From Polaribacter sp. IC073 (GTDB taxonomy: Bacteria; Bacteroidota; Bacteroidia; Flavobacteriales; Flavobacteriaceae), in the NCBI RefSeq assembly GCF_007997075.1, contig NZ_VORS01000005.1:62001-126000 (forward strand): a stretch of DNA of 64,000 nt, in the 5' to 3' direction. The notes below the pieces were generated by a model. The model did no database searches and was not told the DNA's origin. It saw only the letters and a program-made list of their open reading frames with translations. Position 1 is the first letter of the stretch, and each line of letters begins with the position of its first letter. Shown here piece by piece: positions 1-64,000 of the stretch. The translations under genes and the position numbers were made by a program.

Positions 1-218
1 TTTGCCACACTAGCAATCCAAACTGCTCTAAATTCTCTTTCGGTAGCAGGAGCATTCCTTTTTTTAATTTCAGTATTCGTTGTTTTTTTAACCGCTACCC
101 TTTTTACTACTGTAGGCGTGTAAACTTTTTTGCTACAATTGGTTAAAAGTAACATAAAAAAGACAATAAGAAATGCCGTTATTATTTTTTGGTAAAAACA
201 GCTTTTTTTTAAAATCAT
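1..218 (-). CDS. GHL10 (DUF187) family glycoside hydrolase lipoprotein, N-terminal part only
   Basis: The reading frame opens at an ATG at 218 and runs open to the window edge, so about 72 codons are visible. Residues 8-27 are hydrophobic and end in a lipobox LLTNC with Cys28, which predicts a lipoprotein. The last visible residues (EFRAVWIASVA) match the start of the GHL10/DUF187 catalytic domain, which in this family usually continues N-I-D-W-P. The family includes E. coli DigH (YddW), which cleaves denuded peptidoglycan glycans. It lies 32 nt downstream of the DeoR-type regulator gene on the same strand, so the two are probably co-transcribed. The family call rests on a short motif and the active site is outside the window. 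Confidence 0.7.
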   Translation of the reverse strand, partial: MILKKSCFYQKIITAFLIVFFMLLLTNCSKKVYTPTVVKRVAVKKTTNTEIKKRNAPATEREFRAVWIASVA

Positions 219-250
219 ATCCTTAAAGGTTTAATTTAAAAGGTTTTAAA

Positions 251-1000
251 TTAAATTAATACAACGCCAGCCTCTACATAATGCTGCAGCATTGGATCAT
301 TTACGTCTAGGTCTGTAATGGCAATATCAATTTCCTGTAGGCTACAAATATCATAATTAAGTCTAATGTTTAACTTGTTTGAGGTGGATAAATAGACGTT
401 TCGTTCAGAAGCTTTGATCATTGCTTTTTTAACCAACGCAACTTCATAACCTTCGCCAGTAATGCCTTGTTCTAAGCTAAAACCACTTACACCAATAAAA
501 CAAAGATTAGCGGTAATGTTAGATAAATATTGAATTACATCAATGCCTGTAGTTACCATCGAATTTCTTTGGATTCTCCCTCCAATAAAAATGGTTTCTA
601 TGGTTGGGTGCTCTGCTAATTGCATTGCAATTGGCAAACTATATGTGTAAATAGTTGCTTTTAATGTTTTCGGAAATAATTTTGCAAGCATTAAATTGGT
701 AGTCCCACCACTCATTATAATGACCATGCCATCTTCTACTAAAGTAATTGCTTTTTTAGCGATGAGTACTTTTTCTTCTCTTTTGTAGATTATATCTTCA
801 TTATAGTGATACAGTTTTTGCATGGTAGAAATTGCTCCTCCGTGCACTTTGGTAAGTAAACCTCTTTTATCTAATTCCTTTATATCTCTTCTTATGGTGT
901 CTTCGGAAACATTCAATTTTTCAGAAAGAAAACTAGAACTTACTTGCCTATTAATACTTACTTCATCTACTACTTTTTGCTGACGGTCCTTTTTCTTCAT
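251..1000 (-). CDS. DeoR/GlpR-family transcriptional regulator
   Basis: The 249-residue product has the standard DeoR layout. An N-terminal helix-turn-helix spans about residues 6-58 (with SEDTIRRDIKELDKRGLL), followed by a C-terminal sugar-phosphate-sensing domain with the phosphate loop MSGGTTNLMLAK and a conserved GEGYEVALVKKA segment. Members of this family usually repress sugar catabolic genes and are released by a phosphorylated sugar. The gene is divergent from susC across 356 nt, so it is the obvious candidate regulator of the locus. The inducer is not known from sequence; MurNAc-6-phosphate or GlcNAc-6-phosphate would fit the neighbouring enzymes. Confidence 0.88.
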   Translation of the reverse strand: MKKKDRQQKVVDEVSINRQVSSSFLSEKLNVSEDTIRRDIKELDKRGLLTKVHGGAISTMQKLYHYNEDIIYKREEKVLIAKKAITLVEDGMVIIMSGGTTNLMLAKLFPKTLKATIYTYSLPIAMQLAEHPTIETIFIGGRIQRNSMVTTGIDVIQYLSNITANLCFIGVSGFSLEQGITGEGYEVALVKKAMIKASERNVYLSTSNKLNIRLNYDICSLQEIDIAITDLDVNDPMLQHYVEAGVVLI

Positions 1001-1190
1001 AAAATTGATTTTCTCAAAAGTAAGATTTAATTAAGCAATTTTGCGATTTTTTTTGTGATAAAAAAATAATATTGCAATTGTTTGCGGTTATTTTTTATAA
1101 ATATGCAGAATTTAAAAATTAAGATAAAACTAATTTTTTTTCTCCGTGAGGGGACTTTATGTCTATTAAAATAAGGAATATTTGGGTTTT

Positions 1191-1207
1191 TAATAAACGA
1201 TTTATTA
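1191..1207. promoter_or_regulatory. Candidate operator palindrome TAATAAA-CGA-TTTATTA
   Basis: A perfect 7-bp inverted repeat with a 3-nt centre lies in the space between the DeoR-type gene and susC, about 115 nt upstream of the susC -7 element. Its position suits a regulator site, but AT-rich palindromes arise easily by chance, so the assignment is tentative. Confidence 0.3.
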
Positions 1208-1299
1208 GTCTTTGATTTGTGTTTATTGCGTTATTTTGTTGATTAATGTTTATTTATATGTTTTTAATTGAATAAATATTGCAGTTTTTTGCACATTAG

Positions 1300-1329
1300 T
1301 TGCGTGTTTTAATTATTTTTATATCTTTA
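1300..1329 (+). promoter_or_regulatory. Bacteroidota promoter for susC
   Basis: A TTG at 1300-1302 is separated by 19 nt from TATCTTTA at 1322-1329, which is one base off the TAnnTTTG -7 consensus. Transcription would start near 1336, giving a short leader before the ATG at 1357. Confidence 0.55.
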
Positions 1330-1356
1330 CCCTAATTAATTTAAACTCAAATTTAT

Positions 1357-4300
1357 ATGAAAAAAACGTACAACCTAACAATAGTATTGTTGCTGCTTTT
1401 GGTTGCGCAAAGTTCATTTGCTCAATTGAAGACGATTTCAGGAACTGTTACCGAAAAAGGGAGTAACATGCCTTTACCTGAGGTTAGTGTGTTTATCGAC
1501 CAAATTAATAAGGGAGATATAACTGACTTTGATGGTTTATATACTATAAAGGCTGAAGACTTAAAAGGAAAGACACTAACCTTTAGTTATCTTGGGTACA
1601 AAACAGTTGCGATTCAGTTGTCTGGAGAAAGCCAAGTAATAAACGCCATTTTAGAGCCAAACGCTACAAATCTTAATGAAATTGTTGTTACGGCTTTAGG
1701 GATTAAAAGAGAGTCTAAGGCTTTAGGCTATTCATTAACAAAAGTAGACGGAGATGATTTGTCTGCGGTGAAAAGTTCAAGTGCTGTAAATTCTTTACAA
1801 GGAAGAGTTGCGGGGGTTAATATTTCTTCAGGAAGTGGAGGAGCTGCAGGTTCTAGTAGAGTTATTATACGTGGTGCGAGTTCTTTAACAGGAAACAATC
1901 AGCCACTATATGTAATAGACGGAATTCCTGTTATTAATAACACGAATGGCTCTGTTGTGGGTGCAACAAATAATGCAACAGGAGATGGAGGAGATGATAT
2001 TTCTTCAATAAACCCAGATGATATTGAAAGTGTATCTGTTTTAAAAGGAAGTTCAGCAGCAGCTCTTTATGGTTCGCTAGCTTCTAATGGGGTAATCATG
2101 ATTACCACAAAATCGGGTAAGAATAAAAAAAGGATGGGAATAGAATATTCTAGTTCTTTTACTTTTGATAAGGTAAATACAGGTCTTCAAGATTTTCAAA
2201 CAACCTACGGACAAGGAAATAACAGGTTAAGACCAGGATACGAATATGATCTAACTGGTAATCCTGTAGAAATAGGAGTAGAAGCTAGTGCAATTGATGA
2301 TTCTTATGTGAGTTCTTTGCAGTCTTGGGGCGCTCCTTTAGATGGTTCGATGGTGTATAATTGGGACGGAGTTAAAAGACCTTATTCTTACACGGGCAAT
2401 AATCTAGATAAATTTTACAAAACAGGTGTTACTGCAATTAATACAATTGCCCTTGCAAAAGGAGGCGAAGGGTACAATTATCGTTTGTCTTTTTCAAACT
2501 TAGATAATAAAGATATTTTTCCTAATACTACTTTAAAAAGAAGGTCGATATCTTTAAACGCTTCTGCAAAAATTAGTTCAAAATTAACTTCTACCATCAA
2601 CACAAAATACATTGTAGAAGATGTACACAATCGTATAAGTATTGGTGATACACCAGGAAATGCAAATACGGTAGCGTTTGTATTGCCAAGTAGTTTAAAT
2701 ATTTATGATTTGAAACCAGGTTCTAATGAAGAAGGAACAGAGTTAAGGTTTCAACCAAGTCAGTTTATTTCAAATCCTTATTGGGCTACAAATGATTTTA
2801 ATAATGATGATACTAAAAATAGATTTACGGCATCAACTACTTTAAAATATGATGTAAACGATTGGTTGTATGTAACAGGAAGAACAGGTCTTGATACTTA
2901 TGATTTGTCTAGAAAACAAGTAACACCTTTTGGTACTGCTTATAGACCGGCAGGAGAATTATACCAAGTAAAATCTACATACAAGTTAGTAAATTCTGAT
3001 GTTATGTTAGGAATTGATAAAGACATTACAGATAAAATATCAACAAATTCTATCATAGGAGCCAATACAAGAACATCTAGCTTTGAGTCTTTAAGTGCCT
3101 TAGGAAGAGGTTTTATTGTGGTTGGTTTAGAAGATTTAAATAACACTACTTTACCAGAACCAAGTTATGGGTATTTTAAAACACAGACAAATTCTATCTA
3201 TGGCTCTTTTGAAGCGAGTTATGATAAGTATTTATATGTAACCTTTACTGGAAGAAATGATTGGTTTTCTACACTTTCTTTTCCAGGAAAAACGACGCCA
3301 AATGACGGCTTTTATTGGTCATTAAGTCAGAGTTTATTATTAAGTCAGGCTTTTGATTTGCCAGAAGCAATTAATTATGCTAAAGTAAGAGCAAGTTATG
3401 CCCAAGTTGCAGGTGGCGCTAGAAACGCTTATAGTTTAAATTTAGATTATGCAATTACGGGATCTTTTCAGGGACAGTCTTTCGGACAGTTAAATGGAAA
3501 TTCAATTCCAAATCCAAACTTAATTCCGTTTCAAAAAAATGAATTTGAAATTGGGTTTGAGGGACGCTTTTTTAACAATAGACTACATCTTGATATGGCT
3601 TATTATGCTAATAAAACTCAGAATGATATTGTTAGAGCAGCAGCTTCTCAATCCTCAGGATTTACATCATCAATTCTTAATATTGGTGAATTACAAAATA
3701 AGGGTTTTGAATTTTTACTAGGAGGTTCACCAATTGAAACAGAAGATTTCTCATGGAACACTTCATTTAACTTTGGGTTTAACGACAGTGAAATTATTCA
3801 TACAGATGATGAGGATACGGCAATTAATGTAGATGGAAGTTTAACGAGGTCTAGAACAGCAATTATTTCTCATATTGTTGGCGAGAATTATGGGGTAATT
3901 TTTGGTTCTTCATATAAAAGAGATGAAAACGGAACAATCATATATAACAATAGTGGATCTATGCCAAAACCTATTCAGGGAGAAAACAAAATACTAGGGC
4001 AAGGTGTTGCACCTTATACCATGGGTTTTTCAAACAGGTTTAGTTACAAAGATGTATCGTTAAGTTTTTTAATTGATGCTAAATTTGGAGGAAGTGTACA
4101 TTCTGGAACAAACAGGGAATTAATGATGAGAGGACTTCATAAAAAGACGCTTCAAGGTCGAGAAGATGGTTTAGAAGTATCTGGTATTGATAATGCTACA
4201 GGGCAGGCATTTACGAAGGTTGTGGCTCCAGAAAACTTACGAACTTATTATGGTTTTATAGGTGAAGAGAATTCAGGTATTTCAGAAGAATTTGTTTACA

Positions 4301-4545
4301 GTACAGACTTTATTAAGTTTAGAGAATTGAGTTTGTCATATAGTCTTCCACAAACAGCATTAAAAAATATTTTTATAGACAATGTAAGAATATCTGCTAT
4401 AGGTAGAAACCTGTTCTTTATTTCGAGAAAAATTGATAATGTAGACCCAGAGGCTTCATTAAATAATTTAAACTCTCAAGGGATAGAAAGATTTGGAACC
4501 CCATCAACAAGAAGTTATGGATTTTCAGTAAACGTTAAATTTTAA
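1357..4545 (+). CDS. SusC/RagA-family TonB-linked outer membrane receptor
   Basis: The 1062-residue protein starts with a signal peptide (cleavage after SSFAQ, about residue 22). A CarboxypepD_reg-like domain follows (about 27-110), then the plug with VVTALGIKRESKALGYS and LYVIDGIPV motifs, and a long beta-barrel ending in FSVNVKF. It imports glycan fragments across the outer membrane with its SusD partner, powered by TonB-ExbBD encoded elsewhere. The partner gene begins 10 nt downstream. The substrate cannot be read from the receptor; the downstream enzymes suggest peptidoglycan-derived saccharides. Confidence 0.93.
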   Translation: MKKTYNLTIVLLLLLVAQSSFAQLKTISGTVTEKGSNMPLPEVSVFIDQINKGDITDFDGLYTIKAEDLKGKTLTFSYLGYKTVAIQLSGESQVINAILEPNATNLNEIVVTALGIKRESKALGYSLTKVDGDDLSAVKSSSAVNSLQGRVAGVNISSGSGGAAGSSRVIIRGASSLTGNNQPLYVIDGIPVINNTNGSVVGATNNATGDGGDDISSINPDDIESVSVLKGSSAAALYGSLASNGVIMITTKSGKNKKRMGIEYSSSFTFDKVNTGLQDFQTTYGQGNNRLRPGYEYDLTGNPVEIGVEASAIDDSYVSSLQSWGAPLDGSMVYNWDGVKRPYSYTGNNLDKFYKTGVTAINTIALAKGGEGYNYRLSFSNLDNKDIFPNTTLKRRSISLNASAKISSKLTSTINTKYIVEDVHNRISIGDTPGNANTVAFVLPSSLNIYDLKPGSNEEGTELRFQPSQFISNPYWATNDFNNDDTKNRFTASTTLKYDVNDWLYVTGRTGLDTYDLSRKQVTPFGTAYRPAGELYQVKSTYKLVNSDVMLGIDKDITDKISTNSIIGANTRTSSFESLSALGRGFIVVGLEDLNNTTLPEPSYGYFKTQTNSIYGSFEASYDKYLYVTFTGRNDWFSTLSFPGKTTPNDGFYWSLSQSLLLSQAFDLPEAINYAKVRASYAQVAGGARNAYSLNLDYAITGSFQGQSFGQLNGNSIPNPNLIPFQKNEFEIGFEGRFFNNRLHLDMAYYANKTQNDIVRAAASQSSGFTSSILNIGELQNKGFEFLLGGSPIETEDFSWNTSFNFGFNDSEIIHTDDEDTAINVDGSLTRSRTAIISHIVGENYGVIFGSSYKRDENGTIIYNNSGSMPKPIQGENKILGQGVAPYTMGFSNRFSYKDVSLSFLIDAKFGGSVHSGTNRELMMRGLHKKTLQGREDGLEVSGIDNATGQAFTKVVAPENLRTYYGFIGEENSGISEEFVYSTDFIKFRELSLSYSLPQTALKNIFIDNVRISAIGRNLFFISRKIDNVDPEASLNNLNSQGIERFGTPSTRSYGFSVNVKF

Positions 4546-4555
4546 AAAATAGAAT

Positions 4556-6052
4556 ATGAAAAAAATATTTATTTTAGTAGTAATACTATGTACATTCAGT
4601 TTTTGTGATGACGGTTTCGAAGAACTCAATGTAAATCCAACAAAACCAGTTCAGTTAGATCCATCAACAAAACTTACCTATATTCAGTTATACACAGGAG
4701 GTAGTAGTTATGTTGCTTATTTATTTTGGAATGTTATTCATTTTATGCAAAACGTACAGCACTTAAATAATACTTCGTATGTATCCTTTTTATACAAAGA
4801 AGGAAATACACATTGGTTATTTGAAGAGCAATTTAAAACTACAGTAAAGAATATTGCCGATTTAGAAGCGCAATTAGAAACAAGTACAGCGCCTACTGCA
4901 ACGGTAGATTTAGCCATAGCAAGAGTACAAAAAGTTTTAATTTTTAGTAGAATAACAGACGCTTATGGAGACATTCCATATAGTGAGGCTGGTAAAGGAT
5001 TTTTAGAAGGGATTCGTTTTCCTAAATATGATACCCAAAGTTCTATTTATAGCAATATGTTAGAAACGCTAGAAGCTTCTGTAGTTGTTTTAAATTCAGG
5101 AGGTACAAGTTCTTATGGCACTGCAGATTTAATGTTTGCTGGTGATACAGGAAAATGGAAAAAGTTTGCCAATTCATTAATGCTACGTTTGGCTATGAGA
5201 ATGGTAAAAGTAGACGATGCAAGTGCAAAAGCATGGGCAACAAAAGCGATTAGCGGAGGAGTGATGACAAGTAATGCAGATATTGCTTTTTTACAATATG
5301 AGAATTCTGCAAATGATGGTGGACCAAACGTAAATCCGCTTACAAAGTGTTTTACATCGAGAGCCTCAACGCAGGTTAAAATTTCTAAAACTTTTATGGA
5401 TTTTATGAAAGATAGAGACGATCCAAGGGTTTCTGTTTTAGCATCTACGGTTAGTGGAGACACAGATCCTGCGTTACAATTTGGTCAAGATATAAATATA
5501 GCTACAAGAGGTACGGCAAATTCAAAACCAAACATTAATATTTTTGGTGGTTCTGGAAATGTAGTTTATGATGCGCCTTTTTTCTTTCAAACGTATGCAG
5601 AGGTTGAGTTTATGTTAGCAGAGGCTGGTGAAAGATGGAGCTTGGCAGGCGGAGCTACAAATGTTGAAACACATTACAATGCAGGTGTAACTGCGGCAAT
5701 GCAATATTTATCGATGTATGGTAATGGCGCAAATATTACAACTACTCAGATAGACGATTATTTAAATACGAATCCTTTTGTTCCTGCAGAAGCTTTAAAA
5801 ATGATCAATGAACAATATTGGGTAGCTACTTTTGGTAATGGTTTAGAAACTTTTTCAAATTGGAGAAGATCAGGGTATCCAGAGTTAGTGCCTGCAAGTG
5901 TTGCAGCGACGCTTACAGGTGGTGAAATACCAAGAAGACTTCCGTACCCAGCATCAGAAAAATTAAACAATCCTGCAAATGTTGAAGCTGCAATTGTACA
6001 ACAGGGAGGAGATTTACTAACCACAAGAATGTGGTGGGATAAAATTAATTAA
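4556..6052 (+). CDS. SusD/RagB-like surface lipoprotein (SusD-like_2 type)
   Basis: The 498-residue product has a lipoprotein signal peptide with the lipid-attachment Cys in FSFCDDG. It is followed at once by FEELNVNPTKP, a hallmark of the SusD-like_2 group. The rest is the TPR-rich helical fold, including the conserved RITDAYGDIPYSEA and MLAEAGERW-type segments. It caps the SusC barrel on the cell surface and captures the glycan. It is translated from the susC transcript and followed by a strong terminator, so susC-susD form one unit. The exact ligand is unknown. Confidence 0.92.
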   Translation: MKKIFILVVILCTFSFCDDGFEELNVNPTKPVQLDPSTKLTYIQLYTGGSSYVAYLFWNVIHFMQNVQHLNNTSYVSFLYKEGNTHWLFEEQFKTTVKNIADLEAQLETSTAPTATVDLAIARVQKVLIFSRITDAYGDIPYSEAGKGFLEGIRFPKYDTQSSIYSNMLETLEASVVVLNSGGTSSYGTADLMFAGDTGKWKKFANSLMLRLAMRMVKVDDASAKAWATKAISGGVMTSNADIAFLQYENSANDGGPNVNPLTKCFTSRASTQVKISKTFMDFMKDRDDPRVSVLASTVSGDTDPALQFGQDINIATRGTANSKPNINIFGGSGNVVYDAPFFFQTYAEVEFMLAEAGERWSLAGGATNVETHYNAGVTAAMQYLSMYGNGANITTTQIDDYLNTNPFVPAEALKMINEQYWVATFGNGLETFSNWRRSGYPELVPASVAATLTGGEIPRRLPYPASEKLNNPANVEAAIVQQGGDLLTTRMWWDKIN

Positions 6053-6353
6053 TAAAAAAAACTAGCGATAAGTAAATCCCCCAACCGGAAAAGTCACTTA
6101 TTATCATTATTATATTTTGAATTAGTGATAAGAGGTGAGATGTTGAAACTCCACTCTCACCTCTTATTTTAATAAAGGGTTTAAACTTAGGAAGACAATT
6201 CTTCTTAAATTTGAAAAAGTAAAAACTTTTGTATTTAAAATTGAACTTCAAAAATAAAATTACAATTATTTTAAAAAAAAGGATGTCAACTTAAAGACCA
6301 TAATTAATGGTACTTAACAATTGATAAAAGTAGTTTAAAGCTAATAAATTAAG
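6053..6353. other. Intergenic region between susD and the symporter gene
   Basis: This spacer holds the susD terminator (6129-6170). It must also contain the promoter of the downstream catabolic operon, but I did not find a convincing -7/-33 pair. No gene was seen in it. Confidence 0.5.
6129..6170 (+). terminator. Rho-independent terminator after susCD
   Basis: The arms TAAGAGGTGAG (6129-6139) and CTCACCTCTTA (6156-6166) pair perfectly over 11 bp and are followed by TTTT. This separates the SusCD unit from the downstream operon. Confidence 0.8.
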
Positions 6354-7808
6354 ATGAACTCAACCATAATTCTATTACTCATTGTATCTTATTTTGGAGT
6401 ATTAATGTTAATTTCACATTTCACATCCAAAAATACAAGTGACGATTCCTTCTATACAGGAGACAGAAAATCTCCCTGGCAGGTAGTTGCTTTTGGGATG
6501 ATTGGCGCCGTTATGTCTGGTGTAACATTTGTTTCTATACCAGGAATGGTAAGTAATAATTATTTTTATTATTTACAGTTCGTTTTCGGAAACGTAGTGG
6601 GTTACGTGTTTATAACCTACGTGCTCATTCCCATCTATTACAATTTAAAATTGGTTTCGATATACAGTTATTTAGAAACCAGATTCGGACCAAAAACATA
6701 CAAAACAGGCTCTTTATTTTTCTTGATTTCGCAATCATTTGGTGCTGCATTAAGATTATTGCTAGCTGCAAAAATTTTACAATATGCCGTTTTCGATGCA
6801 TTTAACATTCCTTTTTATGCAACCGTAATTATCATCTTAATTTTAATTTGGATGTACACTAATAAATCGGGAATTAAAACCATTGTTTGGACAGATACTT
6901 TGCAAACCTTCTTTTTACTGATGGCTGCAATCGTATCTATATTTATCATAAAAGACGCTTTAAATTTAAGCGTTTCAGAAACGATAACTTCTATTACAGA
7001 ACATAAATATTTTAAGGTTTTTAATTGGGATTTTAATTCGGGAAGCAACTTTTTTAAACAGTTTATTTCAGGAATTTTAATTGCTGTTGCCATGGTTGGT
7101 TTAGATCAAAATATGATGCAAAAAACCTTAACCTGTAAAAATAAAAAGGAAGCACAGCGTAATATATTAACATTCAGTTTGTTTTTAGCCTTGGCGCAAT
7201 TTCTTTTTTTAGGTTTAGGTGTGATGCTTTATTTGTACGCAGAAAAATTCGGAATTCAATTAGAAATGGAAAACGGAAAGTTTATCAATACAGATAATTT
7301 ATTTCCAATGCTTTCTCTCGGAAATTTTGGAACTGTAGCAGCGGTTAGTTTTATTTTAGGAATCACTGCAGCTTCATTTTCTAGTGTAGATTCATCATTA
7401 ACAGCACTAACAACATCTTTTACGGTCGATTTTTTAGATGTCAAAAATAAAAATTCAAAAGAAAAAAAACGTCTTAAAAATTATGTGTTACTTGGTTTTT
7501 CTGTGATCATATTTATCATCATCATGTTATTTTCAGAAAGTAAAGGAGATGTAATTACAACAATATTTAAAGTTGCAGGCTATACATATGGTCCGTTATT
7601 GGGGCTTTATTTGTTGGGTATTTTTACTAAAATAAATATAAAAGATGCAGTAGTACCTTATGTCTGTATTTTAATGCCATTGCTAACTTATTATTTAAAC
7701 TACATCGTTAAAGAAAAATTCTCTTTCGATTTAGGCTTTATGAATATATTATTAAACGCATCATTAACAATTTTAAGTTTAATCCTTACACGAAATAAAA
7801 ATGATTAA
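6354..7808 (+). CDS. Sodium:solute symporter (SSS family), probable amino-sugar importer
   Basis: The 484-residue polytopic protein has about 13 hydrophobic segments and the SSS features TGDRKSPWQVVAFGMIGAVMSGVTF near the N-terminus and QTFFLLMAA in the middle. It is likely an inner-membrane Na+-coupled importer. The stop overlaps the murQ start by 8 nt, so the two are translationally coupled and the cargo is probably the substrate of the MurQ branch (MurNAc, or a disaccharide containing it). That substrate is inferred from context only. Confidence 0.87.
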   Translation: MNSTIILLLIVSYFGVLMLISHFTSKNTSDDSFYTGDRKSPWQVVAFGMIGAVMSGVTFVSIPGMVSNNYFYYLQFVFGNVVGYVFITYVLIPIYYNLKLVSIYSYLETRFGPKTYKTGSLFFLISQSFGAALRLLLAAKILQYAVFDAFNIPFYATVIIILILIWMYTNKSGIKTIVWTDTLQTFFLLMAAIVSIFIIKDALNLSVSETITSITEHKYFKVFNWDFNSGSNFFKQFISGILIAVAMVGLDQNMMQKTLTCKNKKEAQRNILTFSLFLALAQFLFLGLGVMLYLYAEKFGIQLEMENGKFINTDNLFPMLSLGNFGTVAAVSFILGITAASFSSVDSSLTALTTSFTVDFLDVKNKNSKEKKRLKNYVLLGFSVIIFIIIMLFSESKGDVITTIFKVAGYTYGPLLGLYLLGIFTKINIKDAVVPYVCILMPLLTYYLNYIVKEKFSFDLGFMNILLNASLTILSLILTRNKND

Positions 7809-8622
7809 CAACCTAACAACAGAGCAAACATCAGATTACAATAATTTAGAAGAAATGAGTACGTTTGAATTACTTTCAAACATGAATATAGAAGATAAAA
7901 AAGTGCCTAATGCAGTTGAAAAAGCCATACCACAAATTGAAAAATTAACGGATGTTATTCATGCGAAAATGAGTAAAGGAGGAAGACTTTTCTACATTGG
8001 AGCAGGAACAAGTGGTAGATTAGGGGTTTTGGATGCTTCGGAATGTCCACCTACATTTGGTGTTTCAGATAATTGGATTATTGGAATAATTGCTGGTGGA
8101 GATACTGCGCTTAGAAAAGCTATTGAAAATGCAGAAGATGATACCGAGTTAGCTTGGAAAGATTTACAAGAACACAATATTACAGACAAAGATGTTCTTA
8201 TTGGTATTGCGGCTTCAGGTACTACACCGTATGTAATTGGTGGCTTACAAAAAGCGAAACAGCACCAAATTATAACTGGCTGTGTTACGTGTAATAAAGA
8301 CTCCCCATTATCATTAGAAGCAGATCTTCCGGTAGAATTAATTGTTGGGCCAGAGTTTGTAACTGGAAGCACAAGAATGAAAGCGGGTACAGCACAAAAG
8401 TTGGCGTTGAATATGATTTCTACAACGGTGATGATAAAACTGGGTCGTGTAAAAGGAAATAAAATGGTAGACATGCAATTGTCAAACAAAAAACTTGTTT
8501 CAAGAGGTGTTAGAATGGTTATGGATGATCTGAATATTGATGAAGAATTGGCGACCAAATTATTACAAAAACATAAAAGTGTTAGAAAAACGATAGAAGC
8601 ATATAAAGCGGAAGTGAAATAA
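7801..8622 (+). CDS. murQ: N-acetylmuramic acid 6-phosphate etherase
   Basis: MurQ removes the D-lactyl ether from MurNAc-6-phosphate, giving GlcNAc-6-phosphate and D-lactate. The 273-residue sequence has a SIS sugar-isomerase fold with the signature YIGAGTSGRLGVLDASECPPTFG. The catalytic Glu is residue 81, and a second conserved Glu lies near residue 112 in ENAED. A further conserved stretch is TGSTRMKAGTAQKLALNM. The length is near the family norm. The ATG lies inside the end of the symporter gene. This is the marker gene that ties the locus to peptidoglycan sugar catabolism. Confidence 0.96.
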   Translation: MINNLTTEQTSDYNNLEEMSTFELLSNMNIEDKKVPNAVEKAIPQIEKLTDVIHAKMSKGGRLFYIGAGTSGRLGVLDASECPPTFGVSDNWIIGIIAGGDTALRKAIENAEDDTELAWKDLQEHNITDKDVLIGIAASGTTPYVIGGLQKAKQHQIITGCVTCNKDSPLSLEADLPVELIVGPEFVTGSTRMKAGTAQKLALNMISTTVMIKLGRVKGNKMVDMQLSNKKLVSRGVRMVMDDLNIDEELATKLLQKHKSVRKTIEAYKAEVK

Positions 8623-8636
8623 ATAAACTGGCAAAA

Positions 8637-9743
8637 ATGATACTAAAAGAAAGACTAAAAGCATTAGATGTTTTAAGAGGAATCACCATAGCGGCAATGA
8701 TTTTGGTAAATACACCAGGTAGTTGGTCTTATGTATATTGGCCTTTATTGCATGCAAAATGGCATGGTTTTACACCAACAGATGCCGTTTTTCCTTTTTT
8801 CCTATTTATTGTTGGGGTTTCTATCCATTTTGCCTTTAAAAATTTTAAGCCAGAAGAAAATTCAAAAGCATTAAAGAAGATTATTAAAAGAACCTTTATC
8901 ATTTTTGCAATAGGATTGTTTTTAAATCTCTATCCTAAATTTAATTTTGAAACGGTTCGGTATTTCGGGGTTTTACAGCGTATTGCGCTTGCATACGGAA
9001 TTGGCGCTTCCATTTGTTTGCTCTTCAATAAAAGAAGCCTGATCTATGTTACCGCTGGTATTTTAATAATTTATTGGGGATTGTTATATTTCCTTGTTCC
9101 AGAAAATCCGTTTGCACCACAAACCAACTTAGTGGGTAAAATAGACCTGTATTTATTTGGTCCAAATCATATCTGGAAAGGGCTAGGTTTTCCTTTTGAT
9201 CCTGAAGGATTATTATCAACATTACCATCTATTGCTACTGTTCTTATTGGTAGTTTAGCAGGTAGTTTTTTAAGTAAATCGACAGACATCACTCTTAAAA
9301 TAAAAAGACTTTTAATTTACGGATTCAGTCTTGTAGTGTTGGGATATGTCTGGAGTTTTGTGTTTCCTATAAATAAATCGCTTTGGTCAAGTTCTTTTGT
9401 GTGTTTTTCTGCAGGTTTTGCAATGCTACTATTGGCGTTTTTAATATGGCTTATTGATGTGAAAAAATACAGTTCCTGGTCTCAACCATTTATACATTTT
9501 GGTACCAATTCATTATTTATTTTTGTTTTTTCTGGTTTGTATGTAAAAACAATGATTTATTTGGTAAAAATTACAAATGCACAAGGTGAAACTACAAGTG
9601 CTCTAAACTACCTGTATCAAAATATATTTGTTCCAATTGCTGGAAATATGAACGGGTCGCTATTATTTGCAATTGCTCATATTCTCTTTTTTTGGAGTCT
9701 AGTTTACATTTTGTTCAGAAAAAAAATATTTATAAAAATTTAA
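8637..9743 (+). CDS. NagX/HGSNAT-like membrane acyltransferase (DUF5009)
   Basis: The 368-residue protein has about ten transmembrane segments. It opens with LKALDVLRGITIAAMILVN, typical of the acyltransferase-3/HGSNAT group, and carries HAKWHGFTPTDAVFPFFLFIVG, whose histidine region corresponds to the active site of human heparan-alpha-glucosaminide N-acetyltransferase. NagX proteins occur in bacterial GlcNAc catabolic operons, where their exact role (transport or acetyl transfer) is unsettled. Its position between murQ and the NagZ-like gene suggests it handles GlcNAc/MurNAc or re-acetylates glucosamine residues. Confidence 0.82.
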   Translation: MILKERLKALDVLRGITIAAMILVNTPGSWSYVYWPLLHAKWHGFTPTDAVFPFFLFIVGVSIHFAFKNFKPEENSKALKKIIKRTFIIFAIGLFLNLYPKFNFETVRYFGVLQRIALAYGIGASICLLFNKRSLIYVTAGILIIYWGLLYFLVPENPFAPQTNLVGKIDLYLFGPNHIWKGLGFPFDPEGLLSTLPSIATVLIGSLAGSFLSKSTDITLKIKRLLIYGFSLVVLGYVWSFVFPINKSLWSSSFVCFSAGFAMLLLAFLIWLIDVKKYSSWSQPFIHFGTNSLFIFVFSGLYVKTMIYLVKITNAQGETTSALNYLYQNIFVPIAGNMNGSLLFAIAHILFFWSLVYILFRKKIFIKI

Positions 9744-9753
9744 TTCATAAAAA

Positions 9754-11442
9754 ATGAAAAAATCAGTTCCTATCTTTTTAGTCTTATTAGCAATGATTTT
9801 TAGTTGTGACAAAAAACAAACTAAAAGCAATATATTAGAAAATACAAACCAAACAAAATGGGTAGATAGTATTTATAATACAATGACTCTTAAAGAAAAA
9901 GTAGGACAGCTATTTATGATCGCTGCGTATTCAAATAAAGAGGAAAGTCATACAGATACGATTCAAAAATTGATAAAAGAAAACGGAATTGGCGGACTGG
10001 TCTTTTTTCAAGGAGGACCTGTAGGGCAAGCAAAGCAAACAAACTTATACCAATCGACTTCGAAAGTGCCTTTGTTAATTGCAATGGATGCAGAATGGGG
10101 TTTAAATATGCGTTTAGATAGCACCGCAAGGTTTCCTTATAATATGACACTTGGTGCTTTAGATGACAACGATTTGGTGAAAAAAGTTGGTCATAAAATT
10201 GGTGAGCATTGCAATCGTTTGGGAGTTCATATTAATTTTGCACCTGTAGTAGATATCAATACAAACTCTAAAAACCCGATAATTGGTGTGCGTTCTTTTG
10301 CTGAAAATAAAATAAATGTCACCAATAAAGCAATTGCATTTACAGAAGGTTTGCAAAGTCTAAATGTATTGGCATGTGCAAAGCATTTTCCTGGTCATGG
10401 AGATACCGATAAAGATTCTCATAAAACGTTACCAACTGTTTCGTTATCAAAAGAAAGAATTGATTCCGTTGAGTTTTATCCGTATAAAAAATTATTTAAA
10501 AACAACATTGCAGGCGTTATGGTAGCGCATTTGAATGTGCCAAGTTTAGAAAGTACAGACGGACTTCCGTCTTCGTTATCACACCATATTGTTTCAGATA
10601 TTTTAAAAGAGAAATTGCAATTTAAAGGACTCATTTTTACGGATGCTTTGAATATGAAAGGAGCTTCAAACTATAAAGAAACTGGAGATATAGATTTGGC
10701 AGCGTTTATGGCTGGAAACGATGTTTTGGTATTAACAGAGGATGTTTCGAAAGGAATGTCAAAAATTATGGAAGCTTATCAAACAGCAGAAATTACAGAA
10801 AAAAGATTAGCGCATTCGGTTAAAAAGATTCTTACAGCTAAATTTAAGGTACAATTAAATAATTTTAAACCCATTGAAACAGCAAATCTTATTACTGATT
10901 TAAATGATGAAACGAATGATGCTTTAAACGAAGAAATATTTATAAATGCAATTACTGCACTAAAAAATACGGATAAAATTCTTCCGATAATAAAAGAAGA
11001 AAAAATAGCATTTATGCATTTAGGTGATGGAAATTCTGCTGCATTTTTAGAAGAATTAAAGGCACATGTAGCTGTTGATGTATTTTCTGATGTTACAAAT
11101 AAAAAGCTACTTCAGAAACTTAAAAAATATGATAAAGTTATTATTGGCTATCACCGTTTAAATAGTAGGTTAACTTCAAAAATTTCTAAAAAAGATCAGT
11201 CGATGATTGAACGTATTGCGAAAAACAATAAAGTAGTTTTAGACGTATTTGCAAGTCAGTATTGTCTAGAAAACCTTTCGTTTGAAAATATTGAAGGAAC
11301 AGTTATTTCTTATGAAAATACGGATATTGCTCAAAAGATATCTGCACAAATTATTATAGGAAATAAGGAAGCAAAAGGGAGATTACCTGCTTCTATAAAC
11401 AACAACTTTGTAACGGGTAAGGGAATTGAAATATTAAATTAA
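9754..11442 (+). CDS. GH3 beta-N-acetylglucosaminidase, NagZ-like lipoprotein
   Basis: A lipobox puts the lipidated Cys at residue 18 (MIFSC). The GH3 catalytic domain carries the NagZ signature KHFPGHGDTDKDSH near residues 209-222, whose His acts as general acid/base, and FTDALNMKG with the Asp nucleophile near residue 297. NagZ enzymes release terminal GlcNAc from GlcNAc-MurNAc. At 562 residues it is much longer than E. coli NagZ because of a C-terminal domain after about residue 370; no serine beta-lactamase-type domain is fused. Lipidation implies a periplasmic or membrane-bound site rather than the cytoplasm. Confidence 0.9.
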   Translation: MKKSVPIFLVLLAMIFSCDKKQTKSNILENTNQTKWVDSIYNTMTLKEKVGQLFMIAAYSNKEESHTDTIQKLIKENGIGGLVFFQGGPVGQAKQTNLYQSTSKVPLLIAMDAEWGLNMRLDSTARFPYNMTLGALDDNDLVKKVGHKIGEHCNRLGVHINFAPVVDINTNSKNPIIGVRSFAENKINVTNKAIAFTEGLQSLNVLACAKHFPGHGDTDKDSHKTLPTVSLSKERIDSVEFYPYKKLFKNNIAGVMVAHLNVPSLESTDGLPSSLSHHIVSDILKEKLQFKGLIFTDALNMKGASNYKETGDIDLAAFMAGNDVLVLTEDVSKGMSKIMEAYQTAEITEKRLAHSVKKILTAKFKVQLNNFKPIETANLITDLNDETNDALNEEIFINAITALKNTDKILPIIKEEKIAFMHLGDGNSAAFLEELKAHVAVDVFSDVTNKKLLQKLKKYDKVIIGYHRLNSRLTSKISKKDQSMIERIAKNNKVVLDVFASQYCLENLSFENIEGTVISYENTDIAQKISAQIIIGNKEAKGRLPASINNNFVTGKGIEILN

Positions 11443-11483
11443 AAAAGCATACGACTATTGTAAAAAACTAAAACCCAACCATT

Positions 11484-12950
11484 ATGAAACAAAAACTACA
11501 TTCCGCAATATTATATTTAGTTGTACTATTTTCATGTAACATTGTTTTATCACAAGAGATCGTAAAGAAAGGAATTCACGAATTGCAAGCAGAAGAGTTT
11601 GGTAAGTCTGTAAAACGATCTATAATTTCAGGTAAGATTAACGCTGAAATTATTCCGTTGCAAAATAAAAGTTCAAAAACTTTATCAAAAATGGTTTTTG
11701 GTTTTTTACCCTATTGGGAGCAAAGTGATGGTGCGCATAACAATATTCAATATGATTTATTAACGCATTTGGCATGTTTCGATTTTAGAGTACAATTAGA
11801 TGCAGCTATTTCTACGCCTCCGGGTTGGCCTTGGATAACTGAAATTAATGCGGCGCATGCTGCAGGAACAAAAGTTATTATGACGGTTGTTAATTTTGGA
11901 GGATCAGATGGAGCAGACGCAGTTGCTTGGGAATTGTTTACTAATTCAGCAAAGCAAAATACATTTTTTGCCAATGTTAAAAATTTAATACAAACTTATA
12001 GTTTAGATGGTGTAAATATCGATTTTGAAGGAATAACAAGCGCACATAGGGGAGCTGAATTAAATACCTTTATGGCGAGTTTAACAACGTATATTCATCA
12101 AGAATTACCAGGAAAAGAAGTGTCTTTTGATGGACCTGCAGTAAATTGGGGCGGTTGGATTATGGATGACTTGGTAGATAGTGTAGATTATTTAATTATA
12201 ATGGCGTATGATTATACATCTGGTTCTTCAGATAAATCGGGTCCGGTTGCACCATTAAAGCACCATACTTCTTGGAAAAGGTCTGTTAAAAGAACTGTAG
12301 AAACAGGAACTTATAAAGTTCCAACAGTGAATCATCCAGAAAAGTTAGTTTTGGCAATTCCGTATTACGGGCAACATTGGAAAACAGCAACCAATGCATC
12401 TGAGTCTACAACAAGTTCTCATGTGAAATCTACAAGATATAGAAATACCTCTACGGAAGCTGCAACTCATGGTGGTTGGATTTGGAATGCCGATTTTGAA
12501 GTTCCATGGTATACTTGGAATGATGGTTCAGATTGGAATCAAATTTGGGCTGATAACGAAGCAAGTCTTTCAAAAAAATACGATTTGGCAATTTCTAATA
12601 ATTTAGGAGGTGTTGGTATTTGGGCGTTAAACTATGACGGAACAAGACCAGAACTTTGGAGTTTAATTAGTGCTAAATTTGGAGCAACTGCCAATGTAGG
12701 GGCAAGTTTAAAAGAAAAAATATCGTTTTACCCTAATCCAGCTAATAATACAATCAATATTTCTAATCTAGAAAATATAGCGTTGGCAGAGGTTGATGTT
12801 TATAATATTTTAGGGAAATTAATAAAGGGTGTAGCTGTTAAAAAGCAATCGGTTGATATTTCTAATTTATCTAATGGTGTATACTTCTTTAAAGTATTAG
12901 ATGCATCTGGAAATCAAGAAACTTTTAAAATTATAAAAACATCACTTTAA
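11484..12950 (+). CDS. GH18-family hydrolase with T9SS sorting domain
   Basis: The 488-residue protein has an N-terminal signal peptide (to about residue 24) and a GH18 TIM barrel. The catalytic motif DGVNIDFEG lies at about residues 175-183, with Glu as acid; the usual middle Asp of DGxDxDxE is Asn here. LIIMAYDYTSG is the conserved later strand. A type A T9SS sorting domain covers about residues 410-488 (YPNPANN...FKIIKTSL), so the enzyme is surface-attached or released. It may be an endo-beta-N-acetylglucosaminidase on peptidoglycan, or a chitinase; the neighbours favour the former. Confidence 0.86.
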   Translation: MKQKLHSAILYLVVLFSCNIVLSQEIVKKGIHELQAEEFGKSVKRSIISGKINAEIIPLQNKSSKTLSKMVFGFLPYWEQSDGAHNNIQYDLLTHLACFDFRVQLDAAISTPPGWPWITEINAAHAAGTKVIMTVVNFGGSDGADAVAWELFTNSAKQNTFFANVKNLIQTYSLDGVNIDFEGITSAHRGAELNTFMASLTTYIHQELPGKEVSFDGPAVNWGGWIMDDLVDSVDYLIIMAYDYTSGSSDKSGPVAPLKHHTSWKRSVKRTVETGTYKVPTVNHPEKLVLAIPYYGQHWKTATNASESTTSSHVKSTRYRNTSTEAATHGGWIWNADFEVPWYTWNDGSDWNQIWADNEASLSKKYDLAISNNLGGVGIWALNYDGTRPELWSLISAKFGATANVGASLKEKISFYPNPANNTINISNLENIALAEVDVYNILGKLIKGVAVKKQSVDISNLSNGVYFFKVLDASGNQETFKIIKTSL

Positions 12951-12959
12951 CAATCGGTT

Positions 12960-14165
12960 ATGAAAAATTACATCCTATTATTATGCGCTCTTATTATAAT
13001 CTCTTGTACTTCTAAAAAAGACAAAGCAACAGTACAATCAGATGAATTAGAAAACAAAACCGCTGCTAAAATTATAGTAGCAGCAAACTTAACGGAGCAG
13101 TATTTACCAATACTCAAAGGAAAAAATGTTGGTGTTGTCGCAAATCAAACAAGTGTTCTTTTTAAAAGAGAAACAAATGTACACCTTGTCGACTCTTTAG
13201 TTGCTTTAGGTGTAAATGTTACAAAAGTTTTTGCTCCAGAACATGGTTTTAGAGGAAAAGCAGACGCTGGAGAACATGTAGCAGATGGTGTTGATGCAAG
13301 TACAGGTTTGCCTATTGTTTCTTTATATGGAGCAAATAGAAAACCATCGCAAGAGCATTTAAAAGGTTTAGATGTTATGCTGTTCGATATTCAGGATGTA
13401 GGTGTCCGTTTTTACACCTATATTTCTACACTTCATAATGTAATGGAGGTTTGTGCAGAGTTAAACATTCCGCTTATTGTTTTAGACAGACCGAATCCTA
13501 ATGGGCACTATGTTGATGGTCCGATGTTAGAACAAGAAGCAAAAAGTTTTGTAGGAATGCATCCTGTTCCTACGGTTTACGGAATGACAATTGGAGAATA
13601 TGGTAAAATGATTAATGGCGAAAAATGGTTGGAAAACGGAATTCAGTGCGACCTTACGGTAATATCATTAAAGAATTACACACATCATTCTGAATATAAT
13701 TTACCAATACTTCCTTCACCAAATTTACCAAACGCGAAGGCTATTAATTTATATCCTAGTTTGTGTTTTTTTGAAGGAACAAATGTAAGTGCTGGTAGAG
13801 GTACAGAAATGCAATTTCAAATTTTTGGTTCGCCTTTTTTACCTGAAAAGTCTTTTGATTTTAGTTTCACACCACAACCTAATTTTGGTGCAAAACACCC
13901 GAAGCATGACGGAGAAATGTGCTACGGAAGAGATTTAAGAAATAGAGAGAAGCTGAGTAGTTTAAATTTAAACTGGTTGATTGAATCGTATAAGAATACA
14001 GAAAATAAAGCCCAGTTTTTTAATAAATTCTTTCTAAAGTTAGCAGGAACTTCAAAATTACAAAAGCAAATTGAGCAAGGAGTTTCGTTTGAAGATATAA
14101 AAGCAAGTTGGCAAAATGATTTAAATACATTTCAAAAGGTTAGAAAAAAATACCTCTTGTATTAA
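12960..14165 (+). CDS. namZ: Exo-beta-N-acetylmuramidase, NamZ-like (GH171, DUF1343) lipoprotein
   Basis: A lipobox (IIISC, Cys16) predicts membrane anchoring. The DUF1343 core shows APEHGFRGKADAGEHV (about 92-107), LDVMLFDIQDVGVRFYTYIS (about 137-156) and LDRPNPNGHYVDGPML, all typical of the YbbC/NamZ family that removes terminal MurNAc from peptidoglycan oligomers. At 401 residues it has normal length. With the NagZ-like enzyme it could strip MurNAc and GlcNAc alternately from glycan chains. It begins 9 nt after the GH18 gene and is the last gene of the operon. Confidence 0.9.
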   Translation: MKNYILLLCALIIISCTSKKDKATVQSDELENKTAAKIIVAANLTEQYLPILKGKNVGVVANQTSVLFKRETNVHLVDSLVALGVNVTKVFAPEHGFRGKADAGEHVADGVDASTGLPIVSLYGANRKPSQEHLKGLDVMLFDIQDVGVRFYTYISTLHNVMEVCAELNIPLIVLDRPNPNGHYVDGPMLEQEAKSFVGMHPVPTVYGMTIGEYGKMINGEKWLENGIQCDLTVISLKNYTHHSEYNLPILPSPNLPNAKAINLYPSLCFFEGTNVSAGRGTEMQFQIFGSPFLPEKSFDFSFTPQPNFGAKHPKHDGEMCYGRDLRNREKLSSLNLNWLIESYKNTENKAQFFNKFFLKLAGTSKLQKQIEQGVSFEDIKASWQNDLNTFQKVRKKYLLY

Positions 14166-14199
14166 TTGCTGTTATTCATTAAATAAATAAGGAAACAGT

Positions 14200-14236
14200 C
14201 TTCAGTTAGTCTTTTTTAATAAGTTGCTAACTGAAG
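14200..14236. terminator. Inverted repeat between convergent namZ-like and M3 peptidase genes
   Basis: CTTCAGTTAG (14200-14209) and CTAACTGAAG (14227-14236) form a perfect 10-bp stem with a 17-nt loop that contains a T run. It lies between two convergent genes and probably ends transcription, but the T run is in the loop and not after the stem. Confidence 0.4.
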
Positions 14237-14251
14237 ATTGCTTACGATGTA

Positions 14252-16270
14252 TTAGATTAAACCCGCTCTTTTTAATAAAGCATCTGGTTTTGGTTCTTTT
14301 CCTCTAAAACGTTTGTATAGTTCCATTGGTTTTTCTGTTCCTCCTTTAGAAAGTACATTGTCTTTAAATTTTGTAGCGACTTCTTTGTTAAAAATGCCTT
14401 CTTCTAAGAAATACTCAAAAGCATCTGCATCTAAAACTTCAGCCCATTTGTATGAATAATAACCGGCAGAATATCCTCCTTGAAAAATATGTGAAAAAGA
14501 AGTACTCATTACATTTTCTGCAACATCAGGGTATAATTTTGTTTCAGCAAAAGCATCATTTTCAAATTCCTTTACAGAGGTAATGGTCTGTGGAGATTCG
14601 CCACCGTGCCATTGCATGTCTAACAAACCAAAACTAAGTTGCCTTAATGTTTGCATTCCTTCGTGAAAACTTGCCGATTCTTTAATTTTTTCCACATATT
14701 TCATCGGAATAATTTCTCCTGTTTCATAATGTTTTGCAAACAACTCTAAAGCTTCTTTTTCAAAACACCAGTTTTCTAAAACCTGACTCGGTAATTCTAC
14801 AAAATCCCAAGAAACCGAAGTTCCGGATAAACTATTGTAGGTTGTGTTTCCTAACATGCCGTGAAGGGCATGACCAAATTCATGAAACAACGTGGTAACC
14901 TCATTAAAAGTTAATAAAGAAGGCTTTGTTGCGGTTGGTTTTGTAAAATTACAAACAATAGAAACGTGTGGTCTTTCGTTAATACCGTTTTTAATTTGTT
15001 GTGATTTATAAGACGTCATCCACGCACCATTTCTTTTTCCTTTTCTTGGATGAAAATCAGCATAAAAAACAGCAATAAAATTTCCATTTATATCAGTAAC
15101 GTTATACGTTTTAACGTCTTCGTGGTATTTGTCGATGTTAGAGACTTCTTCAAATTTTAAATCGAATAATCGATTTGCAATTTCAAAAACACCATCAATT
15201 ACATTCTCTAATTTAAAATAAGGCTTTAATAATTCTTGGTCTAAATCAAATAATTCTTTCTTTAATTTTTCTGAATAATAAGCGCCATCCCATTTTTGAA
15301 GTTGGTCAATACCGTCTAATTTTTTCGCGTAATTTTCTAAGTTTTCAAACTCTTTTAAAGCCGCAGGTTTTGCTTTTTTTAATAAATTATTAGAAAAGTC
15401 AATTACTTTTTCTGGCGTTTCTGCCATTCTTTCTTCTAAAACAAAATGAGCATGTGTTTTGTAACTTAATAAATTAGCTCTTTCATGACGCAGATTCACA
15501 ATCTCTAAAACAATTTTTTCATTATTGAATTCATTGTCTTGAAATCCTTTTTTACCAGCAGCAATTGCCATTTTTTTACGCAACGCTCTATTGTCTGCAT
15601 AGGTTAAGAATGGAATGTAACTTGGGTAATCTAAAGTAAAAATCCAACCTTCTTTTTCCTTAGACTTTGCAACTTCTCTCGCTGCTTCTTTTTCGCTTTC
15701 TGGCAAACCTGCTAAATCTCTTTCATCTGTTAAGTGCATTTCAAAAGCATTGGTTTCTGCCAATACATTCTCGCCAAATTTTAAAGACAATTTAGATAGT
15801 TTTGCATCAATTTCACGAAGCTTAGTTTTATCTGCTTCATTTAAGTTCGCACCATTTCTTGCAAAACTTTTGTATTGCTTGTCTAAAAGCATTACTTGTT
15901 CTGGCGTTAAATCTAAGGTTTCTTTTGTTTCAAAAACCGACTTTACTCTCTTAAACAAAGCTTCATTTAACGTAATGTCATTTCCAAATTCACTTAACCA
16001 AGGCGAAACTTCTTGCGCTATTTTCTGGATTTCGTCATTGGTTTCAGCAGAATTTAAGTTGAAGAAAATACTGGTAATTCTATTTAGTTTTTCACCAGAA
16101 AAATCTAAAGCAACGGTTGTATTTTTAAAAGTAGGTGTTTCAGAGTTCTGTATAATTGCATCAATTTCTGCTTTTGCAATTTCAATTCCTTTTTTAATTG
16201 CTGGTTTGTAATTGTTGTTAGAAATTTTAGAAAAAGGAGCGGTGTTAAAGTCTTGTAAAAGTGGATTCAT
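14252..16270 (-). CDS. M3-family zinc metallopeptidase (oligopeptidase A / Dcp type)
   Basis: The protein degrades oligopeptides, probably in the cytoplasm, since no signal peptide is seen. The zinc site HEFGHALHG lies at about residues 463-471. The C-terminal part carries SHIFQGGYSAGYYSYKWAEVLDADAF, characteristic of the family. I place the start at the ATG at 16270 (MNPLLQDFNTAPF, 672 residues), because the upstream in-frame extension (to 16318) does not resemble the family and falls in the promoter space. Length matches E. coli oligopeptidase A. It converges with the namZ-like gene and is probably unrelated to it. Confidence 0.92.
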   Translation of the reverse strand: MNPLLQDFNTAPFSKISNNNYKPAIKKGIEIAKAEIDAIIQNSETPTFKNTTVALDFSGEKLNRITSIFFNLNSAETNDEIQKIAQEVSPWLSEFGNDITLNEALFKRVKSVFETKETLDLTPEQVMLLDKQYKSFARNGANLNEADKTKLREIDAKLSKLSLKFGENVLAETNAFEMHLTDERDLAGLPESEKEAAREVAKSKEKEGWIFTLDYPSYIPFLTYADNRALRKKMAIAAGKKGFQDNEFNNEKIVLEIVNLRHERANLLSYKTHAHFVLEERMAETPEKVIDFSNNLLKKAKPAALKEFENLENYAKKLDGIDQLQKWDGAYYSEKLKKELFDLDQELLKPYFKLENVIDGVFEIANRLFDLKFEEVSNIDKYHEDVKTYNVTDINGNFIAVFYADFHPRKGKRNGAWMTSYKSQQIKNGINERPHVSIVCNFTKPTATKPSLLTFNEVTTLFHEFGHALHGMLGNTTYNSLSGTSVSWDFVELPSQVLENWCFEKEALELFAKHYETGEIIPMKYVEKIKESASFHEGMQTLRQLSFGLLDMQWHGGESPQTITSVKEFENDAFAETKLYPDVAENVMSTSFSHIFQGGYSAGYYSYKWAEVLDADAFEYFLEEGIFNKEVATKFKDNVLSKGGTEKPMELYKRFRGKEPKPDALLKRAGLI

Positions 16271-16398
16271 TGTATTTTTTTTAAAGTTCAAATATAAAGA
16301 TTCTATTAATCTTATCATTTATTTAATTGAAAGTTTCCTTTAAACGATAGAATATGTTTTTTTAGCGAAAATTATTTAATATTTATAAAATTTGGTAT

Positions 16399-16406
16399 TA
16401 ATTTTG
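16399..16406 (+). promoter_or_regulatory. Candidate -7 element TAATTTTG upstream of the LamG gene
   Basis: TAATTTTG fits the TAnnTTTG consensus and lies 43 nt before the ATG at 16450. No clear -33 TTTG was seen at the usual spacing. Confidence 0.35.
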
Positions 16407-16449
16407 TTTTGTATATTATGACTCGCATCTACCGTAAAATATTAAAATT

Positions 16450-18903
16450 ATGAAAAAAAACATACTATTCCTATTTGCCTTTTTAACTCAGCTAATTGTA
16501 GCCCAAATACCTTGTTCTGCTGGTTTTACAGGAAATGGAACCAATGATTATATTACAGTTCCAAACACAGATGCTATTAATTTACAAAATACTAGAAATA
16601 GAACTATAGAGTTTTGGTTTAAACCTTCAGACATTGCTACGAGACAGGTTTTATATGAAGAAGGAGCTCAAGTAAATGTCATCCTTTTTTATATTGAAGG
16701 AGGTAGAGCTTATTTAGGAGGGTATAGAAATAATGCAGATAACAATACGAGAAGACGTTTTTTTAGATCTGCAATAGGAGCCATCGCAATAGATAAATGG
16801 ACGCATATTTCTTTTACAATTGAAGATACCGCTTCACCGGATATTACTTTTAAATGGTTTTTAGATGGTACCGAACAAGATTCTCAGGCAGGTTTACAGG
16901 TAAGTAATCATTCGGGTAATATTTCTCTTGGTAGAAATGGAGGTAGTGTAAGATACCCAACTAGTTTGTCAAATGCCAATTGGGGCGGAAGCGGAAGTGG
17001 AACTTATAATGGAACTTTCTCTGGAAATAATGGAGCTGATAATAATTTTGAAGGAAATATTTCTTTATTCAGAATTTGGAATGTTGCAAGAACAGAAACT
17101 CAAATAGATACTAATAAGTCGATATATTTAACAACAGGAACTAGTTTGGTTGCATATCAAGATGGAGATCAAATAAAATATGAAGCAAATGGAGCTGCAG
17201 CTATTGGTGCAACTGCAACTGCAGTAGGAAGTGGAACAACGTATACTTGGAATGGAGGTGCATCTACCAATTTTTCTAACAACGCAAATTGGGCAGGAAC
17301 AGCACCAGTAGTTACAAAAACTCAAACGGTTGTTATCACAAATGGTTCTAATGACCCAGAAATAATTTCAGAAGTTAAAATAGGAAGATTAACCATAAAT
17401 GCTGGTGCCGAATTTACAGTGAAATCTGGCGCAACCTTAAATGTGTTTTACAGGTTAACAAACAACGGAACAATTACAGTTGAAGATGGCGGAGCATTAA
17501 TTTTTAACTCTTGCAGTACTACCATTGCTGGTTCTGGAACCTTCAACATAAAAAGAGTAACACCAACTTATGCAGGCAATGATTTTTATTCTTATTGGAG
17601 TTCTCCTGTAATTACGGCAGATTCTAATATTAGTACCGTTTTTCCTGATGCAGAACTAATTTATAGGTTTGATGCAAATAGTACAAGTTCAGATTGGGGT
17701 TTTCATGGCACTTCAAATTTTAATACAGGAGTTGGTTATGCAATTCAGAATGAAGGTTTAGGCGGGCAGTTAAGAACTTTTAACGGTAAAATTAATGAAG
17801 GTGATGTTTTGGTAAATGTTTTTGCTACATCAAATTTGGTGAGTCCAGATCCTAGTAATGTCTGGTCTACGGAAGGAGATAATTTAGTTGGAAATCCGTA
17901 TGCTTCAGCAATAGATTGGGACTTAATAAGTGCAGATACAGACAATTCTGAGATTGATGGTACGGTTTATTTATGGAACCAAAATACGGCAGAAGTAGGA
18001 GATAATAATGTGTCAGATTATTTACAATACAATGTAACGGGAGGTGTTACTAATACTGCAACGGGTAAGATTGGTTCTGGACAAGGGTTTTTTATTAGAA
18101 CAGCAACTAACAGTGCAATCACCTTTAAAACTACGCATCAAATTGTAGCAAATAATACACAGTTTTATAAAAGCAATCAAACTAAAGCTACTTCCAAAAA
18201 AGAAGGAAGATCTTGGTTTACTTTTAATAAAGGAAATAAAACAAATACAATGTTGGTTGGTTTTTTAAAAGGAGCTACCAATAGATATGACAGGTTGTAT
18301 GATGCACCTTTTGACATCAATCAAACTTCTTTAGGTTTTTACACGTTGGTAAGAGGAAATAAAAAAGCGTCTATACAAGGCTTGCCAAAATTAAGAAGCC
18401 CCAAGAAAGTAGTAAAAGTAGGTTTTATTGTTGATCAGGTAGGTGAGTATTCAATTGGTATTCAAGATGAGTCTATAAATGAAGATTATTATATTTATTT
18501 AAGAGATACAAAAGCTAAGAAAACGGTAGATTTAAAACAAAGAGAGTATACTTTTAATATTGATACTATTGGAGAAAATAAGACAAGATTCAAAATTATT
18601 TATACCAAAAAGAAGCGAAGAGCTACACAAAAAACGGGTAAAGAGTCTTTACTTGTCGAAGAAATAGATTCTAAAGATTTTACAGTTTATATAGACGGAG
18701 CCAAAGAATTAATAGTAGCCTATGATTTTGATGTAGATACTATTAAAGAAGTTACTTTATATACGATTCAAGGAAGAAAAGTAAAAACGTTTTTAGGTAA
18801 GGAAACAAAGAATGTTTCTAATTTAAAAACAGGAATTTACATCGTAAGCACTACTTTAATAAATAATACTAGTTTGACAAAAAAAATACTGATTGCGAAT
18901 TAG
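16450..18903 (+). CDS. LamG-domain surface protein with T9SS sorting signal, function unknown
   Basis: The 817-residue product has a signal peptide (cleaved near residue 19). A LamG/concanavalin A-like domain at about 25-225 shows the hallmark ends RTIEFWFKP and GNISLFRIWNVARTETQI. A segment starting TYTWNGGASTNFSNNANW follows, of a type seen in many Bacteroidota cell-surface proteins. A type A T9SS domain (LKTGIYIVSTTL...KKILIAN) ends it. It should be exported and anchored at the surface, perhaps as an adhesin or glycan binder. No catalytic motif was recognised. Confidence 0.8.
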   Translation: MKKNILFLFAFLTQLIVAQIPCSAGFTGNGTNDYITVPNTDAINLQNTRNRTIEFWFKPSDIATRQVLYEEGAQVNVILFYIEGGRAYLGGYRNNADNNTRRRFFRSAIGAIAIDKWTHISFTIEDTASPDITFKWFLDGTEQDSQAGLQVSNHSGNISLGRNGGSVRYPTSLSNANWGGSGSGTYNGTFSGNNGADNNFEGNISLFRIWNVARTETQIDTNKSIYLTTGTSLVAYQDGDQIKYEANGAAAIGATATAVGSGTTYTWNGGASTNFSNNANWAGTAPVVTKTQTVVITNGSNDPEIISEVKIGRLTINAGAEFTVKSGATLNVFYRLTNNGTITVEDGGALIFNSCSTTIAGSGTFNIKRVTPTYAGNDFYSYWSSPVITADSNISTVFPDAELIYRFDANSTSSDWGFHGTSNFNTGVGYAIQNEGLGGQLRTFNGKINEGDVLVNVFATSNLVSPDPSNVWSTEGDNLVGNPYASAIDWDLISADTDNSEIDGTVYLWNQNTAEVGDNNVSDYLQYNVTGGVTNTATGKIGSGQGFFIRTATNSAITFKTTHQIVANNTQFYKSNQTKATSKKEGRSWFTFNKGNKTNTMLVGFLKGATNRYDRLYDAPFDINQTSLGFYTLVRGNKKASIQGLPKLRSPKKVVKVGFIVDQVGEYSIGIQDESINEDYYIYLRDTKAKKTVDLKQREYTFNIDTIGENKTRFKIIYTKKKRRATQKTGKESLLVEEIDSKDFTVYIDGAKELIVAYDFDVDTIKEVTLYTIQGRKVKTFLGKETKNVSNLKTGIYIVSTTLINNTSLTKKILIAN

Positions 18904-18917
18904 CAACCAGTATTTTT
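18882..18917. terminator. Bidirectional terminator between LamG gene and purE
   Basis: AAAAATACTGATTGC (18882-18896) pairs with GCAACCAGTATTTTT (18903-18917), with one mismatch and a 6-nt loop. A tracts and T tracts flank it on both sides. The stop codon of the LamG gene lies in the loop, so the hairpin serves both convergent units. Confidence 0.75.
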
Positions 18918-18925
18918 CATTGTTT

Positions 18926-19405
18926 TTATTTTCGAACTCTTTCCGAAGCTTGTTCAACTTTTAACTTTAATTCTTCTTTGTAAGCGATAATTCTATTTAA
19001 AATAAGTTCATCTGAAGCACCAATTATTTGAGCCGCTAAAATACCTGCATTTTTTGCACCATCTAAAGCAACGGTAGCAACAGGAACGCCTCCAGGCATT
19101 TGTAAAATAGATAAAATAGAATCCCAACCATCAATAGAGTTTCTGCTTTTTACAGGAACACCAATTATTGGCAACGGACTCATGGATGCTACCATTCCTG
19201 GTAAATGAGCTGCCCCACCTGCACCAGCAATAATTACTTTGATACCTCTTTTGTGTGCATTTTTAGAATACTCAACTAATTTTTCTGGAGTCCTATGAGC
19301 AGAAACAATATCTACTTCTATTGCAATATTAAAACTTTCTAAAATATCTATTGCTTCTTGCATTATTGGAAGATCAGAATCACTTCCCATTATTATTCCT
19401 ACCAT
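18926..19405 (-). CDS. purE: N5-carboxyaminoimidazole ribonucleotide mutase
   Basis: PurE converts N5-CAIR to CAIR in de novo purine synthesis. The 159-residue sequence has the diagnostic MGSDSDLPIM near the N-terminus, SAHRTPEKL around residue 40 and AGAGGAAHLPGM in the middle, all around the active site. Class I length is normal. It starts 2 nt after the purK stop, so purK-purE form an operon and the product of PurK passes directly to PurE. Confidence 0.96.
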   Translation of the reverse strand: MVGIIMGSDSDLPIMQEAIDILESFNIAIEVDIVSAHRTPEKLVEYSKNAHKRGIKVIIAGAGGAAHLPGMVASMSPLPIIGVPVKSRNSIDGWDSILSILQMPGGVPVATVALDGAKNAGILAAQIIGASDELILNRIIAYKEELKLKVEQASERVRK

Positions 19406-19407
19406 AG

Positions 19408-20565
19408 TTATTTACTTATCACTCTAATTGTTTCTTTTACTTTTTGTGCAATTTCTCTTGCGATATCAATATCTGAATTTACAATAGTAACATGTCCCAT
19501 TTTACGAAATGGTCTTGTTTCTTTCTTTCCGTAAATATGTGGTGTAACGCCATCAATCTTTAAAATTTCTTCTATATTCTGATAAATTACATGACCAGAA
19601 AAATGGTCTTCACCAACTAAATTCACCATAATTCCGGCAACCTTGCTGTCTGTATTTCCTAAAGGAAGATTTAAAATGCTTCTTAAATGTTGCTCAAATT
19701 GATTGGTGTAACTCGCTTCTATAGAATAATGACCAGAATTGTGTGGTCTTGGAGCCACTTCATTTACTAAAATTTTATCATCTTCTGTCTGAAACATTTC
19801 AACGGCTAACAAACCGACAAAGTCTAAATCGCTTACTACTTTTAAAGCAACTTCTCTTGCTTTTTCTGCAACCTTAGAATCTATTCTTGCAGGACAAATT
19901 ACATATTCAACTTGATTTGCTTCTGGGTGAAACTCCATTTCTACAACAGGATATGTTTTTACTTCACCAGCCGCATTTCTTGCAACAATTACAGCCAATT
20001 CATTTTTAAAAGGAATTAGTTTTTCTGTAATACATTCTACATTTGGTAAAGCTTCTAAATCTTGAATATTCCGAACAATCTTTACACCATTACCATCATA
20101 ACCAAAACGTGCAGCTTTCCAGACAAAAGGGAAGTCGATAATATTATTTTCGTAAGAATGTTTTAATTCTTCTAAATAGGCATAGTGAGAAAAATCTGCT
20201 GTAGCAATTTGATGATCTACATAGAAATTTTTCTGTCTTGCTTTACTTTGAATAATTCGTAAATCTTTTGGCTTCGGATAAATAGTCAACCCTTCGTCTT
20301 CCAATTTATCTAGCGCGTCTAAATTTACATTTTCTATTTCTATAGTAAGTAAATCAACGGTTTTTCCGAAGTTATAAACGGTTTTATAATCTAATAAATC
20401 TCCAACTACAAAAGTGTTGCAAATTTCTGCACAAGGTGCATTTTTATTGCTTTCTAAAATAGAAGTGTGAATGTCGAATTTCTGTGTTTCTGCTAAAAGC
20501 ATTCGTCCTAATTGACCACCGCCAAGAACGCCTAATTTAAAATCTGAAGAATAATAGTTTTTCAC
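19408..20565 (-). CDS. purK: 5-(carboxyamino)imidazole ribonucleotide synthase
   Basis: PurK uses ATP and bicarbonate to carboxylate AIR to N5-CAIR. The 385-residue ATP-grasp protein starts with LGVLGGGQLGRMLLAE and carries FPFVWKAARFGYDGNGVKIV (ATP lid) and VNEVAPRPHNSGHYSIEA near residue 260, the classical PurK signature. It is the first gene of purKE and is divergent from nothing close: the next gene upstream (the Rieske-like lipoprotein) is on the same strand 58 nt away and could share its transcript. Confidence 0.96.
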   Translation of the reverse strand: MKNYYSSDFKLGVLGGGQLGRMLLAETQKFDIHTSILESNKNAPCAEICNTFVVGDLLDYKTVYNFGKTVDLLTIEIENVNLDALDKLEDEGLTIYPKPKDLRIIQSKARQKNFYVDHQIATADFSHYAYLEELKHSYENNIIDFPFVWKAARFGYDGNGVKIVRNIQDLEALPNVECITEKLIPFKNELAVIVARNAAGEVKTYPVVEMEFHPEANQVEYVICPARIDSKVAEKAREVALKVVSDLDFVGLLAVEMFQTEDDKILVNEVAPRPHNSGHYSIEASYTNQFEQHLRSILNLPLGNTDSKVAGIMVNLVGEDHFSGHVIYQNIEEILKIDGVTPHIYGKKETRPFRKMGHVTIVNSDIDIAREIAQKVKETIRVISK

Positions 20566-20623
20566 CTTAAAAGTTGTTGTGTTTCAGCAAAAATACACAA
20601 CTCAATTTAACTAATCTAAAAAA

Positions 20624-21040
20624 TTAATTTCTTATTTGAATTGCACCGGTTCCTACTGGGCTTATAGAATACATTAGCATACTACAACCTTCCTCTCCAA
20701 TTAATCTACCACCTTCTAAATAATTGTATTTTTTATTATCACATGGGCATATAATAGTAGGCAAATTAGAAATATCTAAAGGAGATTTACATGTTCTACT
20801 TGGGCACTCTAAATCAAAAGCGATATAATCAGAAGATCTATTTCTAATTATATGAATTAATCTACCGTCGATTCTACTTGTTAAACTTCCTCCATTTACA
20901 ATCAATTTTTGATAAATTGGAAGTCTAAATTCAATTAACTCTGAAACATATATCCCTCTAAAACAATCATTAATTCTTGTATTGTCTTCACAAGACAATA
21001 AAGTTGCAAGTAAAATACAAATTAGTGCTTTTTTAAACAT
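20624..21040 (-). CDS. Rieske-fold-like lipoprotein lacking the His ligands
   Basis: The 138-residue product has a lipobox (LLSC, Cys17). Its second half follows the layout of a Rieske [2Fe-2S] domain: a first loop FDLECPSRTC, a second loop ICPCDNKKYNYLEGG, then a tail LMYSISPVG like the final strand of Rieske proteins. In true Rieske proteins the loops read CPH and CPCHG, but here both histidines are replaced (Ser and Asp), so a normal cluster cannot form. It is divergent from greA. The role is unknown; it may be a structural or thiol/metal-binding derivative. Confidence 0.65.
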   Translation of the reverse strand: MFKKALICILLATLLSCEDNTRINDCFRGIYVSELIEFRLPIYQKLIVNGGSLTSRIDGRLIHIIRNRSSDYIAFDLECPSRTCKSPLDISNLPTIICPCDNKKYNYLEGGRLIGEEGCSMLMYSISPVGTGAIQIRN

Positions 21041-21089
21041 AAAAATATTTTTGTTATTTTAATAACGATGGCAAGTTACAAATATTTTG

Positions 21090-21097
21090 TATATTTG
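21090..21097 (+). promoter_or_regulatory. -7 promoter element TATATTTG for greA
   Basis: TATATTTG is a perfect TAnnTTTG match and lies 52 nt before the greA ATG at 21149. It falls inside the upstream in-frame extension of greA, which supports the later start codon. Confidence 0.55.
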
Positions 21098-21148
21098 TAT
21101 AACAATCTCATTCCTGAAAGGGCAATGGGATTTTTAAATTTAGACAAG

Positions 21149-21625
21149 ATGAGTGAAATATCATATTATTCTGCTGAAGGCTTAAAGAAGCTACGGGAAG
21201 AATTGGTTCAATTAGAACAAGTAGAAAGGCCAAGAGTAACTACAGAAATTGCAGATGCAAGAGATAAAGGCGATTTAAGTGAAAATGCAGAATATCATGC
21301 AGCAAAAGAAGAACAATCTCACTTAGAGTTTAAAATAGCGAAGTTAAAGAATGTAATTTCTGGTGCACGTATTTTAGATGAATCGCAGTTAGATACAACA
21401 AAAGTTTTAATACATTCTAGTGTGGTCATTAAAAATGCCACCAACGGAATGGAGTTTAAATACAGATTGGTTGCAGACTCTGAAACTGATGTTAGAAATG
21501 GTAAATTGTCTGTAAACTCGCCAATTGGTAAGGGTTTATTAGGTAAGGAAGTGGGTGATGTTGCAGAAATTAAGGTGCCTAGTGGAGTTATGAAGTTTGA
21601 GGTAATGAATATTTCTAGAGAGTAA
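21149..21625 (+). CDS. greA: Transcription elongation factor GreA
   Basis: GreA stimulates RNA polymerase to cleave backtracked transcripts. The sequence MSEISYYSAEGLKKLREEL starts the N-terminal coiled coil. It is followed by the acidic tip region ARDKGDLSENAEYHAAKEEQ and the C-terminal FKBP-like domain with SPIGKGLLGKEVGD. I chose the ATG at 21149 (158 residues, the usual family length) over an in-frame upstream start at 21068, which would add 27 non-homologous residues and lies upstream of the probable promoter. Confidence 0.95.
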   Translation: MSEISYYSAEGLKKLREELVQLEQVERPRVTTEIADARDKGDLSENAEYHAAKEEQSHLEFKIAKLKNVISGARILDESQLDTTKVLIHSSVVIKNATNGMEFKYRLVADSETDVRNGKLSVNSPIGKGLLGKEVGDVAEIKVPSGVMKFEVMNISRE

Positions 21626-21656
21626 AGAAAAATAATAATACTAATTAATATTTATA

Positions 21657-21696
21657 AATTCGGGTTTTGACATGGTCAGGATCCGAATTCTTTTTT
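21657..21696 (+). terminator. Rho-independent terminator after greA
   Basis: AATTCGG (21657-21663) pairs with CCGAATT (21683-21689), with a further inner TGAC/GTCA stem, and is followed by CTTTTTT. This gives an intrinsic terminator about 30 nt after the greA stop. Confidence 0.7.
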
Positions 21697-21744
21697 ATAT
21701 TTACTTTCGTTTGTTTGGCCGAGTGCAATCAAGACCTAATTTAT

Positions 21745-21770
21745 GCACCGCTCGATTGCAATCGAGGTGC
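21745..21770. repeat. Palindrome GCACC-CTCGATTGCAATCGAG-GTGC
   Basis: CTCGATTGCAATCGAG (21751-21766) is a perfect 16-bp palindrome, extended by GCACC on the left and GGTGC on the right with one unpaired base. A related half-site, GTGCAATCAAG, lies just upstream at 21723-21733. It is immediately before the HIT gene and has no T tail, so it is more like a protein-binding site or a small repeat than a terminator. Confidence 0.5.
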
Positions 21771-21786
21771 TACTTAAAATAAAGTT

Positions 21787-22173
21787 ATGAGCATATTTAC
21801 AAAAATAATTACAGGAGAAATACCAAGTTATAAAATAGCTGAAAATGAAAATTTTATTGCTTTTTTAGATATTAATCCGAATGCAAAAGGACACACATTA
21901 GTGGTTCCTAAAAAAGAAGAAAACAAGTTGTTCGATTTGTCTAGAGATGCATATAAAGACTTAATGGATTTTTCTTACACCGTTGCAAAAGCATTGGAAA
22001 AAGCAGTTCCTTGTAAAAGAGTAGGAATGAGTGTAATTGGTTTAGAAGTACCTCATGTACATGTGCATTTAATTCCGTTAAATAAGATGGCAGATATTCA
22101 GTTTGCTAAAAAAGTGAAATTGACAAATGAGGAGTTTGTGGCTTTGGCTCAAAGCATTGCTGCCGAGTTTTAG
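21787..22173 (+). CDS. HIT-family nucleotide-binding protein
   Basis: The 128-residue HIT protein carries the histidine triad VPHVHVHLIPL near residue 96 and the N-terminal MSIFTKIITGEIPSYKIAEN common to Hint-type hydrolases. Such proteins hydrolyse nucleoside phosphoramidates or related nucleotide conjugates in the cytoplasm. It is separated from greA by a terminator, so it is probably transcribed alone. The substrate cannot be deduced. Confidence 0.92.
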   Translation: MSIFTKIITGEIPSYKIAENENFIAFLDINPNAKGHTLVVPKKEENKLFDLSRDAYKDLMDFSYTVAKALEKAVPCKRVGMSVIGLEVPHVHVHLIPLNKMADIQFAKKVKLTNEEFVALAQSIAAEF

Positions 22174-22221
22174 TTTGCTGATCTTTTTTTTCGCTAACGT
22201 TGAAATTAAAAGAAATGAGAC

Positions 22222-22262
22222 TGTCATTTCGAAATGAGCATTTTTAAGCGATTGAGAAACTT
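22222..22262 (+). repeat. Dispersed repeat, copy A
   Basis: The element has two conserved blocks: TGTCATTTCGAAATGAGC (22222-22239, containing the palindrome CATTTCGAAATG) and GCGATTGAGAAA (22248-22259), separated by 8 nt. A second copy lies on the opposite strand at 56583-56620 with the same spacing. Both copies are intergenic. Confidence 0.7.
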
Positions 22263-22338
22263 CAATTCATTATTATGAACAAACTTGCTAAGGATTGCTA
22301 TGTTTAGATAAGAACACTAATGAGTTGGCAAACAAGTC

Positions 22339-22415
22339 TAGCCCTGATTGAAGCATTTGTTTGAGCTCTTTTTTATCTTTTTAAATAAAAAAAGCGAGTG
22401 CGGAAAGCAGGAAAT
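22339..22415 (+). ncRNA. Possible structured intergenic element (AGCCCTGATTGAAGC ... GCGGAAAGCAGGA)
   Basis: AGCCCTGATTGAAGC (22339-22353) is followed by an AT-rich hairpin (GAGCTCTTTTTTAT against ATAAAAAAAGCGAG) and then by GTGCGGAAAGCAGGA. From memory, elements with these two conserved ends recur between genes in Flavobacteriaceae. It fills the space between the convergent HIT and histidine kinase genes, so it may also act as a terminator. Whether it is a functional RNA is unknown. Confidence 0.4.
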
Positions 22416-22420
22416 AGCTT

Positions 22421-23575
22421 CTAAAACGACACTTTATCTAAGACTATTTCAAAAGTAGTTCCTTTACTGATTTCAGATCTTTGTACAGCTATTTTTCCTT
22501 TGTGGTAATCTTCTACAATCCGTTTAGAGAGCGATAAGCCTAAGCCCCAACCACGTTTTTTTGTAGTAAAACCGGGTTTAAAAATCTGCTTATATAATTT
22601 TTTTGGTATTCCTTTTCCGGTATCAGAAACCGTTATTTTTACTTTTTTTGGTGTATTTTCTATTCTTAAATTTAAAGAACCTTCTCTTTGCATTGCATCA
22701 ATGGCATTTTTAATGAGGTTTTCTATAACCCAACCAAATAATTCTGTGTTAAGGTTGGTTAGAATTTCTTTGTCTGAAGTTGTAAAGTAAAACGTGATTT
22801 GTTTAGAACTTCTCGATTCTAAATAATCGAATGCTTGTTTTGTAATGGCAACAATATTCTCTTCTTTTAATTCTGGTTTAGAACCTATTTTAGAAAATCG
22901 ATTGGCAATGGTGTTTAGTCTAGTAACGTCTTTTTCTATTTCTTCTATATATTTATCGTCTATTTTTTCCATTTTTAAAATGGCAATCCAACCTAAAAGA
23001 GAAGACAAAGGTGTGCCAATTTGATGCGCCGTTTCTTTTGCCATACCGGTCCATAATTTATTAGTTTCGGCAACTTTATTAGAATTATAGAATAAGTAAA
23101 TAACGCTTAGAAAAAGAAATAAAATTAAAATTAAGGCAATGGGATAATAGGTAAGTCTGTTTAATAAATCTGAGTTTCTGTAATAAATATATTGCTTATT
23201 TTTTCCTTTGTAACTAATTTCTATGGGTGCGTTTTCTGTTTTCATGAGCTCTAATTGCTCTTTTACATAGTTAGCGTTTAAAGATTTAACGGGGTCTAAG
23301 TTTTGAAAGGAATCAATATTTCCTTCTCCATCAACCAAAATTAAAGGAATACTTTTGTTGGTTGTAATAATTTTATCTTGTAAGGTAATGTCGGAATTTA
23401 AGTCTGCATTTGCCAATTCTTTTTGAGCAATTCCTAAAATTTCCATTTTTACCCTTTCTTCATTTTTAAATTTTTGAAAAAACATATAAGTGTTCCATAA
23501 GATTAGAGAAACAATAATCAAAGAAACTAAAATGGCAATTCTTTTAAATAGAAGTGTGTTGGTTAGAAAATTCAT
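22421..23575 (-). CDS. Sensor histidine kinase, orphan
   Basis: The 384-residue protein has two transmembrane segments (about 10-30 and 142-165) flanking a periplasmic sensor region. The dimerisation helix has the phospho-acceptor His in AKETAHQIGTPLSSLLGWI, the variant H-box common in Bacteroidota. The ATPase domain has the N box ENLIKNAIDAM, the G1 box DTGKGIP and the G2 box GWGLGLSLSKRIVEDYH. No response regulator is adjacent, so the partner is elsewhere. The signal is unknown. The gene runs convergent to the HIT gene. Confidence 0.9.
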   Translation of the reverse strand: MNFLTNTLLFKRIAILVSLIIVSLILWNTYMFFQKFKNEERVKMEILGIAQKELANADLNSDITLQDKIITTNKSIPLILVDGEGNIDSFQNLDPVKSLNANYVKEQLELMKTENAPIEISYKGKNKQYIYYRNSDLLNRLTYYPIALILILFLFLSVIYLFYNSNKVAETNKLWTGMAKETAHQIGTPLSSLLGWIAILKMEKIDDKYIEEIEKDVTRLNTIANRFSKIGSKPELKEENIVAITKQAFDYLESRSSKQITFYFTTSDKEILTNLNTELFGWVIENLIKNAIDAMQREGSLNLRIENTPKKVKITVSDTGKGIPKKLYKQIFKPGFTTKKRGWGLGLSLSKRIVEDYHKGKIAVQRSEISKGTTFEIVLDKVSF

Positions 23576-23652
23576 GAAAACAAATATAATGGTTTCCCTT
23601 TATAACTCATTTGTGATTTTGATAGTATCTTTACAAGATAAAATATTTTAGA

Positions 23653-24513
23653 ATGCTTACAATAGATCCAAAAGAAATTTCTACGCAACAATTACACGGT
23701 TATTTATTAGGTGCTGTTGCGCCAAGACCCATTGCGTTTGCAAGTACAATTGATGCAGATGGGAATCCGAATTTATCGCCTTTTAGTTTTTTTAACGTGT
23801 TTGGCGCGAATCCGCCAATTATGATATTTTCTCCCGCAAGAAGAGTGCGAGACAATACTACAAAACACACTTTAGAAAATGCTTTGGCAACCAAAGAAGT
23901 GGTTATAAATGTGGTGAATTATGCGATTGTACAACAAATGTCTTTAAGTTCTACAGAATATCCAGCAGGTGTAAATGAGTTTGAAAAAGCAGGCTTTACC
24001 ATGCTACCGTCCGATAAAATAAAGCCATTTAGAGTTGCAGAATCTCCGGTACAATTTGAATGTAAGGTAAAGGATGTTATTTTTACTGGTGATGAAGGTG
24101 GAGCGGGAAATTTAATTGTTTGTGAAGTTGTAAAAATTCATATTTCTGAAGACGTTTTAGATGAAAAAGGCGGCATCGATCAATATAAAATAGATTTAGT
24201 AGCAAGAGCAGGAGGAAGTTATTATTCGAGAGCAAGGGATGGCTTTTTTGAAATTCCGAAACCAATTGCCAATTTGGGTCTTGGTGTAGATGCAATTTCG
24301 GCAACAATTAGAAATAGTACTATTTTAACAGGAAATAATTTAGGCATGTTGGGTAATGTAGCACAACTGCCAACAGAAGAAACTGTTAATAACTTTGCAA
24401 AAGAACATCCGCAATTTATTGGGTTAGAAACCACAAAAAAACATACATTTGCGCAAGAGTATTTAAAAAAGAATGATGTAGAAAGTGCTTGGAAAGTGCT
24501 TTTAATTAAATAG
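23653..24513 (+). CDS. Flavin reductase-like FMN-binding protein
   Basis: The 286-residue product has the flavin-reductase-like split-barrel fold (DIM6/NTAB group). The evidence is GYLLGAVAPRPIAFASTIDADGNPNLSPFSFFNVFGANPP at the N-terminus and FECKVKDV...GNLIVCEVVKIHI in the second half. These proteins bind FMN and reduce flavins or act as oxidoreductases; the substrate is not known. It sits 13 nt upstream of the DUF3127 gene, so the two form a small operon. Confidence 0.85.
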   Translation: MLTIDPKEISTQQLHGYLLGAVAPRPIAFASTIDADGNPNLSPFSFFNVFGANPPIMIFSPARRVRDNTTKHTLENALATKEVVINVVNYAIVQQMSLSSTEYPAGVNEFEKAGFTMLPSDKIKPFRVAESPVQFECKVKDVIFTGDEGGAGNLIVCEVVKIHISEDVLDEKGGIDQYKIDLVARAGGSYYSRARDGFFEIPKPIANLGLGVDAISATIRNSTILTGNNLGMLGNVAQLPTEETVNNFAKEHPQFIGLETTKKHTFAQEYLKKNDVESAWKVLLIK

Positions 24514-24526
24514 TTAAGATTATATT

Positions 24527-24898
24527 ATGGAAGTTATTGGTAAAGTAAAGTTAATTGGAGAGGTACAAAGTTTTGGAGCTAACGGTTTTAGAAAAAGAGA
24601 ATTAGTTGTTACAACAGATGACCAATATCCACAAATGATTATGATAGAATTTGTGCAGGATAAATGTGATTTGTTAAACAATTATGCTGTTGGACAAGAT
24701 GTAAAAGTTTCTATTAATTTAAGAGGTAGAGAATGGATTAATCCACAAGGGGAAGCAAAATACTTTAACTCTGTACAAGGTTGGAGAGTAGAAAATGTAT
24801 CTCAAACAGGAGCTCAAAACGAGAACTTGCCTCCAGTAGATCAATTTCAGCCAGCATCTAATGTTTCTAATGAAGAACCAGACGATTTACCTTTCTAG
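24527..24898 (+). CDS. DUF3127 domain protein (OB-fold-like)
   Basis: This 123-residue protein starts MEVIGKVKLIGEVQSFGANGF, then REWINPQGEAKYFNSVQGWRVE, which define DUF3127. The ending EEPDDLPF closely resembles the acidic C-terminal tail of single-stranded DNA-binding proteins, so an OB-fold nucleic-acid-binding role with SSB-type protein contacts is plausible but unproven. A strong terminator follows. Confidence 0.8.
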   Translation: MEVIGKVKLIGEVQSFGANGFRKRELVVTTDDQYPQMIMIEFVQDKCDLLNNYAVGQDVKVSINLRGREWINPQGEAKYFNSVQGWRVENVSQTGAQNENLPPVDQFQPASNVSNEEPDDLPF

Positions 24899-24920
24899 AA
24901 AGTAAAGATATTTAGATAAA

Positions 24921-24955
24921 AAAAGAGTGCAATTTTAAAAATTGCACTCTTTTTT
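24921..24955 (+). terminator. Strong terminator after DUF3127 gene
   Basis: GAGTGCAATTT (24925-24935) pairs perfectly with AAATTGCACTC (24939-24949) around a 3-nt loop. Flanking A and T runs lengthen the stem and give the T tail. Confidence 0.88.
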
Positions 24956-25017
24956 GTTTTATAAATTTTTGGCCTTATTTTTTGCATCTAAAAGCGAAAC
25001 GATCTAAAAAAGAAAAT

Positions 25018-25263
25018 TTATTTCTTTTCCCCTTTTTTAGGCATTGGTCCACGCAGATGAATAACCAATCCGTTTAAGAAATTACGTAAAATTTGATCTC
25101 CACATTCTACATATTTCTCATGCTCTTCATTTCTAAACAGCGCACCTAACTCTCCTTTAGAAACTTTAAAGTCTACTAAAGCACAAATTTCTACAATGTC
25201 TGTGTCGCGTAATTTATGTGCAACACGTAATTTTTTTAAAATATCGTTGTTTGTTAATCCCAT
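25018..25263 (-). CDS. DUF1456 family protein (YehS-like)
   Basis: The 81-residue protein contains one DUF1456 domain (TNNDILKKLRVAHKLRDTDIVEICAL...KGELGALFRNEEHEKY). E. coli YehS carries two copies, so this is a single-domain form with a basic tail (PMPKKGEKK). No biochemical role is established. It lies 18 nt downstream of the VTT membrane protein gene on the same strand. Confidence 0.8.
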   Translation of the reverse strand: MGLTNNDILKKLRVAHKLRDTDIVEICALVDFKVSKGELGALFRNEEHEKYVECGDQILRNFLNGLVIHLRGPMPKKGEKK

Positions 25264-25281
25264 ATTGCAAATGTAAGTTTT

Positions 25282-25911
25282 TTATGTAACTACTTTAAAA
25301 ATTGCCCAAGCATAAATTGCGAATCGTAAAAAACGAAACAAACCAAAGAATACTACATTTCTAAAAGGGTATTTTATCATACCCGCAGCCAAACAAGCAA
25401 TAGAAAAAGGCAAAGGTAACAATGCGCCAACTAAAATTAAAAAACCACCCCATTTTTTGGTGTTTCTTAAATTAGCTGCCATTTTAACTTCTAAATAATT
25501 TTTTACAGACTCAATTTTTAACGTCATTTTTCCTAAAAAGTAAGAAAGTAGACCACCTGCATAAGACAAAGTTGCTAAAAGAGATAAATTTAAAACCGGA
25601 CTTTCAGTTTTACCAGACCAAGCAATAAAGATTTCTGGAGGAACCAAACCTAGTAAGGTTTCTGAAAGGAAAAAAGTAATTAAAATACCTGTTCTAGAAA
25701 AAGTTTCTGTTATTGTTTCTAAGCCCTGGTTAATATCATAAACATACCTGTTAAAAAGGAACAATCCTAGAATAACTAAAACAATCGGTAAAAAAGCTTT
25801 TTTCACACTTTCCCAAACAAACAAATAAAAGCCAGTTCTACCATAATAATTATGAAGTCGCTTGCCTATAAATGCCGTATTTTTCTTTCTTCTTTTACGC
25901 TTTTCTTCCAA
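25282..25911 (-). CDS. VTT-domain (DedA/YqaA-type) membrane protein
   Basis: The 209-residue protein has a basic N-terminus (RKRRKKNTAFIGKRLHNYYG) and about five hydrophobic segments. The VTT/SNARE-associated features are ETLLGLVPPEIFIAWSG and the late segment GGFLILVGALLPLPFSIACLAAGM. Related DedA-type proteins take part in lipid carrier or phospholipid movement across the inner membrane. The specific role here is unknown. It is probably co-transcribed with the DUF1456 gene. Confidence 0.8.
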   Translation of the reverse strand: MEEKRKRRKKNTAFIGKRLHNYYGRTGFYLFVWESVKKAFLPIVLVILGLFLFNRYVYDINQGLETITETFSRTGILITFFLSETLLGLVPPEIFIAWSGKTESPVLNLSLLATLSYAGGLLSYFLGKMTLKIESVKNYLEVKMAANLRNTKKWGGFLILVGALLPLPFSIACLAAGMIKYPFRNVVFFGLFRFLRFAIYAWAIFKVVT

Positions 25912-26039
25912 GTAGTTAATTGTTTTTATGAAGTTACAAAAATAAGAACAAAATCTAAATAAATAAGATTAGAATTTTAGATTAACGAATTTTTAATAAA
26001 ACAGTAAATTCGCTAAATATTAGCATTAATTTTTACAAC

Positions 26040-26666
26040 ATGATTTGGCTTACCCATAAAATAGAATTTCCAGCGTATCAATTCACCTCTAAAGAAGGCA
26101 TTATTGCTTTGGGCGGAGATTTATCGGAAGAAAGATTAATTCATGCTTACAAAAACGGAATTTTCCCTTGGTTTTCAGAAGAGGACCCTATTGTTTGGTA
26201 TTGTCCGTTTGAGAGAATGGTTTTGTTTCCCGACGACATAAAGATCTCTAAATCGATGCGAAAAATCATCAATAAAAACGAGTTTACAATTACAGAAAAT
26301 AGGGCGTTTGAAGAAGTAATTTTTAATTGTAAAAGCATCGAAAGAAATGATGGCTTTGGAACCTGGATTACAGATGATATGGAAGATGCATACATCAATT
26401 TACATAAAAAAGGAGTTGCTAAATCTATAGAAATCTGGTTAAATGATAAACTTGTTGGCGGTTTATATGGTTTAGAAATAAATAATATTTTCTGTGGCGA
26501 AAGCATGTTTAGTAAAGTTTCTAACGCATCTAAGTTGGCATTTATACATTTGGCTACCAATAAGAAATATCAATTAATAGATTGCCAAATTCACAATGAA
26601 CATTTGGCAAGTTTGGGTGCTAAAGAAATTGATAGAGCGTTGTTTTTAGATATTTTACGAAGGTGA
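26040..26666 (+). CDS. aat: Leucyl/phenylalanyl-tRNA-protein transferase
   Basis: Aat adds Leu or Phe to proteins with N-terminal Lys/Arg and so marks them for ClpS/ClpAP-type degradation in the N-degron pathway. The 208-residue sequence is complete: it has GIFPWFSEEDPIVWYCPFER, then GGLYGLEINNIFCGESMF and SNASKLAFIHLA near residue 160, all family signatures. The stop codon lies within a perfect 26-nt inverted repeat. A degenerate second copy of the 3' end lies at 28141-28250. Confidence 0.95.
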   Translation: MIWLTHKIEFPAYQFTSKEGIIALGGDLSEERLIHAYKNGIFPWFSEEDPIVWYCPFERMVLFPDDIKISKSMRKIINKNEFTITENRAFEEVIFNCKSIERNDGFGTWITDDMEDAYINLHKKGVAKSIEIWLNDKLVGGLYGLEINNIFCGESMFSKVSNASKLAFIHLATNKKYQLIDCQIHNEHLASLGAKEIDRALFLDILRR

Positions 26667-26689
26667 TATACCTACTTGTAGGTATATCA
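26664..26689. promoter_or_regulatory. Perfect 26-nt inverted repeat at the aat stop codon
   Basis: TGATATACCTAC (26664-26675) and GTAGGTATATCA (26678-26689) form a 12-bp perfect dyad with a TT centre. It starts with the aat TGA stop. There is no T tail. The dyad centre lies about 30 nt upstream of the TATATTTG -7 element at 26707, covering the -33 region, so an operator for the next gene fits better than a terminator. Confidence 0.5.
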
Positions 26690-26706
26690 TGAGGTCTTAA
26701 ATGCAA

Positions 26707-26714
26707 TATATTTG
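26707..26714 (+). promoter_or_regulatory. -7 promoter element TATATTTG
   Basis: This is a perfect TAnnTTTG match, 28 nt before the ATG at 26742. No TTTG is seen at the normal -33 spacing; the inverted repeat at 26664-26689 occupies that place. Confidence 0.5.
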
Positions 26715-26741
26715 TTTTTAAATAAGCAAACTATATTTTTT

Positions 26742-27020
26742 ATGAAACAAACAATCAAACTTACTGTATTGATATTCATGTCGGTACTACTCACTAATTG
26801 TGCTACTCTTTTTGGAGGGGCAGTTACACAGTCTCAAAAAACAAAGCCTAAACCAGGAGAAGAGCAAAGAAAAATTAGAGTAGCAGCTTTAATTGCAGAT
26901 CTAGTAATATTTTGGCCTAGTTTAATTGTAGATTTTGCAACAGGAGCTATTTACAAGCCTAATAAAAAGGGGGTCACTGTAAAAAAAGTTAAAAAGAAAG
27001 GTGATTCAAAAATGTATTAA
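26742..27020 (+). CDS. Small lipoprotein, function unknown
   Basis: I choose the ATG at 26742 (92 residues), because it gives a clean lipoprotein signal peptide MKQTIKLTVLIFMSVLLTNC (lipid Cys20). An upstream in-frame start at 26712 would lie at the promoter. The mature part has a basic stretch, one hydrophobic segment (LIADLVIFWPSLIVDFATGAIY) and a Lys-rich tail. It resembles many small flavobacterial lipoproteins with no known role. It lies 17 nt upstream of the TolB-like gene, so they likely form an operon. Confidence 0.75.
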   Translation: MKQTIKLTVLIFMSVLLTNCATLFGGAVTQSQKTKPKPGEEQRKIRVAALIADLVIFWPSLIVDFATGAIYKPNKKGVTVKKVKKKGDSKMY

Positions 27021-27037
27021 TAAATAAAATTTATAAA

Positions 27038-27994
27038 ATGAAAAATAGTTACAGAATATTATTTTTAACACTAGTTATAACTTCTTGTTCGGTATTAAAA
27101 AAAGAGGTTGAAGGCGTGAAATTATCTGCACCTCAAGTAACTTCTAGTGCAAAAGAATTAGTAAGAATAACAAGTGATATTGTTGCAGAGTTTCAGCCAA
27201 ACCTATCACCAAACGGTAAAAAATTATTGTACGCAATTAGAGATGATGCAAAAGCAGGTAGTAAACGTTTTAGTATTAGGTTGAAAAATGAAATAATGAC
27301 GCCGGGATTTACTCCTTTAATTAGTGATGGAACTGATGGCGCTTCTTGGATGAATGATAAAGGAGATATCATTTTTACTTACTGGGCGTCTAAACCGGTT
27401 ATTGTGACTAGTAATATAGAAAGACTAGGTATTACTTATGTAGGTCAAAATGCTTTTGGGGACAATGATGGTTATCCTAAGTTATCGCCAAATGGTAAAA
27501 AAATTGTACTGACTACTGTTTTACAAGGAACTAATAATATTTGTCTTGTTAACAAAGACGGAAGTAATTTTACAGTTCTTTCATCTGGAAGCTCACCAGT
27601 TTGGAGTCCCGATGGTGAAAAAATAATGTACACTAAGAAGTCAGGGGATTATACACAGTTATTTGTACTTGATTTAAACACATATCAAAGTACTCAAATA
27701 ACAACAGGAGAATACAGTTCAAGTTATGGTTCTTATTCACCAGATGGAAAATATATTTGCTTTATTTCTGATAAAGATGATTCTTACAATCATTTGTTTG
27801 TTATGGATTCTAAAACGAGAGGTGTCTCTCAATTAACGAGTGGTAATTCTACAGAAATTCAACCTTTTTGGGGCGTAGATGGTTATATTTATTTTAGTTC
27901 CAACGCCGGAGCTAGAACACCAGATGACACAGTTATCAAACCTAAGCAATTACTATACGCAGACATTTGGAGAGTAAAACCTCTACTTAATTAA
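27038..27994 (+). CDS. TolB-like beta-propeller lipoprotein (PD40 repeats)
   Basis: A lipobox (LVITSC) precedes a 318-residue protein built of PD40/WD40-like blades. The repeats show LSPNGKKLLYAI, LSPNGKKIVLTT, WSPDGEKIMYTKKSGDY and YSPDGKYICFISDKDD. The fold is that of the TolB propeller, which binds partner proteins in the periplasm. It is not the TolB of a Tol-Pal operon, as no tolQRA or pal genes are nearby. The ligand is unknown. Confidence 0.83.
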   Translation: MKNSYRILFLTLVITSCSVLKKEVEGVKLSAPQVTSSAKELVRITSDIVAEFQPNLSPNGKKLLYAIRDDAKAGSKRFSIRLKNEIMTPGFTPLISDGTDGASWMNDKGDIIFTYWASKPVIVTSNIERLGITYVGQNAFGDNDGYPKLSPNGKKIVLTTVLQGTNNICLVNKDGSNFTVLSSGSSPVWSPDGEKIMYTKKSGDYTQLFVLDLNTYQSTQITTGEYSSSYGSYSPDGKYICFISDKDDSYNHLFVMDSKTRGVSQLTSGNSTEIQPFWGVDGYIYFSSNAGARTPDDTVIKPKQLLYADIWRVKPLLN

Positions 27995-28033
27995 CGTTTT
28001 AACTAAGCTGTTTTGCTTTTTTTATTCAGAAAT

Positions 28034-28070
28034 AAAAAGAACCACTATTTATCAAATAGTGGTTCTTTTT
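28034..28070 (+). terminator. Strong terminator after TolB-like gene
   Basis: AAAAAGAACCACTATTT (28034-28050) pairs perfectly with AAATAGTGGTTCTTTTT (28054-28070) around a 3-nt loop. The T run at its end makes it a textbook intrinsic terminator. Confidence 0.9.
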
Positions 28071-28140
28071 TGTTTTCTTCTTTTGAGAGATATAAAACTG
28101 TAATTTCTTATAATAAATATAATTTGTAACTTTTTTTAGG

Positions 28141-28250
28141 TGTTGGTAAAGCCTTTTTAAGAACGCATCTAAATGGACGCTTATACATTTAGCAAGTTTG
28201 GTACTAAATCAATTAAAAGAGCGTTGCTTTTAAAAGTTCTAAAAAGTTAG
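28141..28250 (+). pseudogene. Decayed fragment of the 3' end of an aat gene
   Basis: Read in the same phase as intact aat, the remnant gives C-W-stop-S-L-F-K-NASKWTLIHLASL, then after a 1-nt deletion TKSIKRALLLKVLKS and a stop. It matches the aat C-terminus (CGESMF, NASKLAFIHLA, then SLGAKEIDRALFLDILRR). The 18 codons that lie in aat between two direct copies of ACATTTGGC (26546-26554 and 26600-26608) are missing, as expected for deletion between those repeats. An in-frame stop and a frameshift show it is not functional. Confidence 0.75.
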
Positions 28251-28413
28251 AATTTGGTTTTTTGTAAAACATTTAACTATTTCTAAAGTTATCTATTTTT
28301 AATCCCTAAATATTATGATCATATCAAAGGTATTTTGTTATAACCGAAACAATTGTTTGTCAATAGCGTTAAAATATTAACTATTAAAGACAATCTTAGA
28401 ACAAATACTGATG

Positions 28414-28421
28414 TATTTTTG
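28414..28421 (+). promoter_or_regulatory. -7 promoter element TATTTTTG for tamB
   Basis: TATTTTTG fits TAnnTTTG and lies 20 nt before the ATG at 28442. It overlaps the region just before a possible TTG start at 28424, which argues for the ATG. Confidence 0.5.
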
Positions 28422-28441
28422 CATTGATATCAAAATTATAT

Positions 28442-31400
28442 ATGTCTGCTAAAAAAGTTATAAAGAAAAAGTATCGTTTTTTAAGAAGAACTTTACGTAT
28501 ACTTTTCGGAATTTTCACCTTCTTATTACTGCTTATTTTATTTATAAGAAGTCCTTGGGGACAAGGTATTATTGTAAATAAAGCGGTGAGTTATGTTTCC
28601 GATAAAACCAATACAAAAGTTGCGGTAGCGAAACTGTTTATCACTTTCGATGGATCACTACAACTAGAAGGTCTTTTCTTAGAAGATAAAAAAGGAGATA
28701 CGTTAATTTATTCGAAATCATTAGAAGCAAATGTGCCTCTTTGGGCAATAATTGCAGGAAATTCTGTTGGAGTAGATAATCTAGAATGGGAAGGGTTGCG
28801 AGCAAACATCGTTAGAAAAGATACCGTTTCTGGTTACAATTTTCAATTTTTAATAGATGCATTTACAGCAGAGAATACTACTTCTATGCCCCAAGACACT
28901 CTAGCAAAACCCATGGATATTATTTTGGGAGAATTGAAGTTAAAGGATATTAACGTTGATTTTAAAGATGCGGTTTTAGGTATTGATAGCAAGTTTGAAA
29001 TAGGTTCTTTAATAACAAAAATGGAGTCTTTAGACCTTGAAAAGATGGATTTTAATGCGAATGAAATTTCTCTTTCTGATGCTAGAATTAAATTCATTCA
29101 AAATCCGACTACCATAGAATTGCCTGTTTCAGAAGTTATTCTACCAACATTTTCTGCCGAAAAAATTAGCATAAAAAGTACAAAAGTATTTTATAAATCA
29201 TCTGTAGATCATATTCTTGCAGACGCAAACATTAGTAATTTTTATACTGAAATTCCGCTGTTAGATTTAGCAAATAAATCATTCAAGTTAAATACAGTTC
29301 AACTTAAAGACTCTGATATTTTAGTTGAGATAAAATCAACTGAGAAAGCAGCAAAAACTATTGCAAAAAATAATACTTCATCAGCTTTAACATGGCCAAA
29401 TCTCGCTTTGGAATTAGATGATTTAAAATTAGAAAATAATAATATAAACTATTTTGTAGATGGTATAAAGCCACAGAAAAATAGTTTCAATGCCAATGCT
29501 ATTTCTTTAAGTCATTTAAATTTAAAGGCATCGGATATTTTTCTAAAAGACAAAAAAGGAGGTTTGGCGTTAGAATCATTCAATTTTAAAGAAAAATCTG
29601 GCATCCATTTAAAAACATTCGTTCTTAATGCAACGATAACAGACAAAAAATTAGAAGTTTCTGACCTAAACGTCGCCATCAATAAAAATAAAATTAGAGG
29701 TTTTGCAAAGGTTGATTATCAATCGCTTTCTCAATTGGTTTCAGCGCCAGAAAAAACCACTATTCAGTTAAAAATTCCTTCTTTTAATTTGGGGTTAGCT
29801 GAAGTTTTTAGATTTCAACCAAGCTTAAAAAAGAACGAATATTTAAAGAAATTAAGTGCTAAAGAACTAAAAGGAACTCTAAACATAAATGGATCTTTAT
29901 CGAATATTCAAATTTCAAATACGAATATAAATTGGGGTAAAGCAACGGCTATTTCTTTGAACGGAAGTGTCAAAAATATTACTAACATAGATCGATTACA
30001 AATCAATTTACCGAACTTTAGTGCAAAAACAAAACGATCAGATCTTTTAAAGATAGTAGATGAAGAGGGGCTAACGGTGAAATTGCCAGAAGAAATTTTA
30101 ATCTCTGGAAACATAAAAGGTGGCTTAAAGAATATTGTTACAGATGCAAAAATAACCACAACGCAAGGTACAGCAACAGTGCAGGGAACCTTCAAAAATA
30201 AAGAGAAGTTAAGTTATAATTTGGCGGTAGCTATTGAAAAATATAATGTTGGCGAATTGTTAATAAACCCCAGTTTTGGAAAGTTAAGTCTCACTATAAA
30301 ATCTGAAGGAAGCGGAGAAAATATCAATAATTTAGATGCTACTTTACAAACAACAATTTCGAAGTTTCAATTGGAAAATTACACAATTACAGATCTAAAT
30401 TTAAAAGGTGATTTTAAAGAAGGTGAAGGACATATTGCATCAAAATATAAGGATCAAAATTTGAATATAGATATTAGTGGTGCTATAAAATTAGACTCTA
30501 TTGCTACAGAAGCAAATTTAAAATTGAACGTAATTGGAGCAGATTTACAAGCTTTGGGTGTTGTAAAAAGAAATGTAAAAACAGGAATGGAAGTGTCTTT
30601 AGATTTTAAAGGAAATCCTAAAAAGTATCGTATTTCTACCGATGTAAAAAACGGAGTTGTAGTGTATGATAGTAAAACTTATTTAGTGGGCGCTATTAAT
30701 GCCAAAGCCTATGTTGACAGAGATACAACGGCTGTTTCAATAAAAAACAAAATGTTAGATTTAAGTTTAGAATCCAACACAGACCCAGAAACGTTTAGTA
30801 AGGCAATTAGACGTCATGTGTTAAGTTATTTTTATAGAGATGAAATACTTTCAGACACAATTAAAAACCCTGTAAATTTACAATTGAAAGCTAAAATTGC
30901 TCAAACATCACTTTTAAAAGATGTTTTTTTAGTAAATGTAAAAGATATTGATACCATTAATATTGCGGTAGACTTTAAAGAAAAAGAAAGACGTTTAAAA
31001 GCAAATATTACGGCTCCGTTTATTAATTATAGTGGCAATAAATTAGATAGTTTAGCTTTTTCTATGCATACAGATAAAGACAACTTCAATTTTAATTTAG
31101 GGTTCAGAAACATTACAGCAGGTCCTGTAGATATGCCAAAAACTATTATTACAGGGAATCAAACAAACAATGAATTATCTCTTAATTTCTTAGGCTTTTA
31201 TAAAGGAAAAAAATTGATGAATGTAAATACTAAAATTACAGGAAATAGAGAAAGCCTAAAGTTTTCGGTGAATAAAGATAGCTTGATTCTAAACAGTGGA
31301 AAATGGACAATTCCTGAAGATAATGCAGTTGAGTTATCTGACAATAACATCACCTTCACTAACTTTAAAATTAGCAAAGGCAAGCAATCGATAGAAATTA

Positions 31401-33487
31401 CAGACCAATTAAAAAACATAACGAAAAGCCACATTGCTTTGGTCTATAATAATTTTCAAATAAGTGAAGTTTTTAATTATTTGAATCCAGAAAGTGAACT
31501 TACAAAAGGTGTCTTAAATGGCGATTTTGTTTTAGAAGAACCTTTTACCAATACAGGTATTATTGCAGATATGAGTGTTACTAATTTTGAGTTTTTAAAA
31601 ACCAAATTAGGGAAACTAACCATAGAGGCCAAGTCCTTAGGAAGTAATAAATATGATTTTAATACCAAATTAAGAGAAGGAGATGTTAATTTAGATTTAA
31701 AAGGAGATTATTTTGTGGATAATAACGATGCTAATTTGAATTTAGACCTGGTTATTAATGAATTTAAAATGGATGCCTTAAAAACTCTTTCTTTAGGTGA
31801 ATTAAAAGAAACAAGTGGTCGTTTTTCTGGTGATTTTAAAGTAACAGGTACCACCTTAGAACCTAAATATAAAGGATTCTTGAAATTTGATAATGCCGCC
31901 CTTAATGTAACCAAGTTGAATACGAAATTTACCTTAAAAAATGAATTGCTTAGCGTAGATAATAGCGGTTTTTCTATGGATAATTTTACTATTCTAGACG
32001 CCAAGAATAATGCATTGGTACTGTCAGGAAAAATTATTACTAAAAGTTTTATAAACCCTAAATTCGATTTAAAATTAAAGGCGAATAATTTTAGAATATT
32101 AAATGCAACTAAAGAAGACAATGAAATTCTATATGGTAAAGTCACTTTTAATGCAAATGCATCTTTAACAGGAGATTTACAAATTCCCAAATTAAGCGCA
32201 GATTTTACATTAGGAAAAGATACAGATGTAACGTATGTAATGCCTTCTGCGTACGCAAATGTAGAAGAAAGAGATGGTGTAGTAGTTTTTGTAAATAGAG
32301 AAAACCCCAATGCTATTTTAACGCAAACAGAAACACAAACAGCAATTATTAGTGGTTTTGATATTTCTTCACAATTAAAAGTAAATAAGGAAGCCATTGT
32401 AAATATTATTATAGATGAAGATACCGGAGATAATTTTAGGGTCTTAGGCGATGGTGATTTTGTTTTTACAATGATACCCAATGGAAGAATTTCTTTAACG
32501 GGTAGCTATGAAATTGCTGGTGGTCATTATGAATTAACACTATATAATTTAGTAAATAGAAAGTTCTTGTTAGCTCCTGGGGGAAGAATTTCTTGGTCTG
32601 GAGACCCTTTCGATGCTAAGTTAGATGTGAGTGCAATTTACAAATTAGAAACTTCTGCATCTCCTTTAATGGCAGCACAAATTTCAGGAGAAGATGCATC
32701 CATAAAAAATAAATACAAACAAGTGTTACCGTTTCAAGTGTATTTAAATATCGATGGCGAGTTATTACAACCTAAAATCTCGTTCGATTTAGACATGCCA
32801 GAAGAAGAGCAAGGTGCAATTGGTGGGCAAGTGTATGGTAGAGTGCAACAGGTAAGTCAACAAGAAGAAGAATTAAATAAACAGGTTTTTTCGCTATTAG
32901 TTTTAAATCGTTTTTATCCAGATGCCGGCAGTGATGGTAGTGTAGGTGGTTTTGCAGCTATTGCCAGAAATAATTTAAACGATGCAGTTTCAGGACAATT
33001 AAATGCATTTTCAGACAAAATTTTAGGAAATTCTGGGGTGAAACTAGATTTTGGTTTAAATAGTTTTACAGATTACCAAGGTGACGCACCAACAGACAGA
33101 ACTCAATTAGATATTGCGGCACAGAAACAACTGTTTAATGAAAGGTTAACGGTAAGAGTTGGTAGTGAAGTAGATCTTCAAGGAAGTAATACAACAGGAG
33201 AGCAAACGCCTTTAATTGGCAATGTAAGTCTAGAATATAAAATTACAGAAGATGGCAGGTATCGTTTAAAAGGATTTAGAAAAAGTGAGTTTGAAAACGT
33301 TATTGACGGGCAGACTATTATAAGTGGAATTGGATTAATTTTTACGAAAGAATTTAACGAATTTCATGAACTTTGGAAAGCGCTCTTAAATGCTCAAAAA
33401 GAGAGAAAAAAGGTGAGAGAAGAAAAGAAATTAAAGTCTGAAAAGATTAAAGAAACGACTAAGAATATAAAAAAGAAAACAAATTAA
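28442..33487 (+). CDS. tamB: TamB-like translocation/assembly module protein
   Basis: The 1681-residue protein has a short basic N-terminus and one membrane anchor (LRILFGIFTFLLLLILFI, about residues 20-40). A very long beta-rich AsmA/TamB-type repeat body follows, then the conserved DUF490 C-terminal domain (from about 1350) with GSYEIAGGHYELTLYNLVNRKFLLAPGG. Such proteins bridge the periplasm as lipid-carrying tubes and work with a TamA-type outer membrane protein. The last 40 residues are Lys/Glu-rich. I prefer the ATG at 28442 to an in-frame TTG at 28424. The partner gene starts 3 nt downstream. Confidence 0.92.
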   Translation: MSAKKVIKKKYRFLRRTLRILFGIFTFLLLLILFIRSPWGQGIIVNKAVSYVSDKTNTKVAVAKLFITFDGSLQLEGLFLEDKKGDTLIYSKSLEANVPLWAIIAGNSVGVDNLEWEGLRANIVRKDTVSGYNFQFLIDAFTAENTTSMPQDTLAKPMDIILGELKLKDINVDFKDAVLGIDSKFEIGSLITKMESLDLEKMDFNANEISLSDARIKFIQNPTTIELPVSEVILPTFSAEKISIKSTKVFYKSSVDHILADANISNFYTEIPLLDLANKSFKLNTVQLKDSDILVEIKSTEKAAKTIAKNNTSSALTWPNLALELDDLKLENNNINYFVDGIKPQKNSFNANAISLSHLNLKASDIFLKDKKGGLALESFNFKEKSGIHLKTFVLNATITDKKLEVSDLNVAINKNKIRGFAKVDYQSLSQLVSAPEKTTIQLKIPSFNLGLAEVFRFQPSLKKNEYLKKLSAKELKGTLNINGSLSNIQISNTNINWGKATAISLNGSVKNITNIDRLQINLPNFSAKTKRSDLLKIVDEEGLTVKLPEEILISGNIKGGLKNIVTDAKITTTQGTATVQGTFKNKEKLSYNLAVAIEKYNVGELLINPSFGKLSLTIKSEGSGENINNLDATLQTTISKFQLENYTITDLNLKGDFKEGEGHIASKYKDQNLNIDISGAIKLDSIATEANLKLNVIGADLQALGVVKRNVKTGMEVSLDFKGNPKKYRISTDVKNGVVVYDSKTYLVGAINAKAYVDRDTTAVSIKNKMLDLSLESNTDPETFSKAIRRHVLSYFYRDEILSDTIKNPVNLQLKAKIAQTSLLKDVFLVNVKDIDTINIAVDFKEKERRLKANITAPFINYSGNKLDSLAFSMHTDKDNFNFNLGFRNITAGPVDMPKTIITGNQTNNELSLNFLGFYKGKKLMNVNTKITGNRESLKFSVNKDSLILNSGKWTIPEDNAVELSDNNITFTNFKISKGKQSIEITDQLKNITKSHIALVYNNFQISEVFNYLNPESELTKGVLNGDFVLEEPFTNTGIIADMSVTNFEFLKTKLGKLTIEAKSLGSNKYDFNTKLREGDVNLDLKGDYFVDNNDANLNLDLVINEFKMDALKTLSLGELKETSGRFSGDFKVTGTTLEPKYKGFLKFDNAALNVTKLNTKFTLKNELLSVDNSGFSMDNFTILDAKNNALVLSGKIITKSFINPKFDLKLKANNFRILNATKEDNEILYGKVTFNANASLTGDLQIPKLSADFTLGKDTDVTYVMPSAYANVEERDGVVVFVNRENPNAILTQTETQTAIISGFDISSQLKVNKEAIVNIIIDEDTGDNFRVLGDGDFVFTMIPNGRISLTGSYEIAGGHYELTLYNLVNRKFLLAPGGRISWSGDPFDAKLDVSAIYKLETSASPLMAAQISGEDASIKNKYKQVLPFQVYLNIDGELLQPKISFDLDMPEEEQGAIGGQVYGRVQQVSQQEEELNKQVFSLLVLNRFYPDAGSDGSVGGFAAIARNNLNDAVSGQLNAFSDKILGNSGVKLDFGLNSFTDYQGDAPTDRTQLDIAAQKQLFNERLTVRVGSEVDLQGSNTTGEQTPLIGNVSLEYKITEDGRYRLKGFRKSEFENVIDGQTIISGIGLIFTKEFNEFHELWKALLNAQKERKKVREEKKLKSEKIKETTKNIKKKTN

Positions 33488-33490
33488 ATT

Positions 33491-35791
33491 TTGAAGAAAA
33501 AATTAAAATATATCACTATTTTATCCATTTTATGCGTGTTTTTTTACTCTTGTAGTATTCAAAAAGACATCCCAGAAGATGAGCGTTTGTACACGGGAGC
33601 TAAAATTGAAGTGGAAGTAGATTCCGCTGTTAAAAATGCAAGTAAATTAAAAGAAGATTTAAGAACTGTTTTAAGACCAGCGCCCAATTCTAAGTTTTTA
33701 GGCAGTTATTTGGGGTTGTATTTCTATTATAAAAATCAAAAAGAGAATCCGAATTTTATAAACAAGTGGCTGTATAAAAAAATTGGAGAAAAGCCTGTTT
33801 ATCAATCAGATGTAGATGCGTTAGAAGTAGAAGAGATTCTAAGAAACAGGTTAGAAAACTACGGTTTTTTCTACAGTACCGCAACTTCTACATTTATAGA
33901 AAAAGAGAAAAAAGCTTCTGTAAGTTACCGCTTAAAAGTTCCTGCGCCTTATAAAATGGCAAACTATAAAATAGACAGTATGGTTTTACCAATTTATACA
34001 GCAATCAAAGAACTTACAAAAGAGACTCCTTTTCCTGAAAATATGCGATTTGATTTGGCTAATTTAAAGTTAGAACGACAGCGGTTAGATTTAGAGTTAA
34101 AAAAGAAAGGATATTATAACTTCAATCCTAGTTTTTTAATTTTTGAAGCAGATACCAATCAATATAAGAATAAAAAATTCGATCTTTTTTTAAAGTTGAA
34201 AGCAAAAGTGCCAAAGATAGCAACGATACCTTATCAAATTAAAAAAATAAATGTATATCCAGACTTCAATTTAAAAGATTCTTTGAAAGTAAAAGAGGTT
34301 CGGTACAAAAACAAAAGTTACTATCAAGACTCTCTTTTCTTTAAACCAAAATATTTAGACGATTTTATTACAATTAAAGAAGGTGATTTATACAACCCAA
34401 ATACGTCTAAAAATACAGCAAGACGCTTGTCTTCTATAGGTGCTTACAAGTATGTTAATATTCAATATAAAGAATTAGACTCTTTACAAACAGGCCGTTT
34501 GGGTGTTTTAGAGGCAAACATTTTTTTATCGCCCTTAACAAAGCGTGCTGTTCGAGCAGAATTGCAGGCAGTTACAAAATCTAATAATTTTGCAGGTCCT
34601 AAACTGGCATTAACGTACAGTAATAGAAATGTATTTAATGGAGGAGAAACCTTAAATATAAGTACAAATATTGGTTATGAAACCCAAATTTCTGGCGGAG
34701 AAAATTCTGGATTAAGCAGTTTAGAATTGGGTTTAAAATCAGAATTAATTTTTCCAAGAGTTATTGCACCTTTTACTTTTAATGAAGATTTTTTCGAATA
34801 TTCAATTCCGAAGACAAAAACAAGTTTGGGTATTACGTATTTAGATAGAAGTAAATTGTACACACTTTTATCTGGTAGCGCTCTTTTTGGATATGTTTGG
34901 AACGCTAATAAATACACTACTTATGAGTTAAACCCTATTTCTGTAAATTATACTAGTTTGTCTAATACAACAGAAGAGTTTCAACAAATATTAGCAGAAA
35001 ATTCATTCTTAAAGAGAAGTTTTGAGCAGCAATTTATAAGCGGATTAACATTTTCTTTTACTTATAATGAAATGCTAAATTCAAGTAAAACACATCAATT
35101 TTATATAAATTCTACGCTAGATATTGCCGGTAATTCTATTAGTTTATTCGGAAAAGAAGAAACAGCAGGAGCACCAAAAAAGTTTTTAGGACTGCAATAT
35201 GCACAGTATGCAAAAGCAGATTTTGATGCGAGGTATCATTATAATTTTGGTAGAAATAACGAAAAAACAATTGCCACAAGATTATTTGCTGGTTACGGTT
35301 TGGCGTATGGTAATTCTGATGTTGTTCCGTTTGTTAAACAATATTTTTCTGGAGGTCCTTATAGTGTTAGAGCCTTTAGCACTCGTTCTTTAGGACCGGG
35401 AACTTACAACGAAAACAGCGCAACAGCGCAACCAAGTAGTACTGGTAATTTTTTCGATAAAACGGGTAACATTCGTTTAGAAGGGAATGTAGAATATCGA
35501 TTCCCGCTATATTCTTTCTTTAAAGGTGCTGTTTTTGCGGATGCAGGAAATGTTTGGAATTCAGAATCAAATCCAGATTTTGGAAATGAAGGAAAAGATA
35601 AATTCACTTCTAATTTTATAAATGAATTAGGTATAGGTGCAGGTGTTGGTTTGCGAGTAGATGTACAAGGTTTTGTAATTCGTTTCGATTTGGCAGCTCC
35701 TTTTCATGATCCGTCATTGGAAGAAGAAAAAAGATGGAATTTTAGAGTGGATGCACCTGTTTTTAACTTTGCAATTGGGTATTCATTTTAA
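33491..35791 (+). CDS. tamL: TamL-type BamA/TamA-family outer membrane lipoprotein
   Basis: The 766-residue protein has a lipobox (FFYSCSIQKD, Cys21), POTRA-like segments over about 30-340 and a C-terminal Omp85 barrel with the conserved YFSGGPYSVRAFSTRSLGPGTY and a barrel end FNFAIGYSF. Bacteroidota use such a lipidated TamA homologue (TamL) with TamB. The start codon must be TTG at 33491, because no in-frame ATG precedes the signal peptide. It is 3 nt from the tamB stop, so both come from one transcript. An assembly role for outer membrane proteins or lipids is inferred from the family. Confidence 0.9.
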   Translation: MKKKLKYITILSILCVFFYSCSIQKDIPEDERLYTGAKIEVEVDSAVKNASKLKEDLRTVLRPAPNSKFLGSYLGLYFYYKNQKENPNFINKWLYKKIGEKPVYQSDVDALEVEEILRNRLENYGFFYSTATSTFIEKEKKASVSYRLKVPAPYKMANYKIDSMVLPIYTAIKELTKETPFPENMRFDLANLKLERQRLDLELKKKGYYNFNPSFLIFEADTNQYKNKKFDLFLKLKAKVPKIATIPYQIKKINVYPDFNLKDSLKVKEVRYKNKSYYQDSLFFKPKYLDDFITIKEGDLYNPNTSKNTARRLSSIGAYKYVNIQYKELDSLQTGRLGVLEANIFLSPLTKRAVRAELQAVTKSNNFAGPKLALTYSNRNVFNGGETLNISTNIGYETQISGGENSGLSSLELGLKSELIFPRVIAPFTFNEDFFEYSIPKTKTSLGITYLDRSKLYTLLSGSALFGYVWNANKYTTYELNPISVNYTSLSNTTEEFQQILAENSFLKRSFEQQFISGLTFSFTYNEMLNSSKTHQFYINSTLDIAGNSISLFGKEETAGAPKKFLGLQYAQYAKADFDARYHYNFGRNNEKTIATRLFAGYGLAYGNSDVVPFVKQYFSGGPYSVRAFSTRSLGPGTYNENSATAQPSSTGNFFDKTGNIRLEGNVEYRFPLYSFFKGAVFADAGNVWNSESNPDFGNEGKDKFTSNFINELGIGAGVGLRVDVQGFVIRFDLAAPFHDPSLEEEKRWNFRVDAPVFNFAIGYSF

Positions 35792-35798
35792 TGAGAAG

Positions 35799-36485
35799 TT
35801 AAAAGCCATGTATAATTTTGTCTAAGGCAGCTTCATCTAAAATTTTTATCTCTTTTCCTTTAAATTCAATAATTTTATTTTTTTTGAATTCTGATAATAA
35901 ACGGATTGCAGATTCTGTAGCTGTACCAATAATATTTGCAATGTCTTCTCTAGAAAGCTGTATGTTTATATTGCCTTCGCTATCTGTGTCGAATTTAGAG
36001 TGCAAGTGTAAAAGGGTTTCTGCCAAACGTTGTTTTACCGTTTTTTGAGCCATATCTACAATTAAGTTGTCTGCACTTTTAAGAGAAGTTGCCATGTCTT
36101 TTAAAACACTCATGGTAAAAGCGTTGTTCTTTTCTAGATCTCTAATAATTTCTTCCTTCGGAATAAAACAAACCTCCATGTCATTTAAAGCGACCGCCTT
36201 CAAATTAGAAATTTCTTCAGAAACTAAACTTCTTTCCCCTATTATATTTCCTTTTTGTACCAGACTAATAATTTGGTTTCTACCATTCTCACTCATTTTA
36301 GAAACTTTACAAACCCCATCTTTTATACAAAAAACGCCGTTTAAATGTTCTCCTTCCTCAAATAAAACTTCCCCTTTTTTTATTATTTTGGTTGTTTTAC
36401 AAGCAGACATTCTTACCAACTCTTCTTTAGAAAGATGCTTTAGAGAATTAAATTGACGAACAATACACTGCTCACATTTGCTCAT
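35799..36485 (-). CDS. FNR/CRP-family regulator of microaerobic respiration
   Basis: The ATG at 36485 (MSKCEQC, 228 residues) is preferred to an in-frame start at 36539 that would add 18 hydrophobic residues and overlap the regulator's own promoter. The cNMP-type sensor domain is followed by an HTH with TATESAIRLLSEFK, in which Glu191 and Arg195 match DNA-contacting residues of FNR. Cys4 and Cys7 align with FNR Cys20 and Cys23, and Cys106 in EVCFIPKEE aligns with Cys122. The equivalent of Cys29 is Asn13, so the Fe-S site, if any, needs another ligand (Cys29 of this protein is a candidate). It is divergent from ccoI-hemN. Confidence 0.88.
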   Translation of the reverse strand: MSKCEQCIVRQFNSLKHLSKEELVRMSACKTTKIIKKGEVLFEEGEHLNGVFCIKDGVCKVSKMSENGRNQIISLVQKGNIIGERSLVSEEISNLKAVALNDMEVCFIPKEEIIRDLEKNNAFTMSVLKDMATSLKSADNLIVDMAQKTVKQRLAETLLHLHSKFDTDSEGNINIQLSREDIANIIGTATESAIRLLSEFKKNKIIEFKGKEIKILDEAALDKIIHGF

Positions 36486-36509
36486 AGTAAAGAAGTTTTT
36501 AATAAAAAT

Positions 36510-36517
36510 CAAAGATA
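36510..36517 (-). promoter_or_regulatory. -7 promoter element TATCTTTG for the FNR-type gene
   Basis: On the minus strand, TATCTTTG (plus-strand CAAAGATA) fits TAnnTTTG and lies 24 nt before the start codon at 36485. The FNR-type box at 36526-36539 covers the -33 region of this promoter, which would suit repression of the gene by its own product. Confidence 0.5.
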
Positions 36518-36525
36518 TCGAAAAG

Positions 36526-36539
36526 CTGACAAATATCAT
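36526..36539. promoter_or_regulatory. FNR-type box CTGACAAATATCAT upstream of ccoI
   Basis: The core TGA-N6-TCA matches the FNR consensus TTGAT-N4-ATCAA. Its centre is 29.5 nt upstream of the first base of a -7-like element GAAATTTG (36562-36569), the same spacing as at ccoS. This corresponds to an activator position near -42. Confidence 0.65.
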
Positions 36540-36561
36540 ATTTTAAAACAAACTCTTATTG

Positions 36562-36569
36562 GAAATTTG
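36562..36569 (+). promoter_or_regulatory. -7-like element GAAATTTG for ccoI-hemN
   Basis: It differs from TAnnTTTG only at the first base, as expected of a promoter that depends on an activator. It lies 20 nt before the ccoI ATG at 36590. Confidence 0.45.
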
Positions 36570-36589
36570 CAAAAGGCAAAAGAGTAAAT

Positions 36590-38965
36590 ATGAAATCTAC
36601 ACAATGTTATCACTGTGGCGATTCTTGTGAAGATAGTATAATTAATTTTGATGAAAAAAATTTCTGTTGCAACGGTTGTAAAACGGTTTATGAGATTTTT
36701 TCAGAGAATAATTTAACTAGTTATTACAATTTTCAAGACAACCCAGGAGCAATTCCAACCAAAATTGAAGGAAAATACGATTTTTTAGACAATAAAGAGA
36801 TTGCAGCAAAACTATTAGATTTTTCTGATGGTAGCATGCAAATCGCAACACTTTACATTCCTCATATTCATTGTAGTTCTTGTATTTGGGTATTAGAAAA
36901 CCTACATAAATTAAATTCAAATATTGTATCATCTCAAGTAGATTTTCCAAAGAAAAAAGTTAGAGTTACTTATAACTTTAATGAAACCTCATTAAAAGAA
37001 ATTGTGCTTCTTTTAAGTGCTATTGGCTACGAACCTTATATTACTTTAGAAGATTATGACGCAGGAAAAAAAGCAGTAGACAGAAGTTTAATTTACAAAT
37101 TAGGTATTGCAGGTTTTGCGTTTGGTAATGTTATGTTTCTCTCGTTTCCAGAATATTTTGAAGTAGATGGTTATTGGATAGAAGAGTATAAGAATATCTT
37201 TAGATGGTTGATGTTTTTCTTCTCGTTACCAGTTGTTTTTTATGCAGGTAGTGGCTATTTTATTTCAGCTTACAAAGGGTTGCGTTCTAAAATTTTAAAT
37301 ATTGATGTTCCTATTGCTTTGGGAATTTTTGTCTTATTTGTTCGAAGTTCTGTAGAGATTATTTTCGATTTAGGAACTGGTTTTTTTGATAGTTTAACTG
37401 GTTTGGTTTTCTTTCTTTTATTAGGGAAGTTTTTTCAACAGAAAACCTATAATTTTTTATCTTTTGAACGCGATTATAAGTCGTATTTTCCAATTGCAGT
37501 TACCCGAATTTTATCGAACAATAAAGAAGAAAATGTTCCTATTTATGATATCGAAAAAGGAGACCGATTATTAATTAGAAATCAAGAATTAATACCTGTA
37601 GATGGTATTTTAATCAACGGAAATGCAGAAATAGATTATAGCTTTGTAACAGGAGAAGCAGTACCTGTTGCAAAAAAATCTGGAGACAAACTTTTTGCTG
37701 GTGGAAAACAACTTTCTGGAATCTTAGAAATGGAAGTTTTAGCTTCTGTATCTCAAAGCTATTTAACACAATTATGGAGCAACGAAGTGTTTCAAAAAGA
37801 GAACAAATCTCCCTTTAAAACCATTACAGACAGCATTAGTAAAAACTTTACAATTTTTGTCTTATCAATTGCTTTTATAGCGACTTCTTTTTGGCTATTT
37901 TTTGATGCAAGCAAAGCATTAAATGTGTTTACAGCAGTTTTAATTATTGCTTGTCCGTGTGCAATTGCACTAGCTGCACCTTTTGCTTTAGGCAATATGT
38001 TGCGCATTTTTGGGAAAGAGAAATTCTATTTAAAAAACGCAACCGTTGTAGAACAATTAGCAGAAATAGACACTATTATTTTTGACAAGACAGGAACACT
38101 AACCACACATAAAGAAAATACCATTTCTTATGATGGAGTTGAATTAAATCAGCAAGAAAAAAGTATTTTAAAAAGTTCTTTAAGAGCCTCGAACCATCCG
38201 TTAAGTAGAACATTATATAGCACTTTTAAGGATGTTGATGTTTTATCCATTTCCGATTATAAAGAAATTGTTGGTAAAGGAATAGAGGTTACCTATAATG
38301 AAACAAGTTTAAAATTAGGTGCTGCTAATTTTGTAAAAAATAATGAAGAAAAGGCAACTTTAGATACTTCTGTTTATATTAGTTTTAATGATGAATACAA
38401 AGGGAAGTTCACGTTTAAAAACTCATATAGAAAAGGTGTAAAATCATTATTTAGCTCTTTAAAAAAGGATTTCGATTTAGCTGTTGTTTCTGGCGATAAT
38501 GAAGGGGAAAGAGTTTTTTTACAAGAAAATTTGCCGGAAGGAACAGCGCTGTTATTCAATCAAAAACCAGAAGATAAATTAGAGTTTGTTGCAAAACTTC
38601 AAAAAGAGCACAAAAAAGTTGTTATGATTGGCGATGGATTAAATGATGCGGGTGCTTTGGCACAAAGTGATGTTGGTATTGCGTTGTCAGAAAATATCAA
38701 TGTTTTTTCGCCTGCTTGTGACGGAATTTTAGACGCCTCAAAATTTAGTAAAATAGGAATGTATATACATGCTTCAAAAAAAGCGATTCAGATTATAAAA
38801 TACAGTTTTATACTGTCTCTATGTTACAATGTAATCGGACTTTATTTTGCCGTCACAGGGCAGTTAATTCCTGTTATGGCAGCAATTTTAATGCCTTTAA
38901 GTTCTATTAGTATCGTCGTTTTTACAACAGTTTCCACAAATATATTAGGAAGAAAAATTAAATAG
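36590..38965 (+). CDS. ccoI: Cu+-exporting P1B-type ATPase for cbb3 oxidase maturation
   Basis: CcoI/FixI moves copper for the cbb3 oxidase active site. The 791-residue protein starts with a Cys-rich metal-binding domain (CYHCGDSC...NFCCNGCKTVYE). An HMA-like domain follows with HCSSCIWVLENLH. The transmembrane CPC motif IIACPCAIALAAP lies near residues 451-463, the phosphorylation site DKTGT near residue 498, and the hinge GDGLNDAGALAQSDVGIAL near the end. The N-terminal Cys-rich domain separates CcoI from CopA. It starts the unit ccoI-hemN under an FNR-type box. Confidence 0.94.
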   Translation: MKSTQCYHCGDSCEDSIINFDEKNFCCNGCKTVYEIFSENNLTSYYNFQDNPGAIPTKIEGKYDFLDNKEIAAKLLDFSDGSMQIATLYIPHIHCSSCIWVLENLHKLNSNIVSSQVDFPKKKVRVTYNFNETSLKEIVLLLSAIGYEPYITLEDYDAGKKAVDRSLIYKLGIAGFAFGNVMFLSFPEYFEVDGYWIEEYKNIFRWLMFFFSLPVVFYAGSGYFISAYKGLRSKILNIDVPIALGIFVLFVRSSVEIIFDLGTGFFDSLTGLVFFLLLGKFFQQKTYNFLSFERDYKSYFPIAVTRILSNNKEENVPIYDIEKGDRLLIRNQELIPVDGILINGNAEIDYSFVTGEAVPVAKKSGDKLFAGGKQLSGILEMEVLASVSQSYLTQLWSNEVFQKENKSPFKTITDSISKNFTIFVLSIAFIATSFWLFFDASKALNVFTAVLIIACPCAIALAAPFALGNMLRIFGKEKFYLKNATVVEQLAEIDTIIFDKTGTLTTHKENTISYDGVELNQQEKSILKSSLRASNHPLSRTLYSTFKDVDVLSISDYKEIVGKGIEVTYNETSLKLGAANFVKNNEEKATLDTSVYISFNDEYKGKFTFKNSYRKGVKSLFSSLKKDFDLAVVSGDNEGERVFLQENLPEGTALLFNQKPEDKLEFVAKLQKEHKKVVMIGDGLNDAGALAQSDVGIALSENINVFSPACDGILDASKFSKIGMYIHASKKAIQIIKYSFILSLCYNVIGLYFAVTGQLIPVMAAILMPLSSISIVVFTTVSTNILGRKIK

Positions 38966-38967
38966 TT

Positions 38968-40338
38968 ATGAAAAAATCTCTAATACAGAAATACAACATT
39001 CCAGGACCAAGATATACCAGTTATCCAACAGTACCTTATTGGAACAAAGAAGGAATTGACAAGCAAGATTGGATTGTGTCTTTTCAAACATCATTTAAAG
39101 AAACCAATGCATCCGAAGGAATTAGTGTTTACATTCATTTGCCTTTTTGTGAGAGTTTGTGTACGTTTTGTGCTTGCCATAAACACATTACAAAGCGCCA
39201 TGAAGTAGAAGAAGAGTATATAGAAACGGTTCTTAAAGAATGGGAATTATATGTTGCTTTGGTAGATGAAACACCCGTTGTTAAAGAATTACATTTAGGA
39301 GGTGGAACGCCAACTTTTTTCTCAAAAGAAAACCTAAAATATTTAATGGATGGTATTTTTAAGATTGCTAAAAAACATTCAGCATCTGAATTTAGTTTTG
39401 AAGGACACCCAAGCAATACCACCAAAGAACAATTACAAACCCTATTTAATGAAGGTTTTACAAGAGTTAGTTTTGGTGTGCAAGATTACAATGAAAAAGT
39501 ACAAAAAGCCATCCATAGAATTCAACCTTTTTCTGAAGTTGAGCAAGTAACAAAGTGGTCTCGAGAAATTGGGTACACTTCTGTGAGTCATGATTTAATT
39601 TTCGGATTGCCACATCAAACCAAAGAAAACGTAATTGATACCATTAATAAGACCAAAGAATTACAGCCAGACCGTATTTCATTCTACAGTTACGCACACG
39701 TTCCTTGGGTAAAAGGTGTCGGGCAAAGAGGTTTTAATGAAGATGATTTACCAAAGAATGATGAAAAAAGAGCATTGTATGAAATAGGAAAAGAACTTTT
39801 TGCAGCATTAGGCTATGTAGAAATAGGAATGGATCATTTTGCATTAAAGACCGATAGTTTGTATAAAGCAACCATTAATAAAACAATACATAGGAATTTT
39901 ATGGGCTACACAGCCAACAAAACGAAGCTAATGATTGGTTTAGGAATGTCTGCAATTTCAGATTCTTGGTATGCTTTTGCACAGAATGTAAAGACGGTAA
40001 AAGAGTATCAAAAAATTGTAAATGAAGGAGAAATTCCAATTTTTAGAGGACATTTATTATCCGAAGAAGACCTAATTATTAGAAAACATATCTTAAATAT
40101 GATGTGCCATTTTACGACCTCTTGGAAAGAAAGTGCTATGAAAATTAAGAATGTAGAAATGCATTTAGCGCTGTTAGAAGAGATGGAGCAAGATGGTTTA
40201 GTTCAAATTGATAGAAAATTAAAATCTTTGTCCATACCAGAAAGTGCAAGACCTTATGTTCGAAATATTTGTATGGCGTTTGATGTCCATTTATTAGAGA
40301 ACAAACCAAAAACACAATTATTTTCGATGACGATATAA
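38968..40338 (+). CDS. hemN: Oxygen-independent coproporphyrinogen III oxidase
   Basis: HemN is a radical SAM enzyme that makes protoporphyrinogen IX without oxygen, so haem can be made when oxygen is low. The 456-residue sequence opens with IQKYNIPGPRYTSYPTVPYW and has the cluster motif CESLCTFCAC (CX3CX2CXC) near residues 61-70, diagnostic of true HemN rather than HemW. The glycine-rich LHLGGGTPTFFS follows. It lies 2 nt after ccoI, so both genes are controlled together. Confidence 0.95.
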   Translation: MKKSLIQKYNIPGPRYTSYPTVPYWNKEGIDKQDWIVSFQTSFKETNASEGISVYIHLPFCESLCTFCACHKHITKRHEVEEEYIETVLKEWELYVALVDETPVVKELHLGGGTPTFFSKENLKYLMDGIFKIAKKHSASEFSFEGHPSNTTKEQLQTLFNEGFTRVSFGVQDYNEKVQKAIHRIQPFSEVEQVTKWSREIGYTSVSHDLIFGLPHQTKENVIDTINKTKELQPDRISFYSYAHVPWVKGVGQRGFNEDDLPKNDEKRALYEIGKELFAALGYVEIGMDHFALKTDSLYKATINKTIHRNFMGYTANKTKLMIGLGMSAISDSWYAFAQNVKTVKEYQKIVNEGEIPIFRGHLLSEEDLIIRKHILNMMCHFTTSWKESAMKIKNVEMHLALLEEMEQDGLVQIDRKLKSLSIPESARPYVRNICMAFDVHLLENKPKTQLFSMTI

Positions 40339-40348
40339 CCAAAGAACT

Positions 40349-40368
40349 CCTTAAAGTTCCCTTTAAGG
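40349..40368. terminator. Weak hairpin after hemN
   Basis: CCTTAAAG (40349-40356) and CTTTAAGG (40361-40368) form an 8-bp stem with a TTCC loop, but no long T tail follows. It may slow or end ccoI-hemN transcription. Confidence 0.35.
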
Positions 40369-40426
40369 TTGCTATAAATTTTACTTCCTGAGAAAAACAG
40401 GAATATTTTAACAAGATTCTAAGAAT

Positions 40427-40440
40427 ATGATAAATGTCAT
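40427..40440. promoter_or_regulatory. FNR-type box ATGATAAATGTCAT upstream of ccoS
   Basis: The 14-mer is a near-palindrome with the TGA-N6-TCA core. Its centre is 29.5 nt before the -7 element TAATTTTG (40463-40470), i.e. about -42 from the likely start of transcription, which is the class II activator position. Confidence 0.68.
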
Positions 40441-40462
40441 ATTTTAATAAAACGAACATTAT

Positions 40463-40470
40463 TAATTTTG
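40463..40470 (+). promoter_or_regulatory. -7 element TAATTTTG for the cco structural operon
   Basis: It fits TAnnTTTG and lies 23 nt before the ccoS ATG at 40494. No TTTG is seen at -33; an FNR-type box sits just upstream instead. Confidence 0.55.
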
Positions 40471-40493
40471 AAGCATCAATTATCAGGCAAGAT

Positions 40494-40670
40494 ATGAGCG
40501 TAATATATTTACTACTTACTCTAAGTATTTTAGTGGCATTAATCTTTTTTATAGCCTTTATTTATTCAGTTAAAAAAGGGCAATTTGACGATTCTTATAC
40601 GCCATCTGTTCGCATGCTGTTTGATGATGAATTAGTTACCGAGAAACAAGAAAAATCAACTTTAGACTAA
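40494..40670 (+). CDS. ccoS: cbb3-type oxidase assembly protein CcoS
   Basis: The 58-residue protein MSVIYLLLTLSILVALIFFI... has one transmembrane helix, then the conserved motif KKGQFDDSYTPSVRMLFDDE, which is the CcoS signature. CcoS is needed to insert cofactors into the oxidase. The ATG at 40494 is chosen because an upstream in-frame start (40434) lies inside the FNR-type box and the -7 element. It leads the operon, 10 nt before ccoNO; in Proteobacteria ccoS is usually at the end of ccoGHIS. Confidence 0.92.
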   Translation: MSVIYLLLTLSILVALIFFIAFIYSVKKGQFDDSYTPSVRMLFDDELVTEKQEKSTLD

Positions 40671-40680
40671 ATTTTATATT

Positions 40681-42876
40681 ATGGAAATGCAACAATTTTA
40701 TTACGATAATAAGGTCGTAAAAAAATTCATCTACGCAACACTACTTTGGGGAATTGTAGGGTTCTCTGTAGGGTTATTGCTGGCACTTATGTTTTTGTTC
40801 CCAAATATTACAGACGGAATATCGTGGTTAAGTTTTGGTCGTTTAAGACCTTTACACACCAATGCTGTAATTTTTGCTTTTGTAGGGAACGCAATTTTTG
40901 CAGGAGTTTACTACTCGTTACAACGCTTATTAAAAGCTAGAATGGCAAGTAACTTTTTAAGTAATTTTAACTTTTGGGGTTGGCAATTAATTATTGTGGC
41001 TGCTGCTATAACATTGCCTTTAGGATATACAAGTTCTAAAGAATATGCCGAATTAGAATGGCCAATAGATATTGCAATTGCACTTGTTTGGGTTGCTTTT
41101 GGTGTGAATATGATTTGGACGATTCTTCAAAGAAGACAGCGTCATTTATATGTAGCAATTTGGTTTTATTTAGCAACATTTGTAACGGTTGCAGTACTTC
41201 ACATTTTTAACAGTTTAGCATTACCAGTTGGTTTTTTAAAATCTTATTCTGTCTATGCAGGTGTGCAAGATGCATTGGTACAATGGTGGTACGGACATAA
41301 TGCCGTGGCATTTTTCTTAACCACACCATTTTTAGGATTAATGTATTACTTTGTTCCTAAAGCGGCAAATAGACCTGTGTATTCTTATAAATTATCTATT
41401 GTTCACTTTTGGTCTTTGATATTTATTTATATCTGGGCAGGACCTCACCATTTACTATACACGTCTTTACCAGAATGGGCTCAAAATTTAGGCGTTGCTT
41501 TTTCTATTATGTTATTAGCACCTTCTTGGGGTGGAATGATAAACGGACTGTTAACTTTAAGAGGAGCTTGGGATAAAGTAAGAACAGACCCTGTTTTAAA
41601 ATTCATGGTGGTTGCAATTACTGGGTATGGTATGGCAACTTTTGAAGGGCCATTGTTGTCTCTTAAAAACGTAAATGCAATTGCACATTTTAGTGATTGG
41701 ATTATTGCACACGTGCATGTTGGTGCATTAGCTTGGAATGGTTTCTTCACTTTTGGGATGTTGTATTGGTTAATTCCAAGAATGTTTAAAACAAAATTAT
41801 ATTCAGTAGCATTGGCAAACTTTCACTTCTGGATTGGTACTTTGGGTATTATTATGTACACATTGCCAATGTATGTAGCAGGTTTTGTACAAGCTTCTAT
41901 GTGGAAACAATTTAACCCAGACGGTTCTTTAACATATGGTAACTTCTTAGAAACAGTAAACGAAATTATACCCATGTATTGGATGCGTGCTATTGGAGGA
42001 AGTATGTTTATAATTGGTGCATTTGTAATGTTGTACAACGTTATTAGAACGGTTAGATCTGGTGCTGGTGTTACAGATGAATTAGCAGAAGCTGTAGCAT
42101 TAACAAAAGTTTCTAAGTATAGAACTAAAGGAGAAGGTTGGCATACTTGGTTAGAAAGAAAACCAATAAAACTAACAATTTTTGCAACGATTGCAATTCT
42201 AATTGGAGGTGCAATTCAAATTATACCAACATTATTAATAAAATCGAACATACCAACAATTAGCAGTGTAAAACCGTATACACCTTTAGAGTTAGAAGGA
42301 AGAGATATTTATATTAGAGAAGGTTGTGTAGGTTGTCACTCTCAAATGGTAAGACCTTTTAGAAGTGAGGTAGAACGTTATGGAGAGTACTCTAAGGCAG
42401 GAGAATTTGTGTACGATCATCCTTTTTTATGGGGAAGTAAACGTACAGGGCCAGATTTACATAGAATTGGTCAGAAATATAATGATAGTTGGCACCTAAA
42501 TCACATGTACGATCCGCAAAGTACTTCACCAGGTTCTATTATGCCCGCTTACAAATGGTTGGTTAGAGATGAACTTGATAAATCTAATATCGAAACCAAA
42601 ATGGAAGCTATGGTTACTTTAGGAGTCCCTTATTCAGAAGATGAAATTGCAAATGCGCAACAACACATGTTAGCACAAGGAACTCAGATTGAAGAAAATT
42701 TGTATGCAGATCCAGATTTTGCAAAAAGTTACGAAGCAGATAAAAAGTATGCAAAAGAAAGCGGAGAGGCTTTCATAGAGATGAGAAATAGAGAAATTGT
42801 TGCAGTAATAGCATACATACAACGTTTAGGAACAGATATAAAAGTGAAAGACGAACAACAAACCACTAAAAAATAG
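40681..42876 (+). CDS. ccoN: Fused CcoN-CcoO subunits of cbb3-type cytochrome c oxidase
   Basis: In this 731-residue fusion, residues 1 to about 480 are CcoN, the haem-copper catalytic subunit, with 12 or so helices and histidine ligands in RPLHTNAVIFAF, VQWWYGHNAVAFFLT, WAGPHHLLYTSLPEW and DWIIAHVHVGALAWNG. From about 500 the sequence is CcoO with one c-haem site EGCVGCHSQM (near residue 549) followed by VRPFRSEVERYGEYSKAGE, and a later Met-containing region. The fusion is typical in Bacteroidota. The oxidase reduces oxygen with high affinity and pumps protons. Confidence 0.95.
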   Translation: MEMQQFYYDNKVVKKFIYATLLWGIVGFSVGLLLALMFLFPNITDGISWLSFGRLRPLHTNAVIFAFVGNAIFAGVYYSLQRLLKARMASNFLSNFNFWGWQLIIVAAAITLPLGYTSSKEYAELEWPIDIAIALVWVAFGVNMIWTILQRRQRHLYVAIWFYLATFVTVAVLHIFNSLALPVGFLKSYSVYAGVQDALVQWWYGHNAVAFFLTTPFLGLMYYFVPKAANRPVYSYKLSIVHFWSLIFIYIWAGPHHLLYTSLPEWAQNLGVAFSIMLLAPSWGGMINGLLTLRGAWDKVRTDPVLKFMVVAITGYGMATFEGPLLSLKNVNAIAHFSDWIIAHVHVGALAWNGFFTFGMLYWLIPRMFKTKLYSVALANFHFWIGTLGIIMYTLPMYVAGFVQASMWKQFNPDGSLTYGNFLETVNEIIPMYWMRAIGGSMFIIGAFVMLYNVIRTVRSGAGVTDELAEAVALTKVSKYRTKGEGWHTWLERKPIKLTIFATIAILIGGAIQIIPTLLIKSNIPTISSVKPYTPLELEGRDIYIREGCVGCHSQMVRPFRSEVERYGEYSKAGEFVYDHPFLWGSKRTGPDLHRIGQKYNDSWHLNHMYDPQSTSPGSIMPAYKWLVRDELDKSNIETKMEAMVTLGVPYSEDEIANAQQHMLAQGTQIEENLYADPDFAKSYEADKKYAKESGEAFIEMRNREIVAVIAYIQRLGTDIKVKDEQQTTKK

Positions 42877-42881
42877 AAGCC

Positions 42882-43049
42882 ATGTTAAGATTTGTAAAAA
42901 GTTATATGGAAAGTATTATAGGTATAGAAGTGTACCCATTAATATCATTAATTATATTTTTCACTTTTTTTGTAGCCTTATTTTGGTGGGTATTTACAGC
43001 TAAAAAAGAATACATAGAAACAGTAAGTAACTTACCGTTAGATCATTAA
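42882..43049 (+). CDS. ccoQ: Small cbb3 oxidase subunit, CcoQ/FixQ-like
   Basis: This 55-codon gene starts at the ATG at 42882, 5 nt after the ccoNO stop, and ends 12 nt before ccoP. The product begins MLRFVKSYMESIIGIEVYP, then has a single transmembrane helix (LISLIIFFTFFVALFWWVF) and a charged tail AKKEYIETVSNLPLDH. Position, size and the helix followed by a short polar tail fit CcoQ, which stabilises the oxidase complex. Sequence conservation in this family is low, so the name leans on context. Confidence 0.85.
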   Translation: MLRFVKSYMESIIGIEVYPLISLIIFFTFFVALFWWVFTAKKEYIETVSNLPLDH

Positions 43050-43061
43050 AAATAAATAAAA

Positions 43062-43916
43062 ATGAAAAGATCTTTTCAATCTACAGTATATGTAATCTTT
43101 GTAATTGTTACGTTTATAGCACTTGCAAAAGCGTTTATGGTGTACGAAAACCCATTTAGTGTTTATGAAAACCCATTAGTTTGGTTGGCTTTAATAGGTT
43201 TTATTTTGGTTGTTGTTTTAAAAGAAATGGTAAATATTTTGGCCATTAAAAAAGCAACGGAATTACAAAATGAAAAAGACGGTATTATTCCAGAGCCTAG
43301 TAATGCTTGGCTTCCAAAATTGATAAAATCTTGGACCAAGGCCAAAGCAATGGAAGAAGAAAAAGAAATAATCCTAGATCATAATTATGACGGAATTAGA
43401 GAATTAGACAATTCACTTCCACCATGGTGGGTATATATGTTTTATGCCTCTATTGTTTTTGCGGTTGTGTATTTGGTAAGATTTGAGGTTTTAGATGGCG
43501 ATAGCCAGATCGTTGAATATGATAAAGCAGTGGCAGAAGCAACAGCAGAATTAAATAAATACAGAGCAACTGCAACCGATTTAATTACGGCAGAAAACGT
43601 AACACTATTAACAGATGCTAAAGATTTAGGTAGAGGTAAAGCAATTTTTAATTTAAACTGTGCCTCTTGTCATTTAGGAGATGGTGGTGGGTCTATTGGA
43701 CCGAACCTAACAGATGAATTCTGGATTTTAGGAGGAGGAGTTAAAAATGTCTTTTCAACGATCTACAATGGAGGTAGAGATGGAAAAGGAATGATTGCTT
43801 GGGATAAAACATTAAAAACTGCAGACATAGCAAAAGTATCTAGTTATGTAATTTCACTGCAAGGTACTTCGCCCGCTCAAGGAAAAGCTCCCCAAGGAGA
43901 AAAGTGGGAAGAATAA
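43062..43916 (+). CDS. ccoP: cbb3-type oxidase c-type cytochrome subunit CcoP, one-haem form
   Basis: The 284-residue protein has two N-terminal transmembrane helices (about 8-27 and 37-55), a charged linker, a third helix after the CcoP N-terminal motif IRELDNSLPPWWVYMFYASI, and one cytochrome c domain with NLNCASCHLGDGGGSIGPNLTDEFW (haem site near residue 200). CcoP of Proteobacteria has two CXXCH sites, but only one is present here. It passes electrons from soluble cytochrome c to CcoO. Confidence 0.92.
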   Translation: MKRSFQSTVYVIFVIVTFIALAKAFMVYENPFSVYENPLVWLALIGFILVVVLKEMVNILAIKKATELQNEKDGIIPEPSNAWLPKLIKSWTKAKAMEEEKEIILDHNYDGIRELDNSLPPWWVYMFYASIVFAVVYLVRFEVLDGDSQIVEYDKAVAEATAELNKYRATATDLITAENVTLLTDAKDLGRGKAIFNLNCASCHLGDGGGSIGPNLTDEFWILGGGVKNVFSTIYNGGRDGKGMIAWDKTLKTADIAKVSSYVISLQGTSPAQGKAPQGEKWEE

Positions 43917-43960
43917 TTTACTGAAAAAGGAGAGTTAATTAATTTTAATAATTAGTAAGA

Positions 43961-45382
43961 ATGGAAACACCCCAGAACGAACAATTTAGAGACAGTATTG
44001 CAACTGTAGATACAGAAGGAAAGCGTTCTTGGGTTTATCCTAAAAAACCTAGCGGAATATTTTACAAATACAGAACGTATGTAAGTTATTTTTTATTAGC
44101 CATTTTATTATCTGCTCCGTTTATTAAAATTAACGGAAATCAGTTTTTACTGTTCAATGTTTTTGAACGCAAATTTAATATTTTCGGATTCCCTTTTTGG
44201 CCACAAGATTTTCATTTATTGGTGGTTTCTATGATTGTTGGTGTTGTTTTTATCATTCTTTTTACAGTAATTTTTGGTCGTATTTTCTGCGGATGGATTT
44301 GTCCGCAAACTATATTTCTAGAAATGGTCTTTAGAAAAATAGAATATTTAATTGATGGAGACAGAGGAAAACAAATCCGCTTAGAAAAACAACCTTGGAA
44401 CGCAGAAAAGATTCGAAAAAGGCTCTTAAAATGGTTCGTTTTCTTTGTAATTTCTTTTATAATAGCCAATGTTTTTTTAGCCTATTTAATTGGCGGAGAC
44501 ACCTTAATTAGTTACATCACCGGAAACCCTTTAGACAATATCAATACCTTAATTTCTTTAACAATTTTTACCTGTGTTTTTTATTTTGTATTTGCATGGT
44601 TTAGAGAGCAAGTATGTATTATTGCTTGTCCGTATGGTAGGTTACAAGGAGTCTTATTAGACAATAAAACCATAAATGTTGCGTATGATTATAAAAGAGG
44701 AGAAAGAGAAGAGGGCAGATCTAAATACAAGAAAAATGAAGATAGAGAATCTCAAGGAAAAGGAGATTGTATTGACTGTAAACAATGTGTGGTTGTTTGC
44801 CCAACCGGAATAGATATTAGAAATGGCACGCAATTAGAATGTATCAATTGCACTGCCTGTATAGATGAATGTGATCATATAATGGAAAGTGTTGGGTACC
44901 CTAAAGGATTAATTCGATACGCAAGTGAAGATAATATTGCGAAGAAAAAACCTTTTGAATTTTCAGCTAGAATAAAAGGATATTCTGCAGTTCTGCTTAT
45001 TTTAATAGGAATTCTAGTAGGAATGTTATTTCTAAGAAATGATGTGGAGGCACGAGTTTTAAGATTACCAGGGCAATTATATCAACACAAAGAAAACAAT
45101 ATTATAAGTAATGTGTATACTTATAAAGTGATTAACAAAACAACAAAAGATATTAACGATGTTAGTTATAAGTTACTTTCTCATAAGGGAGAAATAAAAT
45201 TAGTATCTAACCATCATTTTCTAATACCAAAACAAGGTATAGCAGAAGGAACTTTATTTATAGAAATAAATGAAGCTGCGTTGCAAGGAGATAAAGACAA
45301 GTTAGAAATTGGTGTTTACAGTGGAGATAAGTTAATAGAAACCACAATAACTAACTTTTTAGGACCAAGAAGTTATAGGTAA
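43961..45382 (+). CDS. ccoG: cbb3-type oxidase accessory protein CcoG (ferredoxin-like)
   Basis: The 473-residue membrane protein has several transmembrane segments with FGRIFCGWICPQTIFLEMVFRKIEYLIDG. A dicluster ferredoxin domain follows with CIDCKQCVVVCPTGIDIRNGTQLECINCTACIDECD (Cys ligands of two [4Fe-4S] clusters), and a C-terminal immunoglobulin-like region. CcoG reduces copper ions during oxidase assembly. It is 44 nt downstream of ccoP and separated from ccoH by an inverted repeat element. Confidence 0.94.
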   Translation: METPQNEQFRDSIATVDTEGKRSWVYPKKPSGIFYKYRTYVSYFLLAILLSAPFIKINGNQFLLFNVFERKFNIFGFPFWPQDFHLLVVSMIVGVVFIILFTVIFGRIFCGWICPQTIFLEMVFRKIEYLIDGDRGKQIRLEKQPWNAEKIRKRLLKWFVFFVISFIIANVFLAYLIGGDTLISYITGNPLDNINTLISLTIFTCVFYFVFAWFREQVCIIACPYGRLQGVLLDNKTINVAYDYKRGEREEGRSKYKKNEDRESQGKGDCIDCKQCVVVCPTGIDIRNGTQLECINCTACIDECDHIMESVGYPKGLIRYASEDNIAKKKPFEFSARIKGYSAVLLILIGILVGMLFLRNDVEARVLRLPGQLYQHKENNIISNVYTYKVINKTTKDINDVSYKLLSHKGEIKLVSNHHFLIPKQGIAEGTLFIEINEAALQGDKDKLEIGVYSGDKLIETTITNFLGPRSYR

Positions 45383-45390
45383 GTTAAATG

Positions 45391-45463
45391 CGTCATTACG
45401 AGGAAGAATGACGAAGTAATCTTTTTTCTGAATCAAAAGATTGCTTCGTAAACTCGCAAAGAC
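45391..45463. repeat. REP-like inverted repeat inside the cco operon
   Basis: ACGAAGTAATCTTTT (45411-45425) pairs with AAAAGATTGCTTCGT (45435-45449), with one G-T pair, around a 9-nt loop. The outer ends CGTCATTACGAG (45391-45402) and CTCGCAAAGAC (45453-45463) also pair in part. This layout recalls the REP/BIME-like palindromes (GTCATTGCGAG...GAAGCAATC) scattered in many bacterial genomes, including Bacteroidota. No coding sequence is present. Confidence 0.65.
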
Positions 45464-45478
45464 AAAAATAAAGAGATT

Positions 45479-45925
45479 ATGAAATTTAATTGGGGAACCG
45501 GAATTGTTATTGCGATTGTAGCTTTTATGTCATTTATATTATACATGGTAATTACTATGAGCACAGATAAATCATATAGTTTTGATTTGGTTACAGAAAA
45601 ATATTACCAACAAGAATTAGGCTTTCAAGATGAAATTAATGCAGAAAAAAATGCATTAGAATTAAAAGGAAAAGTAACTATTGAGCGAGTAGAAAAGGGC
45701 TTAAAAGTAGAATTCCCTGCAGCCTTTTCTCCTAAAGATATTACAGGAAAAGTGTTCCTATACAGACCATCTAATAAACAATTAGATTTCGAAATACCTA
45801 TTTCGTTAACTAATACATATTTGCTCGTGCCTGAGAAACGTTTGTTAGGTGGTCGTTGGAACATTAATATAGCCTTCAAATATAAGAATAAAGAGTATCT
45901 AATAAAAAAGGAAATTCAATATTAA
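45479..45925 (+). CDS. ccoH: FixH/CcoH-family protein
   Basis: The 148-residue protein MKFNWGTGIVIAIVAFMSFILYMVITM has one N-terminal membrane helix and a periplasmic domain with DLVTEKYYQQELGFQDEINAEKNA, the FixH family motif. The periplasmic domain probably has a beta-sandwich fold. CcoH helps assemble and stabilise cbb3 oxidase. Its stop overlaps the next start by one nucleotide (TAATG). Confidence 0.9.
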   Translation: MKFNWGTGIVIAIVAFMSFILYMVITMSTDKSYSFDLVTEKYYQQELGFQDEINAEKNALELKGKVTIERVEKGLKVEFPAAFSPKDITGKVFLYRPSNKQLDFEIPISLTNTYLLVPEKRLLGGRWNINIAFKYKNKEYLIKKEIQY

Positions 45926-46623
45926 TGTTTTTATCAGCAATCATATTTGGTTTATTGGGTAGTTTCCACTGCGTTGGTATGTGTGGGCCAATTGCATTTA
46001 TGTTGCCAATCGATAGACAACATAAAACAAAAGGATTTTTTCAGATTTTAAGTTATCATTTTGGTAGATTGTTTACTTACAGTTTAATTGGGTTGTTATT
46101 TGGTTTTCTAGGAAAAGGGTTTTATTTCTTCGGATTTCAGCAGCAAATTTCGATAATTGTAGGTGTTTTAATGATTCTTTTTATTTTATTTCCCAAGATT
46201 TTTAAGAAAGTAAATTTTTCAAACAAAATAAGTCACATTATTTCTAAAGTAAAAAATGCCTTAGGTAAAGAGTTGAAAAAAAAAGGAAATGACACTTTTT
46301 TTACCATTGGTTTTTTAAACGGTTTTCTACCTTGTGGCCTAGTTTATATGGCTATTTTTGGTGCATTAGCAACTACAAATGCATTTTACGGAAGCTTGTA
46401 CATGTTTCTTTTCGGTTTAGGAACCATTCCTTTAATGACTTCTGTGGTCTATTTAGGGAATTTTACAAAAGGTGCTTTAAGAAAAAAAATACAAAAAGTA
46501 ATTCCTATTGCGGTAGTATTTATTGGGGTCTTATTTATTTTAAGAGGTTTAGGTTTGGGAATTCCTTATGTTTCCCCAGCGCCAGTTTTAGAGGTAGTTT
46601 CTAACAATAATGCATGTCATTAA
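45925..46623 (+). CDS. SafE/TauE-like membrane protein of the cbb3 cluster
   Basis: The 232-residue protein has six or seven transmembrane segments. It starts with LLGSFHCVGMCGPIAFMLP, and a second conserved region reads FLNGFLPCGLVYMAIFGA. These are the marks of the COG2836 branch of the sulfite exporter TauE/SafE family, which often sits beside cco genes. A role in copper or thiol handling for oxidase assembly is likely from context but not proved. It ends the operon. Confidence 0.85.
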   Translation: MFLSAIIFGLLGSFHCVGMCGPIAFMLPIDRQHKTKGFFQILSYHFGRLFTYSLIGLLFGFLGKGFYFFGFQQQISIIVGVLMILFILFPKIFKKVNFSNKISHIISKVKNALGKELKKKGNDTFFTIGFLNGFLPCGLVYMAIFGALATTNAFYGSLYMFLFGLGTIPLMTSVVYLGNFTKGALRKKIQKVIPIAVVFIGVLFILRGLGLGIPYVSPAPVLEVVSNNNACH

Positions 46624-46720
46624 GTTTTCTTTAACCTAATTAGTAATTTAAACCTTGTTTTTCTATTATTTAAGTATGTTAAATCTTACTTTGAAAAAGA
46701 ATTCCTAACAATAAAAATAA

Positions 46721-46728
46721 TATATTTG
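46721..46728 (+). promoter_or_regulatory. -7 promoter element TATATTTG for porP
   Basis: This is a perfect TAnnTTTG match, 26 nt before the ATG at 46755. The nearest upstream TTTG is 27 nt away, longer than usual. Confidence 0.45.
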
Positions 46729-46754
46729 ATTTCTTTAAAAATAATCTAGCTTTA

Positions 46755-47744
46755 ATGAAGTTAATTTACCTTAGATTCTGTCTGTTAAGTATTGTTTTTT
46801 TTTCAATAAAAAATCAAGCACAAGAGACATTACCCATATATACAGATTATTTATCGGACAATGTTTTTTTAGTACATCCTTCTGCTGCAGGAATAGGTAA
46901 TTCTAGTAAATTAAGATTAACAACAAGACAACAGTGGATTGGTGTACCCAATGCACCTGCTTTACAAACAATAAGCTTTCATACTAAGTTTGGCGAAGTA
47001 TCTAATGCCGGTTATGGTTTGGTATTGTTTAACGACAAAAATGGTTATCATTCTCAACAAGGTTTTCAAGGAACATATTCCTATCATTTGCCAATGGGTA
47101 ATGGTAAGTTGTTTAAGCAATTATCTTTCGGTTTGGCTTTTTCATTTGTTCAAAATCAAGCAGATCAAAGAAGTTTTTCTGGAGACAGACCTGGTGTCAT
47201 TAATCAGATTATAGAAAGTACAAGTTATTATAATGCAGATTTTAGTGCAGCATACCATCGAGGTGGTTTGTTTACCTATTTTACGGTAAAAAACTTATTT
47301 CTTGCGGCAAAAAACAACTTAAATGTTCAAGAGCCTTTAGATTTGAGGAATTTTATTGTGTCTGCTGGTTACTATTTCGGAGAACAGAAAGTGATTCAAT
47401 TAGAACCTTCTGTAATGGTTCAGCTTAGAGAGACAACAGGAGAAAGAATAGCCGATTTTAATTTAAAAGCATATAAGACATTCTCTAAAACCCAAATTTG
47501 GGTAGCATTGTCGTACCGCAGAAATTTTGACAATAATAGTATTGATAATTCTAGTTACATATCGCCCGTAATTGGTTTAAATTATAATAATTTTATGTTT
47601 TCTTACACGCATACAAAGCAGTTAAATGAAGTCTTATTTGCAGAATCTGGTTTTCACCAAATCTCAATAGGTTTTAATTTATGGACCAGAGAACAAAGAG
47701 GAGCAGCTTGTCCTAACATTAATTCTATTTACGGAAGTTTCTAA
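46755..47744 (+). CDS. PorP/SprF-family type IX secretion-associated outer membrane protein
   Basis: The 329-residue product has a signal peptide (cleavage near NQAQ, residue 22) and the PorP/SprF pattern IYTDYLSDNVFLVHPSAAGIG, LRLTTRQQWIGVPNAPALQT and a beta-barrel body. PorP-like proteins attach the T9SS machinery or anchor T9SS products such as SprB at the surface. It stands alone: no sprB-like gene or porK/L/M/N is adjacent. It probably works with T9SS parts encoded elsewhere. The last 4 nt overlap the convergent murI gene. Confidence 0.88.
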   Translation: MKLIYLRFCLLSIVFFSIKNQAQETLPIYTDYLSDNVFLVHPSAAGIGNSSKLRLTTRQQWIGVPNAPALQTISFHTKFGEVSNAGYGLVLFNDKNGYHSQQGFQGTYSYHLPMGNGKLFKQLSFGLAFSFVQNQADQRSFSGDRPGVINQIIESTSYYNADFSAAYHRGGLFTYFTVKNLFLAAKNNLNVQEPLDLRNFIVSAGYYFGEQKVIQLEPSVMVQLRETTGERIADFNLKAYKTFSKTQIWVALSYRRNFDNNSIDNSSYISPVIGLNYNNFMFSYTHTKQLNEVLFAESGFHQISIGFNLWTREQRGAACPNINSIYGSF

Positions 47745-48541
47745 AATTCACGCTCAATAATTTCTATATTTTCAGCTTCAATAGGATAAAGTAATTGCTT
47801 TAAAGCAGTCTTATCTTTATTGATATACAATTGATGTTTTGCTGGATTGCTATCATCTATATTTAATAATTTATGGTTGGTTAAAATGTTTTTTGTTTGT
47901 TTTGCAACTGCCTGACCAGAATCTATAATTTTTACTTTAGAACCTACAATTTCTCTAATTTGAGGAATCAAATATGGATAATGTGTGCAACCCAATACCA
48001 AAGAATCTATATTATTCGCAATCATAGGGTTTAAATAGGAGGACAATAAAACAGACATTTCTTCAGAATTTAATTGACCACCTTCAATTAGTTCTACAAG
48101 TCCTTTTCCGATAGTTTCTTGTATTTGAATGTCTTTTCTAATTGTCTTTGATGTTTTTTCAAACAAGGCACTATTAAGCGTTCCTTTGGTAGCTAAAATA
48201 CCTATGGTGTTCGTTTTGGTAATAAGAGCAGCTGGTTTTATAGCAGGTTCTATACCAATAAAAGGAACCTTATAATTGTCTCTTAAAAAAGTTATGGCAT
48301 TTGTGGTAGCAGTATTACAAGCAACAACAATAAGTTTACAATTTTTATTTAGTAGAAATTCTGTGTTTTTTTTACACAATGCTATAATTTCTTCTTTTGA
48401 TTTTTCGCCATAAGGCGCATTCTTACTATCTGAAAGATAGATGGTACTCTCTTTAGGTAAAAGTGTAATCACTTCTTTCCAGATAGAGGTTCCTCCAACA
48501 CCAGAATCAAAAAAACCAATCGAAAAATTATTTGATACCAT
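47741..48541 (-). CDS. murI: Glutamate racemase
   Basis: MurI makes D-glutamate for peptidoglycan. The 266-residue sequence starts with SIGFFDSGVGGTSIWKEV and has the two catalytic cysteines in VVACNTATTNA (near residue 74) and LVLGCTHYPYL (near residue 185). The length is normal. It follows the ompH pair, but a terminator-like hairpin lies between them, so it may have its own promoter as well. Confidence 0.95.
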   Translation of the reverse strand: MVSNNFSIGFFDSGVGGTSIWKEVITLLPKESTIYLSDSKNAPYGEKSKEEIIALCKKNTEFLLNKNCKLIVVACNTATTNAITFLRDNYKVPFIGIEPAIKPAALITKTNTIGILATKGTLNSALFEKTSKTIRKDIQIQETIGKGLVELIEGGQLNSEEMSVLLSSYLNPMIANNIDSLVLGCTHYPYLIPQIREIVGSKVKIIDSGQAVAKQTKNILTNHKLLNIDDSNPAKHQLYINKDKTALKQLLYPIEAENIEIIEREF

Positions 48542-48559
48542 ACATGTAAAAATAAAAAA

Positions 48560-48583
48560 AAACCTACTTTAAAAAGTAGGTTT
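48560..48583 (-). terminator. Terminator hairpin between ompH and murI
   Basis: AAACCTACTT (48560-48569) and AAGTAGGTTT (48574-48583) form a perfect 10-bp stem. The A run on its plus-strand left side is the T tail for minus-strand transcripts coming from bamA-ompH. Confidence 0.75.
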
Positions 48584-48619
48584 CTGTAATTTATTTCTTA
48601 GAAGAAGAAATTTTCTTCC

Positions 48620-49144
48620 TTATTGTTGTTGCTTAGGCTTGTCTTTTAATAAACCTAATTTAACTTTAGCAGCGTCATATAAATCGTCTCCTTCTTTTAC
48701 AATTAAAGATTTTGCATCAAATACATACAAAATTCCTTTTGTAGCAGCAATCGCTTTAATAGCAGTTTCAGCTTTCATCACTATTGGCTCTAAATCTTGC
48801 GCTTGTCTGTTTTGCATTTCTTGATAAGCCGCTTGTTGTGCTTGCTCAAAACGTTGTTTGTCAATTTGAACTTCTTGCGCTCTCTGTTTGTTTGTTGTTT
48901 CAGTTTGCGTAGCTTGTTCTGCAGTATACTTCTGCACTTTAGCTTCTAATTTTTTCTTTAAACCTTCAATTTCACTTTGGTAAGATTTACCTAGTTTTTC
49001 AAGTGTAGTGCTTAACGCTCTTGTTTCTGGCATATTATCTATTACTCTTTGGTAATCTATATGACCTATTTTTTGTGCATTTGCAAAACCACTTACTCCT
49101 AAAGTAAATACAGCAATTAATAGTAACGTTTTTAAATTTTTCAT
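48620..49144 (-). CDS. OmpH/Skp-family periplasmic chaperone
   Basis: The 174-residue protein has a signal peptide (cleaved after FANAQ, about residue 24), then the OmpH start KIGHIDYQRVIDNMPETRAL. A coiled-coil helix of about 60 residues rich in Gln, Lys and Glu follows, and a conserved end GILYVFDAKSLIVKEGDDLYDAAKVKLG. Skp trimers hold unfolded outer membrane proteins for BamA. It is the second of two adjacent paralogues, 13 nt after the first. Confidence 0.92.
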   Translation of the reverse strand: MKNLKTLLLIAVFTLGVSGFANAQKIGHIDYQRVIDNMPETRALSTTLEKLGKSYQSEIEGLKKKLEAKVQKYTAEQATQTETTNKQRAQEVQIDKQRFEQAQQAAYQEMQNRQAQDLEPIVMKAETAIKAIAATKGILYVFDAKSLIVKEGDDLYDAAKVKLGLLKDKPKQQQ

Positions 49145-49157
49145 TCTTGTTTTTAAT

Positions 49158-49940
49158 TTAATTATTATTGTCTTGATTTTTCTTTGCCTCTTCCTTTTTC
49201 TTTCTCAATGCTTCTTTCTTTTTCTTAAGCAGCTCTCTTTTCTTGTTTCTCTTTTTTAAGTACTCTTTTCTTTTCTCGTCGATAGCCTTTTTCTTTGCTT
49301 CTCTGGCAGATAAAACCTTGGCTACTGCAGCTTCTCTTTTTGAGACTGCCTCCTTTTGTCTGTCAGTTAACTCTTTTGGCGCATTTCTCTCTTCTCTTTC
49401 CGCCTTTTTCTCATCTATTAATCTTGTTCTATCTATAGTTCCTAAAACGAGGTCGCTAATATCGTATTTTTTATTTGAATATAGCATCACTAACTCACTA
49501 GATTTATCGAAAACAAAGTCATACCTTTTTCTAGCAGAAATACTTTGTATTGCATTGTATACTTGATCTTGAATTGGCTTTACTAATTGTTTTCTTAGTA
49601 AAAACATATCTCCTTTTGGGCCAAAGTATAAAGATTCTAACCTTCTTAGTTCATCTTGCTTTAAAGAAATTTCTTCTTCTTTCTCTTCTATAAGATCTTT
49701 TGTTAGAATTGCTTTTTCATTTGCCAAATCGGTTTTTAATACTTCTATAAACCGAGCTTCTTTATCTAAATTCTGTCTCCATTTTACAACCTTCTCATCT
49801 AAAGTATTTTGAGCCTCTAAATATTCTGGAACATTTTCTAGAATGTATTCCATATCTATGTAAGCAATAATTTGACTTCTTTGAGACCAAGAAACGCTAA
49901 CCGTAAGTAAAAGAACTGTGAATAAAAATATTTTTTTCAT
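49158..49940 (-). CDS. OmpH/Skp-family protein with long charged C-terminal tail
   Basis: The 260-residue paralogue has a signal peptide (cleaved after SVSWS, about 19) and the OmpH motif IAYIDMEYILENVPEYLEAQNTL. A coiled coil and the RKRYDFVFDKSSELVMLYSNKKYDISDLVL end of the domain follow. After about residue 185 it adds a Lys/Arg/Glu-rich tail of about 75 residues that the other copy lacks. It lies directly downstream of bamA and probably acts as a chaperone for it. The tail function is unknown. Confidence 0.9.
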   Translation of the reverse strand: MKKIFLFTVLLLTVSVSWSQRSQIIAYIDMEYILENVPEYLEAQNTLDEKVVKWRQNLDKEARFIEVLKTDLANEKAILTKDLIEEKEEEISLKQDELRRLESLYFGPKGDMFLLRKQLVKPIQDQVYNAIQSISARKRYDFVFDKSSELVMLYSNKKYDISDLVLGTIDRTRLIDEKKAEREERNAPKELTDRQKEAVSKREAAVAKVLSAREAKKKAIDEKRKEYLKKRNKKRELLKKKKEALRKKKEEAKKNQDNNN

Positions 49941-50001
49941 CTGTTATGTATTTAGAAAAAACCGTGCCAAAAAAAAATGACATTACAAATGTACTATTTT
50001 C

Positions 50002-52557
50002 TTAGAACTGTCTTCCGATAATAAAATGTGTTTGCCAACCAGATTTTTCTATTTGTCCTGGTAAAGGATCAAAACCATGAGCAAAATCGATTCCTAATAA
50101 TCCAAAGGCAGGCATAAAAATTCTTACACCTAAACCAGCTGATCTTTTTACGTTAAACGGATTAAAATTATCAAAATTGTCATAAGAATTACCAGCTTCT
50201 AAGAAACCTAATGTATAGATTGAAGCAGAAGGTGCATCTGTAATAGAATATCTAAGTTCTAATTGAAATTTATTATAAATAGTTCCTCCAGAAATAGAAG
50301 ACAACCTGTTGTTTTCATACCCCCTTAATCCTACAGATTCTCTACCATCTAATTGAAACTGAGCAATACCATCACCACCTACAAAATAACGCTCAAAAGG
50401 TGTTTGACCTAGTTTGTCGTTATAGAAACCTAAGTACCCCATTTCTGTATTAGTCATTAAAACTAATTTATCTGTAAATGAAGTATACCACTTCCCTTTT
50501 AAAGATAGTTTATAGTATTCTAACCATTTGTATTTATCTGCTAAGAAATCATTTTGTTCTGCTGCTGTTAAATTAGAAGGTTCTGTGTAATCTTTATCGC
50601 TAAATAAAGAATAAGGTAGTGTTGCTTTTACACCAACTGAAAATTCAGATCCGTAAGTAGGGAAAATTAAACTTGGTCCTGCAGAACTTCTACTAAAGTT
50701 TATATTGTAAGCTAAGTTATTTAAAGTACCGTTGTTTAAAACATTCTCTCCAACTCTAAAACCATAGTTTTTTAACTGAAAACTTTGGTAAGATATTGTT
50801 TGAGATAATTGGAAAAAATCATCAGGCCATTTTAAACGTTCTCCTAAACCAATTGAAGCTCCTGTGATCCCTAATTTTCTGCTTCTATCTACATCATATG
50901 TCTGAGGGTCTAGCTGAAACTGATTAGACTGATATACAGAGAAAGATAAAGATTTTGGAGTTTTACCACCAAACCATGGTTCTGTAAATGAAAAACTATA
51001 CGTGTTGTAAGTTCTACTCGATTGTAATCTTAAAGATAATTTTTGACCATCTCCTGTTGGCAATGGTTTGTAAGATTCTGTGTTAAAAATATTTCTGATA
51101 GAAAAGTTATTAAAAGACAAACCTAAAGTACCAATAAAAGAACCACCACCATAACCACCTTGCAATTCTATCTGGCTACCCCCTTTTTCTATCACATTAA
51201 AATTAATGTCTGTAGTTTTATCTTGATAGTTAGGAATCACATCTGGTGTTACATTTTGATCGAAAAAACCTAATTGACCAATTTCTCTAATAGATCTAAT
51301 AATTTCTCTTCTGCTAAATAAATCTCCCGGCTTAACACGTAATTCTCTAAAAATTACATGATCGTTGGTCTTGTCATTTCCAGAAACAGTTACTTTTTTA
51401 ATTCGAGCTTTTTCATCTTCTCTAATTCTAATTTCTACTGTAATAGAATCATTTTCTACTTTTGTTTCTACAGCATTTATTTGAGAAAATAAGTATCCAT
51501 TATTCTGATATTCAGACGCGATATCAAATGATGTTGGTGTTCCGTCTCCGCTAACACGTTCTTTTAAAACAGCACCGTTGTAAACATCACCTTTGTCTAT
51601 TCTTAAAACTTGTTGCAGTTGCTCATCTGTGTATTCTTTGTTACCAACAAATAATATTTCTGCAAAACGGTATTGTCTACCTTCTTCTAAATCGATATCA
51701 ATATCTATGGTATTGTCATCATTCCAAGAAATACCTTCTTTTAAAATACGTGCATCTCTGTAACCAAGTCTACTATATTTATCTAAAATACTTTCTAAAT
51801 CTGTTTGGTAATCTTCTTCTATATATTTAGAAGCTTTCCAAAAACGACCAAAAAACTTCTCTTTGGTATTTTTCATTGCCTTTCTAAGTTTTTTTTCAGA
51901 AAGTGCTTTGTTACCAGTAAAATTAATGTCTTTAATCTTTATTTTTTTCCCTTTATCAATAAACACAGACATATTAACCGTATTAATATCTGATGTATCT
52001 TTTTGAACATCTATAGAGACCTTCGTTTTTAAGAAACCTTTATCTGTATATTTTTTATTGAAGTAATTTTTTGTAGTAACCAACAAATTGTCTGTTACCA
52101 TTTTACCTAACTTAAGTTCCGTTTCTTTAATTAGTTCTTTCGCTTTAGATTTTTTGATACCATTAATCTGAACTTGATTTAATTGTGGTAGTTCCTGTAC
52201 ATCTAATTGAAGGTACACGGTGTTTCCATCTATTTTTGCTAAATAGACATCTACATCGCTAAATTGTTTACTTTCATAAAGTTTTTTGATGGCGCTTGTT
52301 AATTTGTCTCCAGGAAGTTTTATGGCTTGCCCATATCTAAGACCTGTAAAAACTCGTACAGTTTCTTCACTGAATTTTTTAAGACCTGTAACAGAGATAC
52401 CTCCTAAAATATATTCCTTCCCCTTTTCAAAAGACGAATTTTTAGTAGATAAAGTATCTTTTTTAACAACAGCTAAACTATCGTTTTTAACTTGTGCACT
52501 TAAACTGTAAGTAGAAAATAGTGCTGTAAACACTATGACTGCAGAAAATAATTTCAT
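50002..52557 (-). CDS. bamA: Outer membrane protein assembly factor BamA
   Basis: BamA inserts beta-barrel proteins into the outer membrane. The ATG at 52557 (MKLFSAVIVF, 851 residues) gives a clean signal peptide and avoids overlap with uppS; an in-frame start at 52596 would not. The mature protein has five POTRA-type domains (GGISVTGLKKFSEETVRVFTG, VQINGIKKSKAKELI, INFTGNKALSEKKLRKAM and further repeats) and a C-terminal barrel with FFVGGDGIAQFQLDGRESVGLRGY and a final QTHFIIGRQF. It is followed by two ompH genes. Confidence 0.96.
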   Translation of the reverse strand: MKLFSAVIVFTALFSTYSLSAQVKNDSLAVVKKDTLSTKNSSFEKGKEYILGGISVTGLKKFSEETVRVFTGLRYGQAIKLPGDKLTSAIKKLYESKQFSDVDVYLAKIDGNTVYLQLDVQELPQLNQVQINGIKKSKAKELIKETELKLGKMVTDNLLVTTKNYFNKKYTDKGFLKTKVSIDVQKDTSDINTVNMSVFIDKGKKIKIKDINFTGNKALSEKKLRKAMKNTKEKFFGRFWKASKYIEEDYQTDLESILDKYSRLGYRDARILKEGISWNDDNTIDIDIDLEEGRQYRFAEILFVGNKEYTDEQLQQVLRIDKGDVYNGAVLKERVSGDGTPTSFDIASEYQNNGYLFSQINAVETKVENDSITVEIRIREDEKARIKKVTVSGNDKTNDHVIFRELRVKPGDLFSRREIIRSIREIGQLGFFDQNVTPDVIPNYQDKTTDINFNVIEKGGSQIELQGGYGGGSFIGTLGLSFNNFSIRNIFNTESYKPLPTGDGQKLSLRLQSSRTYNTYSFSFTEPWFGGKTPKSLSFSVYQSNQFQLDPQTYDVDRSRKLGITGASIGLGERLKWPDDFFQLSQTISYQSFQLKNYGFRVGENVLNNGTLNNLAYNINFSRSSAGPSLIFPTYGSEFSVGVKATLPYSLFSDKDYTEPSNLTAAEQNDFLADKYKWLEYYKLSLKGKWYTSFTDKLVLMTNTEMGYLGFYNDKLGQTPFERYFVGGDGIAQFQLDGRESVGLRGYENNRLSSISGGTIYNKFQLELRYSITDAPSASIYTLGFLEAGNSYDNFDNFNPFNVKRSAGLGVRIFMPAFGLLGIDFAHGFDPLPGQIEKSGWQTHFIIGRQF

Positions 52558-52564
52558 AAAAAAT

Positions 52565-53308
52565 CTATTCTGTAATTTGTTCGCTTGTTTTTCCAAATCT
52601 TCGTTCTCTATTCTGATAATCTATAATTGCATCGTAAAAATGCTCTTTTCTAAAGTCTGGCCAAAGTATATCTGTAAAATATAATTCGGCATAGGCCATT
52701 TGCCAAAGTAAGAAATTACTGATGCGATGTTCACCACTTGTTCTTATCATTAAATCGACTTCGGGCAAATTAAACGTATATAAATGGTTATTTATAGTTT
52801 TTTCATCAATTTCTTCTAAATTAAGTTCTTTATTAACAACTTTTTTAGATATGTTTTTGATTGCGTTAACAATTTCTTCTCTAGAACCATAACTAAGAGC
52901 TAAAGTTAATATGATGGTAGTATTGGTTTTTGTTTGAAGGATTACATCACTTAAAGCTTTTTGTGCTTTTTGAGGTAAATTCTCTATGTTGCCAATAGCA
53001 TTAACCGCAACACCATTTTTTTGAAAAGTGGGTAATTCTTTCTTTAAAGAGTTAATTAGCAGGCTCATAAGAGCATCTACCTCTAGCTTTGGTCGTTTCC
53101 AGTTTTCTGTTGAAAAAGCATATAAAGTAATTGCCTCGACACCAATTTGAGCAGCCGTTTCTACAGATTCTCTTACCGCAGTTAAAGCATTTCTATGACC
53201 AAAAACTCTGCTCATCCCTTTACCTTTTGCCCAACGACCATTACCATCCATAATAATGGCAACGTGTTTTGGGACTCTTTGTAAATCGATACGTAGTTTT
53301 TTATCCAT
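52565..53308 (-). CDS. uppS: Isoprenyl transferase (undecaprenyl diphosphate synthase)
   Basis: UppS makes the C55 carrier lipid for peptidoglycan and surface glycans. The 247-residue sequence has VAIIMDGNGRWAKGKGM with the catalytic Asp, ITLYAFSTENWKRP, and PEVDLMIRTSGEHRISNFLLWQMAYAELYF, the family signature with the substrate-binding Arg. It comes 6 nt after the DUF6089 gene and 7 nt before bamA, so it is part of the envelope operon. Confidence 0.96.
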   Translation of the reverse strand: MDKKLRIDLQRVPKHVAIIMDGNGRWAKGKGMSRVFGHRNALTAVRESVETAAQIGVEAITLYAFSTENWKRPKLEVDALMSLLINSLKKELPTFQKNGVAVNAIGNIENLPQKAQKALSDVILQTKTNTTIILTLALSYGSREEIVNAIKNISKKVVNKELNLEEIDEKTINNHLYTFNLPEVDLMIRTSGEHRISNFLLWQMAYAELYFTDILWPDFRKEHFYDAIIDYQNRERRFGKTSEQITE

Positions 53309-53314
53309 ATTTTT

Positions 53315-53992
53315 TTATAATCCCTGTGTGTAACAAGCGGGTCTCCCAAAGGTATATATTAAAGACACTCCTGTAAACATATACCAATCATTACTATTTC
53401 CTTCAATATTAAAATTCGCATTATTTTCTGAGGCATAATCTAAATCATCTTCAAAAGTATATCTAAATTTTGTTTCTAATGAAAAAGCAAAACTACCAGA
53501 CAACTTAGATTTAAAACCAATACCTATAGGTATTGAGAATCCTGTCTTTTTATCATAAATATTCTCATTTGCAGGGTTTTTTCCTTTCACATAAGAGTAA
53601 TTAAATGCCGCAAGTTCAACTAATAGATAAGGCGTCCAACTTTTATCTTCAGCCGAAATATCATATTCATAAAAATTATACTCCATTCCTAAAGCCAATT
53701 CATTTATGGTATTAGAGAAACGTAAACCTCTGTTTTTTCTAAAAGCAGTGTCTGCGTGCTCATCATTCCCACTTATTGGTAAATAAGAAAAAGTTCCTCT
53801 TAGCGCAATTCTAGGATTGTAATTATATTTAAAAAATATGTTACCAGCTAATTGATTAGGGTAGATGTAATTTGTTCTACCAATATCACCAACATAATTT
53901 GTACCTCCTAAAGAAGCTCCAATTTCATACACTTGTCCCATTAAAATGGAGGAAAAGCTAATAAATACGATACATAATATACTTTTTTTCAT
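53315..53992 (-). CDS. DUF6089-type outer membrane beta-barrel protein
   Basis: The 225-residue protein has a signal peptide (cleaved near SSILMGQ, residue 20) and YEIGASLGGTNYVGDIGRTNYIYPNQLAGNIFFKYNYNPRIA, typical of the family. The rest consists of amphipathic strands that end in FTGVSLIYTFGRP. It is most often found between nadK and uppS in Bacteroidota, as here, and likely acts in the outer membrane. The exact function is unknown. Confidence 0.87.
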   Translation of the reverse strand: MKKSILCIVFISFSSILMGQVYEIGASLGGTNYVGDIGRTNYIYPNQLAGNIFFKYNYNPRIALRGTFSYLPISGNDEHADTAFRKNRGLRFSNTINELALGMEYNFYEYDISAEDKSWTPYLLVELAAFNYSYVKGKNPANENIYDKKTGFSIPIGIGFKSKLSGSFAFSLETKFRYTFEDDLDYASENNANFNIEGNSNDWYMFTGVSLIYTFGRPACYTQGL

Positions 53993-54098
53993 TCTAAAAA
54001 ATAGCGAGCAAATATAGGAATTTCAATTTGCTTTATAAAGTTAATACTCAGTCTTTTTTGAATAACAACTTTTTAACTCTTTTATTGTTGCGTGTTGG

Positions 54099-54998
54099 TT
54101 AAAGATTTGTTTCATTTCTGGTATCTTCTCCCCATAATAATTTACTGCGCAATGTCTGTAAAAAAGATTGATTGTTTGGGGTAATGCTTTTGATAGTAAA
54201 TGGCGCTTTCTCTATGAAAACTTTTGTGTTTTTTGCAACCGTAGTAATTCTAGAATCTAATGAAATTAAAAATTCTTTCTCTCTAGAGTCTACTTCTAAT
54301 TGAATCGTTGTTGTATCGGAAATAACCATAGACCTAGCTGTTAAATTATGGGGCGCAATTGGTGTAATAACTAAATTTTTAGAATCTGGTGCAATCACGG
54401 GGCCATTACAACTTAAAGAATAACCGGTAGAACCTGTTGGTGTAGAGATAATTAATCCATCTGCCCAATAGTTTGTTAAATACTCATTATTTAAGTTGGT
54501 CCTAACACCAATCATAGAAGTGGTGTTTTTTCTAGCGATGGTTACCTCGTTTAAGGCGAAATTAAGTTCCTTAAACTCCTCTGTATTAGGAGTTGTTTTT
54601 ATTGATAATAGTGTTCTTTCTTGTACAGAGTATTCTCCTTTTAATATAAGCTCTACACTTTCTTTTATTGTTTTTTTATTGATGGTTGCCAAAAAACCTA
54701 AACGACCGGTGTTTATACCTAACATTGGTATTCCTAAATCTCTAATGTAAGTTACGGCTCGCAGAATTGTACCATCTCCACCTAAAGTAAACATGAGGTC
54801 AAAAGAATCATTTAAATCATTAAAATGAGAATATGTTGGGTACTTTTTATCTAAAATAGCACCTTCAACTAATAAATTATAAAATTCTTCTTCTATAAAA
54901 CAAACAATATTATTTTTCTCTAAAATGCTTAAAAGAATCTGAATTTCTTTTTCTGCTGAAATGGAATAAGATTGTCCGTAAACTGCTACTTTTTTCAA
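54099..54998 (-). CDS. nadK: NAD kinase
   Basis: NadK phosphorylates NAD to NADP. The 299-residue sequence contains the catalytic GGDGTILRAVTYIRD motif near residue 75, GINTGRLGFLA, and the second conserved region ADGLIISTPTGSTGYSLSCNGPVI. The length matches the bacterial form. It is transcribed toward the DUF6089 gene after the CBS protein gene, in an order common in this phylum. Confidence 0.95.
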   Translation of the reverse strand: MKKVAVYGQSYSISAEKEIQILLSILEKNNIVCFIEEEFYNLLVEGAILDKKYPTYSHFNDLNDSFDLMFTLGGDGTILRAVTYIRDLGIPMLGINTGRLGFLATINKKTIKESVELILKGEYSVQERTLLSIKTTPNTEEFKELNFALNEVTIARKNTTSMIGVRTNLNNEYLTNYWADGLIISTPTGSTGYSLSCNGPVIAPDSKNLVITPIAPHNLTARSMVISDTTTIQLEVDSREKEFLISLDSRITTVAKNTKVFIEKAPFTIKSITPNNQSFLQTLRSKLLWGEDTRNETNL

Positions 54999-55059
54999 AT
55001 CTATAAAATATTTTAATTTTTTTTATTATTTTTTGTTGACGTATTTTTTCAAACTAAGA

Positions 55060-55719
55060 TTACATTTCTAGATATTTTTGTAAATAATCAGACCTGTTTT
55101 TTAAATCTTCTAAATACACATCATTTTCGTGTGTAGAAATTATTTTATAATCATATCTTCTGTAAGTATGCATAATTTCATGAATGTCTTCTGTACTAAT
55201 TTTAAGTGTCACTTGCACAAGACCTTGTTGTTTTTCAGAAATATACATGCCTAATAATTTACCGCCATTAGATTCTACAATTTGAGTCACTTCACTCATA
55301 GAATAATCGCTTTCTAATTTTTCTATAATTAGGGTTTCGCTGTCTTCAATCATAAACGGGCTTGTAGAAAAAACGTCTAAAACATCACACAAATCATAAT
55401 AACCAATATACTCTTTGTCTTTGTTTATAACAGGTATAACAGTGGTATTGTTGTCTGCAAAAATCTTTAGAAGTTCTAAAACTGTCGCTCTTTCATCTGC
55501 AAAAAAAGAATTTAATAAATGTGTGTGTGCAACTAGTTCATCCGCTTTATTTTCTATCGTCTGAATGTCTTCTTGTGCAAAACAGCCCAAAATTTTGTTG
55601 TCTTCCACCACAACAAAATGTGTAAAAGGAAAGTTGTCAAACAATTTTTTAGCCGTTTTTACACTGCTTTTTAAGCTTAATGGTTTTATTTCATTTAAGA
55701 TATAGTCTGTAATATTCAT
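55060..55719 (-). CDS. CBS-domain protein
   Basis: The 219-residue protein has two CBS motifs (about 10-70 and 75-130), with FPFTHFVVVEDNKILGCFAQED and NTTVIPVINKDKEYIGYYDLCDVL. A C-terminal ACT-like stretch (about 145-215) follows. CBS pairs bind adenosyl nucleotides. The gene is divergent from pdxJ and lies upstream of nadK in the same direction. The role is unknown. Confidence 0.85.
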   Translation of the reverse strand: MNITDYILNEIKPLSLKSSVKTAKKLFDNFPFTHFVVVEDNKILGCFAQEDIQTIENKADELVAHTHLLNSFFADERATVLELLKIFADNNTTVIPVINKDKEYIGYYDLCDVLDVFSTSPFMIEDSETLIIEKLESDYSMSEVTQIVESNGGKLLGMYISEKQQGLVQVTLKISTEDIHEIMHTYRRYDYKIISTHENDVYLEDLKNRSDYLQKYLEM

Positions 55720-55754
55720 GCTTTACGAATATAGGATAAAATGATTTAATAATT

Positions 55755-55762
55755 TATCTTTG
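55755..55762 (+). promoter_or_regulatory. -7 promoter element TATCTTTG for pdxJ
   Basis: It fits TAnnTTTG and lies 17 nt before the ATG at 55780, giving a very short leader. Confidence 0.5.
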
Positions 55763-55779
55763 TGGTCTAATTTTAGACA

Positions 55780-56493
55780 ATGACAAAGTTAAGCGTAAAT
55801 ATTAATAAAATAGCAACTTTAAGGAATTCTCGTGGCGGAAATGTGCCAAACTTATTAAAAGTAGCTGCAGATATAGAAAGTTTTGGTGGAGAAGGAATTA
55901 CCATACACCCAAGACCAGATGAAAGGCATATTCGTTACCAAGATGCCAGAGATTTGGTTGCTGTGGTAAAAACGGAATATAATATCGAAGGAAATCCGAT
56001 TCAATCTTTTATAGATTTGGTTTTAGAAACAAAACCAACGCAGGTTACTCTAGTGCCAGATTCTATTACTGCAATTACCTCTAACGCAGGTTGGGACACG
56101 ATAAAATACCAATCTTTTCTGCAAGAAGTAGTGAAAGAATTTCAGCAAAACGGAATTAGAACTTCTATTTTTATAGATACCGATTTAAAATTGATTGAAG
56201 CTGCAGCAAAAACCGGTGCCGATAGAATAGAATTATATACAGAAGAATTTGCAACCCAGTTTGATCTAGGAAACAAAGCAGCAATACAACCATATACAGA
56301 AGCGGCTATTTTAGCGCATGACTTAGGACTAGGGATTAATGCAGGACATGATTTAAGCTTAGAGAATGTTAAATTCTTCAAAGAGAATATTCCTAATTTG
56401 GCTGAAGTTTCTATAGGACACGCACTTATTGCAGAAAGTTTGTATTTAGGTTTAGAGAATGTTGTAAATATGTACTTACACCGATTGAAATAG
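55780..56493 (+). CDS. pdxJ: Pyridoxine 5'-phosphate synthase
   Basis: PdxJ condenses 3-amino-2-oxopropyl phosphate with deoxyxylulose 5-phosphate to pyridoxine 5'-phosphate. The 237-residue TIM barrel shows [26 protein letters not shown] at the N-terminus, [17 protein letters not shown], and the phosphate-binding [16 protein letters not shown] and [19 protein letters not shown]. It stands alone, divergent from the CBS gene. Confidence 0.96.
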
Positions 56494-56582
56494 TTTTTAG
56501 TTGGTAGTCTCAGTGAACAATTGTAAACATCGTTTCTAAATGAATAAGAAAGAATCCCATAATTGAAGATAAGGTATTCAGA

Positions 56583-56620
56583 TTTCTCAATCGCTTACAA
56601 AAGCTCATTTCGAAATGACA
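56583..56620 (-). repeat. Dispersed repeat, copy B
   Basis: The reverse complement carries the same two blocks as copy A at 22222-22262: TGTCATTTCGAAATGAGC (56620-56603) and GCGATTGAGAAA (56594-56583), with the same 8-nt spacing. It lies between pdxJ and the alpha/beta hydrolase gene. Confidence 0.7.
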
Positions 56621-56655
56621 AGTCAATCTAATCGTTTAAAAATCTAGTATTCTAA

Positions 56656-57429
56656 ATGTCTAAAAACCCAATATTACATTCAACTATAAAAGGCGAAGGA
56701 ACTCCGTTATTAATTTTACACGGTTATTTCGGAATGTCTGATAACTGGAAAACTTTAGGAAATCAATTTTCTGAAGATTTTCAAGTGCATTTAATAGATC
56801 AAAGAAATCATGGAAGAAGTTTTCAAGAAGACGAATTTAATTATGAGGTTTTGGTGGAAGATTTGTACAGCTACATTCAATATTATAAATTAGAGAAAGT
56901 TTGCATAATTGGGCATTCTATGGGCGGAAAAACGGCAATGTTGTTTGCAGTGACGTATCCAGAATTGGTTGAGAAATTAATTGTTGTAGATATTTCTCCA
57001 AGAGAATACCAGCCACATCACAACGCAATTTTAGCAGGTTTAAACTCCATAGATTTTACTGTAGATAATTCTAGAGGAAAGGTAGATAAAAAGCTAGCAG
57101 AATTAATTCCTGAATTAGGTGTGCGTCAGTTTTTGTTAAAAAATGTGTATTGGGTAGAAAAAGGACAATTAGGATTTCGATTTAATTTAGAATCGCTTAC
57201 CAACAATAATTCAGAAGTAGGAGAAGGGTTGCCATCATTTACTATTTTTGAGAAAGAGACGTTGTTCTTAAAAGGAGAAAAATCAGCATATATTACAGAA
57301 AATGAAGTTCCGATAATAGAAGCACATTTTCCAAACTCAAAAATTGTGGAAATTAAAAATGCAGGTCACTGGTTACATGCAGAAAATCCGAAGCAATTTT
57401 ATAGCGAAGTTTGTACTTTTTTGAAATAG
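56656..57429 (+). CDS. Alpha/beta-fold hydrolase (YbfF-like esterase)
   Basis: The 257-residue protein has PLLILHGYFGMSDNWKTLGNQF with the oxyanion HGYF, the nucleophile elbow IGHSMGGKTAMLFA (Ser near residue 95) and a late catalytic His in IKNAGHWLHAENP. The Asp is probably in the IVVDISPREY region or nearby. The group includes E. coli YbfF, a thioesterase/esterase. The natural substrate is unknown. It has its own terminator downstream. Confidence 0.87.
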   Translation: MSKNPILHSTIKGEGTPLLILHGYFGMSDNWKTLGNQFSEDFQVHLIDQRNHGRSFQEDEFNYEVLVEDLYSYIQYYKLEKVCIIGHSMGGKTAMLFAVTYPELVEKLIVVDISPREYQPHHNAILAGLNSIDFTVDNSRGKVDKKLAELIPELGVRQFLLKNVYWVEKGQLGFRFNLESLTNNNSEVGEGLPSFTIFEKETLFLKGEKSAYITENEVPIIEAHFPNSKIVEIKNAGHWLHAENPKQFYSEVCTFLK

Positions 57430-57448
57430 ATTCTTAAATTTCGGTAAC

Positions 57449-57480
57449 AGTTTATGCAAACAAAAATGTTTGCATAAACT
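57449..57480 (+). terminator. Terminator after alpha/beta hydrolase gene
   Basis: AGTTTATGCAAAC (57449-57461) pairs perfectly with GTTTGCATAAACT (57468-57480) around a 6-nt loop. The following sequence TTCAATTTTA is moderately T-rich. Confidence 0.72.
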
Positions 57481-57506
57481 TTCAATTTTACACGCTATTA
57501 TCTAGC

Positions 57507-57597
57507 TATTTCACTCGATATATTGATGTTTTATAGGATTTACACAAGTTAAATTCCTATGTAACTCTATTTGTTTACATCAGTTTTGAGTGAAATA
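57507..57597. repeat. Nested imperfect palindrome between convergent genes
   Basis: Three collinear stems nest: TATTTCACTC (57507) with GAGTGAAATA (ending 57597), TGATGT with ACATCA, and ATAGGATTT with AAATTCCTAT around a 9-nt loop. Internal bulges are asymmetric. No gene is present and no T tail follows. It may be a small non-autonomous repeat or a structured transcript end. Confidence 0.5.
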
Positions 57598-57696
57598 AGT
57601 GTTTTTTGAAAATAGAAATAAATCAAATAACTTTTCACCCTCTATTTGTAAGAAAAACGATATTTCGAAAGTTTTTTTTAATAGGATAAAATCATT

Positions 57697-57936
57697 TTAT
57701 TCAGCTATTTCTCCGCGATGTGGTTTTAAAGCATCTCTAAATATTTTCATATTTGCTTCATCAACAATAATAAATGCAGAAGAAAGCATTGGATTCATTT
57801 CTAAAACAGCAATTTCATAAAAATTTAATTTCTCTAAATCTGCAAATTCTCTCAAGTGAATGGTGTGGTGTTTCGCGGTTTGTTTTGCATCTTCACCTCT
57901 AAAATCCCATAATAATTTTATTTTTCTACTCATCAT
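57697..57936 (-). CDS. Conserved hypothetical protein
   Basis: The 79-residue protein (MMSRKIKLLWDFRGEDAKQTAKHHTIHLREF...) is a small soluble protein with no recognised motif. It starts right at the stop of the thiamine pyrophosphokinase gene, with either of two successive ATGs possible. The tight coupling and the good codon use suggest a true gene. Similar small proteins next to this enzyme are known to me from other flavobacteria, but without a function. Confidence 0.68.
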   Translation of the reverse strand: MMSRKIKLLWDFRGEDAKQTAKHHTIHLREFADLEKLNFYEIAVLEMNPMLSSAFIIVDEANMKIFRDALKPHRGEIAE

Positions 57937-58542
57937 TTAATTATTTACGAAAATAAATAAGCTACCCGTTTTAAAACTGACTTCTATTTGATTTTCTATT
58001 GCTTTATTTCTTGTTCCTATTCTCTTTCCGAAAACTAAATCTTCTTTATTTAAAGAGTACTGCAAGCCTTTAGTAGTGATTTCTGTTGCTTCAGGAAACG
58101 GAATTAAAGAAACCGTTTTGTGCTTACAGTTGTTAATTATTGTTTTCTTGTCTGCTAAAAAGTAACGCCCATGATTGTCAAAAAAAATAATTTTTAATTT
58201 ATCTTTCCATTGAATTGCAGAGTTTAGGTTTCCCAAAAAATGATCTTGTTCTTTTCCACTCGCGCCAAAGATATCAATAGTTTTATATCCTTTGTTAAAA
58301 AGAATTTGAAGTATTTTATCGAAATCTGTAAAATCTTGATCTGGTGTTTCTATCACTTCAATTTCTTTCGGAATATTTTCTAAAGAATCAAAATCGCCGG
58401 AAATAAAATGAGGTGTAACCTTTTGTTCTTTTAAATATTGATAAGCGCCGTCTGTTGCACAAATAATATCATAATTAGATGAATTGGGTAATTCATTTGG
58501 TTTTTCACCATTCAATAATAAAAAAACTTTCTTGTTTTTCAT
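57937..58542 (-). CDS. Thiamine pyrophosphokinase
   Basis: The enzyme transfers diphosphate from ATP to thiamine. With the ATG at 58542 the product has 201 residues: MKNKKVFLLLNGEKPNELPNS, then DIICATDGAYQYL, HFISGDFDSLENIP and DQDFTDFDKILQIL, which are the metal- and ATP-binding motifs of the ThiN/TPK family. The longer in-frame start at 58569 is less likely because family members start just before KKVFLLLNG. It is divergent from the decarboxylase gene. Confidence 0.92.
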   Translation of the reverse strand: MKNKKVFLLLNGEKPNELPNSSNYDIICATDGAYQYLKEQKVTPHFISGDFDSLENIPKEIEVIETPDQDFTDFDKILQILFNKGYKTIDIFGASGKEQDHFLGNLNSAIQWKDKLKIIFFDNHGRYFLADKKTIINNCKHKTVSLIPFPEATEITTKGLQYSLNKEDLVFGKRIGTRNKAIENQIEVSFKTGSLFIFVNN

Positions 58543-58592
58543 GAATGCAAAAATACCTAAAAAACTCAATTAAACTTTAGCTGAAATAGTTT

Positions 58593-58600
58593 TATCTTTG
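58593..58600 (+). promoter_or_regulatory. -7 promoter element TATCTTTG for mvaD
   Basis: It fits TAnnTTTG and lies 17 nt before the TTG start codon at 58617. The resulting leader is about 10 nt, close to leaderless. Confidence 0.5.
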
Positions 58601-58616
58601 ATGCAAATTTTAGACA

Positions 58617-59696
58617 TTGAATACAGCACAATTTATTCCAAAAATACTTTCAGAAAAAATAGAAAAAGCAAGTTTTACATGGCAAACACCAAGTAATATT
58701 GCGTTAGTAAAATATTGGGGGAAAAGCAATCCTCAAATTCCTAAAAATGCCTCTATTAGTTTTACTTTAAACAATTGTCATACAATTACTACAATAGAAT
58801 TTGTAAAAAAGAAAACAACCAAAGAAGTCGCTTTCGATTTATTTTTTGAAGGAAGAGAGAAGGAGGAATTCAAGCCTAAAATTGCAGAATTTTTTAAAAG
58901 AGTGCAAGAATATTGTCCGTATATTTTTGATTATAAAATGACAATCAATTCAGAAAACTCTTTTCCTCACTCTAGCGGAATCGCTTCTTCAGCAAGTGGC
59001 TTAAGTGCAATTGCAATGTGTTTAATGAACTTAGAGCAAGAATTGAATTCAGATTTAACACAAGAATTTATCAATCAAAAAGCTTCTTTTCTAGCGCGTT
59101 TAGGCTCTGGAAGTGCAAGTAGAAGTATCGAAGGGCCTTTGGTTGTCTGGGGGAATCATCCAGAAATTGAAGGAAGTTCAGATCTATTCGGAATTCAGTT
59201 TCCTTATAAAGTTCATACTATATTTGAAAATTATCAAGATGCAATTTTATTGGTAGATAAAGGAGAAAAGCAAGTTTCTAGTACTGTTGGTCATAATTTA
59301 ATGTACAACCATCCGTATGCAGCAAATAGATTTCAACAAGCGAATGAAAATTTAACTAAAATTTCTAAAATACTTCAACAAGGAAATGTAAAAGATTTTA
59401 TAAATTTGGTAGAAAGTGAAGCATTAACATTGCACGCAATGATGCTTACAAGCAATCCGTATTTTATTTTGATGAAACCAAATACCTTAGAAATTATCAA
59501 TAAAATCTGGGAATACAGAGCAGCAAAAGACAGTAATATTTGTTTTACATTAGACGCTGGTGCAAATGTGCATGTTTTATATCCAGCCAATGAAAAAGAG
59601 GCTGTAAATCATTTTATAGAAAATGAGTTAGCAAACTACTGCCAGAAAAAGCAGTATATTTATGACTCGGTAGGTTTCGGAGCAAAAAAAGCATAA
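58617..59696 (+). CDS. mvaD: Diphosphomevalonate decarboxylase
   Basis: MvaD makes isopentenyl diphosphate from mevalonate diphosphate with ATP. The 359-residue sequence has TPSNIALVKYWGKSNPQIPKNASISFTL at the N-terminus, the GHMP ATP motif NSFPHSSGIASSASGLSAIAM and LGSGSASRSIEGPLVVWG, all diagnostic. The only start that retains the conserved N-terminus is TTG at 58617: a stop codon lies 6 nt upstream in frame, and no ATG precedes the conserved region. It heads a group with a mevalonate-kinase-like gene and UbiA. Confidence 0.94.
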   Translation: MNTAQFIPKILSEKIEKASFTWQTPSNIALVKYWGKSNPQIPKNASISFTLNNCHTITTIEFVKKKTTKEVAFDLFFEGREKEEFKPKIAEFFKRVQEYCPYIFDYKMTINSENSFPHSSGIASSASGLSAIAMCLMNLEQELNSDLTQEFINQKASFLARLGSGSASRSIEGPLVVWGNHPEIEGSSDLFGIQFPYKVHTIFENYQDAILLVDKGEKQVSSTVGHNLMYNHPYAANRFQQANENLTKISKILQQGNVKDFINLVESEALTLHAMMLTSNPYFILMKPNTLEIINKIWEYRAAKDSNICFTLDAGANVHVLYPANEKEAVNHFIENELANYCQKKQYIYDSVGFGAKKA

Positions 59697-59711
59697 CCCA
59701 ATAGAATCTTT

Positions 59712-60113
59712 ATGAAAATTATTTTAACAGTATTGTGTATTAGTTTTTTTTCTATACTGCATATGTCTGGGCAAGAAAAAAAATGGTTAGATGCTAATGG
59801 GAATCTTACCACCAAAGAAAAAGCGGTTTACTATACTTTTTTTTCTACGGATAAAAATAAAGGACAGCTTGTTACAGAATATTATATTTCTGGAAAAAAA
59901 GCCAAAGAATTTTATTTTGAAGAAAATAAAAAAGATGGTAAATATGCAGCGTTTTATGCTACAGGAGAAGTGAAAGTTATAGGTGCATTTGAAGAAGGAT
60001 TTAGGGCAGGAATGTGGAAAACCTATGACAAAAATGGTAATATAAAGGAAAAAGGGAAATACGATAAAGGTGAAAAAGTAGGCGTTTGGAAAACTTTTTA
60101 TAAGAATAATTAA
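59712..60113 (+). CDS. YwqK/MORN-repeat secreted protein
   Basis: The 133-residue protein has a signal peptide (cleaved near HMSGQ, residue 20) and MORN-like repeats: KKAKEFYFEENKKDGKYAAFYATGEV, GAFEEGFRAGMWKTYDKNGNI and KGKYDKGEKVGVWKTFYKNN. Databases often call this family an antitoxin, but no toxin gene lies next to it and it appears exported, so that name does not fit. A surface or periplasmic structural role is possible. Confidence 0.75.
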   Translation: MKIILTVLCISFFSILHMSGQEKKWLDANGNLTTKEKAVYYTFFSTDKNKGQLVTEYYISGKKAKEFYFEENKKDGKYAAFYATGEVKVIGAFEEGFRAGMWKTYDKNGNIKEKGKYDKGEKVGVWKTFYKNN

Positions 60114-60139
60114 TAATAACTTACTAACATTTAAATTCG

Positions 60140-60147
60140 TATTTTTG
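60140..60147 (+). promoter_or_regulatory. -7 promoter element TATTTTTG
   Basis: It fits TAnnTTTG and lies 19 nt before the ATG of the mevalonate-kinase-like gene at 60167. Confidence 0.45.
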
Positions 60148-60166
60148 CAGTGTTATAAAGAAAACT

Positions 60167-61093
60167 ATGAAAGGACCCTTATTTTACGCTAAAATTTTGC
60201 TGTTTGGAGAATACGGAATTATAAAAGATTCTAAAGGTTTGGCAATTCCTTATAATGCATATAGAGGCGCTTTAAAAAGTTCAAAAAACCTTTCAGAAAA
60301 ATCATTAGAATCTAACGGTAACCTAGAACGTTTTTATGCGTATTTAGCTGGTTTACAAACCGATTTAGTTTCGTTTAATTTGGTGGCTTTTAAAAAAGAT
60401 ATTGAAGACGGAATGTATTTTGATTCTTCGATACCACAAGGATATGGTGTTGGTAGTTCTGGCGCTTTAGTAGCTTCTATTTATGACAAATATGCTTCAA
60501 ATAAAATAACAGTTTTAGAAAATTTAACTAGAGATAAATTGTTAAATTTAAAAGCAGTTTTTTCTTTAATGGAATCTTTTTTCCACGGAAAAAGTTCTGG
60601 TTTAGACCCTTTAAATAGTTATTTGAGCTTGCCAATATTAATTAACTCTAAAGACAGTATAGAACCTGCAGGAATTCCTTCTCAAAAAGAAGGAAAAGGA
60701 GCCGTTTTCTTATTAGATTCAGAACAAATTGGCGAAACAGAACCAATGGTTAACATCTTTATGAACAAGATGAAAAATGAAGGTTTTAGAAAAATGATTA
60801 GCGAAGAATTTTCTACAACAACAGATGCTTGTATAGAAGATTTTTTAAAAGGAAACGTAAAATCTTTATTTGGAAATGTAAAATCTTTATCTAAAATTGT
60901 ATTAACAAACTTTAAACCGATGATTCCTGCAGCTTTTCATAAGGTTTGGGAAAAAGGACTTTCTACCAATGACTACTATTTAAAATTATGTGGTTCTGGT
61001 GGTGGAGGTTATATATTAGGTTTTACGGAAGATTTTGAAAAAGCTCAAAAAAGTTTAAAAGATTATAAATTAGAACTGGTTTATAGATTTTAA
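60167..61093 (+). CDS. GHMP kinase, mevalonate kinase-like
   Basis: The 308-residue protein has FYAKILLFGEYGIIKDSKGLAIPY at the N-terminus, the ATP loop PQGYGVGSSGALVASIYDKY near residue 95 and FFHGKSSGLDPLNSYLSLPI, followed by the C-terminal LKLCGSGGGGYILGF. These are the three GHMP motifs in the mevalonate kinase arrangement. With the decarboxylase gene two genes upstream it fits the mevalonate pathway. Phosphomevalonate kinase activity cannot be ruled out, as no separate gene for it is in the window. Confidence 0.88.
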   Translation: MKGPLFYAKILLFGEYGIIKDSKGLAIPYNAYRGALKSSKNLSEKSLESNGNLERFYAYLAGLQTDLVSFNLVAFKKDIEDGMYFDSSIPQGYGVGSSGALVASIYDKYASNKITVLENLTRDKLLNLKAVFSLMESFFHGKSSGLDPLNSYLSLPILINSKDSIEPAGIPSQKEGKGAVFLLDSEQIGETEPMVNIFMNKMKNEGFRKMISEEFSTTTDACIEDFLKGNVKSLFGNVKSLSKIVLTNFKPMIPAAFHKVWEKGLSTNDYYLKLCGSGGGGYILGFTEDFEKAQKSLKDYKLELVYRF

Positions 61094-61103
61094 AAACGCT
61101 TTT

Positions 61104-62021
61104 ATGAGTACTTCAAAAGCAAAACAAATAATACTTAAATTTTTTAGTCTATTTTCGGCTGTAAGGGGCTATAATATCTTAGTTTTAATATTTGCCCAAT
61201 ATTTAGCTGCTATTTTTATTTTTTCGCCAACAAATTCTTTAAAAGATGTTGTTTTCGATATACAGCTATTATTTTTAGTTTTAGCATCTGTTTTTGTTGT
61301 TGCTGGTGGTTACATCATTAATAATTTTTACGATGCAAAAGTTGACGAAATTAACAGGCCTGTTAAAACGAACTTAGAAAACTATGTAAAACAATCTACC
61401 AAATTAAGACTATACTTCCTTCTAAACTTTATTGGTTTCGGTTTCGGGGTTTTAATTTCTTTAAGAGCAGCATTGTTCTTTGCAGTTTATATTTTTGCTA
61501 TTTGGTTTTATTCTCATAAGTTAAAAAAACATCCGTTTCTAAGTGTAATTTCTGCAACAATACTTACTATTTCACCTTTTTTTGCTGTTTTCGTTTACTT
61601 TGATAATTTTTCCAAAATAATATTTGTGCATGCACTTTTCTTGTTTTTAGTAATTATGGTTCGCGAGTTAATTAAAGATTTGCAAAATATTAAAGGTGCA
61701 ATTGTAAATAATTATAAGACTTTTCCTGTTGTTTATGGCGAAAAGAAAACAAAACAACTATCCATTTTGTTGTTGGTGCTTACCATTGTTCCCATCTCCA
61801 TTTTATTTAGCTATCCGGGTATAAGTTACATGCGTTATTATTTCTATTTTGCTTTATTCATACTAGTTTTTGTAGGTTTTTATCTTTGGAAATCAAAAAC
61901 TAGAAACCATTATAGAGTGCTTCATAATACGCTAAAACTCTTGTTATTTATTGGTGCTTTATGTTTAATCTTTATCGACACTTCACTATTGTTAGATAAA
62001 GTGATGAATAGATTGAACTAG
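61104..62021 (+). CDS. UbiA-family prenyltransferase
   Basis: The 305-residue membrane protein has eight or nine helices and both Asp-rich motifs of the UbiA family: NNFYDAKVDEINRPVKTN (DxxxD near residues 76-80) and VRELIKDLQNIKGAIVNNYKTFP. It transfers an isoprenoid chain. Homologues in this phylum are often annotated as geranylgeranylglycerol-phosphate geranylgeranyltransferase; whether the acceptor is that, a quinone ring or another molecule is not clear here. It is 10 nt after the kinase gene, so the two are co-expressed. Confidence 0.85.
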   Translation: MSTSKAKQIILKFFSLFSAVRGYNILVLIFAQYLAAIFIFSPTNSLKDVVFDIQLLFLVLASVFVVAGGYIINNFYDAKVDEINRPVKTNLENYVKQSTKLRLYFLLNFIGFGFGVLISLRAALFFAVYIFAIWFYSHKLKKHPFLSVISATILTISPFFAVFVYFDNFSKIIFVHALFLFLVIMVRELIKDLQNIKGAIVNNYKTFPVVYGEKKTKQLSILLLVLTIVPISILFSYPGISYMRYYFYFALFILVFVGFYLWKSKTRNHYRVLHNTLKLLLFIGALCLIFIDTSLLLDKVMNRLN

Positions 62022-62043
62022 AGTTTTAGAATAACTACCTTTG
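62013..62043 (+). promoter_or_regulatory. Promoter of the pseudouridine synthase gene
   Basis: TTG (62013-62015) and TACCTTTG (62036-62043) are 20 nt apart and fit the Bacteroidota promoter consensus. The -33 element overlaps the end of the UbiA gene. Confidence 0.6.
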
Positions 62044-62057
62044 CAAAAATTTTTATA

Positions 62058-62933
62058 ATGAATTCAAATAATAAATCGTCGAGAGGACGACAAGAAGGTA
62101 AGAAAAGTACTCCTCTAAGTAGAAAAAGTGGTCCTGCAAGTAAAAAGAGCACTCCGTTAAGTAGAAAGAGTCCTAAGAAAACTTTTACCAAAATTAAAGA
62201 AACTCCAAAATCTGATGAATCATCAGGGATTCGCTTAAACAAATATATTGCCAATTCAGGGATGTGTTCTAGACGTGAAGCAGATACATACATTGAGCAT
62301 GGTAGTGTAGAGGTGAACGGAAACTTGGTAACAGAAATGGGGTACAAAGTACAACCTAATGATGTTGTTCGTTTTGACGGAACAAGTATTACGCCAGAAC
62401 AAAAGAAATATATTTTATTAAATAAGCCTAAAAATTACATTACTACTATGGACGATGATCGTGGTAGAAAAACAGTAATGGAATTGATTTCTAATGCGTC
62501 TAAGGAAAGAATTTATCCTGTTGGCCGTTTAGACAGAAATACTACTGGTTTGTTGATGTTTACAAATGATGGAGATTTAGCTAAAAAGTTAACCCACCCA
62601 AAACACAACGTTCGTAAATTATACCACGCTTCTTTAGATAAAAAACTAGAGTTAAAAGACTTAGAAAAATTACGTGGAGAAGTAATTATTGAAGGGAAGA
62701 AAGTATTTATAGATGCTATTTCTTATGTAGACGGACAACCAAAATCTGAAGTAGGAATCGAAATTCATTCTGGTAGAAACAGAATTGTGCGTAAGATTTT
62801 TGAACACGTTGGTTACAAAGTAAATAAATTAGATAGAGTAATTTTTGCAGAATTAACGAAGAAAAATTTACCAAGAGGTAGATGGAGAGAGTTAACGAAT
62901 CAAGAAGTAAGTAATCTTCAAATGTTGAAGTAA
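62058..62933 (+). CDS. RluB/RsuA-family 23S/16S rRNA pseudouridine synthase
   Basis: After a low-complexity basic N-terminal extension of about 55 residues (SRKSGPASKKSTPLSRKS type repeats), the protein has an S4 RNA-binding domain (IRLNKYIANSGMCSRREADTYIEHGSVEVNG, about 56-110). The catalytic domain follows with VGRLDRNTTGLLMFTNDGDLAKKLTHP, where Asp is the catalytic residue. The total of 291 residues fits RluB with an added tail. The basic extension is common in Bacteroidota and may aid RNA contact. Assignment to RluB, rather than RsuA or RluF, is not certain. Confidence 0.9.
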   Translation: MNSNNKSSRGRQEGKKSTPLSRKSGPASKKSTPLSRKSPKKTFTKIKETPKSDESSGIRLNKYIANSGMCSRREADTYIEHGSVEVNGNLVTEMGYKVQPNDVVRFDGTSITPEQKKYILLNKPKNYITTMDDDRGRKTVMELISNASKERIYPVGRLDRNTTGLLMFTNDGDLAKKLTHPKHNVRKLYHASLDKKLELKDLEKLRGEVIIEGKKVFIDAISYVDGQPKSEVGIEIHSGRNRIVRKIFEHVGYKVNKLDRVIFAELTKKNLPRGRWRELTNQEVSNLQMLK

Positions 62934-62955
62934 TTCTATACAATTAAAAATATTT

Positions 62956-62989
62956 AAAACCTTTTAGAAGTTAAATTCTAAAAGGTTTT
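62956..62989 (+). terminator. Terminator after pseudouridine synthase gene
   Basis: AAAACCTTTTAGAA (62956-62969) pairs perfectly with TTCTAAAAGGTTTT (62976-62989) around a 6-nt loop. The 14-bp stem ends in a T run. Confidence 0.82.
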
Positions 62990-63120
62990 ATTAGGTGTTT
63001 TAATTTGATAAAAGAAGTCTTTAAAGTTGTATTTATGTCTGTTCGAGGGCAGTTGAGAACATCTTAATAATCAATATTTTCTTTAATAGATTAAGAGGTT
63101 ATTTGAAATTTCATTCCATT

Positions 63121-63981
63121 TTATGCATTTAAAACAATAAAATCTACCAATCTCGCCGCTAAACTAGCTGTGTGATCATCAATATCTAAATCTGGATTTA
63201 ACTCTGCGATATCACAAGAAATTACTTTTTTACTTTGGAATAAAAACGTTAAAACTTGATAGACAAAATTTGGCGTAAAACCAAGTGGAGAAGGCGCACT
63301 AACCCCAGGAGCAAAAGCTGATGAAAATCCGTCTAAATCGATCGTAATGTATACATAATCTACTTTTTCGATAAATGTATTTAGTTTACTTTTTAAGGCT
63401 GAACTGAAAGTTTCACAATCAAAACTTGAAACATAAGAAACATTGTTTTTTGCTGCGATTTCAAATAATTCTTTCGTGTTCGATTGTTGCTGAATTCCGA
63501 TTGCAAAATAACTAGCATTTTTATTTTCGGTTAATATCTGATTGAATGGTGTGCCTGAATTTGGATGTGTTTCAACTGTTCTTAAATCGAAATGTGCATC
63601 AAGATTTATAATTCCTATCTTGTTTTTTGTTGATGATTTTAGAGCGTCTTTAATTCCGTTAAAGTTGGCGTACCCAATATCATGTCCGCCACCAATTGCA
63701 ATTGGTAAAATACTATTCGTAATTAACTTACTAATGGTTTTAGAAAGTGCTTTCTGGCAATCTTCTAAATGATTATCAAGACAGATTACATCACCATAAT
63801 CTGTAATCTTTTTGTCCTCAAAATGAATTGGAAGTTTCCCTAATTTATTTCGTACGCTTTTTGGACCTTTTCTAGCGCCAATTCTACCCTGATTTCTTTG
63901 AACCCCTTCATCACAAACGTAGCCAACGATACCAATATTTGTAGAATTATTAATTTCAAAGTCTTCAATATGAGAAACCAT
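63121..63981 (-). CDS. hutG: Ureohydrolase, probable formimidoylglutamase
   Basis: The 286-residue protein belongs to the arginase/agmatinase/formimidoylglutamase family. The binuclear manganese ligands are visible in AIGGGHDIGYANF, IGIINLDAHFDLR and YITIDLDGFSSAFAPGVSAPSPLGF. An N-terminal GYVCDEGVQRNQGRIGARKGP segment is like HutG, which converts N-formimidoyl-L-glutamate to glutamate and formamide in histidine breakdown. The other hut genes would lie past the window edge, upstream of 63981; they are not visible, so the substrate is likely but not certain. Confidence 0.85.
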   Translation of the reverse strand: MVSHIEDFEINNSTNIGIVGYVCDEGVQRNQGRIGARKGPKSVRNKLGKLPIHFEDKKITDYGDVICLDNHLEDCQKALSKTISKLITNSILPIAIGGGHDIGYANFNGIKDALKSSTKNKIGIINLDAHFDLRTVETHPNSGTPFNQILTENKNASYFAIGIQQQSNTKELFEIAAKNNVSYVSSFDCETFSSALKSKLNTFIEKVDYVYITIDLDGFSSAFAPGVSAPSPLGFTPNFVYQVLTFLFQSKKVISCDIAELNPDLDIDDHTASLAARLVDFIVLNA

Positions 63982-64000
63982 TATTTCTTGATGCCAATAT

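Follow-up and report, generated by a model that had tools for sequence, protein, structure and literature searches.

Which glycan is served by a Polaribacter sp. IC073 locus that joins a SusC/SusD pair to MurQ, and is it taken from foreign walls or from the cell's own? Much organic nitrogen and carbon is stored in peptidoglycan, whose glycan strands a first-pass annotation had proposed as the target.

Gene content and predicted locations

The locus lies at the left end of the window, the whole 64,000-nt stretch of contig NZ_VORS01000005.1 that was analysed. Between positions 251 and 14165, Pfam and NCBIfam profiles identified the genes of DeoR, SusC, SusD, an SSS symporter, MurQ, a NagX-like protein, a NagZ-type GH3, a GH18 and NamZ:

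1-218, minus strand: GHL10 (DigH/Cwp19-like), C-terminal 72 residues (PF02638, Cwp19 5oq2, DigH)
251-1000, minus strand: DeoR-family regulator, divergent from the operon (PF08220/PF00455)
1073-1086, no strand: candidate operator TGCAATTGTTTGCG, NGCA-N6-TGCN palindrome (spacer shuffle test)
1280-1293, no strand: second candidate operator TGCAGTTTTTTGCA (palindrome search)
1357-4545, plus strand: SusC-type TonB-dependent outer-membrane transporter (TIGR04056)
4556-6052, plus strand: SusD-type lipoprotein (PF12771; nearest solved structure CusDII)
6354-7808, plus strand: sodium:solute symporter, candidate MurNAc importer (PF00474)
7801-8622, plus strand: MurQ, MurNAc-6-phosphate etherase (TIGR00274)
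8637-9743, plus strand: NagX/COG4299-like membrane protein (NF046061, below cut-off)
9754-11442, plus strand: GH3 N-acetylglucosaminidase, NagZ type, lipoprotein-type N-terminus (PF00933; 6k5j, 3bmx)
11484-12950, plus strand: GH18, T9SS type A sorting tail, motif DGVNIDFE (PF00704, TIGR04183)
12960-14165, plus strand: NamZ (GH171), exo-N-acetylmuramidase type, lipoprotein-type N-terminus (PF07075 + PF20732)

All the genes named in the first-pass annotation are present according to these profiles, and the symporter gene does overlap murQ by 8 nt; the NagX/COG4299-like gene between MurQ and GH3 was absent from that annotation. The SusC (591 bits, cut-off 368) and SusD genes are adjacent, separated by 10 nt, and the enzymes and regulator are co-located and kept as a unit, as expected of a utilisation locus. 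The regulator is of the DeoR type, not of the HTCS or ECF-sigma type. SusD and the symporter are 301 nt apart; hence, a single transcript is not assured. Neither a kinase nor a PTS was found among the locus genes with Pfam and NCBIfam, and the locus is therefore likened to a MurNAc catabolic operon without being classed as a member. The genes identified with these profiles include no amidase.

MurQ scores 335 bits (cut-off 302). The symporter belongs to the SSS superfamily, and its likeness to MurT is one of superfamily and position only; by this analogy, it is a candidate MurNAc importer. The NagX-like protein (165 bits, below the 480-bit cut-off), with seven membrane-like segments in a simple hydropathy count, is a possible transmembrane amino-sugar N-acetyltransferase. 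NagX is presumably related to the human heparan N-acetyltransferase.

The GHL10 gene is real, although only its C-terminal 72 residues lie inside the window. It lies 32 nt downstream of deoR and extends about 1.4 kb past the left edge, where the remainder was read (L003:8617-10218, PF02638 match), giving a protein of 533 residues. Its only PDB match is Cwp19 (5oq2, E 1.7e-77), and it shares 38% identity over 320 residues with E. coli DigH, a hydrolase of denuded (peptide-free) peptidoglycan strands.

The GH3 enzyme matches the structures 6k5j and 3bmx, the latter being B. subtilis YbbD/NagZ, and carries KHFPGHGDTDKDSH, which fits what we take to be the NagZ loop motif. Both GH3 and NamZ have lipoprotein-type N-termini. 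Acidic residues follow the lipoprotein cysteine of SusD and are missing from these two; the N-terminus of GHL10 resembles theirs by eye, with no match to a simple lipobox pattern. All three enzymes are therefore more likely to face the periplasm, which would leave GH18, with its type A T9SS tail, as the surface cutter. The idea that GH18 and GHL10 both cut outside the cell thus holds, as a prediction, for GH18 and is doubtful for GHL10. The lipobox pattern also matches the N-terminus of GH18, whose cysteine is missing in its three orthologs. Among solved structures, GH18 matches YdhD, a spore-wall enzyme, best (2.6e-14 with a profile), and a chitinase comes next at 7e-13, a margin that does not decide its specificity.

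Conservation and a candidate operator

Of the 148 other genomes sampled from the family, 6 have a SusD ortholog (72-81% identity), in each case next to MurQ, SSS, GH3, NamZ and DeoR genes. A search for the gene set in related genomes had been suggested as a check, and it gave a clear answer: DeoR, SusC, SusD, SSS, MurQ, GH3 and NamZ occur together in all six orthologous loci, so their clustering is not due to chance. The other members vary, with NagX in five of the six loci, GH18 in three and GHL10 in two. Genes for a D-2-hydroxyacid dehydrogenase and for a NagB-deacetylase fusion each lie in or beside four.

The MurQ core also recurs with unrelated SusC/SusD pairs, a pairing that was not found described in the literature searched. 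In G118, another pair is accompanied by DeoR, GHL10, NamZ, MurQ, SSS, GH3, AnmK and NagX, and the dehydrogenase gene adjoins deoR. MurQ neighbours in L105, L106 and L124 are an epimerase-type (MR_MLE), NlpC/P60 or AmpG-like transporter gene, the L106 epimerase and L124 transporter scoring below NCBIfam cut-offs and L105 being scored by Pfam only. Neighbours typical of other glycans (GH20, GH88, heparinase-type, GH9) occur in other loci.

From at least 590 MurQ candidates, the 80 loci most like the window MurQ were sorted by linkage to SSS. Of the 15 SSS-linked loci, 7 have a SusD in the region surrounding MurQ, compared with none of the 65 others. This count is limited by contig ends, by HMM seeds drawn in part from the loci under comparison, and by SusD HMMs that overlooked a SusD recognized by Pfam in L120. 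Among these best 80, the dehydrogenase was present in five SSS-linked loci, or in three if only strong matches are kept (those of L117 and L123 reach only 26-27% identity), and AnmK was not distinctive (2/15 vs. 1/65). Relatives of the locus in this set belong to cultured Flavobacterium and Sphingobacteriaceae strains; Flavobacterium zhairuonense (L134) and F. hibernum (L113) are examples of cultured bacteria that carry the cluster.

A GCA-N6-TGC palindrome is present between deoR and the operon in all seven spacers, compared with at most three of seven in 2000 shuffles. This site was chosen post hoc, having been spotted by eye in a 9-mer output and then tested; shuffles over palindrome spacers of 2-12 nt, with at most 4/7 in 2000, answer this in part. 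The G021 spacer was shortened to 66 nt for the test, as the ORF caller had begun NagX too late. The exact 9-mers common to the deoR spacers were rejected as operators, being AT-rich noise. Beside other SusCD pairs, the palindrome occurs in four of the five divergent deoR-susC spacers found among 21 loci (the miss is L120), a test that followed inspection of the sites; 7 of the 21 loci are without any intergenic site. A tight-consensus scan of seven genomes, with 24 hits compared with 9 in the reversed control, revealed no clear further regulon. The palindrome is a predicted DeoR operator, which was not found described in the literature searched.

Predicted pathway and alternative functions

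The presence of MurQ, NamZ and a NagZ-type GH3 in one cluster, and of a GHL10 nearest to Cwp19 and DigH, points to peptidoglycan. Judged from families and conserved neighbours, the proposed substrate class stands, with good sequence support for GlcNAc-MurNAc glycan catabolism. We consider it likely that the locus, under the control of DeoR, serves to utilise the glycan portion of peptidoglycan; the wall consumed may be foreign rather than the cell's own. The specificities and cell locations in the following scheme are predicted. At the cell surface, strands would be cut by the T9SS-exported GH18, probably acting as an endo-glucosaminidase and so creating fragments with MurNAc at their non-reducing ends. 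SusD and SusC would take these through the outer membrane to the periplasm, where peptide-free strands would be shortened by the DigH-like GHL10, and terminal GlcNAc and MurNAc stripped by GH3 and NamZ, respectively. MurNAc brought in by the symporter would be phosphorylated by a MurK-like kinase encoded elsewhere, after which MurQ would open the lactyl ether, yielding GlcNAc-6-P and D-lactate. The NagB-deacetylase fusion and the D-2-hydroxyacid dehydrogenase, encoded elsewhere in the genome, would lead these products to central metabolism.

The MurK-like kinase (C41:318283) was missed by Pfam and found with a protein query; AnmK lies at C41:359979, also outside the locus. The kinase has P-S-L at MurK S133-P134-L135 and E at T94, and its specificity positions are ambiguous. 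No canonical NagA exceeded the cut-off in the eight genomes (G013 falls just below, 218 vs. 226 bits), and the nagB model did so in all eight, the best-scoring open frame having about 640-680 residues in each. Pfam recognized its PIG-L part in L071 and L080 alone, and a full-length NCBIfam model did so in L184. This fusion presumably stands in for NagA. The best model for the dehydrogenase is a D-2-hydroxyglutarate enzyme, far below cut-off; the protein possibly acts on D-lactate. Both the ambiguous kinase positions and this dehydrogenase model weigh against the peptidoglycan reading, as do the missing kinase and amidase genes of the locus, a chito-oligosaccharide binder as the closest solved SusD, the mixture of spore-wall enzyme and chitinases among the GH18 structure matches, the absence of GH18 from three of the six orthologous loci, the detection of GHL10 in only two, and the neighbours typical of other glycans in other loci.

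Salvage of the cell's own wall turnover products, leaking through the outer membrane, is an unlikely purpose of the locus. Its core genes are indeed those of wall-sugar recycling operons, such as murQRP-amiE-nagZ-ybbC of B. subtilis, in which we take ybbC to be NamZ. Moreover, no strong MurQ besides that of the locus is listed for two of the seven locus-bearing genomes (G012 and G021), where it may therefore serve recycling too. However, the locus has a scattered distribution (6/148 genomes with a SusD ortholog of at least 72%), whereas MurQ exceeds the cut-off in 130 of the 149 genomes of the sample. A second strong MurQ lies elsewhere in the five other locus-bearing genomes, that of the window genome falling in a separate 31-row clade, and recycling alone would hardly seem to repay a large-capacity SusCD and a secreted GH18.

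A chitin or chito-oligosaccharide locus merely including MurQ and NamZ is far less probable. Among solved SusD structures, the closest is CusDII (5j5u, E 1.4e-68), a chito-oligosaccharide binder from the chitin locus of F. johnsoniae; chitin breakdown is also a function of the GH18 and GH3 families, and chitinases come close behind YdhD. On the contrary, the canonical chitinase motif DxxDxDxE is absent from the locus GH18 (DGVNIDFE, 111 bits) and its three orthologs (DGVN(I/M)DFE), and the same genome has a separate canonical GH18 (C1:56860, DGVDLDWE, 301 bits). The locus enzyme is also the only GH18 found in G109, G146 and G021, and we know of no role on chitin for MurQ, NamZ or DigH-like genes.

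Least probable of all is a role on some other amino-sugar glycan (glycosaminoglycan-like or wall-associated polymer), with MurQ acting on a by-product: NagX, the GH88 and heparinase-type neighbours of another SusCD pair (L113) and the fucosidases and NagB fusion beside SusD relatives at 46% and 55% would fit it, but no lyase or sulfatase was found among the locus genes scanned with Pfam and NCBIfam, and relatives of MurQ, NamZ or the symporter are missing from all 13 loci with a less similar SusD (36-55%). SusDs of this 36-55% range adjoin unrelated genes (FG-GAP proteins, fucosidases, a NagB fusion), and SusD similarity alone was therefore discarded as a guide to substrate.

Beyond the peptidoglycan locus itself, we tentatively raise a broader idea, which we regard as doubtful: a class of Bacteroidota peptidoglycan-foraging loci with a MurQ/MurT-like core and one DeoR operator code, in which SusC/SusD are swapped and a periplasmic NagX re-acetylates the glucosamine of de-N-acetylated walls, so that NagZ could act on them. 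If true, this would be, to our knowledge, the first known outer-membrane import route for peptidoglycan glycans.

Comparison with known systems

The chitin utilisation locus (ChiUL) of F. johnsoniae presumably has a T9SS-secreted GH18 chitinase and lacks MurQ and NamZ. In the part of its description consulted, it shares with the window locus the SusD family, CusDII being the closest solved SusD, and differs by the chitinase ChiA and a two-component sensor (PMC5127042). The B. subtilis cluster murQ-murR-murP-amiE-nagZ-ybbC, treated as recycling in the consulted portion of its source, has in common MurQ, a MurNAc importer, a regulator, NagZ and NamZ; it uses PTS import, an amidase and MurR, with no outer membrane or SusCD, whereas the window locus has SusCD and DeoR (PMC5061867). 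Closer in lineage is ampG-ybbC-murT-murK-murQ of T. forsythia, also a member of the Bacteroidota, which shares a MurNAc importer of the sodium-symporter superfamily, a YbbC homolog and MurQ. This unit contains MurK and AmpG, its genes named in the excerpts used include no SusCD, GH3 or GH18, and it serves a MurNAc auxotroph (PMC5388701, PMC5790795, PMC7670621).

The closest likeness in gene content is a PUL drawn in 2023 for the Urechidicola symbiont of Idas mussels, also of the Flavobacteriaceae, most genes of which are there called "involved in murein metabolism" (PMC10199937, Fig. 5B). Compared as a gene list against the figure legend, the two have in common deoR, a sodium symporter, murQ, GH3, GH18, GH171 and susCD (PMC10199937); the GH10 of the symbiont is probably a GHL10. 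According to that legend, the Urechidicola PUL has two susCD pairs, compared with one in the window locus, and adds nagB, ampG, ampD, dacA, an epimerase, bioF and nhaC, while NagX occurs only in the window locus (PMC10199937). A murein locus of similar gene content is thus already in print, and the window locus is not new in kind. The MurNAc operon of T. forsythia has been tested by experiment (PMC5388701, PMC5790795, PMC7670621); no experimentally tested peptidoglycan locus bearing SusCD was found in the open-access literature searched. With its predicted operator, importer and enzyme chain in one compact cluster and its cultured relatives, the present locus makes wall-glycan import by Gram-negative scavengers directly testable.

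Organization and conservation of the locus

In this 3.76-Mb assembly, of which the window is C45:62001-126000, ORF calling and family scans recovered every gene named by the first-pass annotation: SusC/SusD, DeoR, MurQ, GH3, NamZ, GH18 with a T9SS tail, GHL10 and a symporter of the sodium:solute symporter family (SSS). The reported symporter-MurQ overlap was also measured at 8 nt.

Features of the locus (window positions)
251-1000, minus strand: DeoR
up to 14165, plus strand, in this order: SusC, SusD, SSS symporter, MurQ, NagX-like membrane protein, GH3, GH18, NamZ
1073-1086 and 1280-1293, deoR-SusC spacer: NGCA-N6-TGCN palindrome copies

The GHL10 gene starts beyond the window, with just 218 nt of its 3' end inside; complete, it encodes 533 aa and lies 32 nt downstream of deoR. 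Intergenic gaps measure 9-41 nt, except SusD/symporter (301 nt) and deoR/SusC (356 nt). Shortly past the locus end, a laminin-G-like protein with a T9SS tail is encoded (16450-18903), preceded by an M3-type peptidase gene in the opposite orientation (14252-16318). Adjacent TamB-like and Omp85-family genes (28424-35791) form an ordinary outer-membrane assembly pair.

MurQ exceeds the curated cut-off in 130 of 149 genomes of the Flavobacteriaceae sample. A SusD at least 72% identical to that of the window is encoded in 6 of the 148 other genomes, each time, by position, no more than about 6 kb from a MurQ. The first-pass annotation had proposed searching relatives for the gene set, and a core of seven genes (DeoR, SusC, SusD, SSS, MurQ, GH3 and NamZ) indeed occurs together in all six orthologous loci. 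NagX is found in five; an FAD/Fe-S dehydrogenase and a NagB-deacetylase fusion in four each; GH18, DUF6259 and a divergent NamZ in three each; and GHL10 in two. Because anything from 20 to 48 kb was read per locus, and the stretch of genome G117 lies at a contig end, absences are less sure than presences. No MurQ, NamZ or symporter relative was found in 13 loci with a SusD 36-55% identical to the window SusD.

Divergent NamZ copies lie at L066:9669-10856, L067:9185-10369 and L069:9456-10700 (L, stretch read around a locus), all between SusD and symporter, and at L185:10967-12151. The L066 copy, the only one aligned, carries PQHG instead of PEHG and has no apparent signal peptide, which may mean a different activity or none. 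The DUF6259 proteins, a candidate new wall-glycan enzyme, are encoded between symporter and MurQ (L066:12430-14724 and L070:11299-13674, assigned by Pfam; L069:5585-7873, by BLAST). In genome G021, NagX (L070:3549-4662) is seemingly interrupted: its start precedes the ORF call by about 350 nt, and a stop and an extended G run lie in the intervening sequence, which may reflect decay, phase variation or sequencing error.

In the window locus and all six orthologous loci (7/7), the NGCA-N6-TGCN palindrome lies in the spacer that separates deoR from the first divergent gene. In a post hoc test with 2000 dinucleotide shuffles, it appeared in at most 3/7 at N6 spacing and at most 4/7 when every spacing of 2 to 12 was allowed. 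Among five deoR-susC spacers of other SusCD pairs, four carry it (L085, L113, L134 and L185, not L120), compared to at most 3/5 in 2000 shuffles, again post hoc. We infer that DeoR binds this palindrome, a candidate operator.

Putative function of the encoded proteins

The locus is best read as importing and catabolizing peptide-free GlcNAc-MurNAc glycan. The GH3 matches B. subtilis YbbD/NagZ (3bmx, E 3.1e-55) and contains the NagZ loop motif. NamZ matches both NamZ Pfam domains (solved relatives 4jja and 4k05) and retains the PEHG glutamate, presumably catalytic. The structure nearest to the GH18 is the spore-wall enzyme YdhD, with chitinases close behind; its motif is DGVNIDFE, versus DGVDLDWE in a separate chitinase-like GH18 of this genome (C1:56860). 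The closest match of SusD is CusDII of the F. johnsoniae chitin locus, chitin having the same beta-1,4 GlcNAc-type backbone.

Acidic residues directly follow the lipid cysteine in SusD, not in GH3 (one D only) or NamZ; by eye, GHL10 lacks them likewise. In Flavobacteriia, such residues reportedly mark surface lipoproteins. SusD would thus sit at the cell surface and the exo-enzymes in the periplasm. The first-pass annotation had placed GH18 and GHL10 outside, with GH3 and NamZ as lipoprotein exo-enzymes: the T9SS tail agrees for GH18, which would be exported by this route, while the SusD-unlike N-terminus of GHL10 speaks against it. Peptides would be stripped by amidases encoded outside the locus.

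For GHL10, C. difficile Cwp19 (5oq2, E 1.7e-77) is the sole solved relative at E 0.001. E. coli DigH, to which PMC12288456 ascribes specificity for denuded glycans, is 38% identical to GHL10 across 320 aa. By superfamily, the symporter resembles T. forsythia MurT; PMC5790795 places MurT in this superfamily, but in one passage names it a major facilitator instead.

MurQ yields GlcNAc-6-phosphate and D-lactate (PMC5061867). Among NCBIfam models, YdiJ fits the dehydrogenase best (602 bits versus a cut-off of 1350), placing it in the D-2-hydroxyacid group and making D-lactate a plausible substrate. G021 and G146 retain another copy elsewhere, suggesting a locus-dedicated paralog; in G118, some 270 nt separate the gene from the deoR of another SusCD type. 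The NagB-PIG-L fusion may stand in for NagA, which was over the cut-off in none of eight genomes (G013 being a near miss). A SusC/SusD pair of about 55% identity beside such a fusion (L080:523-7403), with no MurQ in the 12 kb read, is perhaps a GlcNAc-only sister locus.

In the window genome, NagB (C49:1381), the dehydrogenase (C30:430595), AnmK (C41:359979) and a MurK-like kinase (C41:318283) are all encoded away from the locus. The kinase matches T. forsythia MurK (E 6.6e-48), whose small residues S133-P134-L135 leave space for the lactyl group (PMC10465942); the kinase of the window genome has P-S-L at these positions and E at MurK T94. Around a second NamZ gene (L004:8969-10234 = C44:99968-101233), inspection of 19.5 kb by eye showed neither MurQ nor SusCD nor any further clear wall-sugar gene; a LysM-like small protein, also seen by eye, lies 4 kb away. 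A Riemerella anatipestifer transposon mutant in a gene of the DUF1343 (NamZ) family was no longer naturally transformable (PMC8459023).

MurQ loci with other SusCD pairs and known systems

Beyond the family sample, the 80 loci most like the window MurQ, out of at least 590 candidates, were annotated and sorted by linkage to a symporter relative (15 with, 65 without). The HMM seeds came partly from the same loci, and loci stop at contig ends.

Partner genes in symporter-linked versus other MurQ loci (best 80 of at least 590)
SusD: 7/15 versus 0/65 (HMMs missed that of L120)
SusC: 10/15 versus 7/65
NamZ: 9/15 versus 3/65
DeoR: 6/15 versus 0/65

MurK relatives adjoin MurQ in 6 of these 80 loci (L133, L156, L159, L177, L178 and L182), the kinase gene lying immediately upstream on the same strand, with overlap or at most 20 nt in four.

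In a MurQ tree of 88 rows, whose bootstrap is not fully settled, the window copy groups with eight further locus copies in a clade (98/93) whose members are all symporter-linked; the second MurQ of the window genome (C50) falls in a separate 31-row clade (99/95) with no symporter linkage. The symporter label changes 6 times, versus 20.5 in shuffles, and occupies more than one clade. The window SusD is PF12771; those of G118 and L120 are of SusD_RagB type, and the G118 pair recurs in F. zhairuonense (L134, 79% identity). By sequence type, the same core is thus found with SusCD pairs of two or more non-orthologous kinds.

Searches of the open-licence literature yielded no experiment on a peptidoglycan locus that bears SusCD, and no mention of three features added here: conservation of the palindrome, the dehydrogenase as a partner, and recurrence of the core with SusCD pairs of different types. 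Among published cases, the nearest is the polysaccharide utilization locus of a Urechidicola symbiont, which combines deoR, a symporter, murQ, GH3, 18, 171 and 10, and already includes nagB; its authors leave the substrate source open (PMC10199937). It carries two susCD pairs, like G109, where a second DeoR-SusC-SusD-NamZ set (L185:5409-12151) adjoins the main locus, and G146, with a second SusCD pair (L187:8047-13087). Given this similarity, the inner core shared with the B. subtilis MurQ cluster (PMC5061867) and the related T. forsythia operon (PMC5388701, PMC5790795, PMC7670621), the putatively peptidoglycan-directed SusCD locus is a kind already known, to which the window locus adds a member.
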